DNA of 64,000 bases from Earliella scabrosa (lineage: Eukaryota; Basidiomycota; Agaricomycetes; Polyporales; Polyporaceae), in NCBI GenBank assembly GCA_022605405.1, contig JABYQQ010000003.1:2232001-2296000 (forward strand), written 5' to 3'. Below the pieces are notes generated by a model, which saw only the letters and a program-made list of their open reading frames with translations, had not been told where the DNA came from and searched no databases. The position numbers and the translations under genes are program-made. Shown here piece by piece: positions 1-64,000 of this stretch; position 1 is the stretch's first letter, and each line of letters begins with the position of its first letter.

Positions 1-155
1 GCTAGAGACTCGGTGACCGGTCCGAAATAGCCGGGCGTCGAGTACAGTTGTGGACGCCGAGTGCACCGTCTGAACTTGAACAATGTCTCCGTTGTTCTTG
101 AATTCTGACTCCGGCTTATCCCTTGAATACTGTCTCTAGCGTGGACGTGAACACG

Positions 156-2175
156 ATGGATGCGGACTACAAGGCCTCAAAGGAGGCGTTCGTGACGGGG
201 ATGACGGGCTCCAGCATAGGACATGTGAACATGGTCTCCCTTGCCTCGCTGGTGAGCAACATTCGTATTCCACCGCTCAAGATGACCGACAGAGCGTAGC
301 TGTCGATAGCCCTACACTCGGCCGTCCGCACTCGGCTGCCAACATCCCGACGACTGCAGTTTGTGTCCGAGGTCACGCTCCTTACCCTCCCTCTTCTCCT
401 CTCCGTCACCATCTTCGCCAACTCCCCTGCGCTCTTATGCATCCTCATCCTCGTCCCAACTCTCATAATTCTTCTGCTTCCACGCAGGGAGTCCGGCACG
501 TATCTCCCCTCAGCACTCTCGCACAGCCGTCAGTCGTCCCGCACATCCAACCCATCGCGCGACTCGAGCCCATCCCGCTCTCTTGCTATCCCATTAACTC
601 CCCTCCCGGCGTTGACGACATACAGAGCCCATATGCTCCTCTTGACGTTCATCTGCATCCTCGCAGTTGACTTCCCCGTCTTTCCTCGCGCATTGGCCAA
701 GTGCGAGACCTTCGGTGTTTCTTTGGTCAGTCCTATGCTCTCCACAAACGTCATAGACTCACATCCGTCAAGATGGATATCGGTGTAGGCTCCTTTGTCT
801 TCTCTCAAGGAATAGTCTCTGCAATCCCCCTCGTCAAGAATCCGGCGCACCTCACGGCTCCGCTTCTGCCCAAGTTGTCTACGGTCTTGCGCAAGTGCTC
901 CCCAGTCCTTCTTCTCGGACTCTTCAGGACAATCTCAGTCAAGGGGACCGAATACCCAGTAAGCATGTCACCCACATATGTCCCAGTCACTCTCAATTAT
1001 CGCATGTAGGAACATGTCACAGAGTATGGGGTCCACTGGAACTTCTTCATTACACTCGGCATCATCCCAATTCTCCAAGTACTCTTGCATCCCATCATAG
1101 TGCACGTCCCAGTATCTCTGCTCGGCGTTGTTGTAGCCATCTGTATGATTGTCAGCCCTGCCATTTATGCCGTTGTATTAACGTGTCTCCCGGTATAGCC
1201 CATCAACTCGCACTCTCCACCGGAGGGCTCGCTGACTTCATCCTGCATGCTCCGCGTAACGGAGTCCTATCAGCGAATAAGGAGGGAATCATCTCATTGA
1301 CAGGTAAGTCGTCTCGGGATACGTACAGATGATCCTTCGCGTAAACACAACCGTCCAGGTTATCTCGCTATCCACCTCCTAGGGCTGTCCACAGGTACCC
1401 TCGTCCTCGCACCTTCCCCATCCTACTTCCGCCGCCGCCAACAACAGCTCGCACAACAGCACGGCCCCAGCACGGCCCCGCGCCGCCCCTCAACAAGCGA
1501 CTCCGACACCGACGACGACTCCACAGCTCCCGCCTCCACAGCACCCTCGCCCCACGGCGTCGAGCTCCGGCGCGAAAACGACAAGACTGCGACCGAGCTC
1601 TGCTCCTACGCCGTCCTCTGGTGGGTCATCCTCGGCGCACTCAAGCTCTTCGGCATCGGCGCCGCCGTCTCGCGCCGAATGGCGAACCTCCAATACGTCG
1701 TCTGGATCGCAGCGTACAACTCGACCTTCCTCCTCGGCTACCTCGTCCTCGACCTCGTCTTCTTCCCGAGCCCGCTCTCCAAATCCGTCTACTCACCCAC
1801 GTCGAAGCTCAAGGTCCACCCAGACCCGCACCTCCTCAAGGCGACCTCGGCCGGCGGCGCAGCGCGCGACAGGGAGGCGGCGGCAGACGCGAGCATAGGA
1901 GGAAGCGCGCCGCCCCTACTGGAGGCGGTGAACAAGAACGGGCTGGTTCTGTTCTTGCTGGTGCGTGCGCCCTTTGCCTCTTCTGCCTATGCCTATGCCC
2001 ATCCCGACTGACTGCCGTGCGGGCCCAGGCAAACGTCGCGACGGGGCTGGTCAACCTGTCGATGCAGACGATGTACATGTCGGACTGGGCGGCGATGCTC
2101 GTGCTCTCGCTGTACAGCGCCGGGCTGTCCGCGGTCGCGTGGGCGTGCAGGCATCGCAAGATCTGGCGGTTCTGA
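156..2175 (+). CDS. GWT1: GPI-anchor inositol acyltransferase GWT1 (PIG-W family)
   Basis: Acyl-CoA:glucosaminyl-phosphatidylinositol inositol acyltransferase, a multi-pass ER membrane enzyme of GPI-anchor synthesis. The start at 156 gives the family N-terminus ([18 protein letters not shown]). Further family blocks follow in order: [15 protein letters not shown] then [54 protein letters not shown], and the C-terminal [13 protein letters not shown]. They lie in different frames and join through six short GT-AG introns; those I placed are 252-359, 726-772, 959-1009, 1142-1199, one from about 1304 to 1357 and one from about 1960 to 2029. Hydrophobic segments alternate with a Ser/Thr-rich loop near 1480-1560. 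The neighbouring amidase is convergent. The family assignment is firm; the exact ends of the last introns are less so. Confidence 0.9.
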
Positions 2176-2627
2176 TCCCGGGTGTGTCGGTACCGTTACG
2201 TGTCGTTGGGGCGGTGTGTGCCGCATCAGGACGCATGCATCGACAGGTCGGCGAGGTGCTGGGTTGCTGCCGTCATTGTGATCACAACTCAGGATCGACT
2301 CACTCTCTTGGCCTGTCTGGGAGGCCAGAGTTCAACGTTCACACTCGCCGTTGGGTAGTTCACGCTGACTGTTCCGAGCGGACGGTCGGGACGAGTCTGC
2401 GCAGGAACAGAGATGGGGGCTAATATTCGCTGCGGATACGGGCTGTCTTTGTGGGGGTCATGGACTTTAGAACATGTATACAGGGGCCACGCATACACAG
2501 TACCCTACATTCAATCATATTGACGCACCGAGGCCGTACCCGTTCTCTGTTGACTTCCACCCTGGAGGCGGTCCAAGTGTCACCAAAGCCGTGACCCGGC
2601 AAGCGATCGTATCGGACCTGGCTAACC

Positions 2628-5486
2628 TCATCTTCCCCCGAACTCCTGGAGAGCAGCGACCACGACTTCAGTCATTGCAATCACGCCCTCTTCCTCGAGC
2701 GTTCGTCCGATGAGCTGCAGGCCAACCGGGAGACCGTCAAACAGCTCCGGGTCATCTGCAACAGACCGCTCGTCAGCGTCAGCCTGGGGGTCGAGACTCG
2801 GGAGATCGACCGAGCGAAAGGTGAAGATGGAGGCACGCACACATCTTGTACACCGCCTCGTCCTCGTGGTTCCGGAACGCATGCGGGGGCGCAGGCCTGT
2901 CGCGCGCCTTGTCGACGAGCGTGACGGGGAAGACGGACGCGGTGTAGTCGAGGTAGTTGCAGATGCTCGTATAGAAGTCGTCCCTGCATTGCATGTACAT
3001 GTGCATGCATCGCAGATTATTGATTGTTGATTGTTGATCATGAATGTATGGCGTATTCAACATGGCCAGTCGGAGGCATATGGAATCCGGTTGTCTAGTC
3101 AGCACTGAAACACTTACAGATAATGAAGACGGCGGAACACGTACGAGTTGCATCCGTGCGGGCAGGCGGGATACGCCACGGCAGGGCTGATGATCGCGTC
3201 CACCGCGCGCCCCGTCCCCGTCTGAGACACCGTCGCCTCCCAATGGTCGAGGTAAGACTTGCGGAGCGCGCGCTTCTCCTTGTGCAGCTGCCACAGCTGC
3301 GGGCCCCACCGGTGACCGGTGAGTACCCCTTTGTGAGCACCCATGCATCATTGCATGATGGACGACCGGGCAGGGACGCACCTCGTACGCGGACAAGTGG
3401 CGGCGCTCGCCGAGGACGGTGCGCGCGAGGGGCTCGTCGAGCGCATACGCGTGCGCGTCCGTGTCGGGGCTCATCGTCTGGATGAGCGGCTCGCCCGAGC
3501 GTGCGCACTCGGTGCGGTAGTCGACGCCGTCGTCCGCGTTGAATATGCTAGACTGCGAGGCGGCGTTCGAGTCAACGCGGGATAACGACAGACGTCAGCA
3601 CGCCAGTCCGACTGGTACGGCGCAACCCAACCCAACCCAATCACAAGCATGAGCAGTGGAATGGAATTGCAGGGGGTGGGGACGACAGGAGAACGGGCGG
3701 GGGAGGGGGCGATGGGAAGAAGAAGGGGAGAACGTTACGGATACGGACGCCGTTCCTGAGGATCTCCAGGTGCCGGTGGTTCTCCCAATCGATCACTGCG
3801 CGTGTGGAGCACCCGCAGCGCAAGGCATTGGCATGGAACGTAGGCATCGTCAGCCCTCGGCCGTCCTCTCTGGCGCTCGCACCCACGCAGGGACGATGCG
3901 AGCCAAGCACCCTGCAATCGCAAGTACGCACCTTCGTGTCCCGCGGCCTCCAACGCCCTCTTCGCGATCGCCATCGCGCGCACGAGCGGCGGGTGCGGCT
4001 TGACGACCCCATTATCCCACATGACCGCAAAGCACATCCGCCCGCCCCGCCCGCCATGGTCGCCCAGCGCGTACTCGCGCTCGCTCCATTCCTTCCGGAC
4101 GCACAGCGGGTCCTTGCGCCACGGCCGCGCGTCGACGACCGCCTTCGTGAAGACCCTGACGCCCTCGAGCGAGTTCGCCATCGGCCCGAGCACGGACGAG
4201 ATGCTCTCCTGGCCCTCCTGCGCGTTCACCGCGTTGCAGTACGGCAGCCGCTCGTACGACGGGCGCAGCGTATAGAGCCCGCAGAACGCGCTCGGGATCC
4301 GGAGGGAGCTGTCAGGTTTGCCGAGCGTTCGTGATTCGTGTCAGCTCTCTCGGGGTGCGAGACAAAAGAGGAAGGCTGAAGGGGTGGAGGGGCGCGCGAT
4401 GATACGGCAATTCACATGAGGTCACTTACCCCCCGATATCCGTGCCCACGCCGAGGGGGCTGCCACGTAAAGCGAGCAGCGCGCCTTCGCCGCCTGAAGA
4501 CCCGCCTGGGGTCATGTAGCGGTTGTATGGGTTCGTCGTGCGTCCAAAGACATTGTTGAAAGTTTCGCCCCACTGGTGGCAGTATGGTTAACTCTGACGG
4601 TCTGAGAACGTGTCAAAGACACAAAAGAACAAGCCGCCTGTTGTTCCGATGCTCCCGTGTCGCACAACCGCTGACACTGTAGTTTTGACGAGTTATTCAT
4701 AGGGGGCCCAGGCACGCCGCGTCGATGAGGCGTGGACCGAGGCGCGCTGAACGGCTGGTATTGTCCATACAACGGGGCATCGTTCGAGCCGGAGCACTCA
4801 CGAGGACTCACAAAAAGCGTCTGGGGCACATTGGTGCGGACGAATGGGACCGCGCCGGATTCGTAAAGGATCTCAACGAGGACGCTGTCGATATCGGACA
4901 CGCGCCCAATCCAGCTGGCGTATCCTGGGGACAGCGATCCTGAGCGGGAAGGCTGTCGAGAGGGCTTTGTGCCATTGACGCACCCATAATGGTCTCTAGG
5001 CCTTTCAAACAGAACTGGTCCTTGAGAGAGATGGGGAGGCCGTGCAAGGGGCCGATGGGTTTGCCGTGGGTGTGGAGATAGGCATCTACTTCTCGCGCGC
5101 GTTGCAAGGCACGGTCAATGAAGATCTCTGTCAAGCAGTTTGTCTTGAATGGAGAGAGCGGATATGAGTGTGACAGATGGACGGGAAGAAGGGGTTGGAC
5201 AGACCAGCTGTTGGGCGATGATGGCACGTTTGTAGAACGCGGTGGTGACCTCGACCGAGGACCACTGTGCGCTGCGCAGGTTGTCGAGGATTGTCTGTAC
5301 GTTGACAGTCTCGGTGATCTCGAGTTCGCGCTCGGTCAGGATCCCGCAAGTGCGGGGTATGTCAAGCACGTCTCGCTGTTCGTGCGGGGGCGGCTGTATG
5401 GCCCACTCGGGCGGGATGAGGTCGAGCTGGCGCTGCTTCCTGGCTGCGCAGAGGGATCGCCAATCGGACTCGTGTGTCAATGGCAT
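2628..5486 (-). CDS. Amidase-signature family hydrolase (acetamidase/FAAH-like)
   Basis: Amidase-signature enzyme hydrolysing carboxamide bonds; the substrate is not predictable. Several exons on the minus strand carry the Ser-cisSer-Lys triad. The Lys is in SLKDQF (about 5020), the signature GGSSGGEGA with the cis-Ser is near 4490, and the nucleophile Ser is in GTDIGGSLRIP (near 4450-4290). C-terminal blocks typical of fungal acetamidases follow: DHWEATVSQTGTGRAVDAII, NYLDYTASVFPVT and FDGLPVGLQLIGRTLEEE, ending in EFGGR at the stop at 2628. ATG at 5486 gives MPLTHESDW followed by the usual N-terminal helix with RQRQLDLIPPEW-like residues. Coding blocks change frame repeatedly, consistent with about eight introns. 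The 970 bp upstream is shared with the divergent gene starting at 6456. Confidence 0.85.
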
Positions 5487-6455
5487 GGGGAGGATAGGAT
5501 GGAGGGATGATGGGAAGAGCGCGAAGAGCGGAAGCGCGGAAGCGCGGCCGGGTGGCGGGAGGATGTCCGTGATCGGTGGGAGGTTAGACTGAGATTGTGT
5601 TCGTGGGTGGTTGAGCTCTCCTCGCTCGCAGATCTGTCCGCGCTCGCACTGGCAGCTTGTCCTCGCCGGTCTCTGTCACTGTGGCCTGCGGTGCGTATGG
5701 GCAGCGAGCAGGCTGGGCGGGCCGGGGAGGATAAGTATAACGTCATGGCTGGAGGGCGCGTTTGAGACCGGGGGAGCCGCCTTCCGAAAGCGAACGATCA
5801 TGTCTTCTGGCCTAAGCCGCTTTTGAGCACGTTGTTTCCCTGGGTTGCCAACACCGCTCCCCCAGCCATGTCACCTCAGCCATGATACCGCGGAGCATCA
5901 GCCCCGTCTCTCGTGCACGCAGCGATAGCCAGCGCAGAAACTCGCTGCTCGTGCAGGTTCTCGCCGTCGCTGGCCACGGCAGAGAGAGAGAGCTCGAGAA
6001 AAACAAACATACGCGAGTGTGGCCGACTGCGCGGACGAGAGAGCCGGAGAAGCACGAGCTGGGAGATCTGAGATCGAGTCAGAATCAGGAAATATCGGAT
6101 GTTTGGCCGTGTTTGGCGAGAGTGGCACGGCACCAGAGCAAGGGCGCCTTCGTCTCTGCTCGTCGTCGTCGTCGCCGCCGTCGTTGTTGACGTTGGTCTG
6201 CCTGCTTCCCTCGTCGTCGCGCACAGCGACCACCGCCCCCGCCCCCCGCTTCTCCTTCCCCGCCTCCGTTCTTTTCTTTCTCTCTTTAAAACTCTTGCTC
6301 GGACTTCTGTGCGTGAGCTTGATGCTGACCTGACCGTATCTAACCCTTGTCTCCGTTGTCAACCCCCTCGCCCTCGCCGACAACGTCCTCTTTCCCTCCC
6401 CTCTCCCTCCCCGCACCAGCCGAGGTCCAGGCGTAATCCCCTCCGCGCGCAGTCC
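5487..6455. promoter_or_regulatory. Divergent intergenic region, amidase / Q-rich gene
   Basis: This 969 bp region separates the amidase start (minus) from the Gln-rich gene start (plus), so it must hold both promoters. Its right half (6170-6440) is strongly C/T-rich on the plus strand, which is common just upstream of basidiomycete start codons. A TTTAAA at about 6284 is a possible weak TATA-like element. ORFs crossing it look like composition shadows. Confidence 0.4.
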
Positions 6456-9218
6456 ATGGCCGTTCTTGCCCCTCAAGACTGGCATCCACCTAGAGATCAT
6501 AACATGGACGCGCCCTCTCCAAACTCCATCAACCCATCCGTACCCCGCCAGCGCTCCTCCCCTGCAAACGACCACTCTCTCGCTCAGTCCCCCATGTCCC
6601 AGCAACAGCCGTACCCCTACCCTGTCCAGCAACAGCAGGCAGCCTGGTCCCCACCGCCTCAGCAGTTCTATCCCTCCTTCTATCAAAATCCCCATCAGCA
6701 ACCCTATCCCATCCACGGTCATCCTGCGCACCCTCAGCAAGGCCAGATGCCCTATTACGACCCCGCCAACGCCCAGCTCGCTCAGTGGGCATACCAGCAA
6801 ATGATGTTCAACGCCCAGCAGGCGCATCAAATGTCCCAGATGAACCCCATCGGCAGCCAACGAGGCCGCAACGGCGGCAACCCCAACCCCGACTACTTTG
6901 CCCAGAGTCCTATGGCCGGCTTCAGCCCCTTCCCCAGCGGCACGCCTCCCCCTCATCCCTCCCAGCTCCCCGTGGGCTTTTCTCCCACTCCTTCCGAGCA
7001 GGGTTCCCAATATGGCGGTTATCATCCATACCGTCGCCCACAGCGCCAGGGATCGTCCAACCAAGAGGACTGGCGCTCCGGATCGCAGCACTCGGGTTCC
7101 TTCAAGCCACCATACGCACACGCTGATGCCGCAGGCTCGTCCACGTCCGTCAACTCTGGCTCGTCCCAATCGGGCAGTCAGCGACAACGCACGAACAGCA
7201 ATCAAGGCTCAAATGGCAGTGGCTCCGGTACCCCTCCAGGCCATTCACATTCCAAGCAGTCCAGCAGTAGGTCCACAGCGTCTTCTTCCACCCCACCGCC
7301 CGCCACGAACGGCTCTGCCTCGCGTGTCCATCAACGCACCGGATCGTCGTCCTCAAACGCGTCCGCTCGCCCCGTACCCCCTGCCACCACAACGTCATCG
7401 TCCGCGACGCCTCACGTCAACCTGCGAAAACCGTCTCCGTTGTCACAGGGCACCTTCACAGCAGCAGAGAAACGCATGTCCCGGGACGACAGCGATCTTG
7501 CTGCCATGATGGACTCCTCGGGTGGACCTCGGAGTGGAGGGCTCAAAGGACGACTACGACGGGCGCTCTCGCTCAATGCCAACGCGACTCTCCGTGAGGA
7601 AGACGACGAGGACAACCATGGAACACCGCGTCCCAGTATGAGCTCGGCGACGCTCCCCAATGATGACGGCGATTCGACGGCGACAGTCCAGAAGAAGAAG
7701 TCGCGTTCACTGTTCAACTCGAAGTTCAACCGTTCGACCGATAACATCTCGCTGTCGTCGACGATGTCTTCCGCGTCCATGGTGATTCGCAAGCTGGGCT
7801 CCATTGGGAAGCTTGCACGACGGAACTCGCTCGCTGGCATCACCTCGCTGTTCAAAGATAAGAAGGACAAGGAGGACGAGGAGGGTGGCTCGGGCAAGAA
7901 GAGCAAGAAGAAGAAGGGAGAGAAGGGTGCCGTCGCTGACCCGAGTGTCTCTCATGTCACCGCAGAGCTCGACCGCTCGGAATGGAGCTCCAATCCGGAG
8001 ATGGCGGGCCTCAGTCCCGCCGCGCGTCTCGCTCGACAGCATACACTCAAGAGCAACGCGGAGGCGGCTGCTAAGGCCAAGGCCGAGGCCGAAGCTCGTG
8101 CTGCGGCGCAGGCTCAAGGCGGCGCATTGCCGACAACCTGGGAGAAGAACACAACGACTCGACAGGGCGACTCTCCCGCCAAGGTCGGCAGCTCCTCGCG
8201 GGTGAATGAGAATGGGATGCGGGTCGTGGTCGAGCACGATGATTCGGACAGCGACGAAGGGCGCAGCGACGGCGGGCATGATAACCATGCGAACACCTAC
8301 ATTGAGGGCTGGGAGGATGACGAGGACTGGGATGAGGCTCATGACGACGAGGACGTCACCATCCGTCAGGCGCTGGACAACGCGAGCCTGGAGGACGATA
8401 CGGAGATGGAGCCGTGGGCAATCAATGTCCGTAGGAGCGTTGAGCGTACACGTCAACCTGCGAAGGGCATTCTCAAGAGTGAGTGACTCGTTGTCTTGCT
8501 ATTCTCCGCTGATCGTCCATGCCTACACAGAACCTGCAGACGGATCGGACTACACCCAAGATGCGTACCTCCCGCCCAACCCGGCTTTCACCAGGACGCG
8601 ATCCAACTCTTATGACTCGGCACCCGCGTCGAACGAGCTGCCGCCGCTCAGCCACATCCCGCCTTCAGACCCGGCGCAAATCGATGGGCTGCAGCACAAG
8701 CACCATGGTTCGTCAAGTGGGCACTCGCCACAGAACTCGGGCACCTTCCTGCCTCCCTTGTCTTTCGATTCGAACGGTTTGACCATCGACTCACCGAAAC
8801 ACGAGTCGTCGGCGTCGGAACGTGCCCACTCGCCCACTACGGCGACCGAGAAGGCGTCCTTGTTCAACCACCCGAACTCGTCTGCTCCGGCGCTGTCGAC
8901 TATGTTCTCCGCAAACCCGCCGACATTAGCGCACCGTTCTGCCACGGCGCCCGCGAAGCGGCTCGCGTTCGCGGCGAACCTGTCCGTGTACGACACGTTC
9001 CCTGCGAACGTGTACGATAGGCGCAGTGAGCCCGCGACGTGGAGCAGGTTAACGCCGGCGCTGGCGCAGCGTATCAAGGAAGAGCTCAACTCGTATAAGA
9101 TGGAGGAGATGGAGGTGCACGCCGCAAGTCGCGTACAGTACGTCCTTTGGTTCATGTTGTCCGAGTTGGCGCTGATGTCGACCCTCCGCCGTGTTCCAGT
9201 ACGCAATTCTTCGTATGA
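6456..9218 (+). CDS. Gln/Pro/Ser-rich putative scaffold protein, conserved C-terminus
   Basis: Long low-complexity protein of unknown function. I chose ATG 6456 (MAVLAPQDWHPP) because the upstream part of the open frame is C/T-rich leader. The N-terminal third is Q/P/Y-rich (YPYPVQQQQ). The middle is Ser-rich, then comes a basic patch (KKSRSLFNSKF, VIRKLGSIGKLARRNSL, KKSKKKKGEK near 7690-7925), an Ala/Lys coiled segment (8055-8120) and an acidic Asp-rich stretch (8240-8400). Two introns are clear: 8479-8530 and 9138-9199. After the second, the protein ends VHTQFFV with stop 9216-9218. The compact end (VYDTFPANVYDRR, RLTPALAQRIKEELNS, MEEMEVHAASR) looks conserved and reminds me of C-termini of fungal Bni4-like PP1-scaffold proteins; that is recollection, not a computed match. 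Confidence 0.75.
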
Positions 9219-11030
9219 CGCTCCGGATGTGATGCAGTCGTCCCCGTCTCGTCGCTTTAATCTTTTTGCTGTCGATCTTCTGACCCCATGACGACGTACG
9301 AAACAACACTCCTAGTGCCGGCACCATTCAATGTTTATTCTCTGCATCCCCGTCTCCGGTCCGCTTCCTTTCTTGTTCATCATCACTTTTGTCTTACCAA
9401 ACCCCCTAACCCCCTACCCCCACCCCCACCCCTCACCTCTCTAAGTCTTCGTGCACGCCCGGGTTTTTTGGATCAAACATCCGCGGTCTTTGATCTCACT
9501 CAAGTTATAGTATACCCCCCATCCTCACGTGTAATACTATGACGCACGTCGCTTCGCCCGGTCCCTACAGTACAAATGTACGCTGCGCCGTACGTCGCCT
9601 CGCATTCCACAATCACACACACATACACATCCTCACACTCGTTGCACTTGATTGATCTGATCTCTCGCGCCTCTCTCTCTCTTTCTCTCTCTCTCTCGCT
9701 CGTATAGTGTGGTACACATGGACGGACCTTCCGGGAAACATGTCTCTGCTGCCTGCCGCGCTCGCGCTCTCACCTTCACCCTCCTCCGCTCCCCCAGCCC
9801 CAGCCCCAGCCCCAGCCAAGCTCACTAGTACGCAGTCCCGTCTGCCGCGTCGTGTTCACTACATTGCTGCATGCTCTCATATGATCCTCGTTCCGTTCCC
9901 TTTCCCACTCCCGTATCTGCTGCTCGTGTCGCCCCGCCCCGCCTCGCCCCTGCCGCACCCCACACGCAGAAAGCCCCATATCCGAGTCCGGCCGCAAGCT
10001 GAGGCGTTGACGTTCACGTTGAGGACCGATCGCGCCTCGGGTGGTGACCGGTGACCTACTAGTACTATTGCTATTCTTCATTTGATTTCTTTATCGTATT
10101 GCGTTCCCGTAGCTACATCATGTCCTGTTTGTCTTTTGGTGTTATCTGGTGTTCGGTGTGGCAACGTAGAAACCGCGACAAAAGCCAAACTCGCTTGGTG
10201 CAGCAAGATTCGCTGTTCATACGTCGCGCTTCAACGTTCAACGTTCAACGTTTGCGTCGGAAACAGGCTGCACGCCGCCACGTTGTATGGCCTTGATGCG
10301 GCGACCGAGAGGGTATAAGTCACGGCAATTGGCCGGGTTGTCCAGGTGCTGACCGTGGACCAATGGCGCGTCGAGCACGGACGCAAGTATTCATGACACC
10401 TTTGCTTCCTGCGCCACGGGTACGTTAGCGATCGTGTATTGGGGGTAGCTTGTAGTGGTTATCCCTCGGTATCATTCTCGGTGGTACGGTCCACAAATTC
10501 AATCCATCCGAAAGTCACTGCAGGAGAGCACGCCAGAAGGAGCATATGTATGCATCACCCCAGCAGCACCGGTTGGACAATCGCATCGATGATTCATTTC
10601 GATGAGCATACGAGCAGCAATCGCTCGTACGTATACACGTACATGTGAGGGTGTGGTGCAATGTGATGTGAAATCTAGGTGGTAAGGGATGCCGCGAGGG
10701 TGTGGACAGCGATACAGCAGCCTGCCCATGGCGGGGCGAGCGGGAAATGGTACAGTAGTAAGGATACATCCGAGGCTATCTAACCCAATGCGTACTCGTA
10801 TGAACAGAAATGAATAAGGTAGAGATACAAGGGGAGCGAGAGAGCAATCACATAGCATTGATACAGCGACGGGTGGTATGGAGACGGTGGCGGGTATGGA
10901 GGCTGCGAGCGAGTGTCCGGCTGGTCATCCATTCGGGCAGCGTTCAGCGTTCAGCGTGAGCATCAAGTCATGGATGTTGTCCGAGAGCGTGAACCGAGAG
11001 CCGAGATGAGGGGAGGGAAGGTATGGGCGA
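9219..11030. other. Gene-poor stretch with simple repeats
   Basis: No coding region is supported here. It probably contains the 3' UTR of the upstream Q-rich gene and the 3' flank of the small minus-strand gene. Visible simple sequence: C runs with A (9405-9432), a CT-rich microsatellite at about 9667-9698, and about four tandem copies of CCCCAG/CCAGCC at about 9790-9818. Short ORFs have no recognisable features. Confidence 0.6.
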
Positions 11031-11561
11031 TCATGCGCACATCTCGGTGTCCGCGTCCGACACTTCGGACGAGACAGAGACGCGGCGCATGGCCTCGGGC
11101 AGGGTGGGTGTCGCGATAGGGGAGGGCGGCGCGGGGTTTCGTGGCACGAACCGATACGGGTGGACGGCCGCACGGAGGCGCCCCCGGTTCTGCGGGTCGC
11201 GCAGCTCGTGGGCGAGCGGGCCGACGACGAGGTACGCCTTGCCCGACTTGTACTTCTGCAGCTTCTCTGGGATCGGCTTGTTGTTCTCGTCAAGGACCTC
11301 CGCCGGGAGCGGGAGGACGAGCATGGCGTCTGCGTCCTCGTAGGTGTTTGAGAGCACGACGCGGTACTTGTCTGCAGGAAGGTAGGGATGGGGCCGGCGA
11401 ATCGAGCGCATGCTGGCTGATCCCCTGCGGGCCGGCCATGCATCGGTCGGGGAGGACGCGCGGGAGGAGGTCGTGCAAGAGGACGTCGTAGATGAGATGG
11501 AGCATTGGCGACCGCGCGGCCAGTGCTGATTAAAGTCCAGCGGAAGCGGCGCCTGCTGCAT
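11031..11561 (-). CDS. Hypothetical protein, exon structure unresolved
   Basis: I do not recognise this gene. A credible coding block on the minus strand runs from about 11375 down to 11130 (DKYRVVLSNTYEDADAMLVLP, ENNKPIPEKLQKYKSGKAYL, AVHPYRFVPR), followed by a Pro/Ser tail ending in DADTEMCA at 11031. A good acceptor (CCTTCCTGCAG) lies just before DKYRVV. The preceding frame changes quality: a second frame near 11505-11430 gives an amphipathic stretch (MLHLIYDVLLHDLLPRVLP) that looks more like protein than the continuous frame, but I found no clean donor to join them. An additional upstream exon (to about 11763) is possible, with a donor GTGAGT near 11605. Treat the 5' half as provisional. 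Confidence 0.4.
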   Translation of the reverse strand: MQQAPLPLDFNQHWPRGRQCSISSTTSSCTTSSRASSPTDAWPARRGSASMRSIRRPHPYLPADKYRVVLSNTYEDADAMLVLPLPAEVLDENNKPIPEKLQKYKSGKAYLVVGPLAHELRDPQNRGRLRAAVHPYRFVPRNPAPPSPIATPTLPEAMRRVSVSSEVSDADTEMCA

Positions 11562-12505
11562 TCAGGTGAGCGCACGACTACACAGATTTGTGAAGAAGAC
11601 TCACGAGGAGGTCATTAGAATTAACGTTAGTCGTGAATTGCATATTAGGGACGTTAAGGCTCTGTCTGCGAGCGCGGATGTCCGGGAGACAGAGGGAACG
11701 CAGGGGAGGAAGCGTGGGACGAGATCCCGGGGCGACAGAAGGCGAGTTGGAGGAGATGGCCATCTTTATTCAAGGCGTCAGAGGCTTGTTCGAGGTGGTG
11801 ATGATGTTTGAGGTAGATGGCGTGGAATGTCCGACAGAAGATCGCCGATGGGAAAACAAGATGCAAGATGGGTCCGCCTGGGTACCAATCGGAAGGCGCT
11901 GCCTTATTATATCTGAAGAGGGGTATAAGTGGCGTTGGAGGAGAGGTGTGCAAGAAAGGAAGGCGGCGAGGGGACGAGGATTCAGTGCCTCGCATTCAGC
12001 AACCTTTATAGCAAGGAGCGCCTCCTCGCGTGCAGACAGGCAGACATTGTCGCCCACAACTTGCCACGGCGACGAAATCGTCAATAAGTCAATAAGCAGC
12101 GTGGATAGCTCGCGCTCCTTCCTTTGTCTTCACAGAGAGGAGGTGAGTGAAGTCGACCTGGGGGAACAATAGGCTGAACTCACGCGTTGTTTGCCGGTAT
12201 TTACCGCTCGCGTAACCTTGCGTCGGGAGATTCCCCTACCTGCAGCGCGTTCACTTGTCATAGGCATAGTCACAGGAGCTTGCAATCATGTCCCCTTGCG
12301 AGTATATGTCGCCCAAGGAGACATCAATACAGGAGGCCGAGGGTATATCGAGGTGCGACCGGAAGGCGTTCAAGAATCGGGATCGCCAGTGCGCGCCAAC
12401 ACGACGTTTCCCACGTGGGCCATGACAGCACGTGGCCGCGTATTTTCGGCGCTTCGTACTCGAGACTTTTGTCCTGCACTCGGTCCCGTCCATTCTTCGT
12501 TCGCG

Positions 12506-13304
12506 ATGGCGGAGGTCCCTCCAAAAATCCGGATCGTACGTATCTCATTGTCTCTAACCTGACGTTGAAGGCGCTCAAATCTAGTCTAGCTCAAGGGCGC
12601 AGAGCCCGACCTGTCTGCTGCAACATATCAAATCCACGACGAGTCGCATACGATCGGAAATGCACTACGGTGGATGCTCATGAAGAAGTACGTCACAACA
12701 ATGCAGCCTCGGGACGAGCGTATACATTGACGGTGGGGTGTTATTGTCTCTAGCCCCAAAGTGGAATTCTGTGGATACAGGTGCGTCCCGTTCGCGCCGT
12801 AGCGAACCTTCTCCTGGAACCCCTCCCTACCCCTCCCTGCTCGTACTTTTGTACAACACGTTGCCCCATGTCGATTGTGCAGGCTTCATCTCGCTTTTGT
12901 ACGCGCGACCTCGACCCGTCGAGCAGACGCGTCTCTTAATTGTCCTGCCGGCGGTTGTGTGCGCCATAATCACTTCTTCTCGCCCCACGATCCCTCATTC
13001 TATCCACCATCGCTCCCTATTATTTGCGCTCTGTTCTTCCACCCGCCCGTACTGACATGTGCCCACCAGTGTGCCTCATCCGTCGGAGAACCACATCAAC
13101 ATGCGTATACAGATGCTCGGTGGGTCGCAGTATTTACTTTGCTTCACTTCTCATTTCTAATCTCAACGTACAGACGGACTGTCATCGCTGACTGCGCTAT
13201 TGGAAGCGTTGAAGAACCTCGACGATCTTTGTGTGACCATTGATGAGGCGTACAACCAGAGCCTGCGCACGGACCAGTACGAACGATGGGATGAGAAGAG
13301 TTAG
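12506..13304 (+). CDS. RPC19: RNA polymerase I/III subunit AC19 (RPC19)
   Basis: Small subunit shared by RNA polymerases I and III; with AC40 it forms the alpha-like assembly heterodimer in the nucleus. Five exons: 12506-12535, 12590-12687, 12754-12780, 13070-13119 and 13174-13304. Joined, they give the diagnostic family blocks: KIRI, then SAATYQIHDESHTIGNALRW, then [29 protein letters not shown], and a C-terminal helix (LTALLEALKNLDDLCVTIDE) ending DEKS with stop 13302-13304. The length, about 111 residues, is slightly shorter than yeast AC19, mainly at the N-terminus. Introns are 54, 66, 289 and 54 bp; the third is unusually long for this locus. No single ORF longer than about 60 codons covers the gene, so it is easily missed. 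Confidence 0.93.
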
Positions 13305-13593
13305 TTGATAGGAAACGCGGAATGTGAGATTGGATTCAGTGCCATCGTGTTGTCGTATCATTATCACTCTACACAATATAGATCTTTGACCTCGTGTTGT
13401 CACCCTCGTGCTGTGCGAAGTCCTGCTACGTACGGCTCGTTCGAAACACGGGAGTTCTCACTTCTGGACGACCGTGGAAGATGTCCTCGACGACAGAGAG
13501 ATCGTCAGGCACATGCTCGTATACACAGTAGATGCACGATGTCATGCTCGATCACGAGAAGGTCAGCTGCAGAATCATGTCGTTTGTCTGTGA

Positions 13594-14181
13594 TTGCTGA
13601 AACGGGCTGAACCTTGCACAGCGATGTTTCCAACCCAGATAAGCGTGATCGCAGAAAGCCGCACACCTACACCGCATTCGTCCGCAAGCTCTCAGCCAGA
13701 GCGGCCAACCCTGCCTCCCGCATCGACATTGACGCAACACGCGGACGCACAGGAAAGCCAACAGATTGCGCAGCGTAGTCGATGGCAGGCCGTCTTCGTC
13801 GAAGCTGGCGGCATCAGTGCCGCTCTCAGCGAGGAGAGCATGAGGAGTTTGAAGTACTGCTTGCAGTGGCTACAGGTGCGCAAAGCGGCCCCAACACGAT
13901 GTATCAGATACGCATGCTCACGTTGCTTCATTCATACAGTACGCCACGGCGCACTGATCAACTTCGCCCAGATCCTTGTCCTCCGCAACTTCATCTCCTC
14001 GCTCCAACCCAACGGCACCTCGCTAAACGGGACCCCGGGCCATTTCACCGCAGCACTAACGCACCTTGCAGAAGGCGAAGTGCGATGTCGTAGATACGAT
14101 CCGCCAGGTCGTGGAGGTCGTCAGCCGTTACGCAGGCGGTGCTCTCCCAGAACCTGCGCGCTCACGTGTTCGCTACGCTAG
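13594..14181 (+). pseudogene. Remnant of an Opi1-type transcription regulator domain
   Basis: The stretch RSRWQAVFVEAGGISAALSE then ESMRSLKYCLQWLQ, then YATAH, then QILVLRNFISSL, then DVVDTIRQVVEVVSRYAGGA and LPEPARSRVR is the core of the fungal Opi1 domain, which regulates phospholipid genes. It is broken. After a normal-looking intron (gtgcgc at about 13876 to acceptor at about 13939) the frame runs YATAH into TGA, while the next block (QILVLRNF) is in another frame. The domain then shifts again near 14074 before DVVDTIRQ. The N-terminal half expected in Opi1 proteins is not visible upstream, and the sequence after RSRVR (14176) does not continue the domain. Assembly error could explain one indel, but not the missing ends. 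Confidence 0.7.
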
Positions 14182-15939
14182 TTAATATTGCTCCCGTGCA
14201 GGCGTACGGTCGCATGTCCTGGATGTTATCGCCAGTCCCCAGGACCAGAGCTCAACAATTCGCGATCGTGCCTTCGGCTGAATGTAGCACGTACTAGTCC
14301 TCCTAGCTACATAGTACATACTACATACTCAGTGTATCTGTACGGCCAGTGCCCCGGATCTCGTCAGCTCACTCATCTTCTCATGCCCGTCGATCCCTCC
14401 AAGCCCCATGCAAACGCTCCCACTACACCTCGTACTTATTCATTGTACACGGTCCTAGTAGGAATCCCCTCCGCTTGCCTCACACGCTCGGTCGTCGAAA
14501 GTACCCGTACTGTCCGCCATATGTACTTCTACGGATCACCAACAAGCTCGGCCTTGTCGCTAAACGTTCGTACTTGCGGCCTGGATTTCCGATCTTTGCA
14601 TACGTTGCATCGCATTCTTGCCGGTGTCACTGGTGACTATGATTGCCCTGGTGCGAAGCCCGTGTTTCTGGCTATGTAGAATGTCTGCCTCTACATATGC
14701 CATAACTCAGATAGTTAAGCACTGTATGCCGCGACTTCGTTTGCATCTGTTTGGCATTGGGCCACCCCGTCAATGCGACCTTCGAACTCGACCTGGAGCC
14801 TACACCTGTCCGCTTGTCCGTCTATCAAGCCGGAGCGAAGCGATGGCGCCTCTTGTAGGTACTTAACGTTAACCGTTAACGCCACCCGATAGGTGGTGAC
14901 CTGTCTAACCTCGAAACTTACAGCCTGGGGTCAAAGGATGTGGGCCGGACGTCGGAGGCAGTCTCCCTACGGTAAGTACTTGCAGTCTAGTATAAACCGA
15001 CTTATCAGGAAAGGTAATGCGGTCAGCGTTGTATACGTAGACGTTGGCTACCTTGACCCTCGAGAACCGGCACGCACAGAAAATGTAGGTCTACATCATC
15101 ATACTATCATGACACTTGGGACAGTACATAGTACGTGATCAGAGGCTAAATCTACCGATGCGGATGCGGATACAACTGACGTAACGACATGGATAACCTG
15201 TTGCGGAGCACACCCGCGGCACCGCACGTAATAATGCAGAGGGGTGAGCCCGAGCCAGCGTCGCCTGTGTGTCCAGCTTGCATCCGTCGTCTCTGCGAGA
15301 AGCCTGCGCAGGTAGGCGCCGCCGGAGCGGTCCGCTGGTTCAGATGATGTCAGTTACGAGCGGGAAGCGGGAAAGCATCCTCAGGAGTCTAGAGCTGCAT
15401 ATGTTCTTTGGCGTGTGGAACGCTTTCGCAAGCCTAGGACGCGGTGTGACGTCTCCAGGAATCTACTATGTACTGTAGAATAACTACCGCACGTGCCCGC
15501 TTGGGCTGTCGTAAGGCGAGTAGTGAGGTAACGTCGCCCGGCGAGCGAGCACTGCAGTGGTACATGGACGTCGAGGAGCGGTGCACGTCCGAGTCAGGAG
15601 CGGCCGGCGGAGAAGTCGACATGGCCGCGCGCTTGTGCTGCCTAATCGGGATAGACTGTGACGTGATGCACAGATGCTGTTCGCGAGATTCAAAGGGATA
15701 CATCCGCGAGCTTCCGCGGGACGATATGACGATAGACAAACCTGTTCATATAAGTATACTACTAATACTGTACTATTCCCCTGCAGAAGCACAACCCCAA
15801 GCTGGTCTCCGATAGCTCCTAAATTGACAACATCAGACGCCCACTACCATTTTGGACAGCCGACTCCCGACTCCCGACTCCCGACTTCCGACTTCCGACT
15901 TCCGATTTCCAACCCGTCAGCCTCCAGGCTCAACTAGCC
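14182..15939. other. Intergenic region without recognisable genes
   Basis: About 1.75 kb with only short ORFs of no recognisable content. Features visible: clusters of ACTAGT/CATAC repeats at 14290-14335, a GTTAACGTTAAC-like palindromic patch at about 14865-14880, and a run of about seven imperfect 7 bp repeats (CCGACTC/CCGACTT) at about 15858-15910, directly before the next ORF. Confidence 0.5.
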
Positions 15940-16671
15940 ATGGCAGCCACCCTAATCTACTGCTACGCCCTCTCGCGTTTGAGACACTTCTTTCATCCCC
16001 TCGCATCACTTCTCATCAGTCCCATGGATACTGCACCTCCTGCCCACCCTCCCCCTCTGAACCCTTTCCACACCCTCTTTCTGGGCGATGACTTTCCGGC
16101 TGCTGCACTCGGTTCAGAACCACTCAAATTTGACTTCTCTGAATTTGTGACACTATGCACAGAACCCCATGGACAGCTCGGGGACAGTACAATACAGTGC
16201 CTGGAACACTACAAGACGAAGAGCGGCCCCCTCCACGAATTCCTCGCCATCACCATTCGTTGGTCGGCCCCGGAGCACTCGGTCGTCGGCTACGTCGTTC
16301 TTGACCGCAACGCTGGCGATCCTGTGAAGATGACACCTGTCGCTCAAAGGTTTCGCAACTCTGCCATCGTGTCTTCACCTCACGTGGCTCAAGACTCGGT
16401 CACTGTATGCCCAACTAAGGCCGACATTGACATTGCCATGGGTCATCGACCCTACAAGTTGATCAAGAAGCACACCCCCGAAGTCCCCCTCCCCATCACC
16501 CGCCTCGCTGCAGCGGGATCCCTCTACATCAAGGGATACCCAGTTTACTATCTACTGGGAGCTAATTGCTACTCTTTTGCGGCCTTCATCTCCCTGCTCT
16601 CAGTGCATCAGGAGTTCGCCGAATCACTTAAGCCAATTATGAGCCATTATGAGGCAATTAAGCTCCCTTAA
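15940..16671 (+). CDS. Lineage-specific hypothetical protein (243 aa)
   Basis: Uninterrupted 243-residue ORF from ATG 15940 to stop at 16669-16671, not recognised. The first 30 residues are moderately hydrophobic with basic residues (LIYCYALSRLRHFFHPL), then a Pro-rich turn and a mixed alpha/beta-like region with evenly spread residues (EFLAITIRWSAPEHSVVGYV). A Gly/Tyr-rich block follows (LYIKGYPVYYLLGANCYSFA). Composition is that of a real globular protein, not a shadow ORF. A second start at 16024 (MDTAPPAHPP) would remove the hydrophobic leader. It may be the first exon block of a longer gene whose C-terminal coiled-coil lies at 17620-17912 beyond the hAT-like insertion, but I could not place the joining introns. 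Confidence 0.6.
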   Translation: MAATLIYCYALSRLRHFFHPLASLLISPMDTAPPAHPPPLNPFHTLFLGDDFPAAALGSEPLKFDFSEFVTLCTEPHGQLGDSTIQCLEHYKTKSGPLHEFLAITIRWSAPEHSVVGYVVLDRNAGDPVKMTPVAQRFRNSAIVSSPHVAQDSVTVCPTKADIDIAMGHRPYKLIKKHTPEVPLPITRLAAAGSLYIKGYPVYYLLGANCYSFAAFISLLSVHQEFAESLKPIMSHYEAIKLP

Positions 16672-17033
16672 CTCCATTACTCGACCCATAAAAGGAAGGA
16701 GAAAAAGCGCCAGAACACTGCCACCAGGAGCTTAATGGCTGCAAAACAGCCTCTCGCGGCGGCTTCATTGCAGACTCAAAATGAAACCGTTCGCTCTCAA
16801 AATTTGTGAACCAACTCTCCAAGCCATGGAAAAGGGCCTTGCAAAGTTTCAGCCGGATGCGTTCACTCAGCGTCTGACAAATGAGCGCGCTTTACAGGTC
16901 CCAGATGATAATTGAAATAAGCGCAAAATAACGGGCATAAGTGATTCGGGGAACTACTGATGTGGAGGTGTCCCCCTCCCCCGATTCGGGGTACTTCTGC
17001 TGCATCGCCGTCACCCCAGGCACAGACGTCGCC

Positions 17034-17041
17034 AAAACCGT
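17034..17041 (+). repeat. Left target-site duplication of hAT-like MITE
   Basis: AAAACCGT, identical to 17619-17626 on the other side of the element. Confidence 0.85.
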
Positions 17042-17618
17042 TAGGCATTGGCATGGGTCCGGGTAACCCGACGCGGGTATGGGACCCGTACCCGTGCGGG
17101 TCCGGGTGTGGGTCACGAGTCTGATACCCGTCACAAGACCCGTGACCGTACCTCGGGTGCTGGTAGCAGGATAAGCAGTAGACAGAGCACGCGCAATATC
17201 TTCGTTAATTCTGGCTTGTTTGTTTTGCGTGAGCCCTCGTTCGAAAGGGTGAAAAAAGGGCTTTCGAACGGGATATTGAACGTGCCGATCCGACCAGTTT
17301 ACACTGAAGGGCAAGCAATTCAAGGTTGAACTGTTGACTAAGCAGCCTCTTGAGGGATAGATTAAGCGAAATATAATAGCGTAGCTAGTTCTGTGAGCAG
17401 TATAGCACACAGGAACTCCATAGAACATTGAAGCTTGAGCCATGATATACAGAAAATCCACTAACATAGCTACAGAAACCCGTACCCGACCCATACCCGC
17501 ATTTAGGTGCCCATACCCGTCACTGCTGTGACCCGCGGGTCCACGGGTACGGGTTTGGTGCGGGTATGGGTGCGGGTCACGGTCCGGATACCCGCGGGTA
17601 TACCCGTGCCAATGCCTA
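17042..17618. mobile_element. Non-autonomous hAT-like MITE, 577 bp
   Basis: Terminal inverted repeats begin TAGGCATTGGCA[T/C]GGGT at both ends (left 17042-17058, right end 17602-17618 reverse-complemented), matching 16 of 17 bases. Both termini continue into about 90 bp of G/C-rich sub-repeats of the type ACCCG/CGGGT. An exact 8 bp direct repeat, AAAACCGT, flanks the element (17034-17041 and 17619-17626). An 8 bp duplication with short inverted repeats starting TAG is typical of hAT superfamily transposons. There is no transposase, so it must have been mobilised in trans. Confidence 0.85.
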
Positions 17619-17626
17619 AAAACCGT
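17619..17626 (+). repeat. Right target-site duplication of hAT-like MITE
   Basis: AAAACCGT, identical to 17034-17041. Joining the two copies restores an open frame. Confidence 0.85.
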
Positions 17627-18119
17627 CAACCAGCAGCGACCTAATTTTGAGAACCACCATTGTGCCATTGACGCCATCCGAACATCCCTGGAACCCGCTG
17701 TCAGGCGAGACGCATGTGAGAGCGCTGCGGCGGTGAGGAATGCGAAAATGGGAGTGCACGCCGCAACGATGGAGCAGGGGCGAGCCGAAGGACGTGCCGA
17801 AGGGCTAGCCGAAGGACGTGCGGAGCGGGAGCGGCGGGACATAGAGATTGCTCGCTTGCGCGAGGAAATTGCGCGCTTACGCGCAGAGCAAGCAGCCCGG
17901 GCCGGTGAGTGATTATGCATATGAATCATCATACCCTCCTCTCATGGGACTATCCCTTAGCCACTACTACGCCCAGAGTCTGATCATCCACTGCAGTGTC
18001 TTGTCCTTCGTGTGCGGTCGTTCTTGCTCCTCTCCTCTCGTCTGCTGTGTCGTACGCCACTACAATACCTTCTCCTGCATTGCATCAGCCAGACCTCATG
18101 TAGTACCTTGTCGCCTCGT

Positions 18120-19125
18120 TGTTGTGCACCTGCACCGGCCATGCCCCGATTTCGTCGACCCGCGCTCTGCGACGCGCCTTCGCGCGAACCCTTCGCGCGA
18201 CCTTCCCGCGGACGGCAGCCGCGCCCCACCAGCCTTCCGACTGCGCGCGGCCCTACCACACGAAAACACGCGCGACTTCGAGACCCCTTCATTTCCCCCG
18301 ACGGTCCGGTCGGAGCTCCGCAACGCGAGGGACGAGGCAGCCTCGGACGCACGTTCCGCGAGCCAAGGATGCGGAAGAACATCGCGCGCGGGGGCCGCGA
18401 GCGCGGCATTCGACCGAGTCATGCGAAGCTGGCCACTCACGAGCTTGCGAGCTATCGCGACCGACGGACGAGACTTGGGAGCGCGAGGACGCGATCGTGC
18501 GGAGGGACGTGCCGAGGATCGAGGGCACAGCCACCGTCCGGTAGCCTCGAGGCTGATTCGTCGAGAGGCGAGATTGCGATCGAAGACCGCGTTTGAGGGT
18601 GACGGGACGGGGATGTGGCGAAGGCACGCGCAGTTGGGAGAGGATCAGGCGGACGGTGCGGGCGGTGGAAGGGTTGATACGAGAAGTTTTTCGGTTGTCG
18701 CGTTCCGGAGTTGCGGACGGTCGCAGGACCGTGTAGTTAGAGTAGTGCGAGGGCAGGAGCCCCGCAGGATCGAATCCCCCACCCATCGAGACTCAGCGAA
18801 TAGGCGTGCGTTTGCGTCTGCGTTTGCGTCTGCGACAGCGACTTGCGTTTGCGCCTGCGATTTGCGTTCTTCTCATCTCGAAACACCGTCCTGCGGGTTC
18901 CCTCCGCAGAGCTTGAGTTAGCCACACCCCTTCGAGCTCTCTTCCATAGTCTTCCCCCGCGGTCTCTGCGATCCTTCGCGAGAGCCTTTCGAGAGTCGAC
19001 TCCGCGTCCGCGTCCTGCGAACCCGGGAACCAGATCCCCTACCTCGCACCACCTTCTCGAGTTCTTGGTTTCTTAGTGTGGTTTAGTTGTTTCTTTCCGC
19101 ACACAGAGCCGGAGCACACCCATCA
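18120..19125 (+). repeat. 5' LTR of gypsy element
   Basis: 1,006 bp, TGTTG...CATCA. It differs from the 3' LTR only at 18810 (G here, A at 31061) and 18980 (G here, A at 31231). It must contain the promoter for gag-pol transcription. ORFs within it appear identically in the other LTR and are not credible genes. Confidence 0.95.
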
Positions 19126-19128
19126 TTC

Positions 19129-19146
19129 TGGAGCCCACCGCGAGGG
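19129..19146 (+). other. Candidate primer-binding site
   Basis: Three bases after the 5' LTR the sequence starts TGGAGCCCACCGCGAGGG, as expected for a site complementary to a tRNA 3' end (…CCA). I cannot name the tRNA from memory. Confidence 0.55.
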
Positions 19147-19520
19147 GGAGTAAATCTGCCACCGCCGGTAACAGGTCCCTGGACGATTCCCTCGACATCT
19201 ACATCGAAAGGACGGCCGCTGCCCTCCGACAATTTCGCGAAGAACTCGACGCGGAATTAACCCCCATCGAAGACTCTGACGCAGGCTCATCGCCCCGCGG
19301 AAGTCAGCTGGAGGTCCCCCGCACACCTAGAACGCGGATCGATTTAGACATCTTCGGTTCGTCCCCTCTTACCGATCTCGAGGACTCTCCCCGTGATTCG
19401 TTCCATACCCCTCTCCGCGAAATCCTTCCGCGAGCAAGCCCGCGAACCCAATCTCTACCCCCTTTCCCTATCCCACCCCCTATCCCTTTCAATCCACTTC
19501 CTATCGCAACTGCGCCACCC

Positions 19521-22103
19521 ATGGCTTCTACCGGATTCGACAAGCTGCCCCTGAAGCGAAGCAAGGAGGCTCCGCGGTACGATCCGTCTTCGCGAGATGC
19601 CGTCGCGGAGTACTTCGAGGAGCTCGAGCGCCTACTCGCGCGCGAGGGCGTGACATCCGAAGAAGAGAAGAAAAAGGCCGCGCTCCTATACGTGCCTATC
19701 GACGTCGCGAAAACCTGGAAGGTCTTGCAGACGTTCACGAACAAGGGACCTACCGACACCTACGAGAAGTTCCGCGATGAAGTCTTGGGGTTCTACGTCG
19801 GATCGGACTCTAGTCACGTCTGGTCACGGGCACAGCTTAACAAGTTAGTCAACGACACCCGCGAAAAGGGGATTCACACCCTCGAGGAATACTCCGAGTT
19901 CTACCGGAAGTTCTATCCTATGTTCCGATACCTGTCGACGAAGCCGCGACCCGGCATCGCAGAGGATGACGCTGCAGCCGCGCTCCTCAGCCTTGTCCCG
20001 CCCGAGAAGGCCGCAGCCGTTAGCGCTCGTCTCGCGAACAAGGTCCCCGACAAGCACCCGAGCGACCCCTTTTCCGTCGCGGAAGTGCACGAGGCTATGA
20101 CCTATTGCCTCGAAGACCAAGGCCCTTTCGGCGTACTCCTTCAGGGCTCCGACCATCGGTTTCGGTCCGGCGCGGGGTCGTCTCTCTTAGGCACTTCGGC
20201 GTTCGCGACCCAGAGCGCGCAGACGCCCGCGCGCGAAGTCAAGCAGGAGCCGGCTTTGGAGTCCTTCAAGCAAGAGATGCTGAGCGCGATGACGGAGACC
20301 TTTCGTACCCTGTTCCGCAATGAGAACGGAGGACAGCGAGGGTTCCCGCGCGACGACGCGCCGCGAGGAGGAGGCTGGCAGCGGAACGACATACCGCGAG
20401 GACCCCCTGCGAACGTCCGGCTGAGCAATGCGGGACTGGGCTTCGCAGGCGAGGACCAAAACTGTTTCTACTGCGGGACCGCTGGGTGCCACTCTAAGAC
20501 CTGCCCGGCGGCTCGCGAAGATCTCGCGAACGGTCTCATCGAACGCGGCGATGGAGGACGTATCTTCCTTCCGAAAGGCACCTTCGTCCCTCGGAACCTT
20601 CCCGGGACTTGCATGCGCGAGCGCGTTCTAGTCTGGCACGACCTCAATCCCGGCAAGAAGAACCCTACCCAAGTCGGCCACATGATGCTAGTCGTCGAGC
20701 CCGAAGAAGACCCGTACTACGCCGGCGCGAAGGAGAGCAAGAGCACGATCGAGGAGGAACTCGCAGTCTTGATGCAGCGCGCGGGCGAGCTCAAGAGTCA
20801 GCTGGAGCTCGAGAAGCAGAAGCGCAAGGTCCGGTTCGACGGAGTCGAGATCACGACGCGTCCGAAGAAGCACACGCGGGAGGAGTCTGAGAAGGATCGC
20901 GAGCAGCCGTGGAAGCGCGATGCGCCACCGCACCTGTCAGACCGGGCGGAGGCTAAGCAGCGGGTCGCGCGGGATGAAGGTCCTTCTCGCGACAAGGACG
21001 ACGAGAACATCCCGATCCACCCGTACTCGAAGACGCGACCCCCAGTCACAGCTGAGCCTATCGCGCGCGACTTCGCCTTCGGGAACCACAGGCGCGCGAA
21101 CAGCGCGACCGACGCTCCTTCGCGGACCGAGCCCGCGTACCGTCACACCGCCGCGATCGTAGACCCTAACGCGGAGAAGCGAGTCTTTCAGAGGAGCTTC
21201 GGCGAAGCGCAGCCGGTCACGATGACCCCGGTCGAACTCTTGAGCGTGTCTCCGGGGATCCGGAAGATGCTGAACGACGCGACGTCTTCGCGGCGGTTCG
21301 CGATTCGCGCCGCGCGCGAGAAGGCTGCGGGAGAGGACGAAGAAGACGAGGGAGATGAGAGGACGAAGAAGAAGGGCGAGGATAAGGGGAAGGGCCGGGC
21401 GTACAAGACGTTCGTACAGGACTGTCCGGAGGAGGACGAGCCGACGGTGTGGACGCACAGCGGGGATGAAGCGGAGACCTTCAAGCTTTCGCGGGAGAAG
21501 AAGGCGTCCCAGACGGTCGAAGAGGCGGAGTCGGATGATGAAGACGAGGAGCTACCCCGCGGGATGTACCGCGTACGCCGCGGAACGTTTTCGCGCGATG
21601 AGGACGAGGACGTCGGACCTGACATCGTTGTCGGGGATAAGACTCACAAGTTGAGGTCTATCTTCGCACATGTCAACAACTCGGACGTCCCGACCGAATG
21701 CGTTCTCGACCCGGGCTCGCAGATTGTCGCGATCAGCGAGGCGAAGTGCTTCGAGCTCAAGATCCCTTACGACCCGTCCTCTAGTCTGCGGATGGTCAGC
21801 GCGAACGGCACAGTCGACCCTACGCTCGGTCTCGCGAGGAACGTCGCAGTCGAACTCGGCCCCGGAGTCGTCGTCTACCTACAGATGCACGTCGTGCGGA
21901 ACGCCTCTTACGACGTCCTCCTCGGTCGACCCTTCGACGTCTTAGTCTCCGGCACCGTAGTCAATAAGCCAGACGGTCGTCAGACGATCACCGTTCGTTG
22001 TCCGAACTCGCGCCGCGAGCTCACCCTACCGACGTATGCGCGAGGCGAAGGCCCGAAACAATCGCAGACGTCGCGCGCGGGTTTTCGGACTTCGATGATC
22101 TGA
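19521..22103 (+). CDS. gag: Gag polyprotein with C-terminal retropepsin (gypsy)
   Basis: 860-residue ORF. The N-terminal third is a gag-like helical capsid region (DAVAEYFEELERLLAREGVT, LEEYSEFYRKFYPMFRYLST). A zinc knuckle follows around residues 315-330 with cysteines spaced C-X2-C-X4-C, then His and C-X3-C; the usual His position is Cys and His comes one later. A long charged linker with many Glu/Lys follows. The C-terminal 150 residues hold an aspartic protease with DPGS as the active-site motif (residue about 729) and a later LLGRPF block. The frame is open for about 440 bases upstream of ATG 19521, back to a TAG near 19075 inside the LTR, so the true start could be earlier. The ORF overlaps pol by about 100 bases. 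Confidence 0.9.
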   Translation: MASTGFDKLPLKRSKEAPRYDPSSRDAVAEYFEELERLLAREGVTSEEEKKKAALLYVPIDVAKTWKVLQTFTNKGPTDTYEKFRDEVLGFYVGSDSSHVWSRAQLNKLVNDTREKGIHTLEEYSEFYRKFYPMFRYLSTKPRPGIAEDDAAAALLSLVPPEKAAAVSARLANKVPDKHPSDPFSVAEVHEAMTYCLEDQGPFGVLLQGSDHRFRSGAGSSLLGTSAFATQSAQTPAREVKQEPALESFKQEMLSAMTETFRTLFRNENGGQRGFPRDDAPRGGGWQRNDIPRGPPANVRLSNAGLGFAGEDQNCFYCGTAGCHSKTCPAAREDLANGLIERGDGGRIFLPKGTFVPRNLPGTCMRERVLVWHDLNPGKKNPTQVGHMMLVVEPEEDPYYAGAKESKSTIEEELAVLMQRAGELKSQLELEKQKRKVRFDGVEITTRPKKHTREESEKDREQPWKRDAPPHLSDRAEAKQRVARDEGPSRDKDDENIPIHPYSKTRPPVTAEPIARDFAFGNHRRANSATDAPSRTEPAYRHTAAIVDPNAEKRVFQRSFGEAQPVTMTPVELLSVSPGIRKMLNDATSSRRFAIRAAREKAAGEDEEDEGDERTKKKGEDKGKGRAYKTFVQDCPEEDEPTVWTHSGDEAETFKLSREKKASQTVEEAESDDEDEELPRGMYRVRRGTFSRDEDEDVGPDIVVGDKTHKLRSIFAHVNNSDVPTECVLDPGSQIVAISEAKCFELKIPYDPSSSLRMVSANGTVDPTLGLARNVAVELGPGVVVYLQMHVVRNASYDVLLGRPFDVLVSGTVVNKPDGRQTITVRCPNSRRELTLPTYARGEGPKQSQTSRAGFRTSMI

Positions 22104-25100
22104 TTTCCGGTCAGGGAGAGGTGGCCCTCGTCCTGGACTACGACGCGAAAACGAGGCAGATATACGTCACCGCGCATAGAGCCCTCGAAGATACCTCAGC
22201 TACCGCGATCCAAGAAGCGTATTTATTAGCGAGCGACGACCCCAGCGTAAAACCAGAAATCCATACATATCTCAGCTCTCAGTCTCGAGTTTCGGTTTCC
22301 CTCGACTCTACCCGCGCGACCGATACCCCTCATGCGACGACTTCCGAGCCGGAGCGCGGTCGCGCGACACCAGATACCCGAGCGCCTACAGACGCGATCC
22401 GCGGGACGCGATCACGTGGGCGCGTCAGGCCTGTCTACCCTACGAAATCTCTCGGACGGCGTCCGGTGCGCTCGCGATCGGGTTCGTATTCGAGACCCCG
22501 CGAAGCGAAGCCGGACGGCCGTCCTGCGACTCCCACATGCGAAGAGGAGGAGGTCGAAGTACTGCTGAAGACGAAAAAGAAGTACAAACCGGTAGCGCTC
22601 AAGGTCAACCCTAAGCCGACCGAGCTCCCACAACACTTCCGCATCGTCCGAAACCACGTCGGCGACCCTCTCGAGAACATGCCAACACTAGACCCCAACC
22701 CCAAACCTTTCGAACCCACCGGACGTTACACCGCGGAGCGTCGCGAGAAGCTGCACGAGGATCACGCGGAGTGGCTGACGCCCGAGGAACTCGCGATCTT
22801 CGACGACTTGATGTGCAAGCAGAACGAGGGCTTCGCTTGGGAGGACTCCGAGCGCGGGCACTTCCGTCGCGACATGTTCCCGCCGGTCAGGCTCGCGGTC
22901 ATCCCGCATGTTCCGTGGATCGAGAAGAACTTCCCCATCCCACCCGGCATCTACAATCAGGTCATCGCGCTCATCCGCAAGAAGATCAACTCCGGAGTTT
23001 ACGAGCCGTCGAACGCGTCCTACCGTTCGCGATGGTTCTGCGTGCTCAAGAAGGACGGGAACATCCGCATTGTCCATTCTCTCGAGCCGCTGAATAAAGT
23101 CACGATTCAGCACAGCGGCGTGCCCCCGATCCCCGACCATATGGCGGAGAGATTCGCGGGACGCGCCTGCGGAACCACGCTCGATCTCTACGTCGGCTAT
23201 GACGAACGCGAGCTCGAAGAAGAGTCGCGAGACCTTACCACCTTCCAAACACCCTTCGGCGCGATGCGCCTCACCACACTTCCTATGGGCTGGGCGAACT
23301 CAGTTCCCATATTCCACGACGACGTAACCTTCATCCTACAACCCGAGATCCCCGCGTACACTATCCCCTACATCGACGACGTTACGGTGATCGGTCCCGC
23401 GAGCGCATACCGCCGCGAGGACGGAACCTACGAGACGATCCCCGAGAATCCCGGAGTTCGGCGCTACGTGTGGGAGCATCTGCAGGACGTCAATCGGATC
23501 GTTCAGCGAGTCAAGCACGCAGGAGGCACCTTCAGCGGGAAGAAGATTCGGTGCGCAGCGCCGGAGTTCACCGCGGTCGGACACCACTGCACCCCGGAAG
23601 GTCGCGTCCCGGAACCGAAAGGCGTCGAGGCTGTCCTGAACTGGGGCCCGTGTGCCAATGTGTCTGAGGTTCGCGCTTTCCTAGGGACCGTCGGAGTCGC
23701 GAGGATCTTTATCAAGGACTACGCGACGAAGGCGCACCCTCTCAACCGTCTTCTGCGAAAGGACACGCAGTTCGAATGGGGCCCGGAACAAGAGCTTGCG
23801 ATGCAGACCCTCAAGGACGCGCTCCTCGTGTCCCCGGCGCTCCGCGCGATCGACTACGAGTCTGACGCTCCCGTGATTCTGTCCGTCGATACGTCTAAGA
23901 TCGCGGTCGGCTTCCACTTATGTCAAGAGGACCAAGAGGACCCGAGGAAGCGCTACTACAGCAGGTTCTGTTCCATCACCCTGAACGATCGCGAAGCGAG
24001 GTTCTCGCAGCCGAAACTCGAACTCTACGGTCTTTTCCGCGCGCTTCGCGCGCTCCGCTTCCATTTGGTAGGCGTGCGCAAGCTCGTCGTCGAGACGGAC
24101 GCGACCGCGATTAAGGACATGCTCGCGAACCCTGACGTCGCGCCATCTGCGGTGATGAATCGCTGGATCATCGCGATCAAGATGTTCCACTTCGACCTCG
24201 TGCACGTTCCGGGAAAGAGCCATACCCCGGACGGCCTCAGCAGACGACCCGCGCAGCCAGACGACAAGCCCGACGAGGACGACGGGGAGGAGTTTGAGGA
24301 CTGGGTCGACAATATGTACGGCTTCATGCACCTTATAAACCCTCCTCCGCGACTCGGGGACGCTGCGATCGACTTCTCAGTCCCGCGAAGCATCGACGAA
24401 GTCGAGACTCTCATGCAGCAGACGAGCGGAACCGCCGCGAAGCTCCCTGTAATCGCGCCGCCGCCGTACAGCGACTTTCCGCGAACCGCGATCGCGCGCG
24501 ACTTCGACTTCAGAATCGAAGAAGTCAAACACTGGCTCGCGACTGGCGAACGACCCGCGATGGAATCACGCGAGGCAGATAAGTTCGCGAAGTACGCTTC
24601 CCAGTTTTTCCTCCGCGACGACCGCCTGTGGAAAGTAGGACGCGATGGGCACCATCGTCGCGTCCTCGAGGCGGAGAAGCGACCTCAAGCGCTCGTCGAG
24701 ATGCACGACTATGTCGGACACCGCGGGATTGCCGCGACAACCTCTTTCCTCGCGGACCGCTTCTGGTGGCCCGAGATGAAGGCGGACATCGCGTGGTACG
24801 TGCGGTCGTGCCATCAGTGCCAAGCGCGACAGACCACCAAAGTTCGTATTCCCCCAACGGTCCCCATCCCCGCGCCCCCGATGATGCGTGTGCACGTCGA
24901 CTGCATGGAGATGCCGGGGCGGTACCGATACTTCTTCCACGCGCGCTGCGCGATGACGACCTACTGCGAAGGACGCGCGAGCACGGCGCAGACCGCGAAG
25001 GCGATCGGCGACTGGATCTACCAGGACTTGCTTTGTCGCTGGGGCGCCGTCTGCGAGATCATCTCGGACAACGGGACGCCCTTTGTCGCCGCGCTCGAGT

Positions 25101-25870
25101 ACATCGCGAAGACCTACCACGTCTACCACATTCGGATCTCAGGCTACAACTCGCAGGCGAACGGAATTGTCGAGCGCCCGCACTTCCACGTACGCGACGC
25201 ACTCTACAAGGCCTGCGAGGGAGACCCGAGTCAGTGGGTCTCGCGAGTCTACTCTGTCCTCTGGGCGGACCGGATCACTGTTCGACGCCGAATGGGCTGC
25301 TCGCCATACTATGCAGTCACAGGCACGCACCCGATCATGCCCCTCGACATCGCGGAAGCAACCTACCTCTTGCCGACGGCTAACAAAATGATCTCGACCA
25401 CCGAGCTCATCACCCAGCGCGCGATCGCCCTGCAGAAGCGCCCCGAGCAAATCTCGCGACTGCGCTCGAAGGTCTACGCGAGCCGAGTTCGCGCCGCGGA
25501 ACTGTACGAGGAACACCACGCGCATACGACAAAGGCTTTCGACTTCAAGCCCGGTCGTCTGGTCCTCATGCGGAATACTGCGATCGAGAAGTCGTTGAAC
25601 CGCAAAATGCGCGCGCGGTACTTGGGTCCGCTGGTGGTCATCTCGCGCAACCGGGGCGGCGCTTACATCGTCGCGGAGCTCGACGGCGCCGTACACGATC
25701 GCCCTATCGCCGCGTTTCGACTAATCCCGTATCTCGCGAGGAAGAGCCCCATACCTTTTAGGATGGAGGACTTAGATGTCGACGCGAGACGAATCCGCGA
25801 GATGGAGGAGAGCGAGGAGACGTTTGAGGACGAAGGGCTAGGAGAGCCCGAGGAGGCCGAAGAAGATTAG
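21998..25870 (+). CDS. pol: Pol polyprotein: RT, RNase H, integrase (gypsy)
   Basis: 1,290-codon open frame, -1 relative to gag; translation probably enters it at 22079-22085. The order is: linker; RT with motif A (LDLYVGYDE), LPMGWANS and the YIDD box near residue 458; RNase H with LSVDTSK, the Glu in KLELYGL, VVETDATA and HTPDGLSR; an integrase HHCC zinc finger (H-X-H then CHQC near 24810); the integrase core with VHVDCM (about 968), SDNG (about 1023) and GIVERPH (about 1058), 34 residues between the last two; and a GPY/F-like C-terminal module (RYLGPLVVISRNRGGAYIVA). All catalytic residues are present and there are no internal stops. The tail is acidic and lacks a chromodomain. Confidence 0.93.
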   Translation: MSELAPRAHPTDVCARRRPETIADVARGFSDFDDLISGQGEVALVLDYDAKTRQIYVTAHRALEDTSATAIQEAYLLASDDPSVKPEIHTYLSSQSRVSVSLDSTRATDTPHATTSEPERGRATPDTRAPTDAIRGTRSRGRVRPVYPTKSLGRRPVRSRSGSYSRPREAKPDGRPATPTCEEEEVEVLLKTKKKYKPVALKVNPKPTELPQHFRIVRNHVGDPLENMPTLDPNPKPFEPTGRYTAERREKLHEDHAEWLTPEELAIFDDLMCKQNEGFAWEDSERGHFRRDMFPPVRLAVIPHVPWIEKNFPIPPGIYNQVIALIRKKINSGVYEPSNASYRSRWFCVLKKDGNIRIVHSLEPLNKVTIQHSGVPPIPDHMAERFAGRACGTTLDLYVGYDERELEEESRDLTTFQTPFGAMRLTTLPMGWANSVPIFHDDVTFILQPEIPAYTIPYIDDVTVIGPASAYRREDGTYETIPENPGVRRYVWEHLQDVNRIVQRVKHAGGTFSGKKIRCAAPEFTAVGHHCTPEGRVPEPKGVEAVLNWGPCANVSEVRAFLGTVGVARIFIKDYATKAHPLNRLLRKDTQFEWGPEQELAMQTLKDALLVSPALRAIDYESDAPVILSVDTSKIAVGFHLCQEDQEDPRKRYYSRFCSITLNDREARFSQPKLELYGLFRALRALRFHLVGVRKLVVETDATAIKDMLANPDVAPSAVMNRWIIAIKMFHFDLVHVPGKSHTPDGLSRRPAQPDDKPDEDDGEEFEDWVDNMYGFMHLINPPPRLGDAAIDFSVPRSIDEVETLMQQTSGTAAKLPVIAPPPYSDFPRTAIARDFDFRIEEVKHWLATGERPAMESREADKFAKYASQFFLRDDRLWKVGRDGHHRRVLEAEKRPQALVEMHDYVGHRGIAATTSFLADRFWWPEMKADIAWYVRSCHQCQARQTTKVRIPPTVPIPAPPMMRVHVDCMEMPGRYRYFFHARCAMTTYCEGRASTAQTAKAIGDWIYQDLLCRWGAVCEIISDNGTPFVAALEYIAKTYHVYHIRISGYNSQANGIVERPHFHVRDALYKACEGDPSQWVSRVYSVLWADRITVRRRMGCSPYYAVTGTHPIMPLDIAEATYLLPTANKMISTTELITQRAIALQKRPEQISRLRSKVYASRVRAAELYEEHHAHTTKAFDFKPGRLVLMRNTAIEKSLNRKMRARYLGPLVVISRNRGGAYIVAELDGAVHDRPIAAFRLIPYLARKSPIPFRMEDLDVDARRIREMEESEETFEDEGLGEPEEAEED
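22079..22085 (+). promoter_or_regulatory. Candidate -1 ribosomal frameshift heptamer GGGTTTT
   Basis: In the gag frame it reads G GGT TTT, the canonical X XXY YYZ slippery form, sixteen bases before the gag stop (22101-22103). Slipping back one base enters the pol frame exactly (CGC GGG TTT TCG). A short inverted repeat AGGG...CCCT about 30 bases downstream could stimulate it. Confidence 0.65.
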
Positions 25871-25916
25871 GCGCTCTTGTGCGCGAAGATGGGACGTCGA
25901 CGGGGACGTCGACAAC

Positions 25917-25931
25917 ATTAGCGGGGGGGAG
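25917..25931 (+). other. Internal polypurine tract, first copy
   Basis: ATTAGCGGGGGGGAG, 47 bp after the pol stop and preceded by a GACGTC/GTCGAC palindromic patch. This is where a standard gypsy element would have its polypurine tract and 3' LTR. An identical 15-mer is at 30355-30369. Confidence 0.75.
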
Positions 25932-26601
25932 GAGGTACGATACATGACTTGGACACGGTTATCCTGCGATCACTTTCTCTTTTCGATTTCCGAACTCTGA
26001 CTTTCGACAGCCCGCGAACGCCGATCGCGGCCTTGTTTTGCGACACACTTTCCTTACTATATACCCATTTCGCGAACTCTTTCCGCAGAACCGTCCCGCG
26101 AGACTTCCCTGCGGGACATTCCTTTACTTACTACTTCCAAGACCAGTCACACTTTTACTTAAGTCAATCACACACTCTTTCTATCACACAGTTTATTGAT
26201 AAAACAAGAAAGCAAACGACGAAAACAAAAACTACAAAACAACAGCCACAAAACGAAGCTTACGACTACTTTTACGATACATTTTTACGATACTTGACGA
26301 CGGGACACGAGTTCGAGACGGGACGGGACTGGGATGCGATGCGATGCGGGGGACGGGCGAGAGCGATGGCGAGAGCGGGATGCGAAGGGAGAGCGAGACG
26401 GGCGAGCGCGAGGACGAAGACGACGAGAAAGGGAAGCCCGGGAACCACGGCGGAGCGGCCTGCGACCGCGACCCGCGAAGCGCGACTGCGAGGACCGGCC
26501 TCAGCATTCACGAGCTCCAGGATCGCGGAATGTGCGCGCCAACAGCGGAGCTGCGATAGCGGCACGACTGAGGCGCGCCCCGCGACGAGAGCGCGAGGCC
26601 C
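25932..26601. other. Non-coding part of the antisense block
   Basis: Between the internal polypurine tract and the 3' end of antisense gene A. A/T- and A/C-rich in 25950-26290, unlike the rest of the element. It probably serves as the 3' UTR/terminator of gene A. A 258-codon plus ORF here has no recognisable content. Confidence 0.45.
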
Positions 26602-28632
26602 CTACTGGTTCTTGCGGAGCACGGTCCACACCCGCGCGTCGGACTCGCGAGAGTCGACGACCTCCGCGAAGGTCAGCAGGTCGGGAACGCGAACCGAATC
26701 GTCCAGGTCGGCCTCACCGAAGTAATGGCCGGTGTACTCCTCCTCCTGGTCGCGGACGGCAATGAGTTCCTCGACGTGCTCGACGATCTCGCCGAGCAAA
26801 ACGTTCGCGCGCTTGCGGCACGCGGCGACCTTCTTCGACACGGCCGGGCTGAGGTCCGCAGGCGGGGCGACCTCGCGAGACGACTTCGAAGCCGAAGCCG
26901 ACGCGCCCTCCGACGACGTCTTGGCCTTCTTCTTCTTCGCGGGCGCAGGCGTCGGCTCGGGGGTCTTCTCCGGCGGGTAGCACTCCGGGAGCGGCGGGCC
27001 CTTCGCGGACTTCTCGGGCGCGGCGCCATCGTAGGCCTCAAGGAGGAACCCGTTCTGGTCGATGATGGGGTAGACGGTGGGAGCGGGAGGCCCGGCGCGC
27101 GCGGCCAGCTCCTTCGGGCGCGCGACGCGGATCTTGGGCGGGTCGTTCTCGAACGCGCGGACGGCCTGGACAGCTTGCACGCGGTACTCGGGCAGCTGAG
27201 TCTTGAAGGAGCGGAAGACGAAACCGACGCCGTTGTACTGCGCGAGAAGCCGACCGCCCTTCTCTGCGACAAGGGACGAGTCAGCGTAGAACCGACGAAG
27301 CGCGACGGAGGTCGACCTACTCTTGGTCTTCAACTCGCCGTACGAGTTCAGGCCGCGGCGGGTGCACTGCATGTTCCGCGAGCGGTGCCCGCAGAAGTCG
27401 CAGGAGAGGCCGCGCTCGTCGTGCGTACGGACGCAGATGGGGAACTTGCGCGTCTTGCACTCGTCGCAGGGCTCGAAGAACTCGAGCGCGTACTTCGAGT
27501 TGGGAAGGATGGCGACGGGGGCGGCGGGCGTAGTGGAAGCGGGCGGGTCGTCGGCGGCGTCATCGGGCTTTGCGGCGGTCGCGAGCTCCTCCTCTTCAGA
27601 CTCCAAGACCTCGACGACCTTGGCCCTCTTGCGGACGGACTCGGGCCGCGCGGCGATCTTCTCCTTGCGTTGCGCGCGCGTGCCGTGGGCAGGAGGGGGA
27701 CGGACGACCTCGCTCACCTCGACGACATCGGAGTCAGCGGCCGCATCAGCCTCGTCCGCGGAGACATCTTGCGAGACCGCGCGGCGCTTGCCCTTAGCCG
27801 GCGCGGGATCGGGCTTCTCCTTCTTGATGCGCACCGGAGTCGAGATCGTCGCGGGAGGGAGCAGTGCACGCGAGGGCGCTCCGGGAGTCACGGGCGCGCT
27901 AGGCGGCTCCGCGGTCGAGCGGCGAGGGTAGTGGCGAGAGAGGCCGCCGGCGAGGATGGCAAGGCCGACCGGGAGGGGAATGGGCTCCGACCTGAGCAGG
28001 CGGAAGTCTTTGATCTCCCGGATGCGCTTGACTGGGGGACAAAAAGAGGGACGGTTAGCTGAAGAAGACAAGAGAGGAGGGGCGCGCGAGGACTTACGCT
28101 CCCAGTCGGTCACCAACATGCGGGCCCTGACCACCTTCTCCTGGCGCGGCGTGGTCGTGTGGTCCGGGCGGCTGGTCTCCAAGTCCGCGAGCTCCACCTC
28201 GAGCGAGGCGCTCCGGGCCTCGCGAGTGCGAACCGAGAAGACGAGGAGGACGACCTCCTGCAAGCGAGGGGAGGCGTGCGGAGCGAACCGCTCCCAAAAC
28301 TCCGGGAAGAGGTCGTCCGACTGGAACGGGTCCTCGAGCGAGTACTGCGAAGCGGTTAGTGACTGCGGACAGGAGTCGCGAAGGGGCGCGGGACTTACGG
28401 CGATGTGGACGAAACGGCGCGCGAAGTCTTTCGCGGCCTCCTCGCCGCCAGACTGGAGCTCCTCGGGCGTGTACAGGCGGAGGAGCTCTTGCAGCTCGTC
28501 GGGCGCGTACGGAGTGCCGACGCGCAGGTCTTCGTCGTTGGACTGGAGCTCGACTTCGGCGGCGTCGGTCGCGGGATCGTCGGCGCGGGTGTCCATGGTG
28601 TTGGAGGACTCGGGAGGCGGAGGCGAGGACAT
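26602..28632 (-). CDS. Antisense gene A in retroelement: Zn2Cys6-like protein
   Basis: Minus-strand gene inside the retrotransposon, exons 28632-28399, 28344-28098 and 28031-26602 (636 aa), introns 54 and 66 bp with GTAAGT donors and CAG acceptors. ATG 28632 (MSSPPPPESS) is preferred over 28776, whose extension is Pro/Arg-rich leader. The N-terminal part is acidic and helical (FWERFAPHASPRLQEVVLLV). The middle is basic and disordered. A cysteine cluster near residues 400-435 has spacing C-X2-C-X7-C-X10-C-X2-C-X8-C, close to the fungal Zn2Cys6 cluster (first spacer 7 instead of 6). A Lys/Ala/Ser-rich segment follows, and the end is acidic. It could be a DNA-binding regulator; other zinc-binding roles are possible. 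A 445-codon plus-strand ORF on the other strand looks like its shadow. Confidence 0.75.
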   Translation of the reverse strand: MSSPPPPESSNTMDTRADDPATDAAEVELQSNDEDLRVGTPYAPDELQELLRLYTPEELQSGGEEAAKDFARRFVHIAVSPAPLRDSCPQSLTASQYSLEDPFQSDDLFPEFWERFAPHASPRLQEVVLLVFSVRTREARSASLEVELADLETSRPDHTTTPRQEKVVRARMLVTDWERKSSRAPPLLSSSANRPSFCPPVKRIREIKDFRLLRSEPIPLPVGLAILAGGLSRHYPRRSTAEPPSAPVTPGAPSRALLPPATISTPVRIKKEKPDPAPAKGKRRAVSQDVSADEADAAADSDVVEVSEVVRPPPAHGTRAQRKEKIAARPESVRKRAKVVEVLESEEEELATAAKPDDAADDPPASTTPAAPVAILPNSKYALEFFEPCDECKTRKFPICVRTHDERGLSCDFCGHRSRNMQCTRRGLNSYGELKTKSRSTSVALRRFYADSSLVAEKGGRLLAQYNGVGFVFRSFKTQLPEYRVQAVQAVRAFENDPPKIRVARPKELAARAGPPAPTVYPIIDQNGFLLEAYDGAAPEKSAKGPPLPECYPPEKTPEPTPAPAKKKKAKTSSEGASASASKSSREVAPPADLSPAVSKKVAACRKRANVLLGEIVEHVEELIAVRDQEEEYTGHYFGEADLDDSVRVPDLLTFAEVVDSRESDARVWTVLRKNQ

Positions 28633-28865
28633 GGTGGCGAGGCGGGTGTGCGGGATGGGCTGAGACGAAGAAGACGAGGGACGAGTTGGGCGAGGGGCGG
28701 AAGGCGGAACGAGAAGAGGGGCTGAAGGGCGAACCGGACGGAAGGCACGCGTTATGAACTCGGGCGCGGCGGACAAGAGCTGCGCGCGCGCACTACAATT
28801 TCAGCTCGACGAACGGCGAAGTACAGGGTCGCGGGCTTCTACGCTACATCGCCGCCCCTTCCTCC

Positions 28866-29510
28866 TCAGAACTCCTCAGAACCAGTGTCGAGGCGGTCAA
28901 TCAGGGACCTGCGCTGAGGGACTGCGCCCCCAAGTCGGGCAGTCTCCTGGTCAATTCGGTGGATGTCGTCCTGCAGCAACTTGACGCGCGCGCGGGCTTC
29001 TCCGGCGACGTGTGACAGCTGGCGCGCGGCGATCTGTTGAATGGAAGCGACGGTGGCCTGCTCGTACGCGAAGACAGCGCGGTACGCCTCGAGGTACCTC
29101 AAGCGGATACCGGGGCGCGCGGCGTCGACGGTCTTGTTGAACTGCTCGACGAGCGTGGGGCCGCCCTCGACCGACGCGAACGCGAGGCGGAGTCGATCCT
29201 TGACGCCGGAGTGGAATTCGCCGTCGCCCTCGAGGAGCGCGGTGAGGATGATCTGCGATTTCATTAAGCGGCGCCGGCGATCAAAAATGGAAGCAGCGCT
29301 CACGTAACACTCCGCAAGCTGGTCGACGAGAAGGGCGAAGTCTAGAGCGGTGCCGGCACCAACGGGACCCGGACCGGGGCCGCGGGCCACTTGAGCGTCG
29401 ATGGCGTCAAGCAGGTGCTCAGTGCGAAGGCGGACGAGAGGGTAGAACCGCGAGATCATTTCGCGGTACGAGATCGCGCGCTCAACCATCTGGGAACCCA
29501 GCGAAGGCAT
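28866..29510 (-). CDS. Antisense gene B in retroelement: helical protein
   Basis: Minus-strand gene with no recognised domain. ATG 29510 (MPSLGSQMVERAISYREMIS) is preferred over 29570. A 51 bp segment, 29253-29303, starts GTGAGC, contains CTTAATG and ends CGCAG, so it is probably an intron; its length is a multiple of three, so the frame stays open if it is retained. The spliced product is 197 residues, otherwise 214. It is almost entirely predicted helix, with a heptad-like C-terminal third (QIAARQLSHVAGEARARVKL then DDIHRIDQETARL). No zinc ligands or catalytic motifs. It is 234 bp from gene A and 179 bp from gene C. Confidence 0.65.
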   Translation of the reverse strand: MPSLGSQMVERAISYREMISRFYPLVRLRTEHLLDAIDAQVARGPGPGPVGAGTALDFALLVDQLAECYVSAASIFDRRRRLMKSQIILTALLEGDGEFHSGVKDRLRLAFASVEGGPTLVEQFNKTVDAARPGIRLRYLEAYRAVFAYEQATVASIQQIAARQLSHVAGEARARVKLLQDDIHRIDQETARLGGAVPQRRSLIDRLDTGSEEF

Positions 29511-29688
29511 GGTGCGAGAGGATGTTGCGGGACGTCTTTGCGACGCTCGACGACTTAAATCCCTCGACACTGGTGGCGTCTCAAGGGCTACAGAATTTCC
29601 GTATCAACGACAATCGCGATCTACCCTATTCCCTCTATGGACCGTTCCCCGCGACCCCTATGCCGCGGCCGCCCATCGCGAACATCCC

Positions 29689-30275
29689 TCAGCAGTCCGC
29701 GGCAAGGAGCGCCCGCCTGTTCTGGTCGCGCAACGCCGCTATTTCGAAGTCGAGCCCCGTCTGTTCGCGGTCCAAGGCCAGGATGACGTCGTCGAGGCGG
29801 ATGAGGAAGTGGACGTCGTGTTGGTTGGCGCGGGCTAGGGTCTGGCGGATGAGGCGAACTTCGCGGAGTCGAACGCGGACGGCGGCAACCTCGGTCATCA
29901 AGCTGTCGAGACGCGCGCTGCGGCGGACCCCGACAACCTGGTCCGAGAACTCGTTCGCGAAGCGCGTCCCAAAGTCGGGCCAACCGCGTTCAAGCGCGTC
30001 GCGCGTGCGAGTCACGTATTGCGCCGCCGCGTTAAGCGAGGAGTTGAAGACTATGAGCGGACGCTACGAGTGCGGGGTTAGCGCACGCGAGACGGAATAC
30101 AGACAGGACATACCAGGAGCTGGATGATCCCGATGTACATGTCCGCGATGTGACCCGCGTCCGACTCAGTGTTGGCGTCTGCGAGCGTTTCGAGGTCGAA
30201 GACGGCTCGCTCGAGAGCTTGGATCGCGACGGAGATGGCGCGTTCGCGAAGGTCCGGAGGAAGCGGCGAAGACAT
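29689..30275 (-). CDS. Antisense gene C in retroelement: helical protein
   Basis: Minus-strand gene, exons 30275-30114 and 30063-29689, one 50 bp GTATGT...TAG intron, 178 residues. It begins MSSPLPPDLRERAISVAIQA and continues with helical segments (TLADANTESDAGHIADMYIG), then VTRTRDALERGWPDFGTRF and a heptad-like end (LDDVILALDREQTGLDFEIA). No domain recognised. Like gene B it has a single phase-0 intron after about 55-70 residues and an ERAIS motif near its N-terminus, so B and C may be diverged duplicates. Its start is only 95 bp from the 3' LTR, so it is the promoter-proximal gene of the antisense block. Confidence 0.65.
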
Positions 30276-30311
30276 GGTTAGGTGCGGAAACCCTTTCTGC
30301 GCGTTCCCCCC

Positions 30312-30318
30312 TTTTATC
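30312..30318 (-). promoter_or_regulatory. Possible TATA-like element for antisense gene C
   Basis: GATAAAA on the minus strand, 37-43 bp upstream of the gene C start and outside the 3' LTR. A hairpin-forming sequence (GGGACTG...CAGTCCC) lies a little further upstream at about 30334-30351. Promoter activity is inferred only from position and sequence. Confidence 0.3.
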
Positions 30319-30354
30319 CCCGTCCGTCTTCGAGGGACTGGGGACAGTCCCGAT

Positions 30355-30369
30355 ATTAGCGGGGGGGAG
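30355..30369 (+). other. Polypurine tract next to 3' LTR, second copy
   Basis: ATTAGCGGGGGGGAG directly before the 3' LTR (one base, A30370, between). It is the expected plus-strand primer and is identical to 25917-25931. Confidence 0.8.
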
Positions 30370-30370
30370 A

Positions 30371-31376
30371 TGTTGTGCACCTGCACCGGCCATGCCCCGA
30401 TTTCGTCGACCCGCGCTCTGCGACGCGCCTTCGCGCGAACCCTTCGCGCGACCTTCCCGCGGACGGCAGCCGCGCCCCACCAGCCTTCCGACTGCGCGCG
30501 GCCCTACCACACGAAAACACGCGCGACTTCGAGACCCCTTCATTTCCCCCGACGGTCCGGTCGGAGCTCCGCAACGCGAGGGACGAGGCAGCCTCGGACG
30601 CACGTTCCGCGAGCCAAGGATGCGGAAGAACATCGCGCGCGGGGGCCGCGAGCGCGGCATTCGACCGAGTCATGCGAAGCTGGCCACTCACGAGCTTGCG
30701 AGCTATCGCGACCGACGGACGAGACTTGGGAGCGCGAGGACGCGATCGTGCGGAGGGACGTGCCGAGGATCGAGGGCACAGCCACCGTCCGGTAGCCTCG
30801 AGGCTGATTCGTCGAGAGGCGAGATTGCGATCGAAGACCGCGTTTGAGGGTGACGGGACGGGGATGTGGCGAAGGCACGCGCAGTTGGGAGAGGATCAGG
30901 CGGACGGTGCGGGCGGTGGAAGGGTTGATACGAGAAGTTTTTCGGTTGTCGCGTTCCGGAGTTGCGGACGGTCGCAGGACCGTGTAGTTAGAGTAGTGCG
31001 AGGGCAGGAGCCCCGCAGGATCGAATCCCCCACCCATCGAGACTCAGCGAATAGGCGTGCATTTGCGTCTGCGTTTGCGTCTGCGACAGCGACTTGCGTT
31101 TGCGCCTGCGATTTGCGTTCTTCTCATCTCGAAACACCGTCCTGCGGGTTCCCTCCGCAGAGCTTGAGTTAGCCACACCCCTTCGAGCTCTCTTCCATAG
31201 TCTTCCCCCGCGGTCTCTGCGATCCTTCGCAAGAGCCTTTCGAGAGTCGACTCCGCGTCCGCGTCCTGCGAACCCGGGAACCAGATCCCCTACCTCGCAC
31301 CACCTTCTCGAGTTCTTGGTTTCTTAGTGTGGTTTAGTTGTTTCTTTCCGCACACAGAGCCGGAGCACACCCATCA
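30371..31376 (+). repeat. 3' LTR of gypsy element
   Basis: 1,006 bp copy of 18120-19125, differing at 31061 and 31231 (both A here, G in the 5' LTR; both in a former CG dinucleotide). Confidence 0.95.
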
Positions 31377-31456
31377 TCGTTTGCATTACATTGTACATAT
31401 TGCAAGAACCTGGACTTGACCTTTGCCTGCGTCGCTGAGGAAGCTGCGAAGAATAA

Positions 31457-31986
31457 CTATTTGTGATCAATTTCCATCGGCATCGTGCTTGGCTGCGAAG
31501 GCGGGGCAGGAGCAGGAGAAGACGCAGGAGCAGCAGAGGGTAAGGCGCGCTCGGCTGAGATGGACCCTCCAGATCACGGCGGCGGGAGTCGTCGATGGAC
31601 CCGCCACAACGAGCCTGAAGAAGGCCGCCGTACTGGCCCGCTCTTCGCAGGCGCTTCCACCGACGGGCGGGGTGGCGTCCTGCGAGGCGGGGCGCGACTG
31701 GGAGCAGCAGCGGGTCTCCCCAGCCCGACTTTGCTCGGTGAAGCCTCCGCCATGATGGACTTCATGTCGACCTTTGGCGCAGACGTAACCGTCTTCCATC
31801 CACTGAGCGGTCTCGCCGGGGACTCGCTGTCGCTCGGTACGCGCGATGGGGGACCCGGAGCAGCGATTGGCGTGACCGTCCCCCGCCGCGGGGGTCTCAG
31901 GCTCGTCCATCATGAGAACCTCGTCGTCGGGGATGCCCGTCACGACCTGATGCGCGCTGAACGTCGGGCGCAGCATCGGGCTGTTG
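31457..31986 (-). pseudogene. 3' part of a disrupted BTB-domain protein gene
   Basis: Minus-strand continuation of the BTB gene whose 5' part lies at 36240-37350, on the other side of the LINE. Across a single copy of the 15 bp target site the frame reads on (ASAPNSPMLRPTFSAHQVVT, then GIPDDEVLMMDEPE). Further lesions follow: near 31788 an apparent 4 bp duplication (TGGATGGA) moves the reading from the QWMEDG frame to one giving WKTVTSAPKVDMKSIMAEA, and a TGA interrupts the tail near 31574 before a protein-like end (MPMEIDHK, stop 31457-31459). The segment is Pro/Ser-rich linker and C-terminal tail. Confidence 0.65.
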
Positions 31987-32001
31987 GGCGCCGACGCGTT
32001 C
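31987..32001 (+). repeat. Target-site duplication of LINE, left
   Basis: GGCGCCGACGCGTTC, identical to 36225-36239; directly abuts the T run. Confidence 0.88.
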
Positions 32002-32171
32002 TTTTTTTTTTTTTTTGCTCATTGTGATTATCCCTGCTTCGAATACATGCGTGCTTGTACTCCTACGGGACCCGCGGCGTAAGCCAGAGCGGGCGATACA
32101 ACTTATGGTAGCGTGGGGAGAGTGGTCCTGTCCAAAGCGGACGGCGATGGTGAGAGGCCGGGCATGGGCGC

Positions 32172-35100
32172 TCAGGCATGTGTGAGAGGGGCGTCTGCAA
32201 ACGTGAACGCCAAGGGGTGGGTTTCGAGGAAGTCGAGGATGAGGGGGAAGGGATCGAGCTCGCCCAGGTAGTCGTCCCAGGTGAGCGAGTACGGGGTGCG
32301 GGGGTAGAACGTGCACCTGTTGAAGACATGGCGCCGCGTCTGCAGTTCGGGCCGGTCACACGTGCAGTGCGTGGGCTGTTCGGGGAAGAACCGGAGTCGG
32401 TATGCACCCGTGGGTGCGTGGTCCGTTAGGCAACGCACCATACGCGCACACAGGGACTTTGAGGAGCCAATGCGCTTTACCGGGTAATTGCCAGTGTGTG
32501 TGACAACACGCAAGGCTGGATGCTGGGGGTATCGTCGTCCCCAGTACTTCGGGCCGCGCGCTGCGAGCCTCCAATCCTCGCGGGCGTTGTCCGTGATGGT
32601 GAAGCGGGCATATGTAAGGGAAATGGGGCATGGTCGGGGGACGGGAACGGCGGGGTCGTCCACTGCCGGTCCCACGGCCTCGTCAATGCGTTCGTTGAGG
32701 TCGACGTCGCGATGTGATGGACAGTACGAGAAGCACAGCTTCCGGGCTGGGTCGCCGTCGAGCCACGTGCGGATGTTTGTGCACGCCTTGAGGGAGATAC
32801 TCTGGCCGGCGTGAAGGTGGGGTTCCAGGATGGTCTTCACGGCTGACTCGCCGTCAGAGAAGATGTGGATAGTGTTGAATCCGGCACCACAAGCATAGGC
32901 AAGTGCCATGCCCAGCGCCACTAGTTCCTGAGAGCCCGGCCCGCAGCAACCATGCGCGCGTGAATGCGAGCTGCGCCGTGGTATGCATGGTACCCTGCAG
33001 CGGACTTCCCGTACATAGGAAAGGCGCTGCCATCGGTGAAGATGTAGAGGGTGTCGGGATCATCGCAGCATGCTTGAATGCGAGGTAGCAGCACATTTGC
33101 GATCCAGGTGTCGAGCTCATCCGAGCTCTTCTTCGGGTGCTCAAGGAAGAACTCGATGCGGCTCTCGTGAGTGTCGACAAGGCGCAGGCCCGGGCAGCAC
33201 TCAGGATGCAGGGGGTCGAATGTCTCTGTCACCAAGCCAAAGGACTTCGGCGCGTGAGAGAGAGGGATGGTGTCAACAGGCTTTGAGAGTTCTGCCGGGA
33301 ATCGCGTGAATGGAGCCCCGTCCACCCGCCCGAGGCAATTGGGAAACAGGGCAGCCACTGGATGTGTGCCCATAAGAGTGCGGATACGTAGGAAATATCG
33401 CTCTTGCAGTTTCCGGACGCATGACTCCGCCAAACGCCTCCAGCGCACCAGCCGGAGTTGTGCGGAACCCTCCAGTGATCCACCGCATGGCCTCGTTATG
33501 CGCAGTACGCAGCGGAGCCATGCGTGTCTTGGAGCGAGACGTGTACCACACCTGACAGCCGTATGTCATGAGAGGCAGCACGCAGGAGATGTAGAGCCGA
33601 CGCTTCTGGGGAGGGGAGAGGCCGTGGATGGAGTTCCCCAGCATGAGCATGGACTGGACGGTCGAGCGTGCGGCCTGGGAGTAGTGTGCAATATGATGGC
33701 GAAAGGTCAGCTCGGGGTCCAGGAAGAACCCCAGCCACCTCCACCGCTTCTTCGGCTTGAGGGGAGACTCGTGCGTGAACGGTCCGCGCATGAGTCGGAT
33801 GTCGAGAGGCTTGTGGTCGTTACGCATACGCGCGGATATGAAGTGGCAGGCCTCCGTCTTCTCGTGCTCGACTACGAGCCCGAGTTGACCGAGAACCCGC
33901 TCGGCCTTGTGATATGCTTCAACCAGAAGCAGGTTGTTGATGGCAATATGCTCAGAGGTGGCTGTGAGGAGCCCGTCGTCGACATAGAACTTCAAGTCTG
34001 TCTCCGACTGGGCGGTGGATACGGGATATAGCACATGGAGTGCTGGGGAGACGTAGATTCCGGAGAGAACAGGGGAGAGAGCAGAGCCCTGGCCCACTCC
34101 AACACCGGGCGCTGCGAACTCGGGTGAGCGGGCATTCCCCCACACGAACGACGTAGAGCGTCCTTCAAGGTATGACCTGAAGAAGACGACGTATGCTCGG
34201 TTGAAGCCATAGCGCTCTAGGATGCGTGCAAGCATTTCGTGCTGCACAGAAGGAAAGAACTGAGCGACGTCGAAGGCCAGACATGATGTGACTAGACCCT
34301 GACGCCACCCCATACGGATGTGTGTTACGAGCGTGGACACGGCATCCACTGTTGAGCGCTGTTTGGTGCCTCCAAACTGGTTCGGGTGCAGCAGGCCAAA
34401 CTTGTTGCACTCGAAGTGGAGTCGCTCTGCGAGAATGCGCTCCGCCAGCTTGCCAATGCAACTGAGGAGAACGATCGGGCGGTACGCCTTGATGCAAGAG
34501 TAATCAGCCTTGTGAGGCTTTGGGATGACGACGGAGACAGCCCGCTTGAATTGTTCAGGCCAGTGACCAAGCGTGAGGCAGCCGTTGTAGATCGCTAGCA
34601 AGACCTCAGCAAAGTGAGGGTCACCAGCGAGGGAGCGGAGATGGGACCATCGTATGTGATCCCACCCCGGTGCCGAGTTGCGAGCGGCCTTGAGAGCATC
34701 CCGGAGCTCGCGGTATGAGATAGGCGGACACTCGCGCTCTTCGTGTGGATCCACCTGATCGAGAATGGAGAAGTCAACCGTGCGGTTGGCTGCCGAGTGG
34801 AATGTGGAGTCCAGCGCAGCCCACAGCTCGTTCTGCGTGCGGACTGGCTGGCCCCCATGGACAATGGCTGAATACATAGGCAGAGCGCGCGGGCGAGTCC
34901 AGGAGACAAGGTCCCAGACGCGCTTCTTGGTCTCTGCAACCTCCGTAATGCGTCGGTCGAAGAACTCGCGTTTCGCCGCACGTAGAGTGGCCAGATAGGC
35001 GCGCCGCGCAAGATGTTCGCGGTCGCGCGCAGCATGGAGCAGAGCCGCATGGCGTATCCGCTCTGCAAGGTCCGCTCCCCGGGGAAAGTGGCGCGCGATG

Positions 35101-35318
35101 ACGCGGGACTCATTGACCGCAAGGCGGTAGTGATCCCTCGCCTCCGTGCACTCGTTGGTCCACCAGGAGCATGTGTGAAGGGTTCTCTTGCGAGGCCCAC
35201 CAGCATAGGTCCAGGGCAGGTTTGGCGCTTGGGTACGGCCGTAGGTCGCAGCAATCCTCGGGCGGCCAATTGGCCTCCCCAATTGGTATGCAGTGAAGCG
35301 CCGGCCGAAGCCTTCCAA
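32172..35318 (-). pseudogene. LINE reverse transcriptase-RNase H, frameshifted
   Basis: Read on the minus strand. RT block 35318 to about 33430, with AYRPIVLLSCIGKLAERILA, HPNQFGGTKQRSTVDA, AFDVAQFFPSVQH, GVGQGSALSPVLSGIYV and the catalytic FYVDD (near 34000). A frameshift near 33430 moves to the next frame (RKLQERYFLRIRTLMGTHPV), running to RNase H motif IFTDGSAF. A second shift near 32930 leads to SQELVALGMALAYACG, HIFSDGESAV and SHRDVDLNERIDE. The end has a Cys/His cluster (CTCDRPELQTRRHVFNRC), usual after the RNase H domain of such LINEs. Stop at 32172. The N-terminal endonuclease expected before RT is absent. Confidence 0.85.
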
Positions 35319-35879
35319 CTGGGTGAGAGGGGTGCGCTGCTTTCAGCCGAAGCCTGCCTAGCGACCGGGCCACCTGCCCCCGTGATTTGATCCGAAGATC
35401 TCCCTAGTCACTGTCACATGGTATCAACTTAAGCCCGGACACCCAATTACCAGGGCCGAACCGACAGAGGATTTAGACCTCTCGGGCCGGAATCAGGAGA
35501 CTGTCCTGATCCGCCACGGCCCACGGTTGACCCCGACTCGGCACGCCGCCGCAGCTAGGGATTTCACCGCTTCCCGTTCCCAGGCAGATGGTTCGCTGAT
35601 GCCGGCCGGCGCGGATCCCCATCTGTCCCAAGTCTCTGTCTCGCCGGCGGTGACCCGATCAGTGTAATCGGGAGTTTCCGGCCGACTAACCGCCCGGCCA
35701 GGCGCTAGGCTCTGCTAGGCTCTGTAGCCGGGCCCCGGTGTCCTGTCTTCCGTAGAAGTCGGATGGTTCTTACAACCGTTCCGGGAATTATACAGACCCC
35801 TATCCTTTCGGACCCTCCCGGGCATCCCCGGCCGGAGATTTGGGGATGGGAACCCTATTTGTGATTTATTCGCCGGGTT

Positions 35880-36160
35880 CCCAGGCTACCAGCTTCCGTA
35901 CTCATCTTTCGCACCTCCTTTACCAAGGGAACCGGCGAGAAATCTTACAAAGCCAGATTTCAGTCGGAGTTTCGAGCTTCCGTATTCATCTTGCAAACCT
36001 CCTTTACCAAGGGAGGGCTCGGCTCCAGGCTTCCCGCAGACTCCGACAAGCGGAGCTCGAGTTTGAGAGGGCGAGCCTCTCTGTGCGCGTGAATCACGTG
36101 TGTGATGCCCGAGCTTCCGTACTCATCTTTCACACCCGCTTTACCATGGCGGGGCTCGAA
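35880..36160 (-). repeat. Three copies of a ~40 bp repeat in the LINE 5' region
   Basis: On the plus strand each copy reads roughly AGCTTCCGTACTCATCTT, then T/G-C-A, then CCTCCTTTACCAAGG. Copies start at about 35890, 35972 and 36112. The last is more diverged (CCCGCTTTACCATGG). They sit in the non-coding leader and could be promoter monomers. Confidence 0.65.
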
Positions 36161-36222
36161 CACCGGCACTCGCGACCTGCGAGAGGGAAGGACGGTGCGT
36201 TAGGCCACTACCCCACGCGTCC
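36150..36222 (-). other. tRNA-like pol III promoter at the LINE 5' end
   Basis: Reading the minus strand from 36222: a box A-like TGGGGTAGTGG about 10 bases in, and a box B-like TGTTCGAGCCC about 50 bases later, the spacing of a tRNA gene. The T-arm stem does not pair properly, so it is not a functional tRNA; a tRNA-derived SINE-type head is more likely. Confidence 0.5.
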
Positions 36223-36224
36223 CC

Positions 36225-36239
36225 GGCGCCGACGCGTTC
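36225..36239 (+). repeat. Target-site duplication of LINE, right
   Basis: GGCGCCGACGCGTTC, identical to 31987-32001. Confidence 0.88.
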
Positions 36240-37350
36240 GACTGTCTGTTCGCGCGCTTGCCCGGCCCAGGCGGAGACAGCCTCGGGGAGTCCCTAAACG
36301 CCCCGGGGCGGAACGAGGGCACGATCGGCTGCGGGGATGTCCTGCAGCGCGAGCCAGTCGCCCCAGGTCTCCATCGCCTTGTCGACGATGCGCGTCGAGC
36401 GCGAGACGGGGTACTTGCGCGCCTGCTTGGCGCGCACGAACGCGGAGAGCTGCTTGGCGAGGTCCGGGGCGAGGTCCTCGAGCATGCGGCTCTCGAGGAA
36501 GACCTCCATGTTGATCGCTATGTACTTCTGCACGAGACGGACGAGGGCAGTCGCGTGGTAGTGCGTCGCGTCGGTCAGCACGGAGCAGGCGTTGTTGATC
36601 CACACGCGCTTCATGATGACCCACGAGCAGATCCACTGGCAGCATGAGCCGGTCGAGATGTAGTTCGTTCTGCATTCCCTCGTCAGTTACCAGCGAAGCA
36701 CTAGTGGGATGAGGTTGCTCACCGCGACAGCCATGACCTCGAACACAAAGTCGATAAGTTCCTCAGCAGAGCGGACATGCTCGACGACGTCAAAGATCCC
36801 CTTCTCGCTGGCACCCCAGCAGAGGTACTTAGTGGCAGAGCCGCAGAGGTACTTGAGCACCGCCTCCACCGCGCGCCACTTCATGTGCTTCAAGTTGACC
36901 ACGACAGTGCCCTCGGGCGTCCATCGCTTGCTCGTCCAGTCCTTGCCGTCGAAGAACGCGGCGAAGAATGGCGAACGTGAGCGCAAGATCACCGAATGGC
37001 AAGAGACCCCCCGGTCCGCTAGCTGCAACACGATGTCCGGTGCAAGGGGACGGCGGAGGCGTGCCCCGGCAACTTCAGCCTGCCAGTGGTTGATCGAGAA
37101 TAGTCGCTGCATGTCACCGCCAGCGTGAACCTAGGGACAGTGGACTCGCTTGACGCTGACGTCGGACAGGGCAGGGAGGTCCAGGATGGAGGCGAGAGTC
37201 TGCACCTCGTTCTTGATCTGCTCGAGCAGGTTTGGCCTTGAGCTGCTCGAGCTGCTTCTGGCTGGCATGGGCGATTCTATGATCCCAAACGGCCAACGGC
37301 TCGTCCGAGTAGAGATAGGTCAGGAGGAACGCAAACCACGAGGTCGGCGT
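36240..37350 (-). pseudogene. 5' part of a disrupted BTB-domain protein gene
   Basis: Minus-strand BTB/POZ-type protein of the basidiomycete RCC1-BTB (IBtk-like) kind. Recognisable blocks, in order: FLLTYLYSDEPLAVWDHRIA, SQKQLEQLKAK, LEQIKNEVQTLASILDLPAL, HSVILRSRSPFFAAFFDGKD, WTPEGTVVVNLKHMKWRAVE, ELIDFVFEVMAVANELHLDR, then a helical BACK-like region (CSVLTDATHYHATALVRLVQ, NMEVFLESRMLEDLAPDLAK). A normal intron separates VMAVA from NELHLDR. Frame breaks occur near 37230 (after LEQLKAK) and near 36640, where about 7 extra bases separate LML from ICSWVIMKRV. The N-terminal repeats expected in such proteins are not visible upstream. Together with the LINE insertion the gene cannot be functional. 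Confidence 0.75.
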
Positions 37351-38003
37351 CGTGATTCATTCTGCAGAAATCGGCTCTTGACAGTGATCCTCATCCAATA
37401 GACAGAACAAGGGTTCCGCCACGATGAACTCGCTCCGCCCTGAGGAAGTAAAGGCTGGCTTGCGAGCCTACTCCGCCCCTCACCGCCTCCCATACACTAC
37501 ATTCCCTTACTAGTACGCGTCCTGCGCTCCACGGTCTGCGGCTAGGCCTGCCTGGTTCACAGTCGCTAGATTCACCGGAGCGTGCAGGGCCAGCTTGGTG
37601 ACGGTGGACCACGGGGGTTTGATTACAACGCCGACTCGGGGCCAGTATCATCTTGTTTTCCAATGTACGCATGCGTTGCTATCGGTGCGCCAAGCCTCAG
37701 TGTGTCAATATCATGAATGACCTGAAACCGTCAACCGTAGAAGCCTTCCAATTTCCAGTACTTCACAGTACTTAAGCTTGTTCAGTATCGCCCCAGAGTG
37801 TTCGGTCAGTTGATTATCTGACTTTCGGCCCTCAACCTTGCCACTGGTGTCGATCGCGGCACTCAGACATTGGGGTTGAGATCATCAGGTCATACAATCC
37901 ATGCACATAGTCTAACATATAGAGTCCGTCCATAACATTACATCCTCCTCGCCGTGCCTAACTCCAGCACACACACAACACACCCAACATCGCCATCAAC
38001 GTC
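37351..38003. other. Intergenic region, no gene seen
   Basis: Holds the upstream remains of the BTB gene region and the 3' flank of VPS27. A 93-codon minus ORF (37391-37672) has no recognisable features. Confidence 0.5.
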
Positions 38004-40471
38004 CTACAGGTCGATCAACAGCGCCTCCTTCCGCTCCGGCTCAGGCGGCCCCGCGCTGAAGCCCGCATAGCCTTGCATCTGCGGAGGAGCAGTCGGCACC
38101 TGTGGGAAGCTCGGAAGCGGGACCGACATCTGCTGGAGCTGTTGCAGTTGCGACGGTGCGTGGGACGACGGGGACGGCTGCTGGTGGGGCTGGTACAGAT
38201 GATGAGCGGACGAGCCGAGGGTGTTTGACCGGGCGAGGTGGCCGTTTGCCTGGGCGGGCTGGTATCCCGACATGGTGTTGGACCGTGATAGCGCGGGTGC
38301 TGACGGGGCCTGCTGTTGCAGCTGAGGCTGGCTGGCCAGTGGGGGAGGTGGTGCGGAGGCGGTGGCAGACTGGGGCGGTGGAACGGTTTGATACGATGCG
38401 GGAGGTGGGACAGGCGCGGGAGTGGGCGCTGCGCCGTACTGAGGCACGCTGACCGGGGGTGGCGACATCGCGGCGTAGGGCAAACCTTCTTGACCGTATC
38501 GTTGTTGGAGCGTCGGCGGGGAGCTGGGTGGCAGGACGGACATTCCTTGAGCCTGGTACATCGACTGCGAGGGGTGCTCGGAGGTCGGTGAGGTCACATA
38601 GGCGCCATTCGGTTGCGGGGTAGGGGCGGACGGTGTAGGGGAGAAGTATGAGGCTTGGGCGGGCGGCGCCGACGCGGCTTGCACAGGTGTTGTGGGCACT
38701 TGCTGCACCTGGCCTTGAGGGCCTGCCTGCCATTGACCGTAGGTTCCATTTACAGGTTGGTACTGCGACGGCGGGGCTGCGGATGGACCTGCTCTCCAGT
38801 ATGGGTGCGAAAGCTGTTCGGTCAGAAGCTTGTCGTACAGTTTCACCGCTTGCGAGAGCTTCTCGTGCATGTCCACCAGGAGTTCTAGCGAGCAGAGGCT
38901 AGGGTTAGCAACAGCTGTTATGAGAGGGGATATGTACGTACGTTCTTTCCGACTAGTGTCATTCAGACTCATCGCGAGCTTGGGTCGCAAAGCATTCGCC
39001 TTATCGAAAAGTTCCGTGACAGCAGGGTACCGTGAAAGATCCCTACCACCCTGAGCCTGCACCTGCTCGACCGTTTGATTGAATGTGAGGATGGCATCGG
39101 TCTCCAGTGGCTCCAGGTCATAGTTAGGTATGTGAGGTAACCTCGGCTTGGGGGTGGCACTTGAGGGTGGGTACGACTGAGCATAACCAGGCCGTGTCTC
39201 AGACGACACGTACGGAGACCGATCAGATGCGTCGATGACAATAGGAGCACTGGGCCTCGGCGCAGATGCTTCGCGCAAACTAGCTTCAATAGCTGCCTTG
39301 AGGTCGGGGTCATCCTCTTCTTCGCGGGAGTACGAGGAGGATGCGTATGGACGCGTTGCGCGATCGACAATAGGAGGTTCGGACGATTGCCAAGGTGACG
39401 GGGATGGTACATAGCCAGGGCGATGACCGCCAGCGGCGCCAACTTCTTCTAGTGATAGTTGAATGGCGCGTTGCAGCTCTGCGTCATAAAAGTCGCGCGC
39501 TGAACGGTGTCGCGATGAAGAGACACTTTGCGAAGACCGGTGCGTCCTGGTGTGGTGTCAAGAGTGGTCATGGACAAACGAGATATGTGGACGTACTTAT
39601 GGGACTTCTTGTTCAACTTGGTGTAACAGGTATCACACACACGAACCTCCTGCGTGATGCCAAAGTGCGGCAGTGCCATCGACTTGGATGAACATTGCTG
39701 GTCAAAGACCAATCCACAATTCCGACAATGGTGCTTCCGATTTGTGAACGTGAATGCAGTCCGACAGCGCAAGCAGACGTCGGAGTCGATCCATTCTGGC
39801 GCCGTCTGTGTGTCGACCATGGCGGACGCGGTGACGGCAGGATCACGAGGAGGGAAGTTGAAGCCTGAACGGGAACCGTCACACACACCGCCCTTGAACA
39901 TGACGGAGTCGGACTCACCTTCACGCTGTAGTGTCCTGTACACTTCACCCACGTAGCTCAAACTCGGCTTCCCCTCGAATGCAATGGCCCAGTCCTGTAC
40001 CAGCCTGAGGATCTTGCTCTTGACGTCATGATTGAGACCCGGCATCTTGAGTATGGACACGAGATTGTCCATGAATTCGCGAGAGGCAACCTCAATGAGG
40101 AATGCGTCTCCGCCGTTCTTGATGCAGATGTCGGTCAACTAGAAGACATATTAGCAAGCACGCGTAATCGACTGCGGCGTATGCACATACACTGAGAGCG
40201 AGAAGTTGGACGTTTGGATTCTTGTGTCCGAGTCGACGCTTCAAAGCCCGCATGGCATCTTTGGGATGCACTGACTTGGAACGAATCTGGTCACATATTT
40301 CGAGGTTGAGCGCAATGTCCTCTGCACCGCTCGGCAGGAGCTCGGACGTCGCCTTGTCTGGTGATCGAGGTGAGTGCGAGGGGAGACGAGCGAGGGGGTC
40401 GAGCAGCACATACCGACGGCGTCGTCGAGCTGGGACGTTCCCCACAAGAGCGAGCTGAGATAGGAAGTCAT
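38004..40471 (-). CDS. VPS27: VPS27, ESCRT-0 subunit (VHS-FYVE-UIM)
   Basis: Endosomal sorting protein binding PI3P and ubiquitinated cargo. ATG 40471 gives [19 protein letters not shown], then after an intron [20 protein letters not shown], the start of a VHS domain that runs to about 39930. The FYVE finger follows at about 39800-39600, with WIDSD, the RKHHCR core and paired cysteines ending VCDTCYTKL. Two ubiquitin-interacting motifs are visible: [14 protein letters not shown] (about 39460) and [15 protein letters not shown] (about 39310). A helical GAT-like region (about 39100-38780) and a long Gln/Pro-rich tail follow, ending KEALLIDL, a possible clathrin-box-like end. About five short introns. 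It is divergent from RPB1, with 323 bp between starts. Confidence 0.92.
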
Positions 40472-40794
40472 GGGAGAGGAAAGAGAGACAGTCCGGGTCC
40501 GGGACAGTTGGTTGTAGCTCTTCAAGCCACTGGCGCCTCTCCTGCTGCGACTGCGAGCAAGCGCGTGACAGTGACCCGCGTCACGGCCGTCACAGAGCGG
40601 TCCCGGCGTCGTGAGCGTTGGCTGAGTCCACCCGCTCCTTGTCCTCGACCACGTCGACGACGTCGGTCTCTGCCCTCTCTCCGCCCCTCATCCCCTCTCT
40701 CTTGCTTGTCTCTGTACCTGGGGCTGTCTATATCCTTCCCTGACGGGCTTTTCCAGCTCTTTACGCCTTCAGCTCCCCTCTCCTGTCGCTCGCC
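40472..40794. promoter_or_regulatory. Divergent VPS27/RPB1 promoter with GTGAC array
   Basis: This 323 bp separates the two start codons. It holds four half-sites arranged as an inverted pair of pairs: GTGAC at 40563 and 40569, and GTCAC at 40578 and 40587, with centre-to-centre symmetry around 40577. The RPB1 side is C/T-rich. The factor is unknown. Confidence 0.5.
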
Positions 40795-43700
40795 ATGCTT
40801 GGTCACCAATTCGCATACTCTGCGGCACCCGTCCGCAAGGTGCGAGAGGTCCAGTTTGGTATCCTCTCCCCAGAGGAGATAGTACGTTGTACTACCACTT
40901 TTGCGCCCTTTAGACGCGTTTCTGACGACCAACAACAGAAAGCGTACTCTGTCGCCAAAATTGAACATCCTGAGGTCATGGACGAAACGACCCACAAGCC
41001 CAAGTTGGGTGGTCTCATGGATCCTCGGATGGGCACAATAGACCGCAATTTCAAGTGTCAGACGTGTGGTGAGGGGATGTCGGAGTGTCCAGGGCATTTT
41101 GGGCATATCGAGCTGGCAAAGCCCGTCTTCCACCCTGGTGAGTGGCAACCGCCTCCTATGCGAACTCATCCTTGACACGCTGGTATGTCTAGGCTTCATT
41201 GTGAAAGTGAAGAAGATTTTGGAGTGCATATGTGTGAACTGTGGTCGGTTGAAGGCTGATAGCGTGAGTGACCTCTTCTTCCCTCCCTCTCGTTTCGCAC
41301 CCCACCACCCAATTTTCTGGGGGCTCTCTCCGATCTCATGGAGAACCCCAAACCCGCACTGCGTTCGTTCTCGACAATCGAGGCGTTCTTCCACCCGTGA
41401 CGAGGACCTCGCGCGTTTTCGGTCGCTTGATCGCCGCGCGGTCCACTGCACACGTCCGGTCCTGGTTGGACACGCGGTTCGTGGTGAAATGGGGGGCTGA
41501 GCGAGGAGTGCGGAAAACCATAAGAGCAGTAGTCTCCTTCGTGAGCTACTTCGTTGGATGGCCAACTGCACTCGCTGTGACGCAGATTGAGTTGCACGTT
41601 CCGGGCCCGGCACTTGAGACTCGTATTTCGTAGCCCCCTGTCGTAACCTTCTCCGTTCTTGTACCCTGTGGCACGAGACGCAGGCAGCAGCACGCTGTCC
41701 TGCAGGTTTGAGCTTCACATGCTGACGTCTTGATTCCATATGTTCCTGCTCCCAACGCATGCTCGTAATGTTGTAAGTCCGACCCTACCTTCGCGGACCG
41801 CATTCGGCATATCCGCGATCCCAAAGCACGGATGCAAGCCGTTTGGAATTTTTGCAAAGGCAAGATGGTCTGCGAGACCGATGAGCCCAAGGACGAGACG
41901 GATGGGGCTGACCAGGAAGAGCCCAAGAAGGGTCACGGCGGCTGTGGGGCGCAACAACCTCTCGTCCGAAAGGAGGGCCTCAAACTGTTCGTGCAGTACA
42001 AGCGTGGGAAGGATGAGGACGAGGTTCGTGAAACCCTGTCAGTTCCTCGCACATACCTCATCTTTTGCAGGAGGCGAAGTCGCTACAGCCAGACAAGAGG
42101 CTGTTCCCCGCAAGCGAAGTTTACACAGCGCTGAAGAAGATTTCAGACTCTGATCTCCATCTTCTCGGGCTCTCGGTGGAGTATGCTCGACCAGAATGGA
42201 TGATTCTGACGGTGCTCCCCGTTCCTCCTCCACCCGTCCGTCCGAGTATCGCCGTCGATGGCGGCACTATGCGTAGCGAAGATGATCTGACCTACAAGCT
42301 GGGCGACATCATCAAGGCGTCAGCGAACGTTCGTCGATGTGAGCAGGAGGGGGCGCCAGCGCATGTTGTCAACGAGTTCGAGCAGCTGCTCCAAGTGCGC
42401 ATTGTTCGTCTCTATCCAGATGCGTGGCCCTGCTGACACCACACAGTTCCATGTTGCCACGTACATGGACAACGACATCGCGGGCATTCCGCAAGCCTTG
42501 CAGAAGTCCGGTCGTCCAGTGAAGGCTATTCGTGCTCGTCTCAAGGGCAAGGAAGGTCGACTACGTGGCAATCTGATGGGCAAGCGTGTCGACTTCTCGG
42601 CGCGTACTGTCATCACCGGTGATCCTAATCTCGAGCTGGACGAGGTCGGTGTGCCTCGAAGTATCGCCATGAACTTGACATTCCCTGAACGAGGTAGACT
42701 TCCATTCATCCTCAGGTCGAGAAGTTACTCACGTTCTGGTAGTAACACCGTACAACATCGCGTACCTTCAGGAGCTTGTACGAAACGGCCCCACCGTATA
42801 TCCTGGTGCACGCTACGTCGTCCGCGACACTGGAGAGCGAATAGATCTCCGGTACAACAAGCGTGCGGACGCTTTCTTGCAGTATGGCTGGATCGTCGAG
42901 CGGCATCTACGGGATGGAGAGTAAGTGGCGAGCGCTCTAAGTGCATGCGTTGTTCTCACAAGACGTCACCTAGTTTCGTTCTGTTCAACCGGCAGCCTAG
43001 TCTGCACAAGATGAGTATGATGAGTCATCGAGTAAGGCTCATGCCATATTCAAGTGAGTATCTGGCGCGCTGAGAGGGGTCACATTTACTGACCTGGTTG
43101 ATAGCATTCCGACTCAATCTCTCGGTGTAAGTGCAGAGGATGTAGGACGCACTCACTCTATGCTGACACGGCTTCCAGTACGCCCCCGTACAACGCCGAC
43201 TTCGATGGCGACGAGATGAACATGCAGTGAGTGCGCTTGCTACGCGGTCCTTGCATAGCTCTGATGTGCCCCTTAGTGTGCCACAAAGCGAAGAAACTCG
43301 AGCGGAGCTATCTCAAATCGCTTGGGTGCCTCGTCAGGTAATTGCGGTCTTTGTCAATCTAATTCGCATCATTAACACGAAGCATAGATCATCTCTCCAC
43401 AAGCCAACAAGCCCGTCATGGGTATTGTGCAGGACACGCTGTGTGGTATTCGCAAGTTTACTTTGCGGGACACCTTCCTAGATTGGAGCCAAGTTCAGAA
43501 CATCCTGCTTTGGGTTCCGGATTGGGACGGCACAGTACCCACACCAGCCATCATCAAGCCGAAGCCGCTGTGGACGGGGAAGCAGCTCCTCAGCATGTGT
43601 ATCCCTCGTGGTATCAACATCTTCCGTTCCCCCGACCCCAAGTCGAACAACCCCGTCTTTGACGATGGTATCATGATCGAAAACGGCGACATCGTCTTTG

Positions 43701-46700
43701 GCATCGTGGAGAAGAAGACCGTCGGCGCTTCGCAAGGTGGCCTTGTCCATGTCGTGTTCCGAGAGAAGGGGCCCGAGGCAACGAGAGGGTTGTTCACTGG
43801 TCTCCAGCAAGTCGTGAACTATTGGCTGTTCCACAATGGCTTCAGTATCGGCATCGGTGACACGATCGCGGATAACAAAACCATGGCGTATATCAAGAAT
43901 CACATCAGTGAGAAGAAGAAGGAGGTAGCGGATATCATCGAGAGCGCGTACCTCGACAAGCTCAAACCCTCGCCGGGTATGACGATTCGCGAGTCTTTCG
44001 AGAAGGCCGTCGAGCGGCAGCTCAACTTGGCCCGTGATCAAAGTGGCCAATATGCCCAGAAGCACTTGAAGGAGGATAACAACGTCAAGCAGATGGTGGT
44101 CGCGGGCTCGAAGGGCTCGTTCATCAACATCTCGCAGATGTCCGTCTGTGTCGGTCAGCAGTCCGTCGAGGGGAAGCGTATTCCCTTCGGATTCCGTCAC
44201 CGCACCCTCCCTCATTTCACGAAGGACGACTTCAGCCCCGAGGCTCGCGGTTTCGTCGAAAACTCGTACCTCCGTGGACTCACCCCGCAAGAGTTCTTCT
44301 TCCACGCCATGGCCGGTCGCGAGGGTCTCATTGATACCGCTGTGAAGACGGCTGAAACAGGTTACATCCAGCGTCGTCTGGTCAAGGCTCTCGAGGATGT
44401 CCAAGTGTGCTACGACGGCACGGTCCGTAACTCCCTCGGCGACCTCATTCAGTTCGTGTACGGAGAGGACGGCATGGACGGCGCGTTCATCGAGCGACAG
44501 AACATCGAGACATTCGCTCTGAACAATGCCCAGTTTGAGCATGACTATCGCGTGGACGTCACTGACCCTGCCGGCGGATTCCTTCCCGGAGTCCTGCAAG
44601 TCGGTCTGGATGACAGCTCTCTCGAGCTGCAGGCGAAGCTGGACGAGGAGTTCGCTCAGCTCTCGGAAGATCGGCGCCTCCTACGGACGTTCATTTTCCC
44701 CCGCACAGACCCTTCCTCGGCTCGTTACCTCCCCGTGAATCTCCAGCGCATTATCCAGAATGCCCTCCAGATCTTCCACATCGACAGAAGAAAGCCGAGC
44801 GACCTCGAACCTGTCTACATCATCGACTCCGTCCGTGAACTCTGCAACCGGCTCGTCGTCGTCCGTGGCGAGGGACACCTGTCTAAGGAGGCACAAGATA
44901 ACGCGACGCTCCTGTTCCGCATTCACCTGCGCGCCACACTGTCCGCCCGTCGTGTTTTGGAACGGTACCACCTGAATCGCGAGGCATTCGAGTGGGTTCT
45001 TGGTGAGATCGAAACCAAGTTCAACCAGGCCGTCGCCCACCCTGGCGAGATGTGCGGTACGCTCGCCGCGCAGTCCATTGGAGAGCCGGCGACGCAGATG
45101 ACGTTGAACACCTTCCACTATGCGGGTGTGTCAAGTAAGAACGTCACGCTCGGTGTACCTCGTCTCAAGGAGATCATCAACGTCGCGACCAACATCAAGA
45201 CGCCATCACTCTCCGTCTATCTTGAGCCCGAGATCGCGAAGGACGCCGTGCTCGCGAAGAACGTGCAGCAGGAGCTCGCGTTCACCTCCCTACGCACAGT
45301 CACCGCAGCCGTCGAGATCTGGTACGATCCCGACCCGAGTTCCACCATCATCGAGGAGGACGAGGACTTCGTGCACGCCTTCTTCGCCATCCCTGATGAC
45401 GAGGTTGAACAGAAGCTTCACCTCATGTCGCCATGGCTCCTCCGTCTGGAGCTCGACCGTGCGAAGATGATCGATCGCAAGCTGACGATGACCTACGTCG
45501 CCAACCGGATCGCTCAGAGCTTCAAGACCGACCTGTTCGTCATCTGGAGCGAAGACAACTCCGAGAAGCTGGTCATCCGGTGTCGTGTCCTCGGTGGCGC
45601 AGACAAGGACGAGGAGGACTTGGGGCAGGTCGAAGAGGACATCTTCCTTCGCCAACTCGAGAACACGATGCTCAACTCAGTGGAGCTGCGTGGTGTCCCG
45701 GGCATCCACCGTGTCTTCCTGCTGGAGCATGAGAAGATCGTCACGACGTCTGATGGTAGCATCGAGGCGCGCGGTGGAGAGAAGGAGTGGGTGCTGGAGA
45801 CCGACGGTATCAACTTGAAGACCGTCATGTGCATCGACGGTGTGGACTTCCAGCGGACATATTCGAACAGCTGCGTCGAGATCTTCAACGTCCTCGGTAT
45901 CGAGGCCGCTCGCGCCGCTATTATGAAGGAACTCCGTGGTGTCATCGAGTTCGACGGTTCATACGTCAACTACCGGCACCTCGCCCTTCTCTGCGACCTC
46001 ATGACCCACCGTGGAACCCTCATGGCGATCACTCGTCATGGTATCAATCGTGCCGACACGGGAGCTCTCATGCGTTGCTCGTTCGAGGAGACCGTCGAAA
46101 TCCTCATGGAAGCCGCTGCCGTCGGCGAGAAGGACGATTGCCACGGTATCGCAGAGAACATCCTCTTCGGGCAGATGGCGCCCATGGGTACCGGCGCGTT
46201 CGACGTCGCACTCGACATCGATATGCTGAAGGATGTGATTGTCGACCACCGGCTGCCGGTGCAGACGATGCTCGCCGCCCAAGCGGACGGTGGCATGACT
46301 CCTGGACAAGTTGCGATGACGCCGTACGACAGCAACTCGCCGATGTGGGCACAGGACGTGTCGTTCAAGGGAGAGACAGCGGCGTTCTCGCCGCTCGCGG
46401 TTAGTGGTGGCGAGGAGGCCCCGGCTTCCTACAATCTCAGGGGCTATGGCATGAGCCCGATGGGTGCGGGTTCGATGTCCCCGGCAGCCGCAGGGTACAG
46501 TCCCAGTTCGCCGAACGCGTACTCTCCAACCTCGCCCTACCTGGCTCAGTCTCCGTTCTCCGGCGCGACCTCACCGATGGCTACTTCGCCGTACGCGACG
46601 TCGCCATTCTACGACCACAGCCGTGGTGCCACCTCTCCGACGTACTCGCCGACGTCTCCCGCACTCAACCTCACATCGCCAGGGTATTCCCCCACCAGCC

Positions 46701-47196
46701 CCCGGTACTCCCCTACATCCCCCTCCTTCTCCCCGACCTCTCCCCGATACAGTCCACAGTCGCCGTCCTTCAGCCCTACTTCGCCTCGTTACTCCCCGAC
46801 GAGTCCATCCTTCAGCCCGGCGTCCCCTCGGTACTCCCCGACGTCACCCGCGCAGATGTCGCCCACGTCGCCCAAGTACTCACCCACCTCCCCGACTTCA
46901 CCAGCGTCGCCGAGATATTGTGCGTTTACATGCCACTGCTTGCAATCGGAGCTGATACTGATGCGCCTTTTCACAGCTCCCACGTCTCCGACGTACTCCC
47001 CTACCTGTAAGTTCCAGCACTCTGTCACGTTGGTTCACACGGCTAACAATGCCTCCTTCCAGCCCCCGCCTATTCACCCGCCTCGCCTGCATACAGCCCG
47101 ACGTCACCGCAGTGGTCGCCGTCGAGTCCAGCGCAGAACACGAATGGCTCTGGCACTCGCAGCAATGCGTACAGCACATCTCCGTCCTGGGACTGA
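40795..47196 (+). CDS. RPB1: RNA polymerase II largest subunit RPB1
   Basis: Catalytic subunit of RNA polymerase II. ATG 40795 ([20 protein letters not shown]). Thirteen introns placed: 40882-40938, 41138-41192, 41264-41777, 42024-42070, 42395-42446, 42694-42742, 42921-42973, 43054-43104, 43127-43178, 43227-43276, 43338-43387, 46920-46976 and 47007-47062. Landmarks: the N-terminal zinc site ([17 protein letters not shown]), the active site [12 protein letters not shown] spanning introns near 43200, the bridge-helix region ([20 protein letters not shown]), and the trigger-loop block ([20 protein letters not shown]). The CTD starts near 46480 and has about 20 heptad-like units, many alternating YSPTSPR with FSPTSPS; it ends [10 protein letters not shown], stop 47194-47196. 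One intron (514 bp) is ten times the others. The protein appears complete. Confidence 0.97.
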
Positions 47197-47732
47197 GTAA
47201 TATACACAGGGATTCTTGACCTTAGTCGTACCATCTCGTTATCTAGCTCTCACAATGCAAACCATGTAGATTAATGCCCATCAGTATCGTATCGTGTCTG
47301 TGTGGTTCCGCCGTCTCGCCGAGGCGGTGAAGCATATATTGCCGGTCCGACAACGAATGGGGATAACCACCTATCACGAGCCCTGTCACAGTAGGTCGGA
47401 GGTCCTTCGGGCAGTCCTGGCCGAGGCTCTTATCCACCGTCGCTTCGAGTTGAGGCCTGAAGCTGGAAGCTTGAACCCGCGATGAGTATTCTCTACCTGC
47501 AGTGTTCGGGAAATAGCGCTGACCGACAGGGGCTTCTATAGGAGCAATCTCGCGGCGACGCTCTTTGCCAGAAACGACCATGTCCACAGCTACAGCAGTC
47601 TCTGGTGCAATCCGTTCTAGATCACAATCGATGCCCGGGTCCTCAAGGATCAAGAGACCTCGATCAGAGGTTTCACTTACGGTGCTTTCTCCAGTTAGCT
47701 CCTGCCATGTTCCTCATAGCTAATCCGAGTCC
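47197..47732. other. Intergenic region, no convincing gene
   Basis: 3' flank of RPB1 and upstream flank of the next gene. A 136-codon minus ORF (47243-47653) is rated unlikely. Confidence 0.5.
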
Positions 47733-49594
47733 ATGCACCAGGACAGGGGATGGGAGCCGTTCCAGGACCCCTGGTGGCAAGATTTTCACAGGCGATGGTG
47801 GGGTCATAATGGCAAGACGCGGCTCAAGGAGGATCGGATGCTGGAGGTGACTACGCACCCGGAGATTTGGCTTGAGCTCGACCTCCTCCAACAATCTCGC
47901 GGCTGGCTATATGTGCGCGAGGAGTACGAGCTCATGTATGATCGGATGGTCATCGCCTCTGCAGACGAGGATGAGGATGTGCCGGGTGTGCTTATGACCG
48001 GTCAATCTGGCATCGGTACGCAGACTCGATCGTCGCTATCGGACAGATCGATTTGCTAACAGCAGGGCGCGAAGGCATATCGTTGTCCGCCGTGTACAGT
48101 ACCCTGCGACAGATGGCGGACGAGCGCGAGGTCATCTTCACCACGTCCCAGTCGTTCACATTGTTGTTTAACGCCACCGGTGTATGGGGCAAGTCTTCAC
48201 CGTCAATCCAGCCTGCATACGACCTTCGTTCACACGCCCTGGGTGCCGACCGCGTTTGGTCTCTGGTTGACTTCAGCGCGATAACGGTAGACACCCTGAT
48301 GCGCGTCACCAGTACATGCAACTTCTACGTCGTGTTCACCCCTCCACCCCTGTCGCGTTTCAGGCGCCTCATCAATCGCGGAGCGCTTCTATGGATAATG
48401 TCTCCCTGGACGGATCATGAACTTCACGCCCTGTATGTATACTTTTACATGAGATGTCCCATGTACTGAAGACCCTATAGCTTCACGTCCAAGGCAACCT
48501 CGGAATCCATGAAATCGTCCCTTGATACGCTCGACAAGGTCCGGACCGCTCGAATTCAGTACGGTCCATGCCCCCGCGCCATCATGAAGACGCCTAGGTA
48601 TGCTGAAGTCGAAGTCACCCGAGCGGTGAAGAACCTGTGCGACAGCAGGCAGATCTGGGACCTCTTCATTGATCCCCTCCGCTCATTCACCGACGCCATC
48701 CCCCACTGGCATCGACTCATTGTGGTGCGCAGGCTCGGCGCTATTGACGTCGCAACCATTCGAAGCGACTTCTGGTCCACCCACATCAACGGCGAGATCA
48801 CCTACAAGGCGCTGCGAGATCATCTCACAATGGACAAACTGCAGGACCTCATCTCAGGCCGTCGCGCAGCAGGGCGTGGCGCAGCGTCCTTCTCTTGTTT
48901 CCTGTTCGAGAGCCTCGCCATTGCTTTGCTGAGCGGGACTGCTCCTGCAGATGGTGACTTCAAGTTTGGGCATTCCGCCCGCATGGTCGAAGAAGAAAGC
49001 GAAGCATCACCCCGTCGATTTGCCTACAGTCCTGCAGAGGCCATCGACACGCTCTCTGTCACAGAGACGCGTGGTCATCATCTCTCGCGGGGAACCGTAC
49101 CATCGCTTGCGTCGGCCACGAGCTCGCATCTATCGACGATAGCCACGCTTCCTTGTGAACCACGGGTGATCGTCAGATATCAGCAGCTGGACGACATACA
49201 TGACATCACGGCGAGCCTTTGCGTCCCGTCATGGTTCACCAACCCGCTCTTCGACGCCTTTTTTGTGGAGAAGGCGGATGACAAGACTATCATTTGGTTC
49301 TACCAAATCACGGTCAGGCGGGAGCGCGACGTCGCTGGTACCGGATTCGGGATGGTCCAGGAGGTCGTTGACAAGGTAGCGAAGGCGCGAACTGGGAGCC
49401 CCGTGTGCGTCAAGTACGTGTTGATCATGCCGTACGAGACGTGGGGCATGCGAAATTGGGCGGTACGGTGGAGTCTGCCGCGGGAGTTCTCCACCGCCGA
49501 GGGAGAGGTCTACGTGCAGTACCTCCAATTTCCGGGCGATGTGGAAGAGCTTGTTCTAGAACCTGAGATACCAAGTCATGAGTCCGAGGTTTGA
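47733..49594 (+). CDS. RHS/crinkler-like protein with degenerate P-loop
   Basis: Resembles an expanded Agaricomycete family with a Trp-rich start, a P-loop ATPase-like region and a C-terminal domain related to RHS or crinkler proteins. The N-terminus has WEPFQDPWWQDFHRRWWG and LLQQSRGWLYVREEYELMYD. Intron 48016-48065 falls in the nucleotide-binding loop; joined, it reads GQSGIGREG, so the Walker A Lys is Arg and the following Ser/Thr is Glu. A second intron (about 48433-48479) precedes SKATSESMKSSLDTLDKVRT. The C-terminal half contains VPSWFTNPLFDAFFV and YQITVRRERDVAGTGF, ending HESEV at 49594. A possible further exon upstream of 47733 cannot be excluded. The protein is probably not a functional ATPase; this is inference from one motif. 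Confidence 0.6.
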
Positions 49595-49967
49595 ACTCAG
49601 AGCTGATGTTATGACCCGGAGGCTGTGGCGCGAAAAGCCTAGGAGGGAGTTGGAAGTGTGGTGAGATCCCCCACTGCGTCCTTCCTGCCCGATACTGTCA
49701 TCTAGCTAGCCCTCGCTAGCCTAATTCATCGTATATGATCGATCTTTTACGAGTCGGAGGATCAGGACAGCCTCAAGCTTCTACGGCTCACGTCGTCAGA
49801 AGGGTGCCGTTCTTGTTTGGGCCTGCTCGCGGACGACGAAATTGAGTACATTACACGGTTACATGGCTATGCGTTCGATATGTGCTACAAATCCACCAGG
49901 ACAGGCTTCTTCTACGTTCATGATGCAATTCAGGGGGGAGGCAGCACGAGCCCTTACACGAGATTCA

Positions 49968-52900
49968 TCAAGCACCGACGAGCTCACGGAACTCCACGCC
50001 CCACTCCGGCGACTTCGCCGTCGCGGCAACGAACGCATCGAACTTCGGGCTCGTTCCGGGCTGGCTGATCTTGCTGAGCGCGGCGACGGCCCTGAGCGTG
50101 CTACGCTGGAGCTCGGCAGCGCGCTCGAGATCCTGCTTGACGGTGTCCTTCGTGACTGCCGGGCCCTTCATGCTCTTCTCCAGCGGCGGCGTGAGGTCGT
50201 CGAGACGCTGCGCGACCGCCGTCGGCGCGACCTGTGCGAGGCGGAAGAGCATCATGTGGCAGATGACCTTCACCTCGTCCGAGTCATCCGCAAGACCGGC
50301 CGCAACGCGGACGAGGAACTCGTGGAGGTCCAGCTTGGACAAGCACGTATCCAACTAGAGGACACAATCAGGATCCAGGTTCAACTTCAGGTAGAGAGGG
50401 CTTACGAGGGTGTAGAGCGTCTCGTAGGCGGTCTTGCGGGCCTCGAGACCATCGTCGACCTTGTGGGTCCAGGGGCCCATCTGTACGGTACGGATGAGGT
50501 CGGGGTTGATGACGGTCTCCTTGTACAGGCTCGGAAGAAGAGTTGGCAGATGGTCGCGGATGAGGTGTGCTCTTGACCGAGCGGCTGAGTTGAGCGCGGA
50601 GAGCGCCAGACGACGTACGGTCTGGGACCAGTTGAGTCCCGACTCCATTTGCAAAGAAGAGAATTGGCTCACCAGGTCCGGGTCGGAGAGCAAAGACAAG
50701 AAGTCCAAGATGACACTGCCGAGGAGCTCGTCGAACGATGTGCCGCTCTCCGCGAAAGTGTATCGGATCGCCGACAGCACGGTGGCCCTGGTCGCAGGGT
50801 TGGGGTCGCTGATACGAGCCTACAACGCGCATTAAGCTAACACAATCCATCCAGGTCCAAGCGCTGACGTACGTGAAGTTGAGGCAGATAACGACTTGGG
50901 TGCGTGGTCGTCAGCTTGCCCAAACAAGCTGCTGCGACGTTGCGGGTGGTCTCCTCCTGGTTTTCCGAGTTCTCGAACAGTGGAGTCCAAAGTTGATCCG
51001 CAACGGTCTCAAGTTGACCATGTGAACAGTGCGTCACAATCTTGTTGCGCATACAGTTAGGACAACGATCATGTCATTTTCCGTAAAACAACCGACCTCC
51101 TTCAGGGCATGCAGAGAGAGGAGACGCTTCTCCTGGTCGTGCTCGACCATCTTGACGATCAGCGGCAAGAAGTGGTGCAGGTTACCGACCGCGATGTTCC
51201 CTGTGCACATCTTGAGTAACGCCGTTCGAAGACAAGGCACACCGAACTAACCTGCAGCGAAAGCAGCAGCAGTGCGTACTTCCTCCTGCTCAGCCGTGAA
51301 GCGCTCGATGGCCTGGTTGAAGATGTCCTGCTGCGGGGACATGTCGCTGGACCACTGGTGAGCCAATGTCAACTATGGGCTGGATGATTACTTACACGAA
51401 GCGCCCGACTTCACCCATCACCAGCAAGCTGAGGACGACTTGAGAAGTCTTGGTCTTCGAAGCAGCCTGCCGGATACATCTTCAGCAGGAGTTACAACAA
51501 ACAATAACGAACGGACTTTGAGATGCCTAGCAAACTCTGCAATCGTACCGGCGGCTATCGCACGTTGAGCCTTGACGACTTGACCAATACATTTCGCGAC
51601 ATTGGTGAGAGAAGCATCGCTCTTCTGGGCCTTCTCGACCGCAGACACGAGGTTGGGCACGACATGGGTCGCGATCTGCATGTCTGCCTCCACCAGAGCG
51701 CCAAAGAACGCCAACAGCGATTCGAAGGGCGCGCCGGAAAGCACGGTGGAGTGCGCGACGGTGTACAAGTCAGGGAGGATATCGCGCTCGACCTCGACAA
51801 ACGTTTCCTTGGGTGACAGCTCCAGGAGAAGCGTGGCAATGTCGAGGGCAGCACCCAACTGCGAGATGTCCGTCGGGTTGAGGTAGGGCTTGAGGGTTGG
51901 GATCAGATTCGCTGGAACGTCCTCGGGGATTGTGGTGTATCTGACAGTATCATGAGATGGTCGAGAGCAGCAAGAGCACCTTCACTGCGTACCTTCTTAG
52001 CAAGGCGTCTAGACAGTTGAATATCTCGATCTTGCCCACGCGACCGCTCTTCTTCAACAGTATAGTGATCCATTCCACGCCGCCGTTGACCCAGTCGTCG
52101 CCAATCTCTACCTTGGTAGCGACCCGGGTAACGACCTTGACAGCCCCGTCGGTGCGACCAGTCGTCCTGCAGATGTACTCCCACTCCTTCCTGTTCTTCG
52201 TCTTCAAGATGTCTGTCGCTGATATCCAAAGGTCACCGATGCACTCCTCAGCACATGCCCGGACCTCCGCATCTGTGTCGTGGTTGCTCAATCGCTTCAC
52301 AGCCTCTTCGTACACACGCTCGACCCATGCGCCACCCTTCACGGGCTGCATAGCGATCAGTAGCGAAGAGAAGTTGCGGAATGCCTCCGATGAGATACGA
52401 GGGTGCTTCTCCGCAAGAGCCTGGAGGAGGAACGGAGTGATGGAGTCGAGTTGGCTAGCGTAAACGGGAGGGGCGTGCTTCGCGAAGAAAAGGGCGAGGA
52501 AAGACATGCAGGTAACTTGCAAGGATGCCGAGCTGGAACGGGACGAAGCCGAGAGAACAGACTTTGCGGAAGCGATGATCTGCGAGGATTGGCTCGCAAG
52601 CGAACCAGGCAGTACTGTCAATAGTCTGTGCAGCAGCGAGAAGCCAGCCTCCAGCGTGGCAGGAGGGGTCTTCGGTGACTTCAGCTGACCAAGAAGTGCC
52701 TTCGCGAGCGACGGAACTTGGGACTGTAAGAGGGTGTATGGAGTCTCTTCGACCTCCATCCCTTCTTCGCGCTTCCGCTTTCCGCCAACGGTATGTTCCG
52801 TGTTGCTCTGGGGCACGCCTCCATAGACACCAGTTTGATTGAGGAGAATCCCATACGTTGACCAAACTTCCAGGCGAACAGTCTCTTCACGATCGCCGAA

Positions 52901-54468
52901 CCGCGAGATCAAGACAGGCGATACAGTCTTGTAGAGCGTCGTCAGCAGTTCAGGTCGCGTGGCGACAACTGCGGATAGCAACTTTGTTGCTGCCCTGCGG
53001 ATCTTGTAGGAAGTGTCTTCGTCATCCTCGTACCTGCGAATGGTGACTTGAGACTCTGTACACTTCCACAAAGAAGGGACTGGAGACTTACTCATCACCA
53101 AGCTCTTCGTCATCTTCGTCTTCCGCGTCGGCCATCTCCTCATCTTCGTCGTCGTCGTCTCCGGCATAGTTCTGGATGAGCGGTGTTAAGGACGAACAGC
53201 CCAAACGAGGCAGCTGCGACCTACGGGATCGTATTTGATGTACTGGTTGCCAACCTGAATGACAGCGTTCAAGAATGGAGTACTTTCACTAGGACACCGG
53301 AGGACGAGTGCTTCCAAAGCCTACCGAGCGAATGAGCGCCGCGATCCAGCACGTAGAATGGACCAGCTACCTGAAGACAACTTTCACGTAACTCCTCATC
53401 GTCTCGCTGCGAATCCTTCAGGATGCTAGGTGCGATATCAACCAGACTCGGCGCAATTTGTGCGGGTGAATGACGTGCTACGGCGGCAACGAGCTGCACC
53501 ACAGTCCGTTGCTTCTCGATGTTGGCGGACGGGGCCAGCCCAGGCAAGATGATTGTGTTCAGCAACGTAGCGAAGTTTTGTGGCTGGGCATAGGGGAGGA
53601 ATTGCGCCAGAGTCGTGATTGCACGCTTCCTTACCGCAGGTCGAGGGTGGTTGAGTATGGGGGTCAGTACGGGTACGGGGGCAGGCTCGACGTTAGCAAG
53701 GTAGCCGGGGAAACGTGTGATCAGGATTGAGAGGATAGACAGCGTCTCCATCAGCGTCTCGGGCGGAGTATCAGACTATATCCATCGCGTGGATAAGCAC
53801 GAAACAGAACAGTCAGCTGGATGGGTACATACGTTCGACAATTGTCCGAGGAGCTTGGGGGTGAGCTTCTCGCAAGCCTTTGTTGCGATCTTGCCCTCCG
53901 CAGGAAGCTCCGAGGTGATGGTCTTCAGAGCTGGAGGACTAATATAGCGATAGTGACACCGACACGGTCGAAGAGCACATACCGAGCCCGGCAATGTCCC
54001 TTAGCTCCTCGTCCTTGCCCGCCGAGAAGTCGATCAGCTTGTCGACAACGAACTCCATCTGAGATTCGCGGATGATCTTGATGAGCTGTCCCAGACTTTA
54101 CACGGAATGTATTAGACAGCGTCTCGCAGCGGAGGATATGTGCGTACCATTTCACTGCCTGATTCTTCACTTCCGAGATCTTATCCTCCACCAACGCGAG
54201 TACTTGATTGAGGACCTTCCTCTCAGTCGCCTCGTCTCCGAGAAAGCTGTTCGGATCTTGCTTGATCTCAAGCAGGAGATCATTGAGACCCATATACCTG
54301 TCGCGAGTGGCATTAGTGTGCGGGCATACGCGTACTTCGCGGTCACGCACCGGAAGTCCTGGTCTGGGGATTGCATCTAATGCATCGCGTTTGTCAATGA
54401 GCAGGACGCGCATTCATGAAAATAGTTACCTTTTCCACCAGACCATTCATGATATACGTCTTCGTCAT
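49968..54468 (-). CDS. CAND1: CAND1/TIP120, cullin exchange factor
   Basis: HEAT-repeat protein that binds non-neddylated cullins and exchanges F-box substrate receptors of SCF ligases. ATG 54468 gives MTKTYIMNGLVEK, then after an intron MQSPDQDFR and YMGLNDLLLEI, as in CAND1. HEAT-like helices run through the protein (VRKRAITTLAQFLP, KIRRAATKLLSAVVATRPEL, FGDREETVRLEVWSTYGILL). An acidic loop (DDDDEDEEMADAEDEDDEE, near 53150-53095) is usual for this family. C-terminal blocks include RNVAAACLGKLTTTHP and WTHKVDDGLEARKTAYETLY, ending EFRELVGA at 49968. About a dozen short introns are inferred from frame changes. Convergent with the RHS-like gene. Confidence 0.9.
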
Positions 54469-54889
54469 ATTGGAACGCGAAAGGGGGGATGGGGTGGGAG
54501 AGGAAAGAGGAAGAAGACAAAGTGGCTGCAGCTGTGGCGCAAACTCTACTACAAATGGGCGTCTAGTTGATTGGACTTGGACGCGTCTCGTGCCTCGAGG
54601 CCGTCATCTCATCTAGGCGCACCCAGCCTCTGATTGCCGCGTCTGACTTTGTCGAGCCCAAGGGACAGATGAAGATCACATAAGTTATGTACGTGCGTGC
54701 GGTTATACAGTGAGTAGCATAGTCTTTGAAGTTTGAGTCATGACAGAACATATGGTACGTATAACGCTACAGTCTGGGGTATGCATGATGTGTCGGATGG
54801 TATATACGGGAGCTCAACGCCACAATAGTCAGGAAGGAACACCACAGCGGCACCACAAAGGAAACACAGGGAACACATGGTCATAACGC

Positions 54890-55879
54890 TCATAGCGCAC
54901 GCGTACGGGGCGTGTCCCGTCGAATGTTGCCCTCTGCAGCAGAGAAACTGTCGCGGATGTTGGTGCGATATCGGCGAAACACGACGATGTACAGCGTCCC
55001 TCGTCGCTGTGAACAGTCGGTCAGTATCCGCGCCAAGGCCAGAGATCCAGGTGAAGACACACCTTCTCTCTTAGGGAGGGCTCTCGGATCTTCACGACAA
55101 CTCCCTTGTACCACTCACGACTTCCTCTGGGCTTTACCAGAACATTCTGCCTTAGCTGCAATGGACAAGTGCCACTCATTAGCACCGCTCGCCACCGCCT
55201 CGCACAGCCAACCGGGGCCACGCACCTTAAACTCACGGTCCTCGAGGCATTTGTCGTCTGACTCAGACGCTTCATCCTCGGTCTCAGGCGTGTAGTCCGA
55301 GTCAGACAGCTCGGACAGCTCGCTGAGCTCATCTTCATAGTCCGAGGGCAATCGATCCTCATCACTCGACGATGTCGACGAGGACGCCCTCCCTCCCCAC
55401 AACTGACCAAACGAAGCGCGCGCCATCTCTGGGTCTTCGCTAGTAGGAACGATATCAAGAAGCGTGTTGTTGCTGGTGTCAGTAGCCACTGGCTGCGGGA
55501 TTGCGTAGTGCGAAGCGCGGGCGGGCGGCGGCGGCGATCTGTAGGGAGGGGACGCAGGAACAAGACCCGGTCCTTTATACTCGGGGGTGGTGGCGTCTGT
55601 GACCGGCGGAAGCGTGTACACGCCCATTGTTGGCAGTTCGCATACGAGCGTCCCGTTTTTGTTCTTTGTTGTAGTCCCCGTTGGCGCCGGCACTCCAACC
55701 ACGTTGCATCCACAACCTAGCTTCCTTGCATGTACTGCCTGCGCTCTCGATGCGGATATGTGGATTCCACCTGCGCCAGAAGATGGGCTGGCTGTGACTA
55801 CATGCATCGACATATCAGTATGTAGATGGGATGAGCGCCACACCGTGGACTCACCTATCATCTGTGGTGCTGGTTCCAT
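54890..55879 (-). CDS. Acidic Ser-rich hypothetical protein with basic C-terminus
   Basis: Not recognised. Exons on the minus strand: 55879-55855, 55797-55226, 55155-55063 and 55006-54890 (268 aa); introns 57, 70 and 56 bp with GTGAGT, GTGCGT and GTGTGT donors. ATG 55879 (MEPAPQMI) is the nearest Met upstream of the first intron; an upstream Met at 55972 is possible. The middle is Pro-rich, followed by an acidic Ser/Asp/Glu tract (SSSTSSSDEDRLPSDYEDEL, SDSDYTPETEDEASESDD). Splicing then yields a compact basic end (REWYKGVVVKIREPSLREK, GTLYIVVFRRYRTNIRDSF). The mix suggests a nuclear or cytoplasmic adaptor, but I assign no function. Confidence 0.65.
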
Positions 55880-56370
55880 TCTCGCACTCGCCACCTCAAC
55901 GCCTATGTGTGCCGTTCGCGAGACACAAGCAACGTTTGTAATCGAGTCAGCTGCTCGCAGTCCACGAAGCAAATGTTAGCGTTCGGAGGATCCTGAGCTG
56001 GGTCAGGGGGAGAGTGAGTCGTCAGAACCTAGCGCTGCCCCGGTGACCAGCGCTGCCTGGGCGCGCAAACTCGACTTGACACAACGTTAACGGCATGATG
56101 AACATCGATAGCATCAGGTCGAAATCACAAACTTCCGGGCGTAGGGCGCACTGCATACGGACAGTCATCCTCGCAACTTCTATCGTCATATCTATCTGTC
56201 CACTGGCCCGGGGACCGCGGCCATCTCGATTCTCAATTGCAACCGGAACCCAAACCTGCGCCGGCAATTATGGTCAGCACGTCGCGTCAGGCCCGCAGTT
56301 CTGTGGATATGCTCACCGACCGATGATGACCCATTTTGACGCGCGAACGAGCCGCTACGACCGACTCCGC

Positions 56371-56992
56371 TCAAGCTTGACTCCCGATGACGACGGGGAC
56401 AGACGTGAGGCTGTACTCGACGGGAATGTGGCCCTGGGGGAGACGAGTTCAGCTACGGCTCACAAAACAGAAGCATCCATTTACTCACCGGGCATCCGTT
56501 GAAAGTCTGGAGAACGGTGAGATAGGTCGTGGTCTCCGCGTCCAGCTCCGTCGCGACATCATGCGGGAGCACCAACGTAGCAGGCGGAGGCACACTGCCC
56601 TCAGGCAGAGGCTGACCTGAGTCCGACTATTAGTCTCTCGATCTTCCGAGCGGCGCGGACGAAGGGGACTTACCGAAGTGAGATACCACAAAGCGACCAA
56701 AGTCGTAGACATAGCTGCCATCCGCCATGACGCCGTCCTCGGTTACATCCTCGAATGGGGGCGGCGCCTCGCCCTGCGTGAGGTATACCTCGAACGGTTC
56801 GAACGAGGCCTGGCACCAGGACGACGTCTTGTAATTGAAGGGGAACGCGACGTCCTCTACAATGACCTCATTCGTCGACGGCGCGACGATTTCGCCAGTG
56901 AATGGGCTCTGCCAGATCTCGCGCTTGGGCAAGACCGTCGCGGAACCCAACACCGCGAGGAGGGAAGCAGCGACGAGGATGAAGGAGCGCAT
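56371..56992 (-). CDS. Small secreted hypothetical protein (169 aa)
   Basis: Exons on the minus strand: 56992-56674, 56616-56489 and 56433-56371; introns 57 and 55 bp; 169 residues. ATG 56992 gives a signal peptide (MRSFILVAASLLAVLGSATV) followed by a possible Kex2-like dibasic KR at about residue 23-24. The mature region has few Cys and Pro-rich loops (PSTNEVIVEDVAFPFNYKTS, VYLTQGEAPPPFED, GQPLPEGSVPPPATLVLPHD), ending VPVVIGSQA. The beta-rich look resembles many secreted basidiomycete proteins of unknown role. A leader extending to 57106 would remove the signal peptide from the N-terminus and is not chosen. Confidence 0.8.
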
Positions 56993-56999
56993 TTTGAGT

Positions 57000-57721
57000 G
57001 GGTGGGTGGACGATGAAAACGGAGCTTGTGTTAAAAAGAGGTAAGCTTGGGTTGTAGCTCGAACGTCGAGTATCGTCGGGGAGCTGGAGTTCATACAGCC
57101 TTTCATCCTCCCCTCTTATACGGCGAGAACGACTGGCGTATCGGGCCATGCCCATCCAGGCTGTTCCCAGCATCACCGCCAGGCCCGGTCGTGGCGGGCG
57201 GTGAACCGTCCAGACGCAATGGAGTGATGACACTGACAGTTGGAGGCGGCGAGAGCGCGGGGAAGAATGGTAGATGCAATGACGCGGACGGTACGCCGTC
57301 GCGCATTGGTCATAGTGTTGCATACTCGAAACGTCCAGGGGGCGCAGCATTAACGCACAGCAGCCGTGCTTGACCCTAGAAGATGTCCGAAGGTGAAGTT
57401 GGTACGCAGAAGGATGGAAGGGAAGCACTGTCGACGCACCGGGAGTTCCAGCCAGGCCGGCACCGGAACGCGTCTCGCATCCTCTGTAGCCCAACCCAAC
57501 CGCCCTGGGTACGATTGTGCGCACGGACAACGCATGTGTGTGGGTAGAGCGCGGATGGGGAGCGGCCGGCCAGACATGCCGCGCTCCGTTGGGGAGAACG
57601 AGCGATCTGGCCAATTCCACCGCTCACCGCTTCGAAGGTCTTCGCAGGTACAATGAAAGTCCGTTCCAGAACCAACGATGAATAGCAATAGTACAAATTA
57701 TCACAATGCGATATACACTCG
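57000..57721. other. Intergenic region, no gene supported
   Basis: Promoter of the secreted-protein gene and 3' flank of VPS4. Short ORFs only. Confidence 0.5.
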
Positions 57722-59685
57722 TCATGAACCCTCGTTCCCTGATAGTGCGTCAACGTCAAGTTCATACATGGAAAACAGGATGCCCTTACCAGACTCCAGC
57801 GTCCACTGATCGTGTTTCTTGATGTCATCTGCGGTCACAGTCGGCCGTACACTCTCCAAAGATTTCAGGAAGTCTGCTAAACGGAGAGGCGGCTCTTGGA
57901 GCTCGTCGCTCTCGATATCCGTCCAGGACTTCTCCTGAGCGTCAGGATCGCCAGGCGAACATGGCGTCCATTTCTGCGCATCCGGCAGGTACTTGAAGTG
58001 AGTCGCCGTCAGCACCTTACGCACTGGCTGCATGAGAGCATCTCGAACAACAATCGCAATGTCGGAACCGGAATATCTGTACGTCGAGGAAGAGATTAGA
58101 GCGGAGGGAGGCCATATGTAGGATAGAATGCGCGGCATACCCGTCTGTCTTATCCGCAAGTAGTCGGTAGTCCTTCTGCGACAACTCGCATGGAGTGTCA
58201 CCCACATGGAGCTCGAACATGCGCCTTCGCGCTTCTGGCCCTGGCAAGGGAATGTATATCCTCTTCTCAAACCTATCGATCTCCAAATTTAACTCGTCGG
58301 CGCATGCGAGAAGTGCGCAGAACCCACCTGCGTTTGATAGCGTTATCCAGCTGCCAAGGGATGTTCGTCGCACCCAAAACCAAGACGCCTGTGTCGTCAT
58401 GGCCTACGCCGTTCATCTGGACCAAGAACTCGGTCTTGATTCTCCGTGAGCCTTCCGATTCCGACTCATTCCGAGTACCCGCGAGCGAGTCTACTTCGTC
58501 GATGAAGATAATTGCGGGCTTGTTTTCACGGGCCATCTCGAATAGCTGCTTGACCAGTCTGGACGAATTATGGTTAGCCTTCAAGCGCAACGGAAGCCGT
58601 GCGTGCGCGGGAGAGCAGGGCCATAGCCACCGTGTGTCTATTTGACGCGACCGCTTCGCGGTCCAATCGGCCGTGACCATCGAGATAAGTCGGTCGAGAC
58701 AACGCCCGGGCGAAGATCAGTCCAGGGGCGCAGGTTAAGCGTTGGGACGTGTGCAGACGGACCCCCGATCGCGTCTGTTCTCACCGGCGAAGTGACAATG
58801 AGGAAAGTTTCGGGCTCCAGAGGGGCACACGGGACGGAAGCACGATGTTTGCAACCACGGTCTGGACAGACAGAGTACTCACCGTTCAGAATCACCCTGC
58901 CACTTGCTCACCAAGTCACTCGAGCTGACGCTGAAGAACGTCCCCTTCGCCTCGGTCGCGACCGCCTTGGCAAGAAACGACTTGCCCGTCCCGGGTGGGC
59001 CATAGAGCAGGATCCCCCTCCACGGCGTGCGCTTTCCCGTGAACAAGTGGGGGAACTTGATCGGCAGAATGACCGCCTCCTTCAACGCCTCCTTCGCAGC
59101 CTCCAGTCCCGCGACGTCCTCCCACTTCACGTTCGGCTTCTCCGACACGATCGCGCTCGCCAGCCCTGCGCGCAGCTTCTTAACCTCCGGGTCCTGGTCG
59201 TCCTCGTCCTTGCTGCGGACCGGACAAAGGCGCAGTGGCTGCATGAGCCCCGGAGGACCAGAAGGGGGACGGGAACCGAGCGTACTCACTTCTTGCCTCC
59301 TCCGCCCGACCCGCCGTTCGCCCCATTCGCGCCAACCATCTTCTTGTCGCGCTTGTCCTCCTTGCTCTGCAGGTGCTCCTTGAGTGTCTCCGCGCGTGCG
59401 AGGTACTCGTTGAACTTGGCCTTGATCAGCTTCTTGGACCGCTCGTTCTTCTCATCTAAGCCGCTGTGAGCCTCAGCACACATCTCCTCGGCGCATCAGA
59501 CATACACTTGAGCGCGAGCATGAAGTAGTCGAGGGCATTGGAGTAGAGCTTGTAGGCTTCCTCGTAGTCCGACTTCTTGTCTGCTTCAATCGCGCCCTGC
59601 ACGATCTCAATAGCCCTCTGCATTGACTGTCAGACAACGTGCGGACGCGTCGAGGGAGGACACTCACATCTAGATTGTGGGACAT
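57722..59685 (-). CDS. VPS4: VPS4, AAA ATPase of ESCRT-III disassembly
   Basis: Hexameric AAA ATPase that disassembles ESCRT-III on endosomes. ATG 59685 (MSHNLD). An N-terminal MIT domain follows ([34 protein letters not shown], then [18 protein letters not shown]), then a Gly-rich linker. The AAA core: [20 protein letters not shown], Walker A GPPGTGKS (near 58990), substrate-loop [20 protein letters not shown], Walker [11 protein letters not shown] (near 58505), sensor [16 protein letters not shown]. The C-terminal helix region holds the VPS4 beta-domain ([17 protein letters not shown]) and [20 protein letters not shown]. Stop at 57722. One intron (58559-58882, 324 bp) is far longer than the others. 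All key residues appear present. Confidence 0.95.
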
Positions 59686-60315
59686 GGTCGCGGGTTGAGT
59701 GGTATCCTGCGGAGGAACCTATGCCACAGCCGGTGACCGAATGGCTTGCCTTATCCGTCGTATTTGTCCCTATTAGGATCAAAGGCCGCAGCCCAACAAC
59801 CACAAACAATCGTCTTCAATTTCGACTATGTCCAGCTATGTCCGCGTGCAATGCTTATGTACGTGTGGGGTATCATGACCGTTGTTATCAGGTGCTGCAT
59901 GTCTTGCTCGCGCTGGGAATGGTATTAAGCAGACCATTAGCGTACAGACGTCAATATCACTACAACAATGCAAGGCCGAGTCCTATGAGGGAAGGAAGCC
60001 CTTGTAACGTCCGTGTCATGATCGAAAGTGAGTAACATTCGCGCTCCATCGGGGCACGCCCGGTGGACATAGGAACTACTACTAACCGATCCGCGAGGGA
60101 GGTGGTACTACTTCTACATCAAGGGGCGTATCAATTGAACTAGGGAAAGAACAATAAAAACGAGTTGGAGATGAGACGGAGAACTGGTCAGGTCATGTTA
60201 CTGGTCAAGAGCGGAGAGCGCATAACGAGCACAACCACAGAGCCGTCCGGCGCATACACTGGCAGTATGACCGATACGACCACCACGGACCATAGAATGC
60301 AGAGCGAAACGCGTT
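59686..60315. other. VPS4 upstream region / kinase 3' flank
   Basis: About 630 bp without a supported gene. It must contain the VPS4 promoter and the kinase 3' UTR. Confidence 0.5.
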
Positions 60316-62184
60316 TCACATCACATGGACCTGCGCTTGCGACATCGCGACTGCATTCACGTGTTGGTGGGTCGGCTTCTCCACGAGGTGGCAGACCTCG
60401 ATGCCCTGAATCCAAGGCTGCTTGATGATGTCGTCGATGAGCGACCGCAACTTCGGATTCGGCTCGAGCATCTTGCGGATGACAGGCCGACACGCGCGTG
60501 GGGAGAGGTTGTTGATCGTCGGAGGGCAGGCGGACTGCGACGGGGTATCACACGCGGCGACGTATGCCGCGAAGAGCTGGTCGCTCTTCTGCGCCACCGT
60601 CCATGGCAACTCCTGGAAGTGCAGACAGTAATAGACGATGCCGCACGCCCATATGTCCACGAGTCGAGCGTCATAGGCTAGTGCCCAAAGATTAGGGTGT
60701 CAAGGCAGGTGAAGCAGAGACGTTTGCTTACGTTTGCCAAGAAACTGCTCCGGGGCAATGTACGGCTCGCTGCCGCAAAGCCCCGTGGACATGTGGATGG
60801 TCGTCTCCCATGGGAGCCGATAGACGGTTGAAGCACCGTAATCACCAATCTTGCCCGGGCCGGTGAGCTTAAGCTGTCACGTATCAGTCAAACGTCTTGA
60901 CGTACCTTGAGGTGGCCCTTCATGTCGAAGAACAGGTTCTCCGGCTTAATGTCACGGTGGGCTACACCTTGACTATGAAGGTAGGCGACGCCGGTCAAGA
61001 TCTGCTTGAAGCAGCATTCGACCTCGCTCGGCGACATGCCACCACGTTTGATAGCCGCGTACAAGTCGCCGCCTGGGCAGAACTCCATGACCTCGCACCA
61101 GTGCTGGTTCTCGTCCTGGACGAGGTCGACGGTCTCGACGACGTTCATGTGGTGCAACGTCGAGGATATACAGAACTCCGCCGTGAGCTTCTTGACATAC
61201 TCCTTCTCTGATTCGTTCTTTCTCCGTTTGCGGAACTCCTGGGGACGGCGCCAGTCAGGACTGGAAGATACCTAACCACGGACGTAACCACCGACCTTGA
61301 CTGCGTACAGCTTCTCCTCGCTACGATCCCACTTGTGGGCGAGGCGGACAACGGACGTCGCGCCCTTTCCGATGGCCACCTTCTCGCACACGCCGTACTT
61401 CTTGAGAAGGCTCACCGTACTCCCACCTGCTTCAGAACGTCCGCCCCGTTCAGAGTCGGACTTCTTGCTGCTGGCGGTGGAACGCCCGGAGGACCTCCTT
61501 ACGAGCTTCGGCGCACCGAGTAGGTCTTTGAGCGTGAACTTCTGTCCGCCGCCGTCGGAATGAACAGAAGGAGGGCCTTTACGGGACGCCTTCTCATCCC
61601 CAGCGGAGAGAGTCGGGGGTATCCGCGGGGCCGTGGGAGGTGGTTGGTCCTTCTTGGAAGTCGACTTGGACTGCTGAGCGACAGGAGGGATAAGCTTGTT
61701 GCCCGAAACACCGGCTGACATGCTGGGAGCCCGACTGGGCGGCTGAGTGGACGGGACGCTCCAACTCTCGCATTCGGACGGGGAAGGGGACTCGCTGGAG
61801 GAGGGGGTCATAGAGCCGGTGGTTGAGGATGAGTCGTGTTTGACGTGGGGCGCGCCATTGATGGTGAGCTTGTCAAGGTTGTCGAACTTGTGCATGTCCT
61901 CGAGACTCTTGCGAGTGTGGCCGGGCTGCTTTGCGTAGAGATGGGAATCAGGAGGGGGTAAAGGGATATGCGCGTGCGCTAAGTCAGTCACGCCACTTGG
62001 TGCTACGGCTGGGCCGGATGGACGGCGCGAGCGCGACTTCCCGTTCGGTTGGGCTAACGGGTCGGGCATGTGAGGGGAGATAGGCGAGATGAAGGGAGGA
62101 GACCCATGACATACCATGCGGCGGTTTATCTGAACCCTCGGGACCTTCGCCCTCGGTCTGCGTCGTGTCGTTGGAATCGGCCAT
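60316..62184 (-). CDS. Ser/Thr protein kinase, Hal4(Sat4)/Npr1 family
   Basis: Fungal Npr1/Hal-family kinase, in yeasts controlling nutrient and cation transporters at the plasma membrane. ATG 62184 (MADSNDTTQTEG). A first intron (about 62113-62051) leads into a Ser/Pro-rich, basic N-terminal regulatory region (SRSRRPSGP, then KSLEDMHKFDNLDKL). The kinase domain starts near 61400: glycine loop IGKGATSVVRL, VAIK-like YAVKV, HHMNVVETVDLVQDENQHWC, catalytic loop AHRDIKPENL, then GDYG in place of DFG, and SEPYIAPEQF. C-lobe blocks DIWACGIVYYCLHFQELPW and RKMLEPNPKLRSLIDDI; stop 60316. Whether it is Hal4, Hal5 or Npr1 cannot be told by eye. Confidence 0.88.
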
Positions 62185-64000
62185 GAGATTAAAGGATGAT
62201 TGGTGGGCGTGAATTGTGATCGTGAGGGGACCGGGAACGCTGATTGGAGACGATGGATGAGATTGGGGGATAAAAGAGACAGGAGGGTGAATGGAGCAGT
62301 GGTCGTTGAGGAAACGTGTTTATAGAGATATCATGACGGTCGACACGCTGGAGAGGGATTGGGGGGAGACAAAAGATGCGTTGGTTGCTGGCGAGAGCTG
62401 CCGGCTCACACCAAACCCTGAGGGGAGAGGTGGGCTGGGGGGACGGGAGGGACGAGCAGAGGGCGCGCAGAGGCTGGAGGAGACGAGCCGGAGCAAAAGG
62501 GTCCTCTGGGACGCCACTCGCATTCGTTTTTATCGCCTACTTACATAAGCGCACGTTGGGCGAGCGGCCCACTGACGGCGGGCGCCTATCTGTCTTGTCC
62601 GGTGTCCGTCCGACTGGCCGAGCGGGCCCCCGAGCGAACCTGCGCGCGGTCAGACTCTGCGCAGTGCGCTGGCGCAAGGGGTGTGGCTCGCGCGGACGGG
62701 CTGTGTAGCGGCGAGGAGCGGCAGCGCGGCGCAGACCAATGCCGCCGTGCACGTTCCAAACCCACGCCCTCTCGGCGTCGAGCGGACTCGAGCGATAGAC
62801 TCCATTTTACGACAGCCTCTCGCAGTTTCTGAATCTCGCCAACAGTGCGCGGCCGTGGCCATCGGCCTGCCAGACGACTTCCATCGCACACGAGGTGATG
62901 TCTGCGAACGTCCTGTCTGACTCTCAGACCCGTGTCGTGAATCGTGACGGCCTGATTACTCCTGCCAGAAATCTGATAGAAGCCATTCCATTTCCCGAGC
63001 TAAACTCGACCCTCACGCGTACGGAATACAGTGAAGCGTCCGCCATGATGACCACCATAGAGCTGCCGAGATAACGAGTGTGGAAAGCGCGCTTTTCGCC
63101 ATTGCTCCGACACCCGCTTTCCCAGACGCCACCTTGATTGGTCCTTCGCCCATGCCAGACGCCCGTCCCAGCAGCTGCGCAAGCGCTAGCCACACCTGGC
63201 CACACCGGTCTCTCCCATTCCCATTGCATGCGAGAGCTAACGGCGGGAACGTTGCCTCTTCAGGCCTGCTCGGACACGGCACGTCGGGCACAGACACGCA
63301 TTGTCAGCATCGGACTAAGTCGGCCACGCACCGTCCGGGCCTTCGAGACTGATCGAGCCATTCCCCTCCCCCATGCGACCAGCAGCGGAGAGAACCGTCT
63401 CGCCCAGCCGTAGCAGACAGCGGGTGACCATCTGCCGCTCTAGAGCCTTCCACAGAAGGACCACAGACCACCGGAGAGAACTGACCGCGCCAGACTGGGC
63501 ACACACCTGGTGCACGGATGTCGGGGGCGGCAAGGAGATGAAAGGCAATCTTCCAGCGACCCGAGATGAGATGAGATGAAGATTGAGTCTCTTGCAGGTC
63601 TGCTGCCACGACTCGCCGCGACGGAGGATCGTTCAGTCGCCAGAGGACCTCAGCGCGCCGTACAGCGCAAATGTGTGCCGAAGGCAAGAAAAGAACGACT
63701 TCAGGTCAGCTGGGCTTCCGGCTGCGTCCCTTGCACAGACCCCGGACACCAGCATCTGCAATGAGTCTGGCGAGAGTTCGGACGTTCAGTTGGCCCAGGG
63801 CGAGCTGTTCAACTGACTGGACTGCGAACTCACAGATGTTCATACCAGGTCTTCGAGCAAACAAATGAATCGCTTCGGAAAACCCAGGGACACCCCGGAG
63901 GGCGACTTCGGACAGCTTCGGACCCAGGACCCCAGTCGTCCTGACGCATGTCGGTGCTGTACAGTTTATGGCCAAGGTTTCGGCATCCCCCGAGTGGCTG
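62185..64000. other. Right-hand region without supported genes
   Basis: The first 100 bp contains the kinase promoter (an ATAAAAG at about 62271). The rest has only short ORFs on both strands, with no domain, no plausible splice structure and no clear repeat. I see nothing that can be named. Confidence 0.5.

Follow-up and report, generated by a model that had tools for sequence, protein, structure and literature searches.

The locus analysed here raises the question of whether three genes on the strand opposite to gag-pol, lying between pol and the 3' LTR of a Ty3/gypsy element, belong to that element, and what they might do for it. Antisense accessory genes are already known in plants and in Botrytis, but what they do in LTR retrotransposons has not been established, even for the plant ones (PMC7264820, PMC11963269). 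What is new here is the position of the block between two hairpin-marked polypurine tracts (PPTs), together with a pattern in two related elements, c11 and c23, that looks as if the block and its promoter had been swapped.

The element and its antisense block

The window, a stretch of 64,000 nucleotides from the fungus Earliella scabrosa, contains a Ty3/gypsy element of 13,257 bp (18120-31376), in keeping with the original prediction of an intact element of about 13.3 kb with near-identical LTRs. The 5' LTR (18120-19125, 1006 bp) and the 3' LTR (30371-31376), both on the plus strand, differ at 2 positions (99.8% identity), and inspection of the sequence revealed TG...CA termini, flanked on either side by the 4-bp target duplication TCGT (18116-18119 and 31377-31380). 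Also on the plus strand are a gag-protease ORF of 860 amino acids (19521-22103), matching PF13975 (E 1e-6) and PF13650 at residues 718-805, and a pol ORF in the -1 frame relative to it (21998-25870), which encodes reverse transcriptase (RT), RNase H and integrase (PF00078, PF17919, PF17917, PF17921). The LTRs, gag, the PR-RT-RNaseH-IN order and the PPT are those of Ty3/gypsy elements; 1528 relatives were found with the RT, among them a Tf2-type polyprotein from Grifola and an integrase-domain protein from Ganoderma. The genome holds at least 42 LTR matches of this family, a lower bound obtained with 40 of the 47 candidates scored.

Shortly 3' of pol lies an internal tract, PPT1 (ATTAGCGGGGGGGAG, 25917-25931), and the identical 15 nt recur as PPT2 (30355-30369), adjoining the 3' LTR. 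Directly 5' of each is a hairpin with a 7-bp stem and a 4-nt loop (25896-25913 and 30334-30351; tracts and hairpins all on the plus strand), and no other perfect 7-4-7 hairpin occurs in the element; the stretch containing the first has a folding energy of -13.4 kcal/mol. Two such hairpin-PPT combinations were observed, versus none of 300 Markov shuffles with two. PPT1 was exact in 14 and PPT2 in 15 of the 18 stretches read, and each block-bearing lineage that was read (the window family, c11 and c23) had both tracts. The block (25932-30354) fills precisely the interval between them, starting at the base that follows PPT1 and ending at the base that precedes PPT2. This boundary, and the fact that no terminal inverted repeats were reported, led us to reject a nested DNA transposon.

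All three of the predicted antisense genes are present between pol and the 3' LTR. Their expected lengths of 636, about 197 and 178 amino acids held for gene C (29689-30275, minus strand; 178 amino acids, with one intron of 50 nt at 30064-30113), while gene A (26602-28632, minus strand) was revised to 617 and the intronless gene B (28866-29510, minus strand) to 214. Gene A has four exons (28632-28399, 28344-28098, 28031-27321 and 27263-26602), separated by introns of 54, 66 and 57 nt. For an antisense promoter of their own, a trait of aORF-3R antisense-ORF elements, we observed only TATA-like boxes, a raw count made without a chance control: one lies 41 nt 5' of the gene C ATG, and over the nine genes of the window element, c11 and c23 the distance upstream of the ATG is 41-56 nt in seven and 82 nt in one, while window A has no such box. 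Envelope-like genes were also considered and rejected, the highest 19-residue hydropathy of the window proteins being 1.40, with only the c23_C2 protein getting to 1.64.

Copies of the block and constraint on its genes

The original prediction was that the block is a retained accessory module travelling with the element. Instead of being limited to one locus, A, B and C co-occurred at all 17 loci found in this genome, with C partial at two, and all 17 were beside LTR matches of the window family (15 between two matches, two with matches on one side); the same search found no copies outside these elements. Instead of dN/dS near 1 with frequent stops, the ratios over all copy pairs were 0.06-0.17 (A 0.168, B 0.092, C 0.058), compared with 0.13 for gag-PR and 0.10 for pol in one copy pair, and the only internal stop was in one copy of B, one rearranged copy being left out of both counts. 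Together with a corresponding block in a sister family, described below, these results support the prediction.

The pattern of changes is that of coding sequence on the minus strand. Within the antisense genes, frame-changing indels in unrearranged copies were confined to an intron, intron 2 of gene A, where they affected five of 16 aligned rows; its exons were free of them, a 36-nt in-frame deletion and the breaks in two rearranged copies excepted. Most variable sites were third codon positions in the minus-strand frames (36/49 in C, 35/52 in B and 139/221 in A). When the six frames were compared for the three genes with four copies each, the gene's own frame gave the lowest dN/dS in 11 of 12 comparisons, some alternative frames having no synonymous change and hence no value, and in the remaining one it had the same value, 0.12, as the frame on the opposite strand that has its third positions in common. 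Own-frame values ranged from 0.00 to 0.22. Because of this frame-specific constraint, we rejected the idea that G+C-rich DNA had produced the open frames by chance. The three are real protein genes, conserved as proteins and found only inside the element.

The sister family and the contrast between c11 and c23

A sister family, whose RT is 76% identical to that of the window element and which includes c11 and c23, carries homologues of A and C at the corresponding antisense position, with a second C-type gene in place of B, for which no significant homologue was found in this family. Window A matched both sister homologues (E 9e-9 in c11 and 7e-10 in c23), and window C clearly matched only c11_C2 (E 5e-5; c23_C1 0.01, c11_C1 0.06, c23_C2 0.2). 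The positions of A intron 2 and of the C intron are common to both families, with identical alignment column and phase. In this genome sister A occurred at four loci, all between two PPT matches. A diverges much more than pol between sister elements, and its dN/dS of 0.89 (window versus c11) and 0.59 (c11 versus c23) would also fit relaxed constraint on much of the protein.

A gag-only family, present in several copies, has LTRs and one hairpin-PPT, and no block. Pairs of ATTTCAGTGGGGAGGAGG-type PPTs, which resembled a third block-bearing family, proved to be gag-only units arranged in tandem, each with a single PPT. One stretch of a family with 40% RT identity was read, and it held no homologues of A, B or C. 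Outside this genome each search with A, scored over the roughly 8000 candidates with the most words in common, returned one near-identical protein-database entry, against the 1528 relatives found with the RT. Alignment of pol in the viral_contigs and genome_contigs sets confirmed no relative.

The c11 and c23 elements are nearly identical at the end of pol (460/483, 95%) and entirely so over the hairpin and PPT1 (36/36), and then differ abruptly: 2516 of 4267 positions are identical in the block and 191 of 319 in U3 (59% for the two together), before the identity returns to 407/411 (99%) in the rest of the LTR. This switch at PPT1 was observed in one pair of elements only. Apparently the block and the U3 promoter were swapped as one cassette between related element backbones, which suggests that the antisense block and its promoter may form a portable control unit. 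The same contrast could have arisen in place, through very fast evolution of the block and U3, and this would agree with the rapid change of A noted above and with the restriction of the contrast to one pair. We nevertheless hold it to be improbable, since the contrast is equally sharp at synonymous sites (pS 0.150 in the pol end versus 0.54-0.63 in the block genes) and its edges are abrupt. Moreover, outside U3 the LTR of the gag-only family agrees with those of c11 and c23 (98%), whereas its U3 does not (53%), and the copies of the window family are mosaic too.

Possible roles of the block and known counterparts

Taken together, the best explanation overall, to which we give slightly more than even credence, is that the block is a three-gene accessory module, antisense to gag-pol, acting as a regulator in trans. 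Each of the three genes would be driven by a promoter of its own and could be expressed independently of the genomic RNA, and the antisense introns would outlast retrotransposition since splicing of the sense RNA does not remove them. The A protein, with its six-cysteine cluster and the basic runs present in all three A proteins (window, c11 and c23), may enter the nucleus, where, together with the small B and C proteins (that of C predicted to be helical), it would act in trans, its target being either transcription of the element itself or the silencing of the element. The apparent exchange of block and U3 as a unit fits a regulator travelling with its target.

Fungal Zn2Cys6 transcription factors have the spacing C-x2-C-x6-C-x5..12-C-x2-C-x6..8-C. 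That of A is near it (C-2-C-7-C-10-C-2-C-8-C in the window, C-2-C-8-C-8-C-2-C-6-C in c11 and c23), but with a longer first loop. No Pfam zinc-cluster model matched the cluster at E <= 5, the top Pfam match for A being DUF3716 (E 4.7), and a PDB sequence profile search gave three matches that were not meaningful (E 0.9-1.6), none providing a solved structure for the cluster. The AlphaFold model of this region was discarded (pLDDT 39). Since there is neither a zinc match nor a solved structure nor a usable model, DNA binding by A is a guess. Exon 2 of gene C was modelled as a generic helical hairpin (pLDDT 77), for which Foldseek returned only generic helical proteins, none at E <= 0.001.

The three proteins might instead be components of replication or of the particle (helical structural, nucleic-acid-binding, or serving nuclear import of the pre-integration complex), placed antisense merely to obtain separate mRNAs. 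Constraint near that of gag and pol, the long helical hairpin predicted for C, and the basic runs and cysteine cluster of A would all suit such parts; however, the gag-only family is present in several copies without the block, although it could use the proteins in trans, and the divergence of A beyond that of pol is odd for a core part, even if a swap explains some of it. We regard this as unlikely, and much more so the idea that the block consists of host genes that were captured a single time and have since travelled as passengers, whether neutral or beneficial to the host. The introns mean that the block was not derived from spliced mRNA, as expected for capture from genomic DNA, but in this genome each window gene occurs at 17 loci that are all beside LTR matches, sister A lies between two PPT matches at all four of its loci, and A and C are common to two families with RTs 76% identical. 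Marginally less probable still, and already weakened by the frame-specific constraint, is an action of the antisense transcripts as RNA, with dsRNA tuning silencing or copy number and the frames secondary. For plant elements that carry antisense ORFs, such control has indeed been suggested (PMC7264820), but the own-frame ratios imply selection on amino acids, the frame-changing indels are restricted to an intron, and two intron positions are retained in the sister family.

Returning to a trans regulator, the pol-side hairpin-PPT copy may serve as a second plus-strand primer and as the junction for cassette swaps during reverse transcription. Tentatively, and with appreciably less confidence than in the regulator itself, we propose that the segment from PPT1 to U3 is an exchangeable cassette. 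Its trans factors would be matched to their own U3, the hairpin-PPT copy would both prime and set the recombination junction, and co-packaged RNAs could yield cDNA combining the gag-pol of one element with the regulator and promoter of the other. If true, this would be a gypsy element with a swappable immunity-like or quorum-like type of control. A search for LTR repeats as factor binding sites gave nothing clear. Three antisense genes under gag-like constraint, in many copies and with an apparent natural swap of block and promoter, make the question of function testable.

Element-encoded nuclear proteins acting in trans include VANC of VANDAL transposons. HBZ of HTLV-1 is an antisense-encoded example (PMC11963269), and the likeness of A, B and C to both would be one of functional analogy only. 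Retroviruses and Ty1 have a central PPT, a further polypurine tract inside the element with the sequence of the 3' one, and the window element shares this trait; its PPT1 is found downstream of pol at a distance of 4.4 kb from the 3' tract, each of the two is preceded by a hairpin, and PPT1 is a candidate for priming only. As no central PPT is reported to have been identified in Ty3, a hairpin-marked second PPT in Ty3/gypsy would extend central-PPT biology to this group (PMC5371799). The Bongo3 chromovirus of Beta vulgaris likewise has an additional PPT (PPTa) at the end of gag-pol besides the LTR-adjacent one, absent from Bongo1 and Bongo2; hairpins, antisense genes and cassette exchange are not mentioned for it in the excerpts of its description (PMC3605345). 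Boty/BcGypsy1 of Botrytis cinerea is, as described in later papers, a fungal Ty3/gypsy element with an antisense accessory gene, but with the single gene brtn instead of three, and in an ascomycete (Zhao 2011, cited in PMC7264820, PMC8365987). Antisense ORFs are also carried by plant Ty3/gypsy elements of the Tat/Retand type (Grande gene23, RIRE2 and the TRP28 ORF of Retand; PMC11963269, PMC7264820), although none of the scanned proteins matched the TRP28/transposase 28 domain of the Retand lineage (PF04195) at E <= 5. Grande gene23 is stated to have its own promoter and to encode a nuclear protein (PMC7264820), and its suspected action in trans on the element would be analogous to the role proposed for A, B and C. 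Compared with these plant elements, the window element has three genes, two of them with introns, a duplicated hairpin-PPT, a fungal host and a block that was apparently swapped together with U3 as a cassette.

Layout and genomic copies of the element

The Ty3/gypsy element lies at 18120-31376 of the window on the plus strand, and comprises an LTR pair, a gag-protease ORF and, after it in the -1 frame, a pol ORF. The LTRs of this pair, for which within-pair identity was computed, are 1006 bp each and differ at 2 sites, matching the near-identity claimed in the original prediction. The three genes it had placed opposite to gag-pol, between pol and the 3' LTR, were recovered as gene models on the minus strand, in the order C, B, A from the 3' LTR towards pol. 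Within the LTR, TGCGTTTGCGTCTGCG occurs in three near-copies (18807-18862), and the adjoining LTR positions 600-699 are where the family copies depart most from the window. Beyond the element, a minus-strand ORF of 681 aa (33273-35318) resembles, by eye, a non-LTR reverse transcriptase, and further minus-strand ORFs adjoin it (32172-33448).

When the 51.7-Mb, 48-contig assembly was searched, with the window on contig C3, A, B and C each matched an identical set of at least 17 loci, with gene C partial on contig C8 and at one locus on contig C2. Compared with the LTR matches, whose counts are also lower bounds, 15 of these loci were flanked by LTRs on both sides and two on one side only, and with a spacing of 12.2-12.3 kb in eleven LTR pairs, 11 of the 17 elements are full length by size. 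No copies of A, B or C were found outside these elements in this genome, where the block genes were seen in elements only. The block is thus not confined to the window locus, and the proposal that it travels with the element held at all 17 loci, each carrying A, B and C beside LTR matches of the same family.

Selection on the proteins of A, B and C

The A model requires three introns (54, 66 and 57 nt) and the C model a single 50-nt intron; each has GT-AG ends and a CTAAC- or CTGAC-like branch site. We fetched 18 stretches spanning the block at all 17 loci (L027 and L028 come from a single locus; L011 is the window copy), and aligned 16 of them against the window (L012-L026 and L028, leaving out L027). 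Indels that were not multiples of three occurred in intron 2 of A in 5 of the 16 rows, and were absent from the A exons apart from L022, where 36 nt are deleted in frame, L026, which has a 143-nt gap, and L028, which has a large insertion; this is the pattern expected under selection on the spliced protein.

Over all pairs, dN/dS was lowest in C (0.058, 15 sequences), followed by B (0.092, 16 sequences) and A (0.168, 16 sequences), excluding the rearranged L028 throughout and additionally L026 for C. Among the copies counted, A and C had no internal stops and B had one, in a single copy; at the L028 locus stops were seen in one short piece of unspliced match. In the C8 copy, whose gag has a 1-nt gap and from whose pol one codon was set aside as a stop, dN/dS was 0.13 for gag-protease, 0.10 for pol, 0.16 for A and 0.15 for B. 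The own frame had the lowest dN/dS of the six frames in 11 of 12 comparisons, and in the twelfth it was level with the opposite-strand frame sharing third positions. A, B and C are under protein-level selection, and the pattern that would have spoken against the original prediction, ratios near 1 with frequent stops, did not appear in the copies counted.

Paired hairpin-polypurine tracts and apparent exchange of the block

Two copies of the polypurine tract (PPT) ATTAGCGGGGGGGAG delimit the block, PPT1 directly after pol (25917-25931) and PPT2 adjoining the 3' LTR (30355-30369). On its 5' side each has a hairpin with a perfect stem of 7 bp and a loop of 4 nt. The window element has no further perfect hairpins of this form, and none of 300 Markov shuffles matched its two hairpin-purine-run pairs (mean 0.013). 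Of the 18 stretches, 14 had an exact PPT1 and a further one had it shorter by one G, leaving three in which it was not found; PPT2 was exact in 15 and longer by one G in another, and was not found in the other two. In a sister family, with reverse transcriptase (RT) 76% identical to that of the window, ATTTCGGTGGGGAGGAGG stands at both PPTs, with a mismatch in one copy on contig C42.

The seven stem pairs are all maintained in six distinct hairpins taken from window, sister and gag-only elements, and across this set each of the seven varies on both sides, mostly as PPT1 type versus PPT2 type; within a type, families differ only at pairs 1 and 7 of PPT1 and at pair 1 of PPT2. The outermost PPT1 pair is mismatched in three window-family copies (L013, L016 and L022), and the hairpins of L025 are damaged. 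Folded as 47-48-nt stretches, the window pair has z of -3.6 and -3.1, the sister pair only -1.1 and -1.0. Since in both families each stem is specific to its position, while the tracts are specific to the family and equal within an element, the duplication of the hairpin-PPT seems to predate the family split, and the two tracts would have changed together, as if both were read by the same RT-RNase H. In the gag-only gypsy family (L033, C19:605200-612700; L034, C1:2798900-2805600), head-to-tail LTR-gag units of ~5 kb each carry one hairpin-PPT (ATTTCAGTGGGGAGGAGG), and neither an RT nor an antisense block was found in these units.

The sister elements on contigs C11 and C23 are alike at the pol end (460/483 identical over the last 161 codons, stop included, to which the pol comparison extends; the three sister RTs score equally against the window RT), share 16 of the 22 bases between pol stop and hairpin, and are identical over the hairpin and PPT1 (36/36). 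Identity drops from the last base of PPT1, to 2516/4267 in the block (59%, versus 41% in the shuffled control) and 191/319 (60%) in the 323 bp at the start of the LTR, and is 407/411 (99%) in the remaining LTR. The gag-only family matches both at 98% in the remaining LTR and 53% in the first part. On these alignments, the divergence of block and U3 is linked. Protein constraint alone is insufficient for the contrast, because synonymous difference also rises from 0.150 in the pol end to 0.54-0.63 in the block genes. A simple account would be one recombinant reverse transcription, in which the minus strand would jump at R to a second RNA, the U3 and block of that RNA would be copied, and synthesis would switch back at PPT1. 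Three window-family copies (L012, L014 and L018) are also mosaic, with synonymous differences from the window of 8-11% in C and 1-2% in A; A is nearly identical and much of B departs too, the change lying inside the block, not at PPT1.

Relatives, proposed function and known systems

Among public proteins the RT has 1528 relatives (of the 120 listed, the two with organism names are from Grifola frondosa and Ganoderma sinense, so that the host would probably be a basidiomycete close to the polypores), and within the genome an RT search identified the three sister elements on C1, C11 and C23. The C11 element (L029) likewise has a minus-strand trio downstream of pol: one gene encodes a 602-aa A homologue, and the other two, of C type, encode proteins of 169 and 180 aa that share 44% identity. 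Window A matches the A proteins of C11 (E 9e-9) and C23 (E 7e-10), and window C matches the second C-type protein of C11 (E 5e-5), with E 0.01-0.2 for the three remaining C-type proteins. Window and sister genes agree in alignment column and phase for the second intron of A and for the single intron of C. The first intron of A agrees in phase and comes after a comparable motif (FVHIA, FLELA, FVNLA), but MAFFT does not align it; the third differs in position. At the donor site of intron 1 the sister copies differ, with GT in C42 and AT in C11. Judged by these comparisons, the gene structure is common to both families. B, which may be a diverged C-type gene, had no significant sister-family match (best E 0.9, to window C). 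The sister form of A was found at four loci, each flanked by two PPT matches. In C23, pol is interrupted by an insert rich, by eye, in short-period repeats (L031, ~870-4250), and a plus-strand 478-aa ORF after the LTR (L032, 4032-5468) resembles, also by eye, part of a Copia-type reverse transcriptase-RNase H.

An element with a 40% identical RT gave no A, B or C match in a 7-kb stretch from inside pol (L030; LTR not located), and A, searched twice against 5.8 billion public proteins, returned one near-identical entry each time, versus the 1528 RT relatives. Both would count against an old, general block, weakly for A, because these searches used shared five-residue words and a limited candidate set, and the gene calls are probably intron-blind.

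TATA-like boxes, for which no chance control was made, lie 41-56 nt upstream of the ATG in seven of nine genes examined and 82 nt upstream in one, with none found for window A, so that the block genes may be driven by putative promoters of their own. All three A proteins contain basic runs, from which nuclear localisation is predicted, and a six-cysteine cluster of A may bind DNA; A is not filed as Zn2Cys6, since no Pfam zinc model matches the cluster. Most likely the block would be a trans-acting regulatory or anti-silencing module; the next likeliest reading is that its proteins are replication cofactors.

In PMC7264820 and PMC11963269, plant elements have antisense ORFs of unknown function between pol and the 3' LTR, as the window element does, and gene23 of Grande has nuclear localisation and its own promoter. 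Boty of Botrytis carries a single antisense gene, brtn (as cited in PMC7264820 and PMC8365987), whereas the window element has three, and Bongo3 of beet resembles the window element in having an additional PPT at the gag-pol end (PMC3605345). Titles and abstract beginnings, mostly outside the subscription literature, yielded no basidiomycete element with such a block or hairpin-PPT pair; given this and the plant and Boty precedents, we regard the block as a variant on the already known theme of antisense ORFs.
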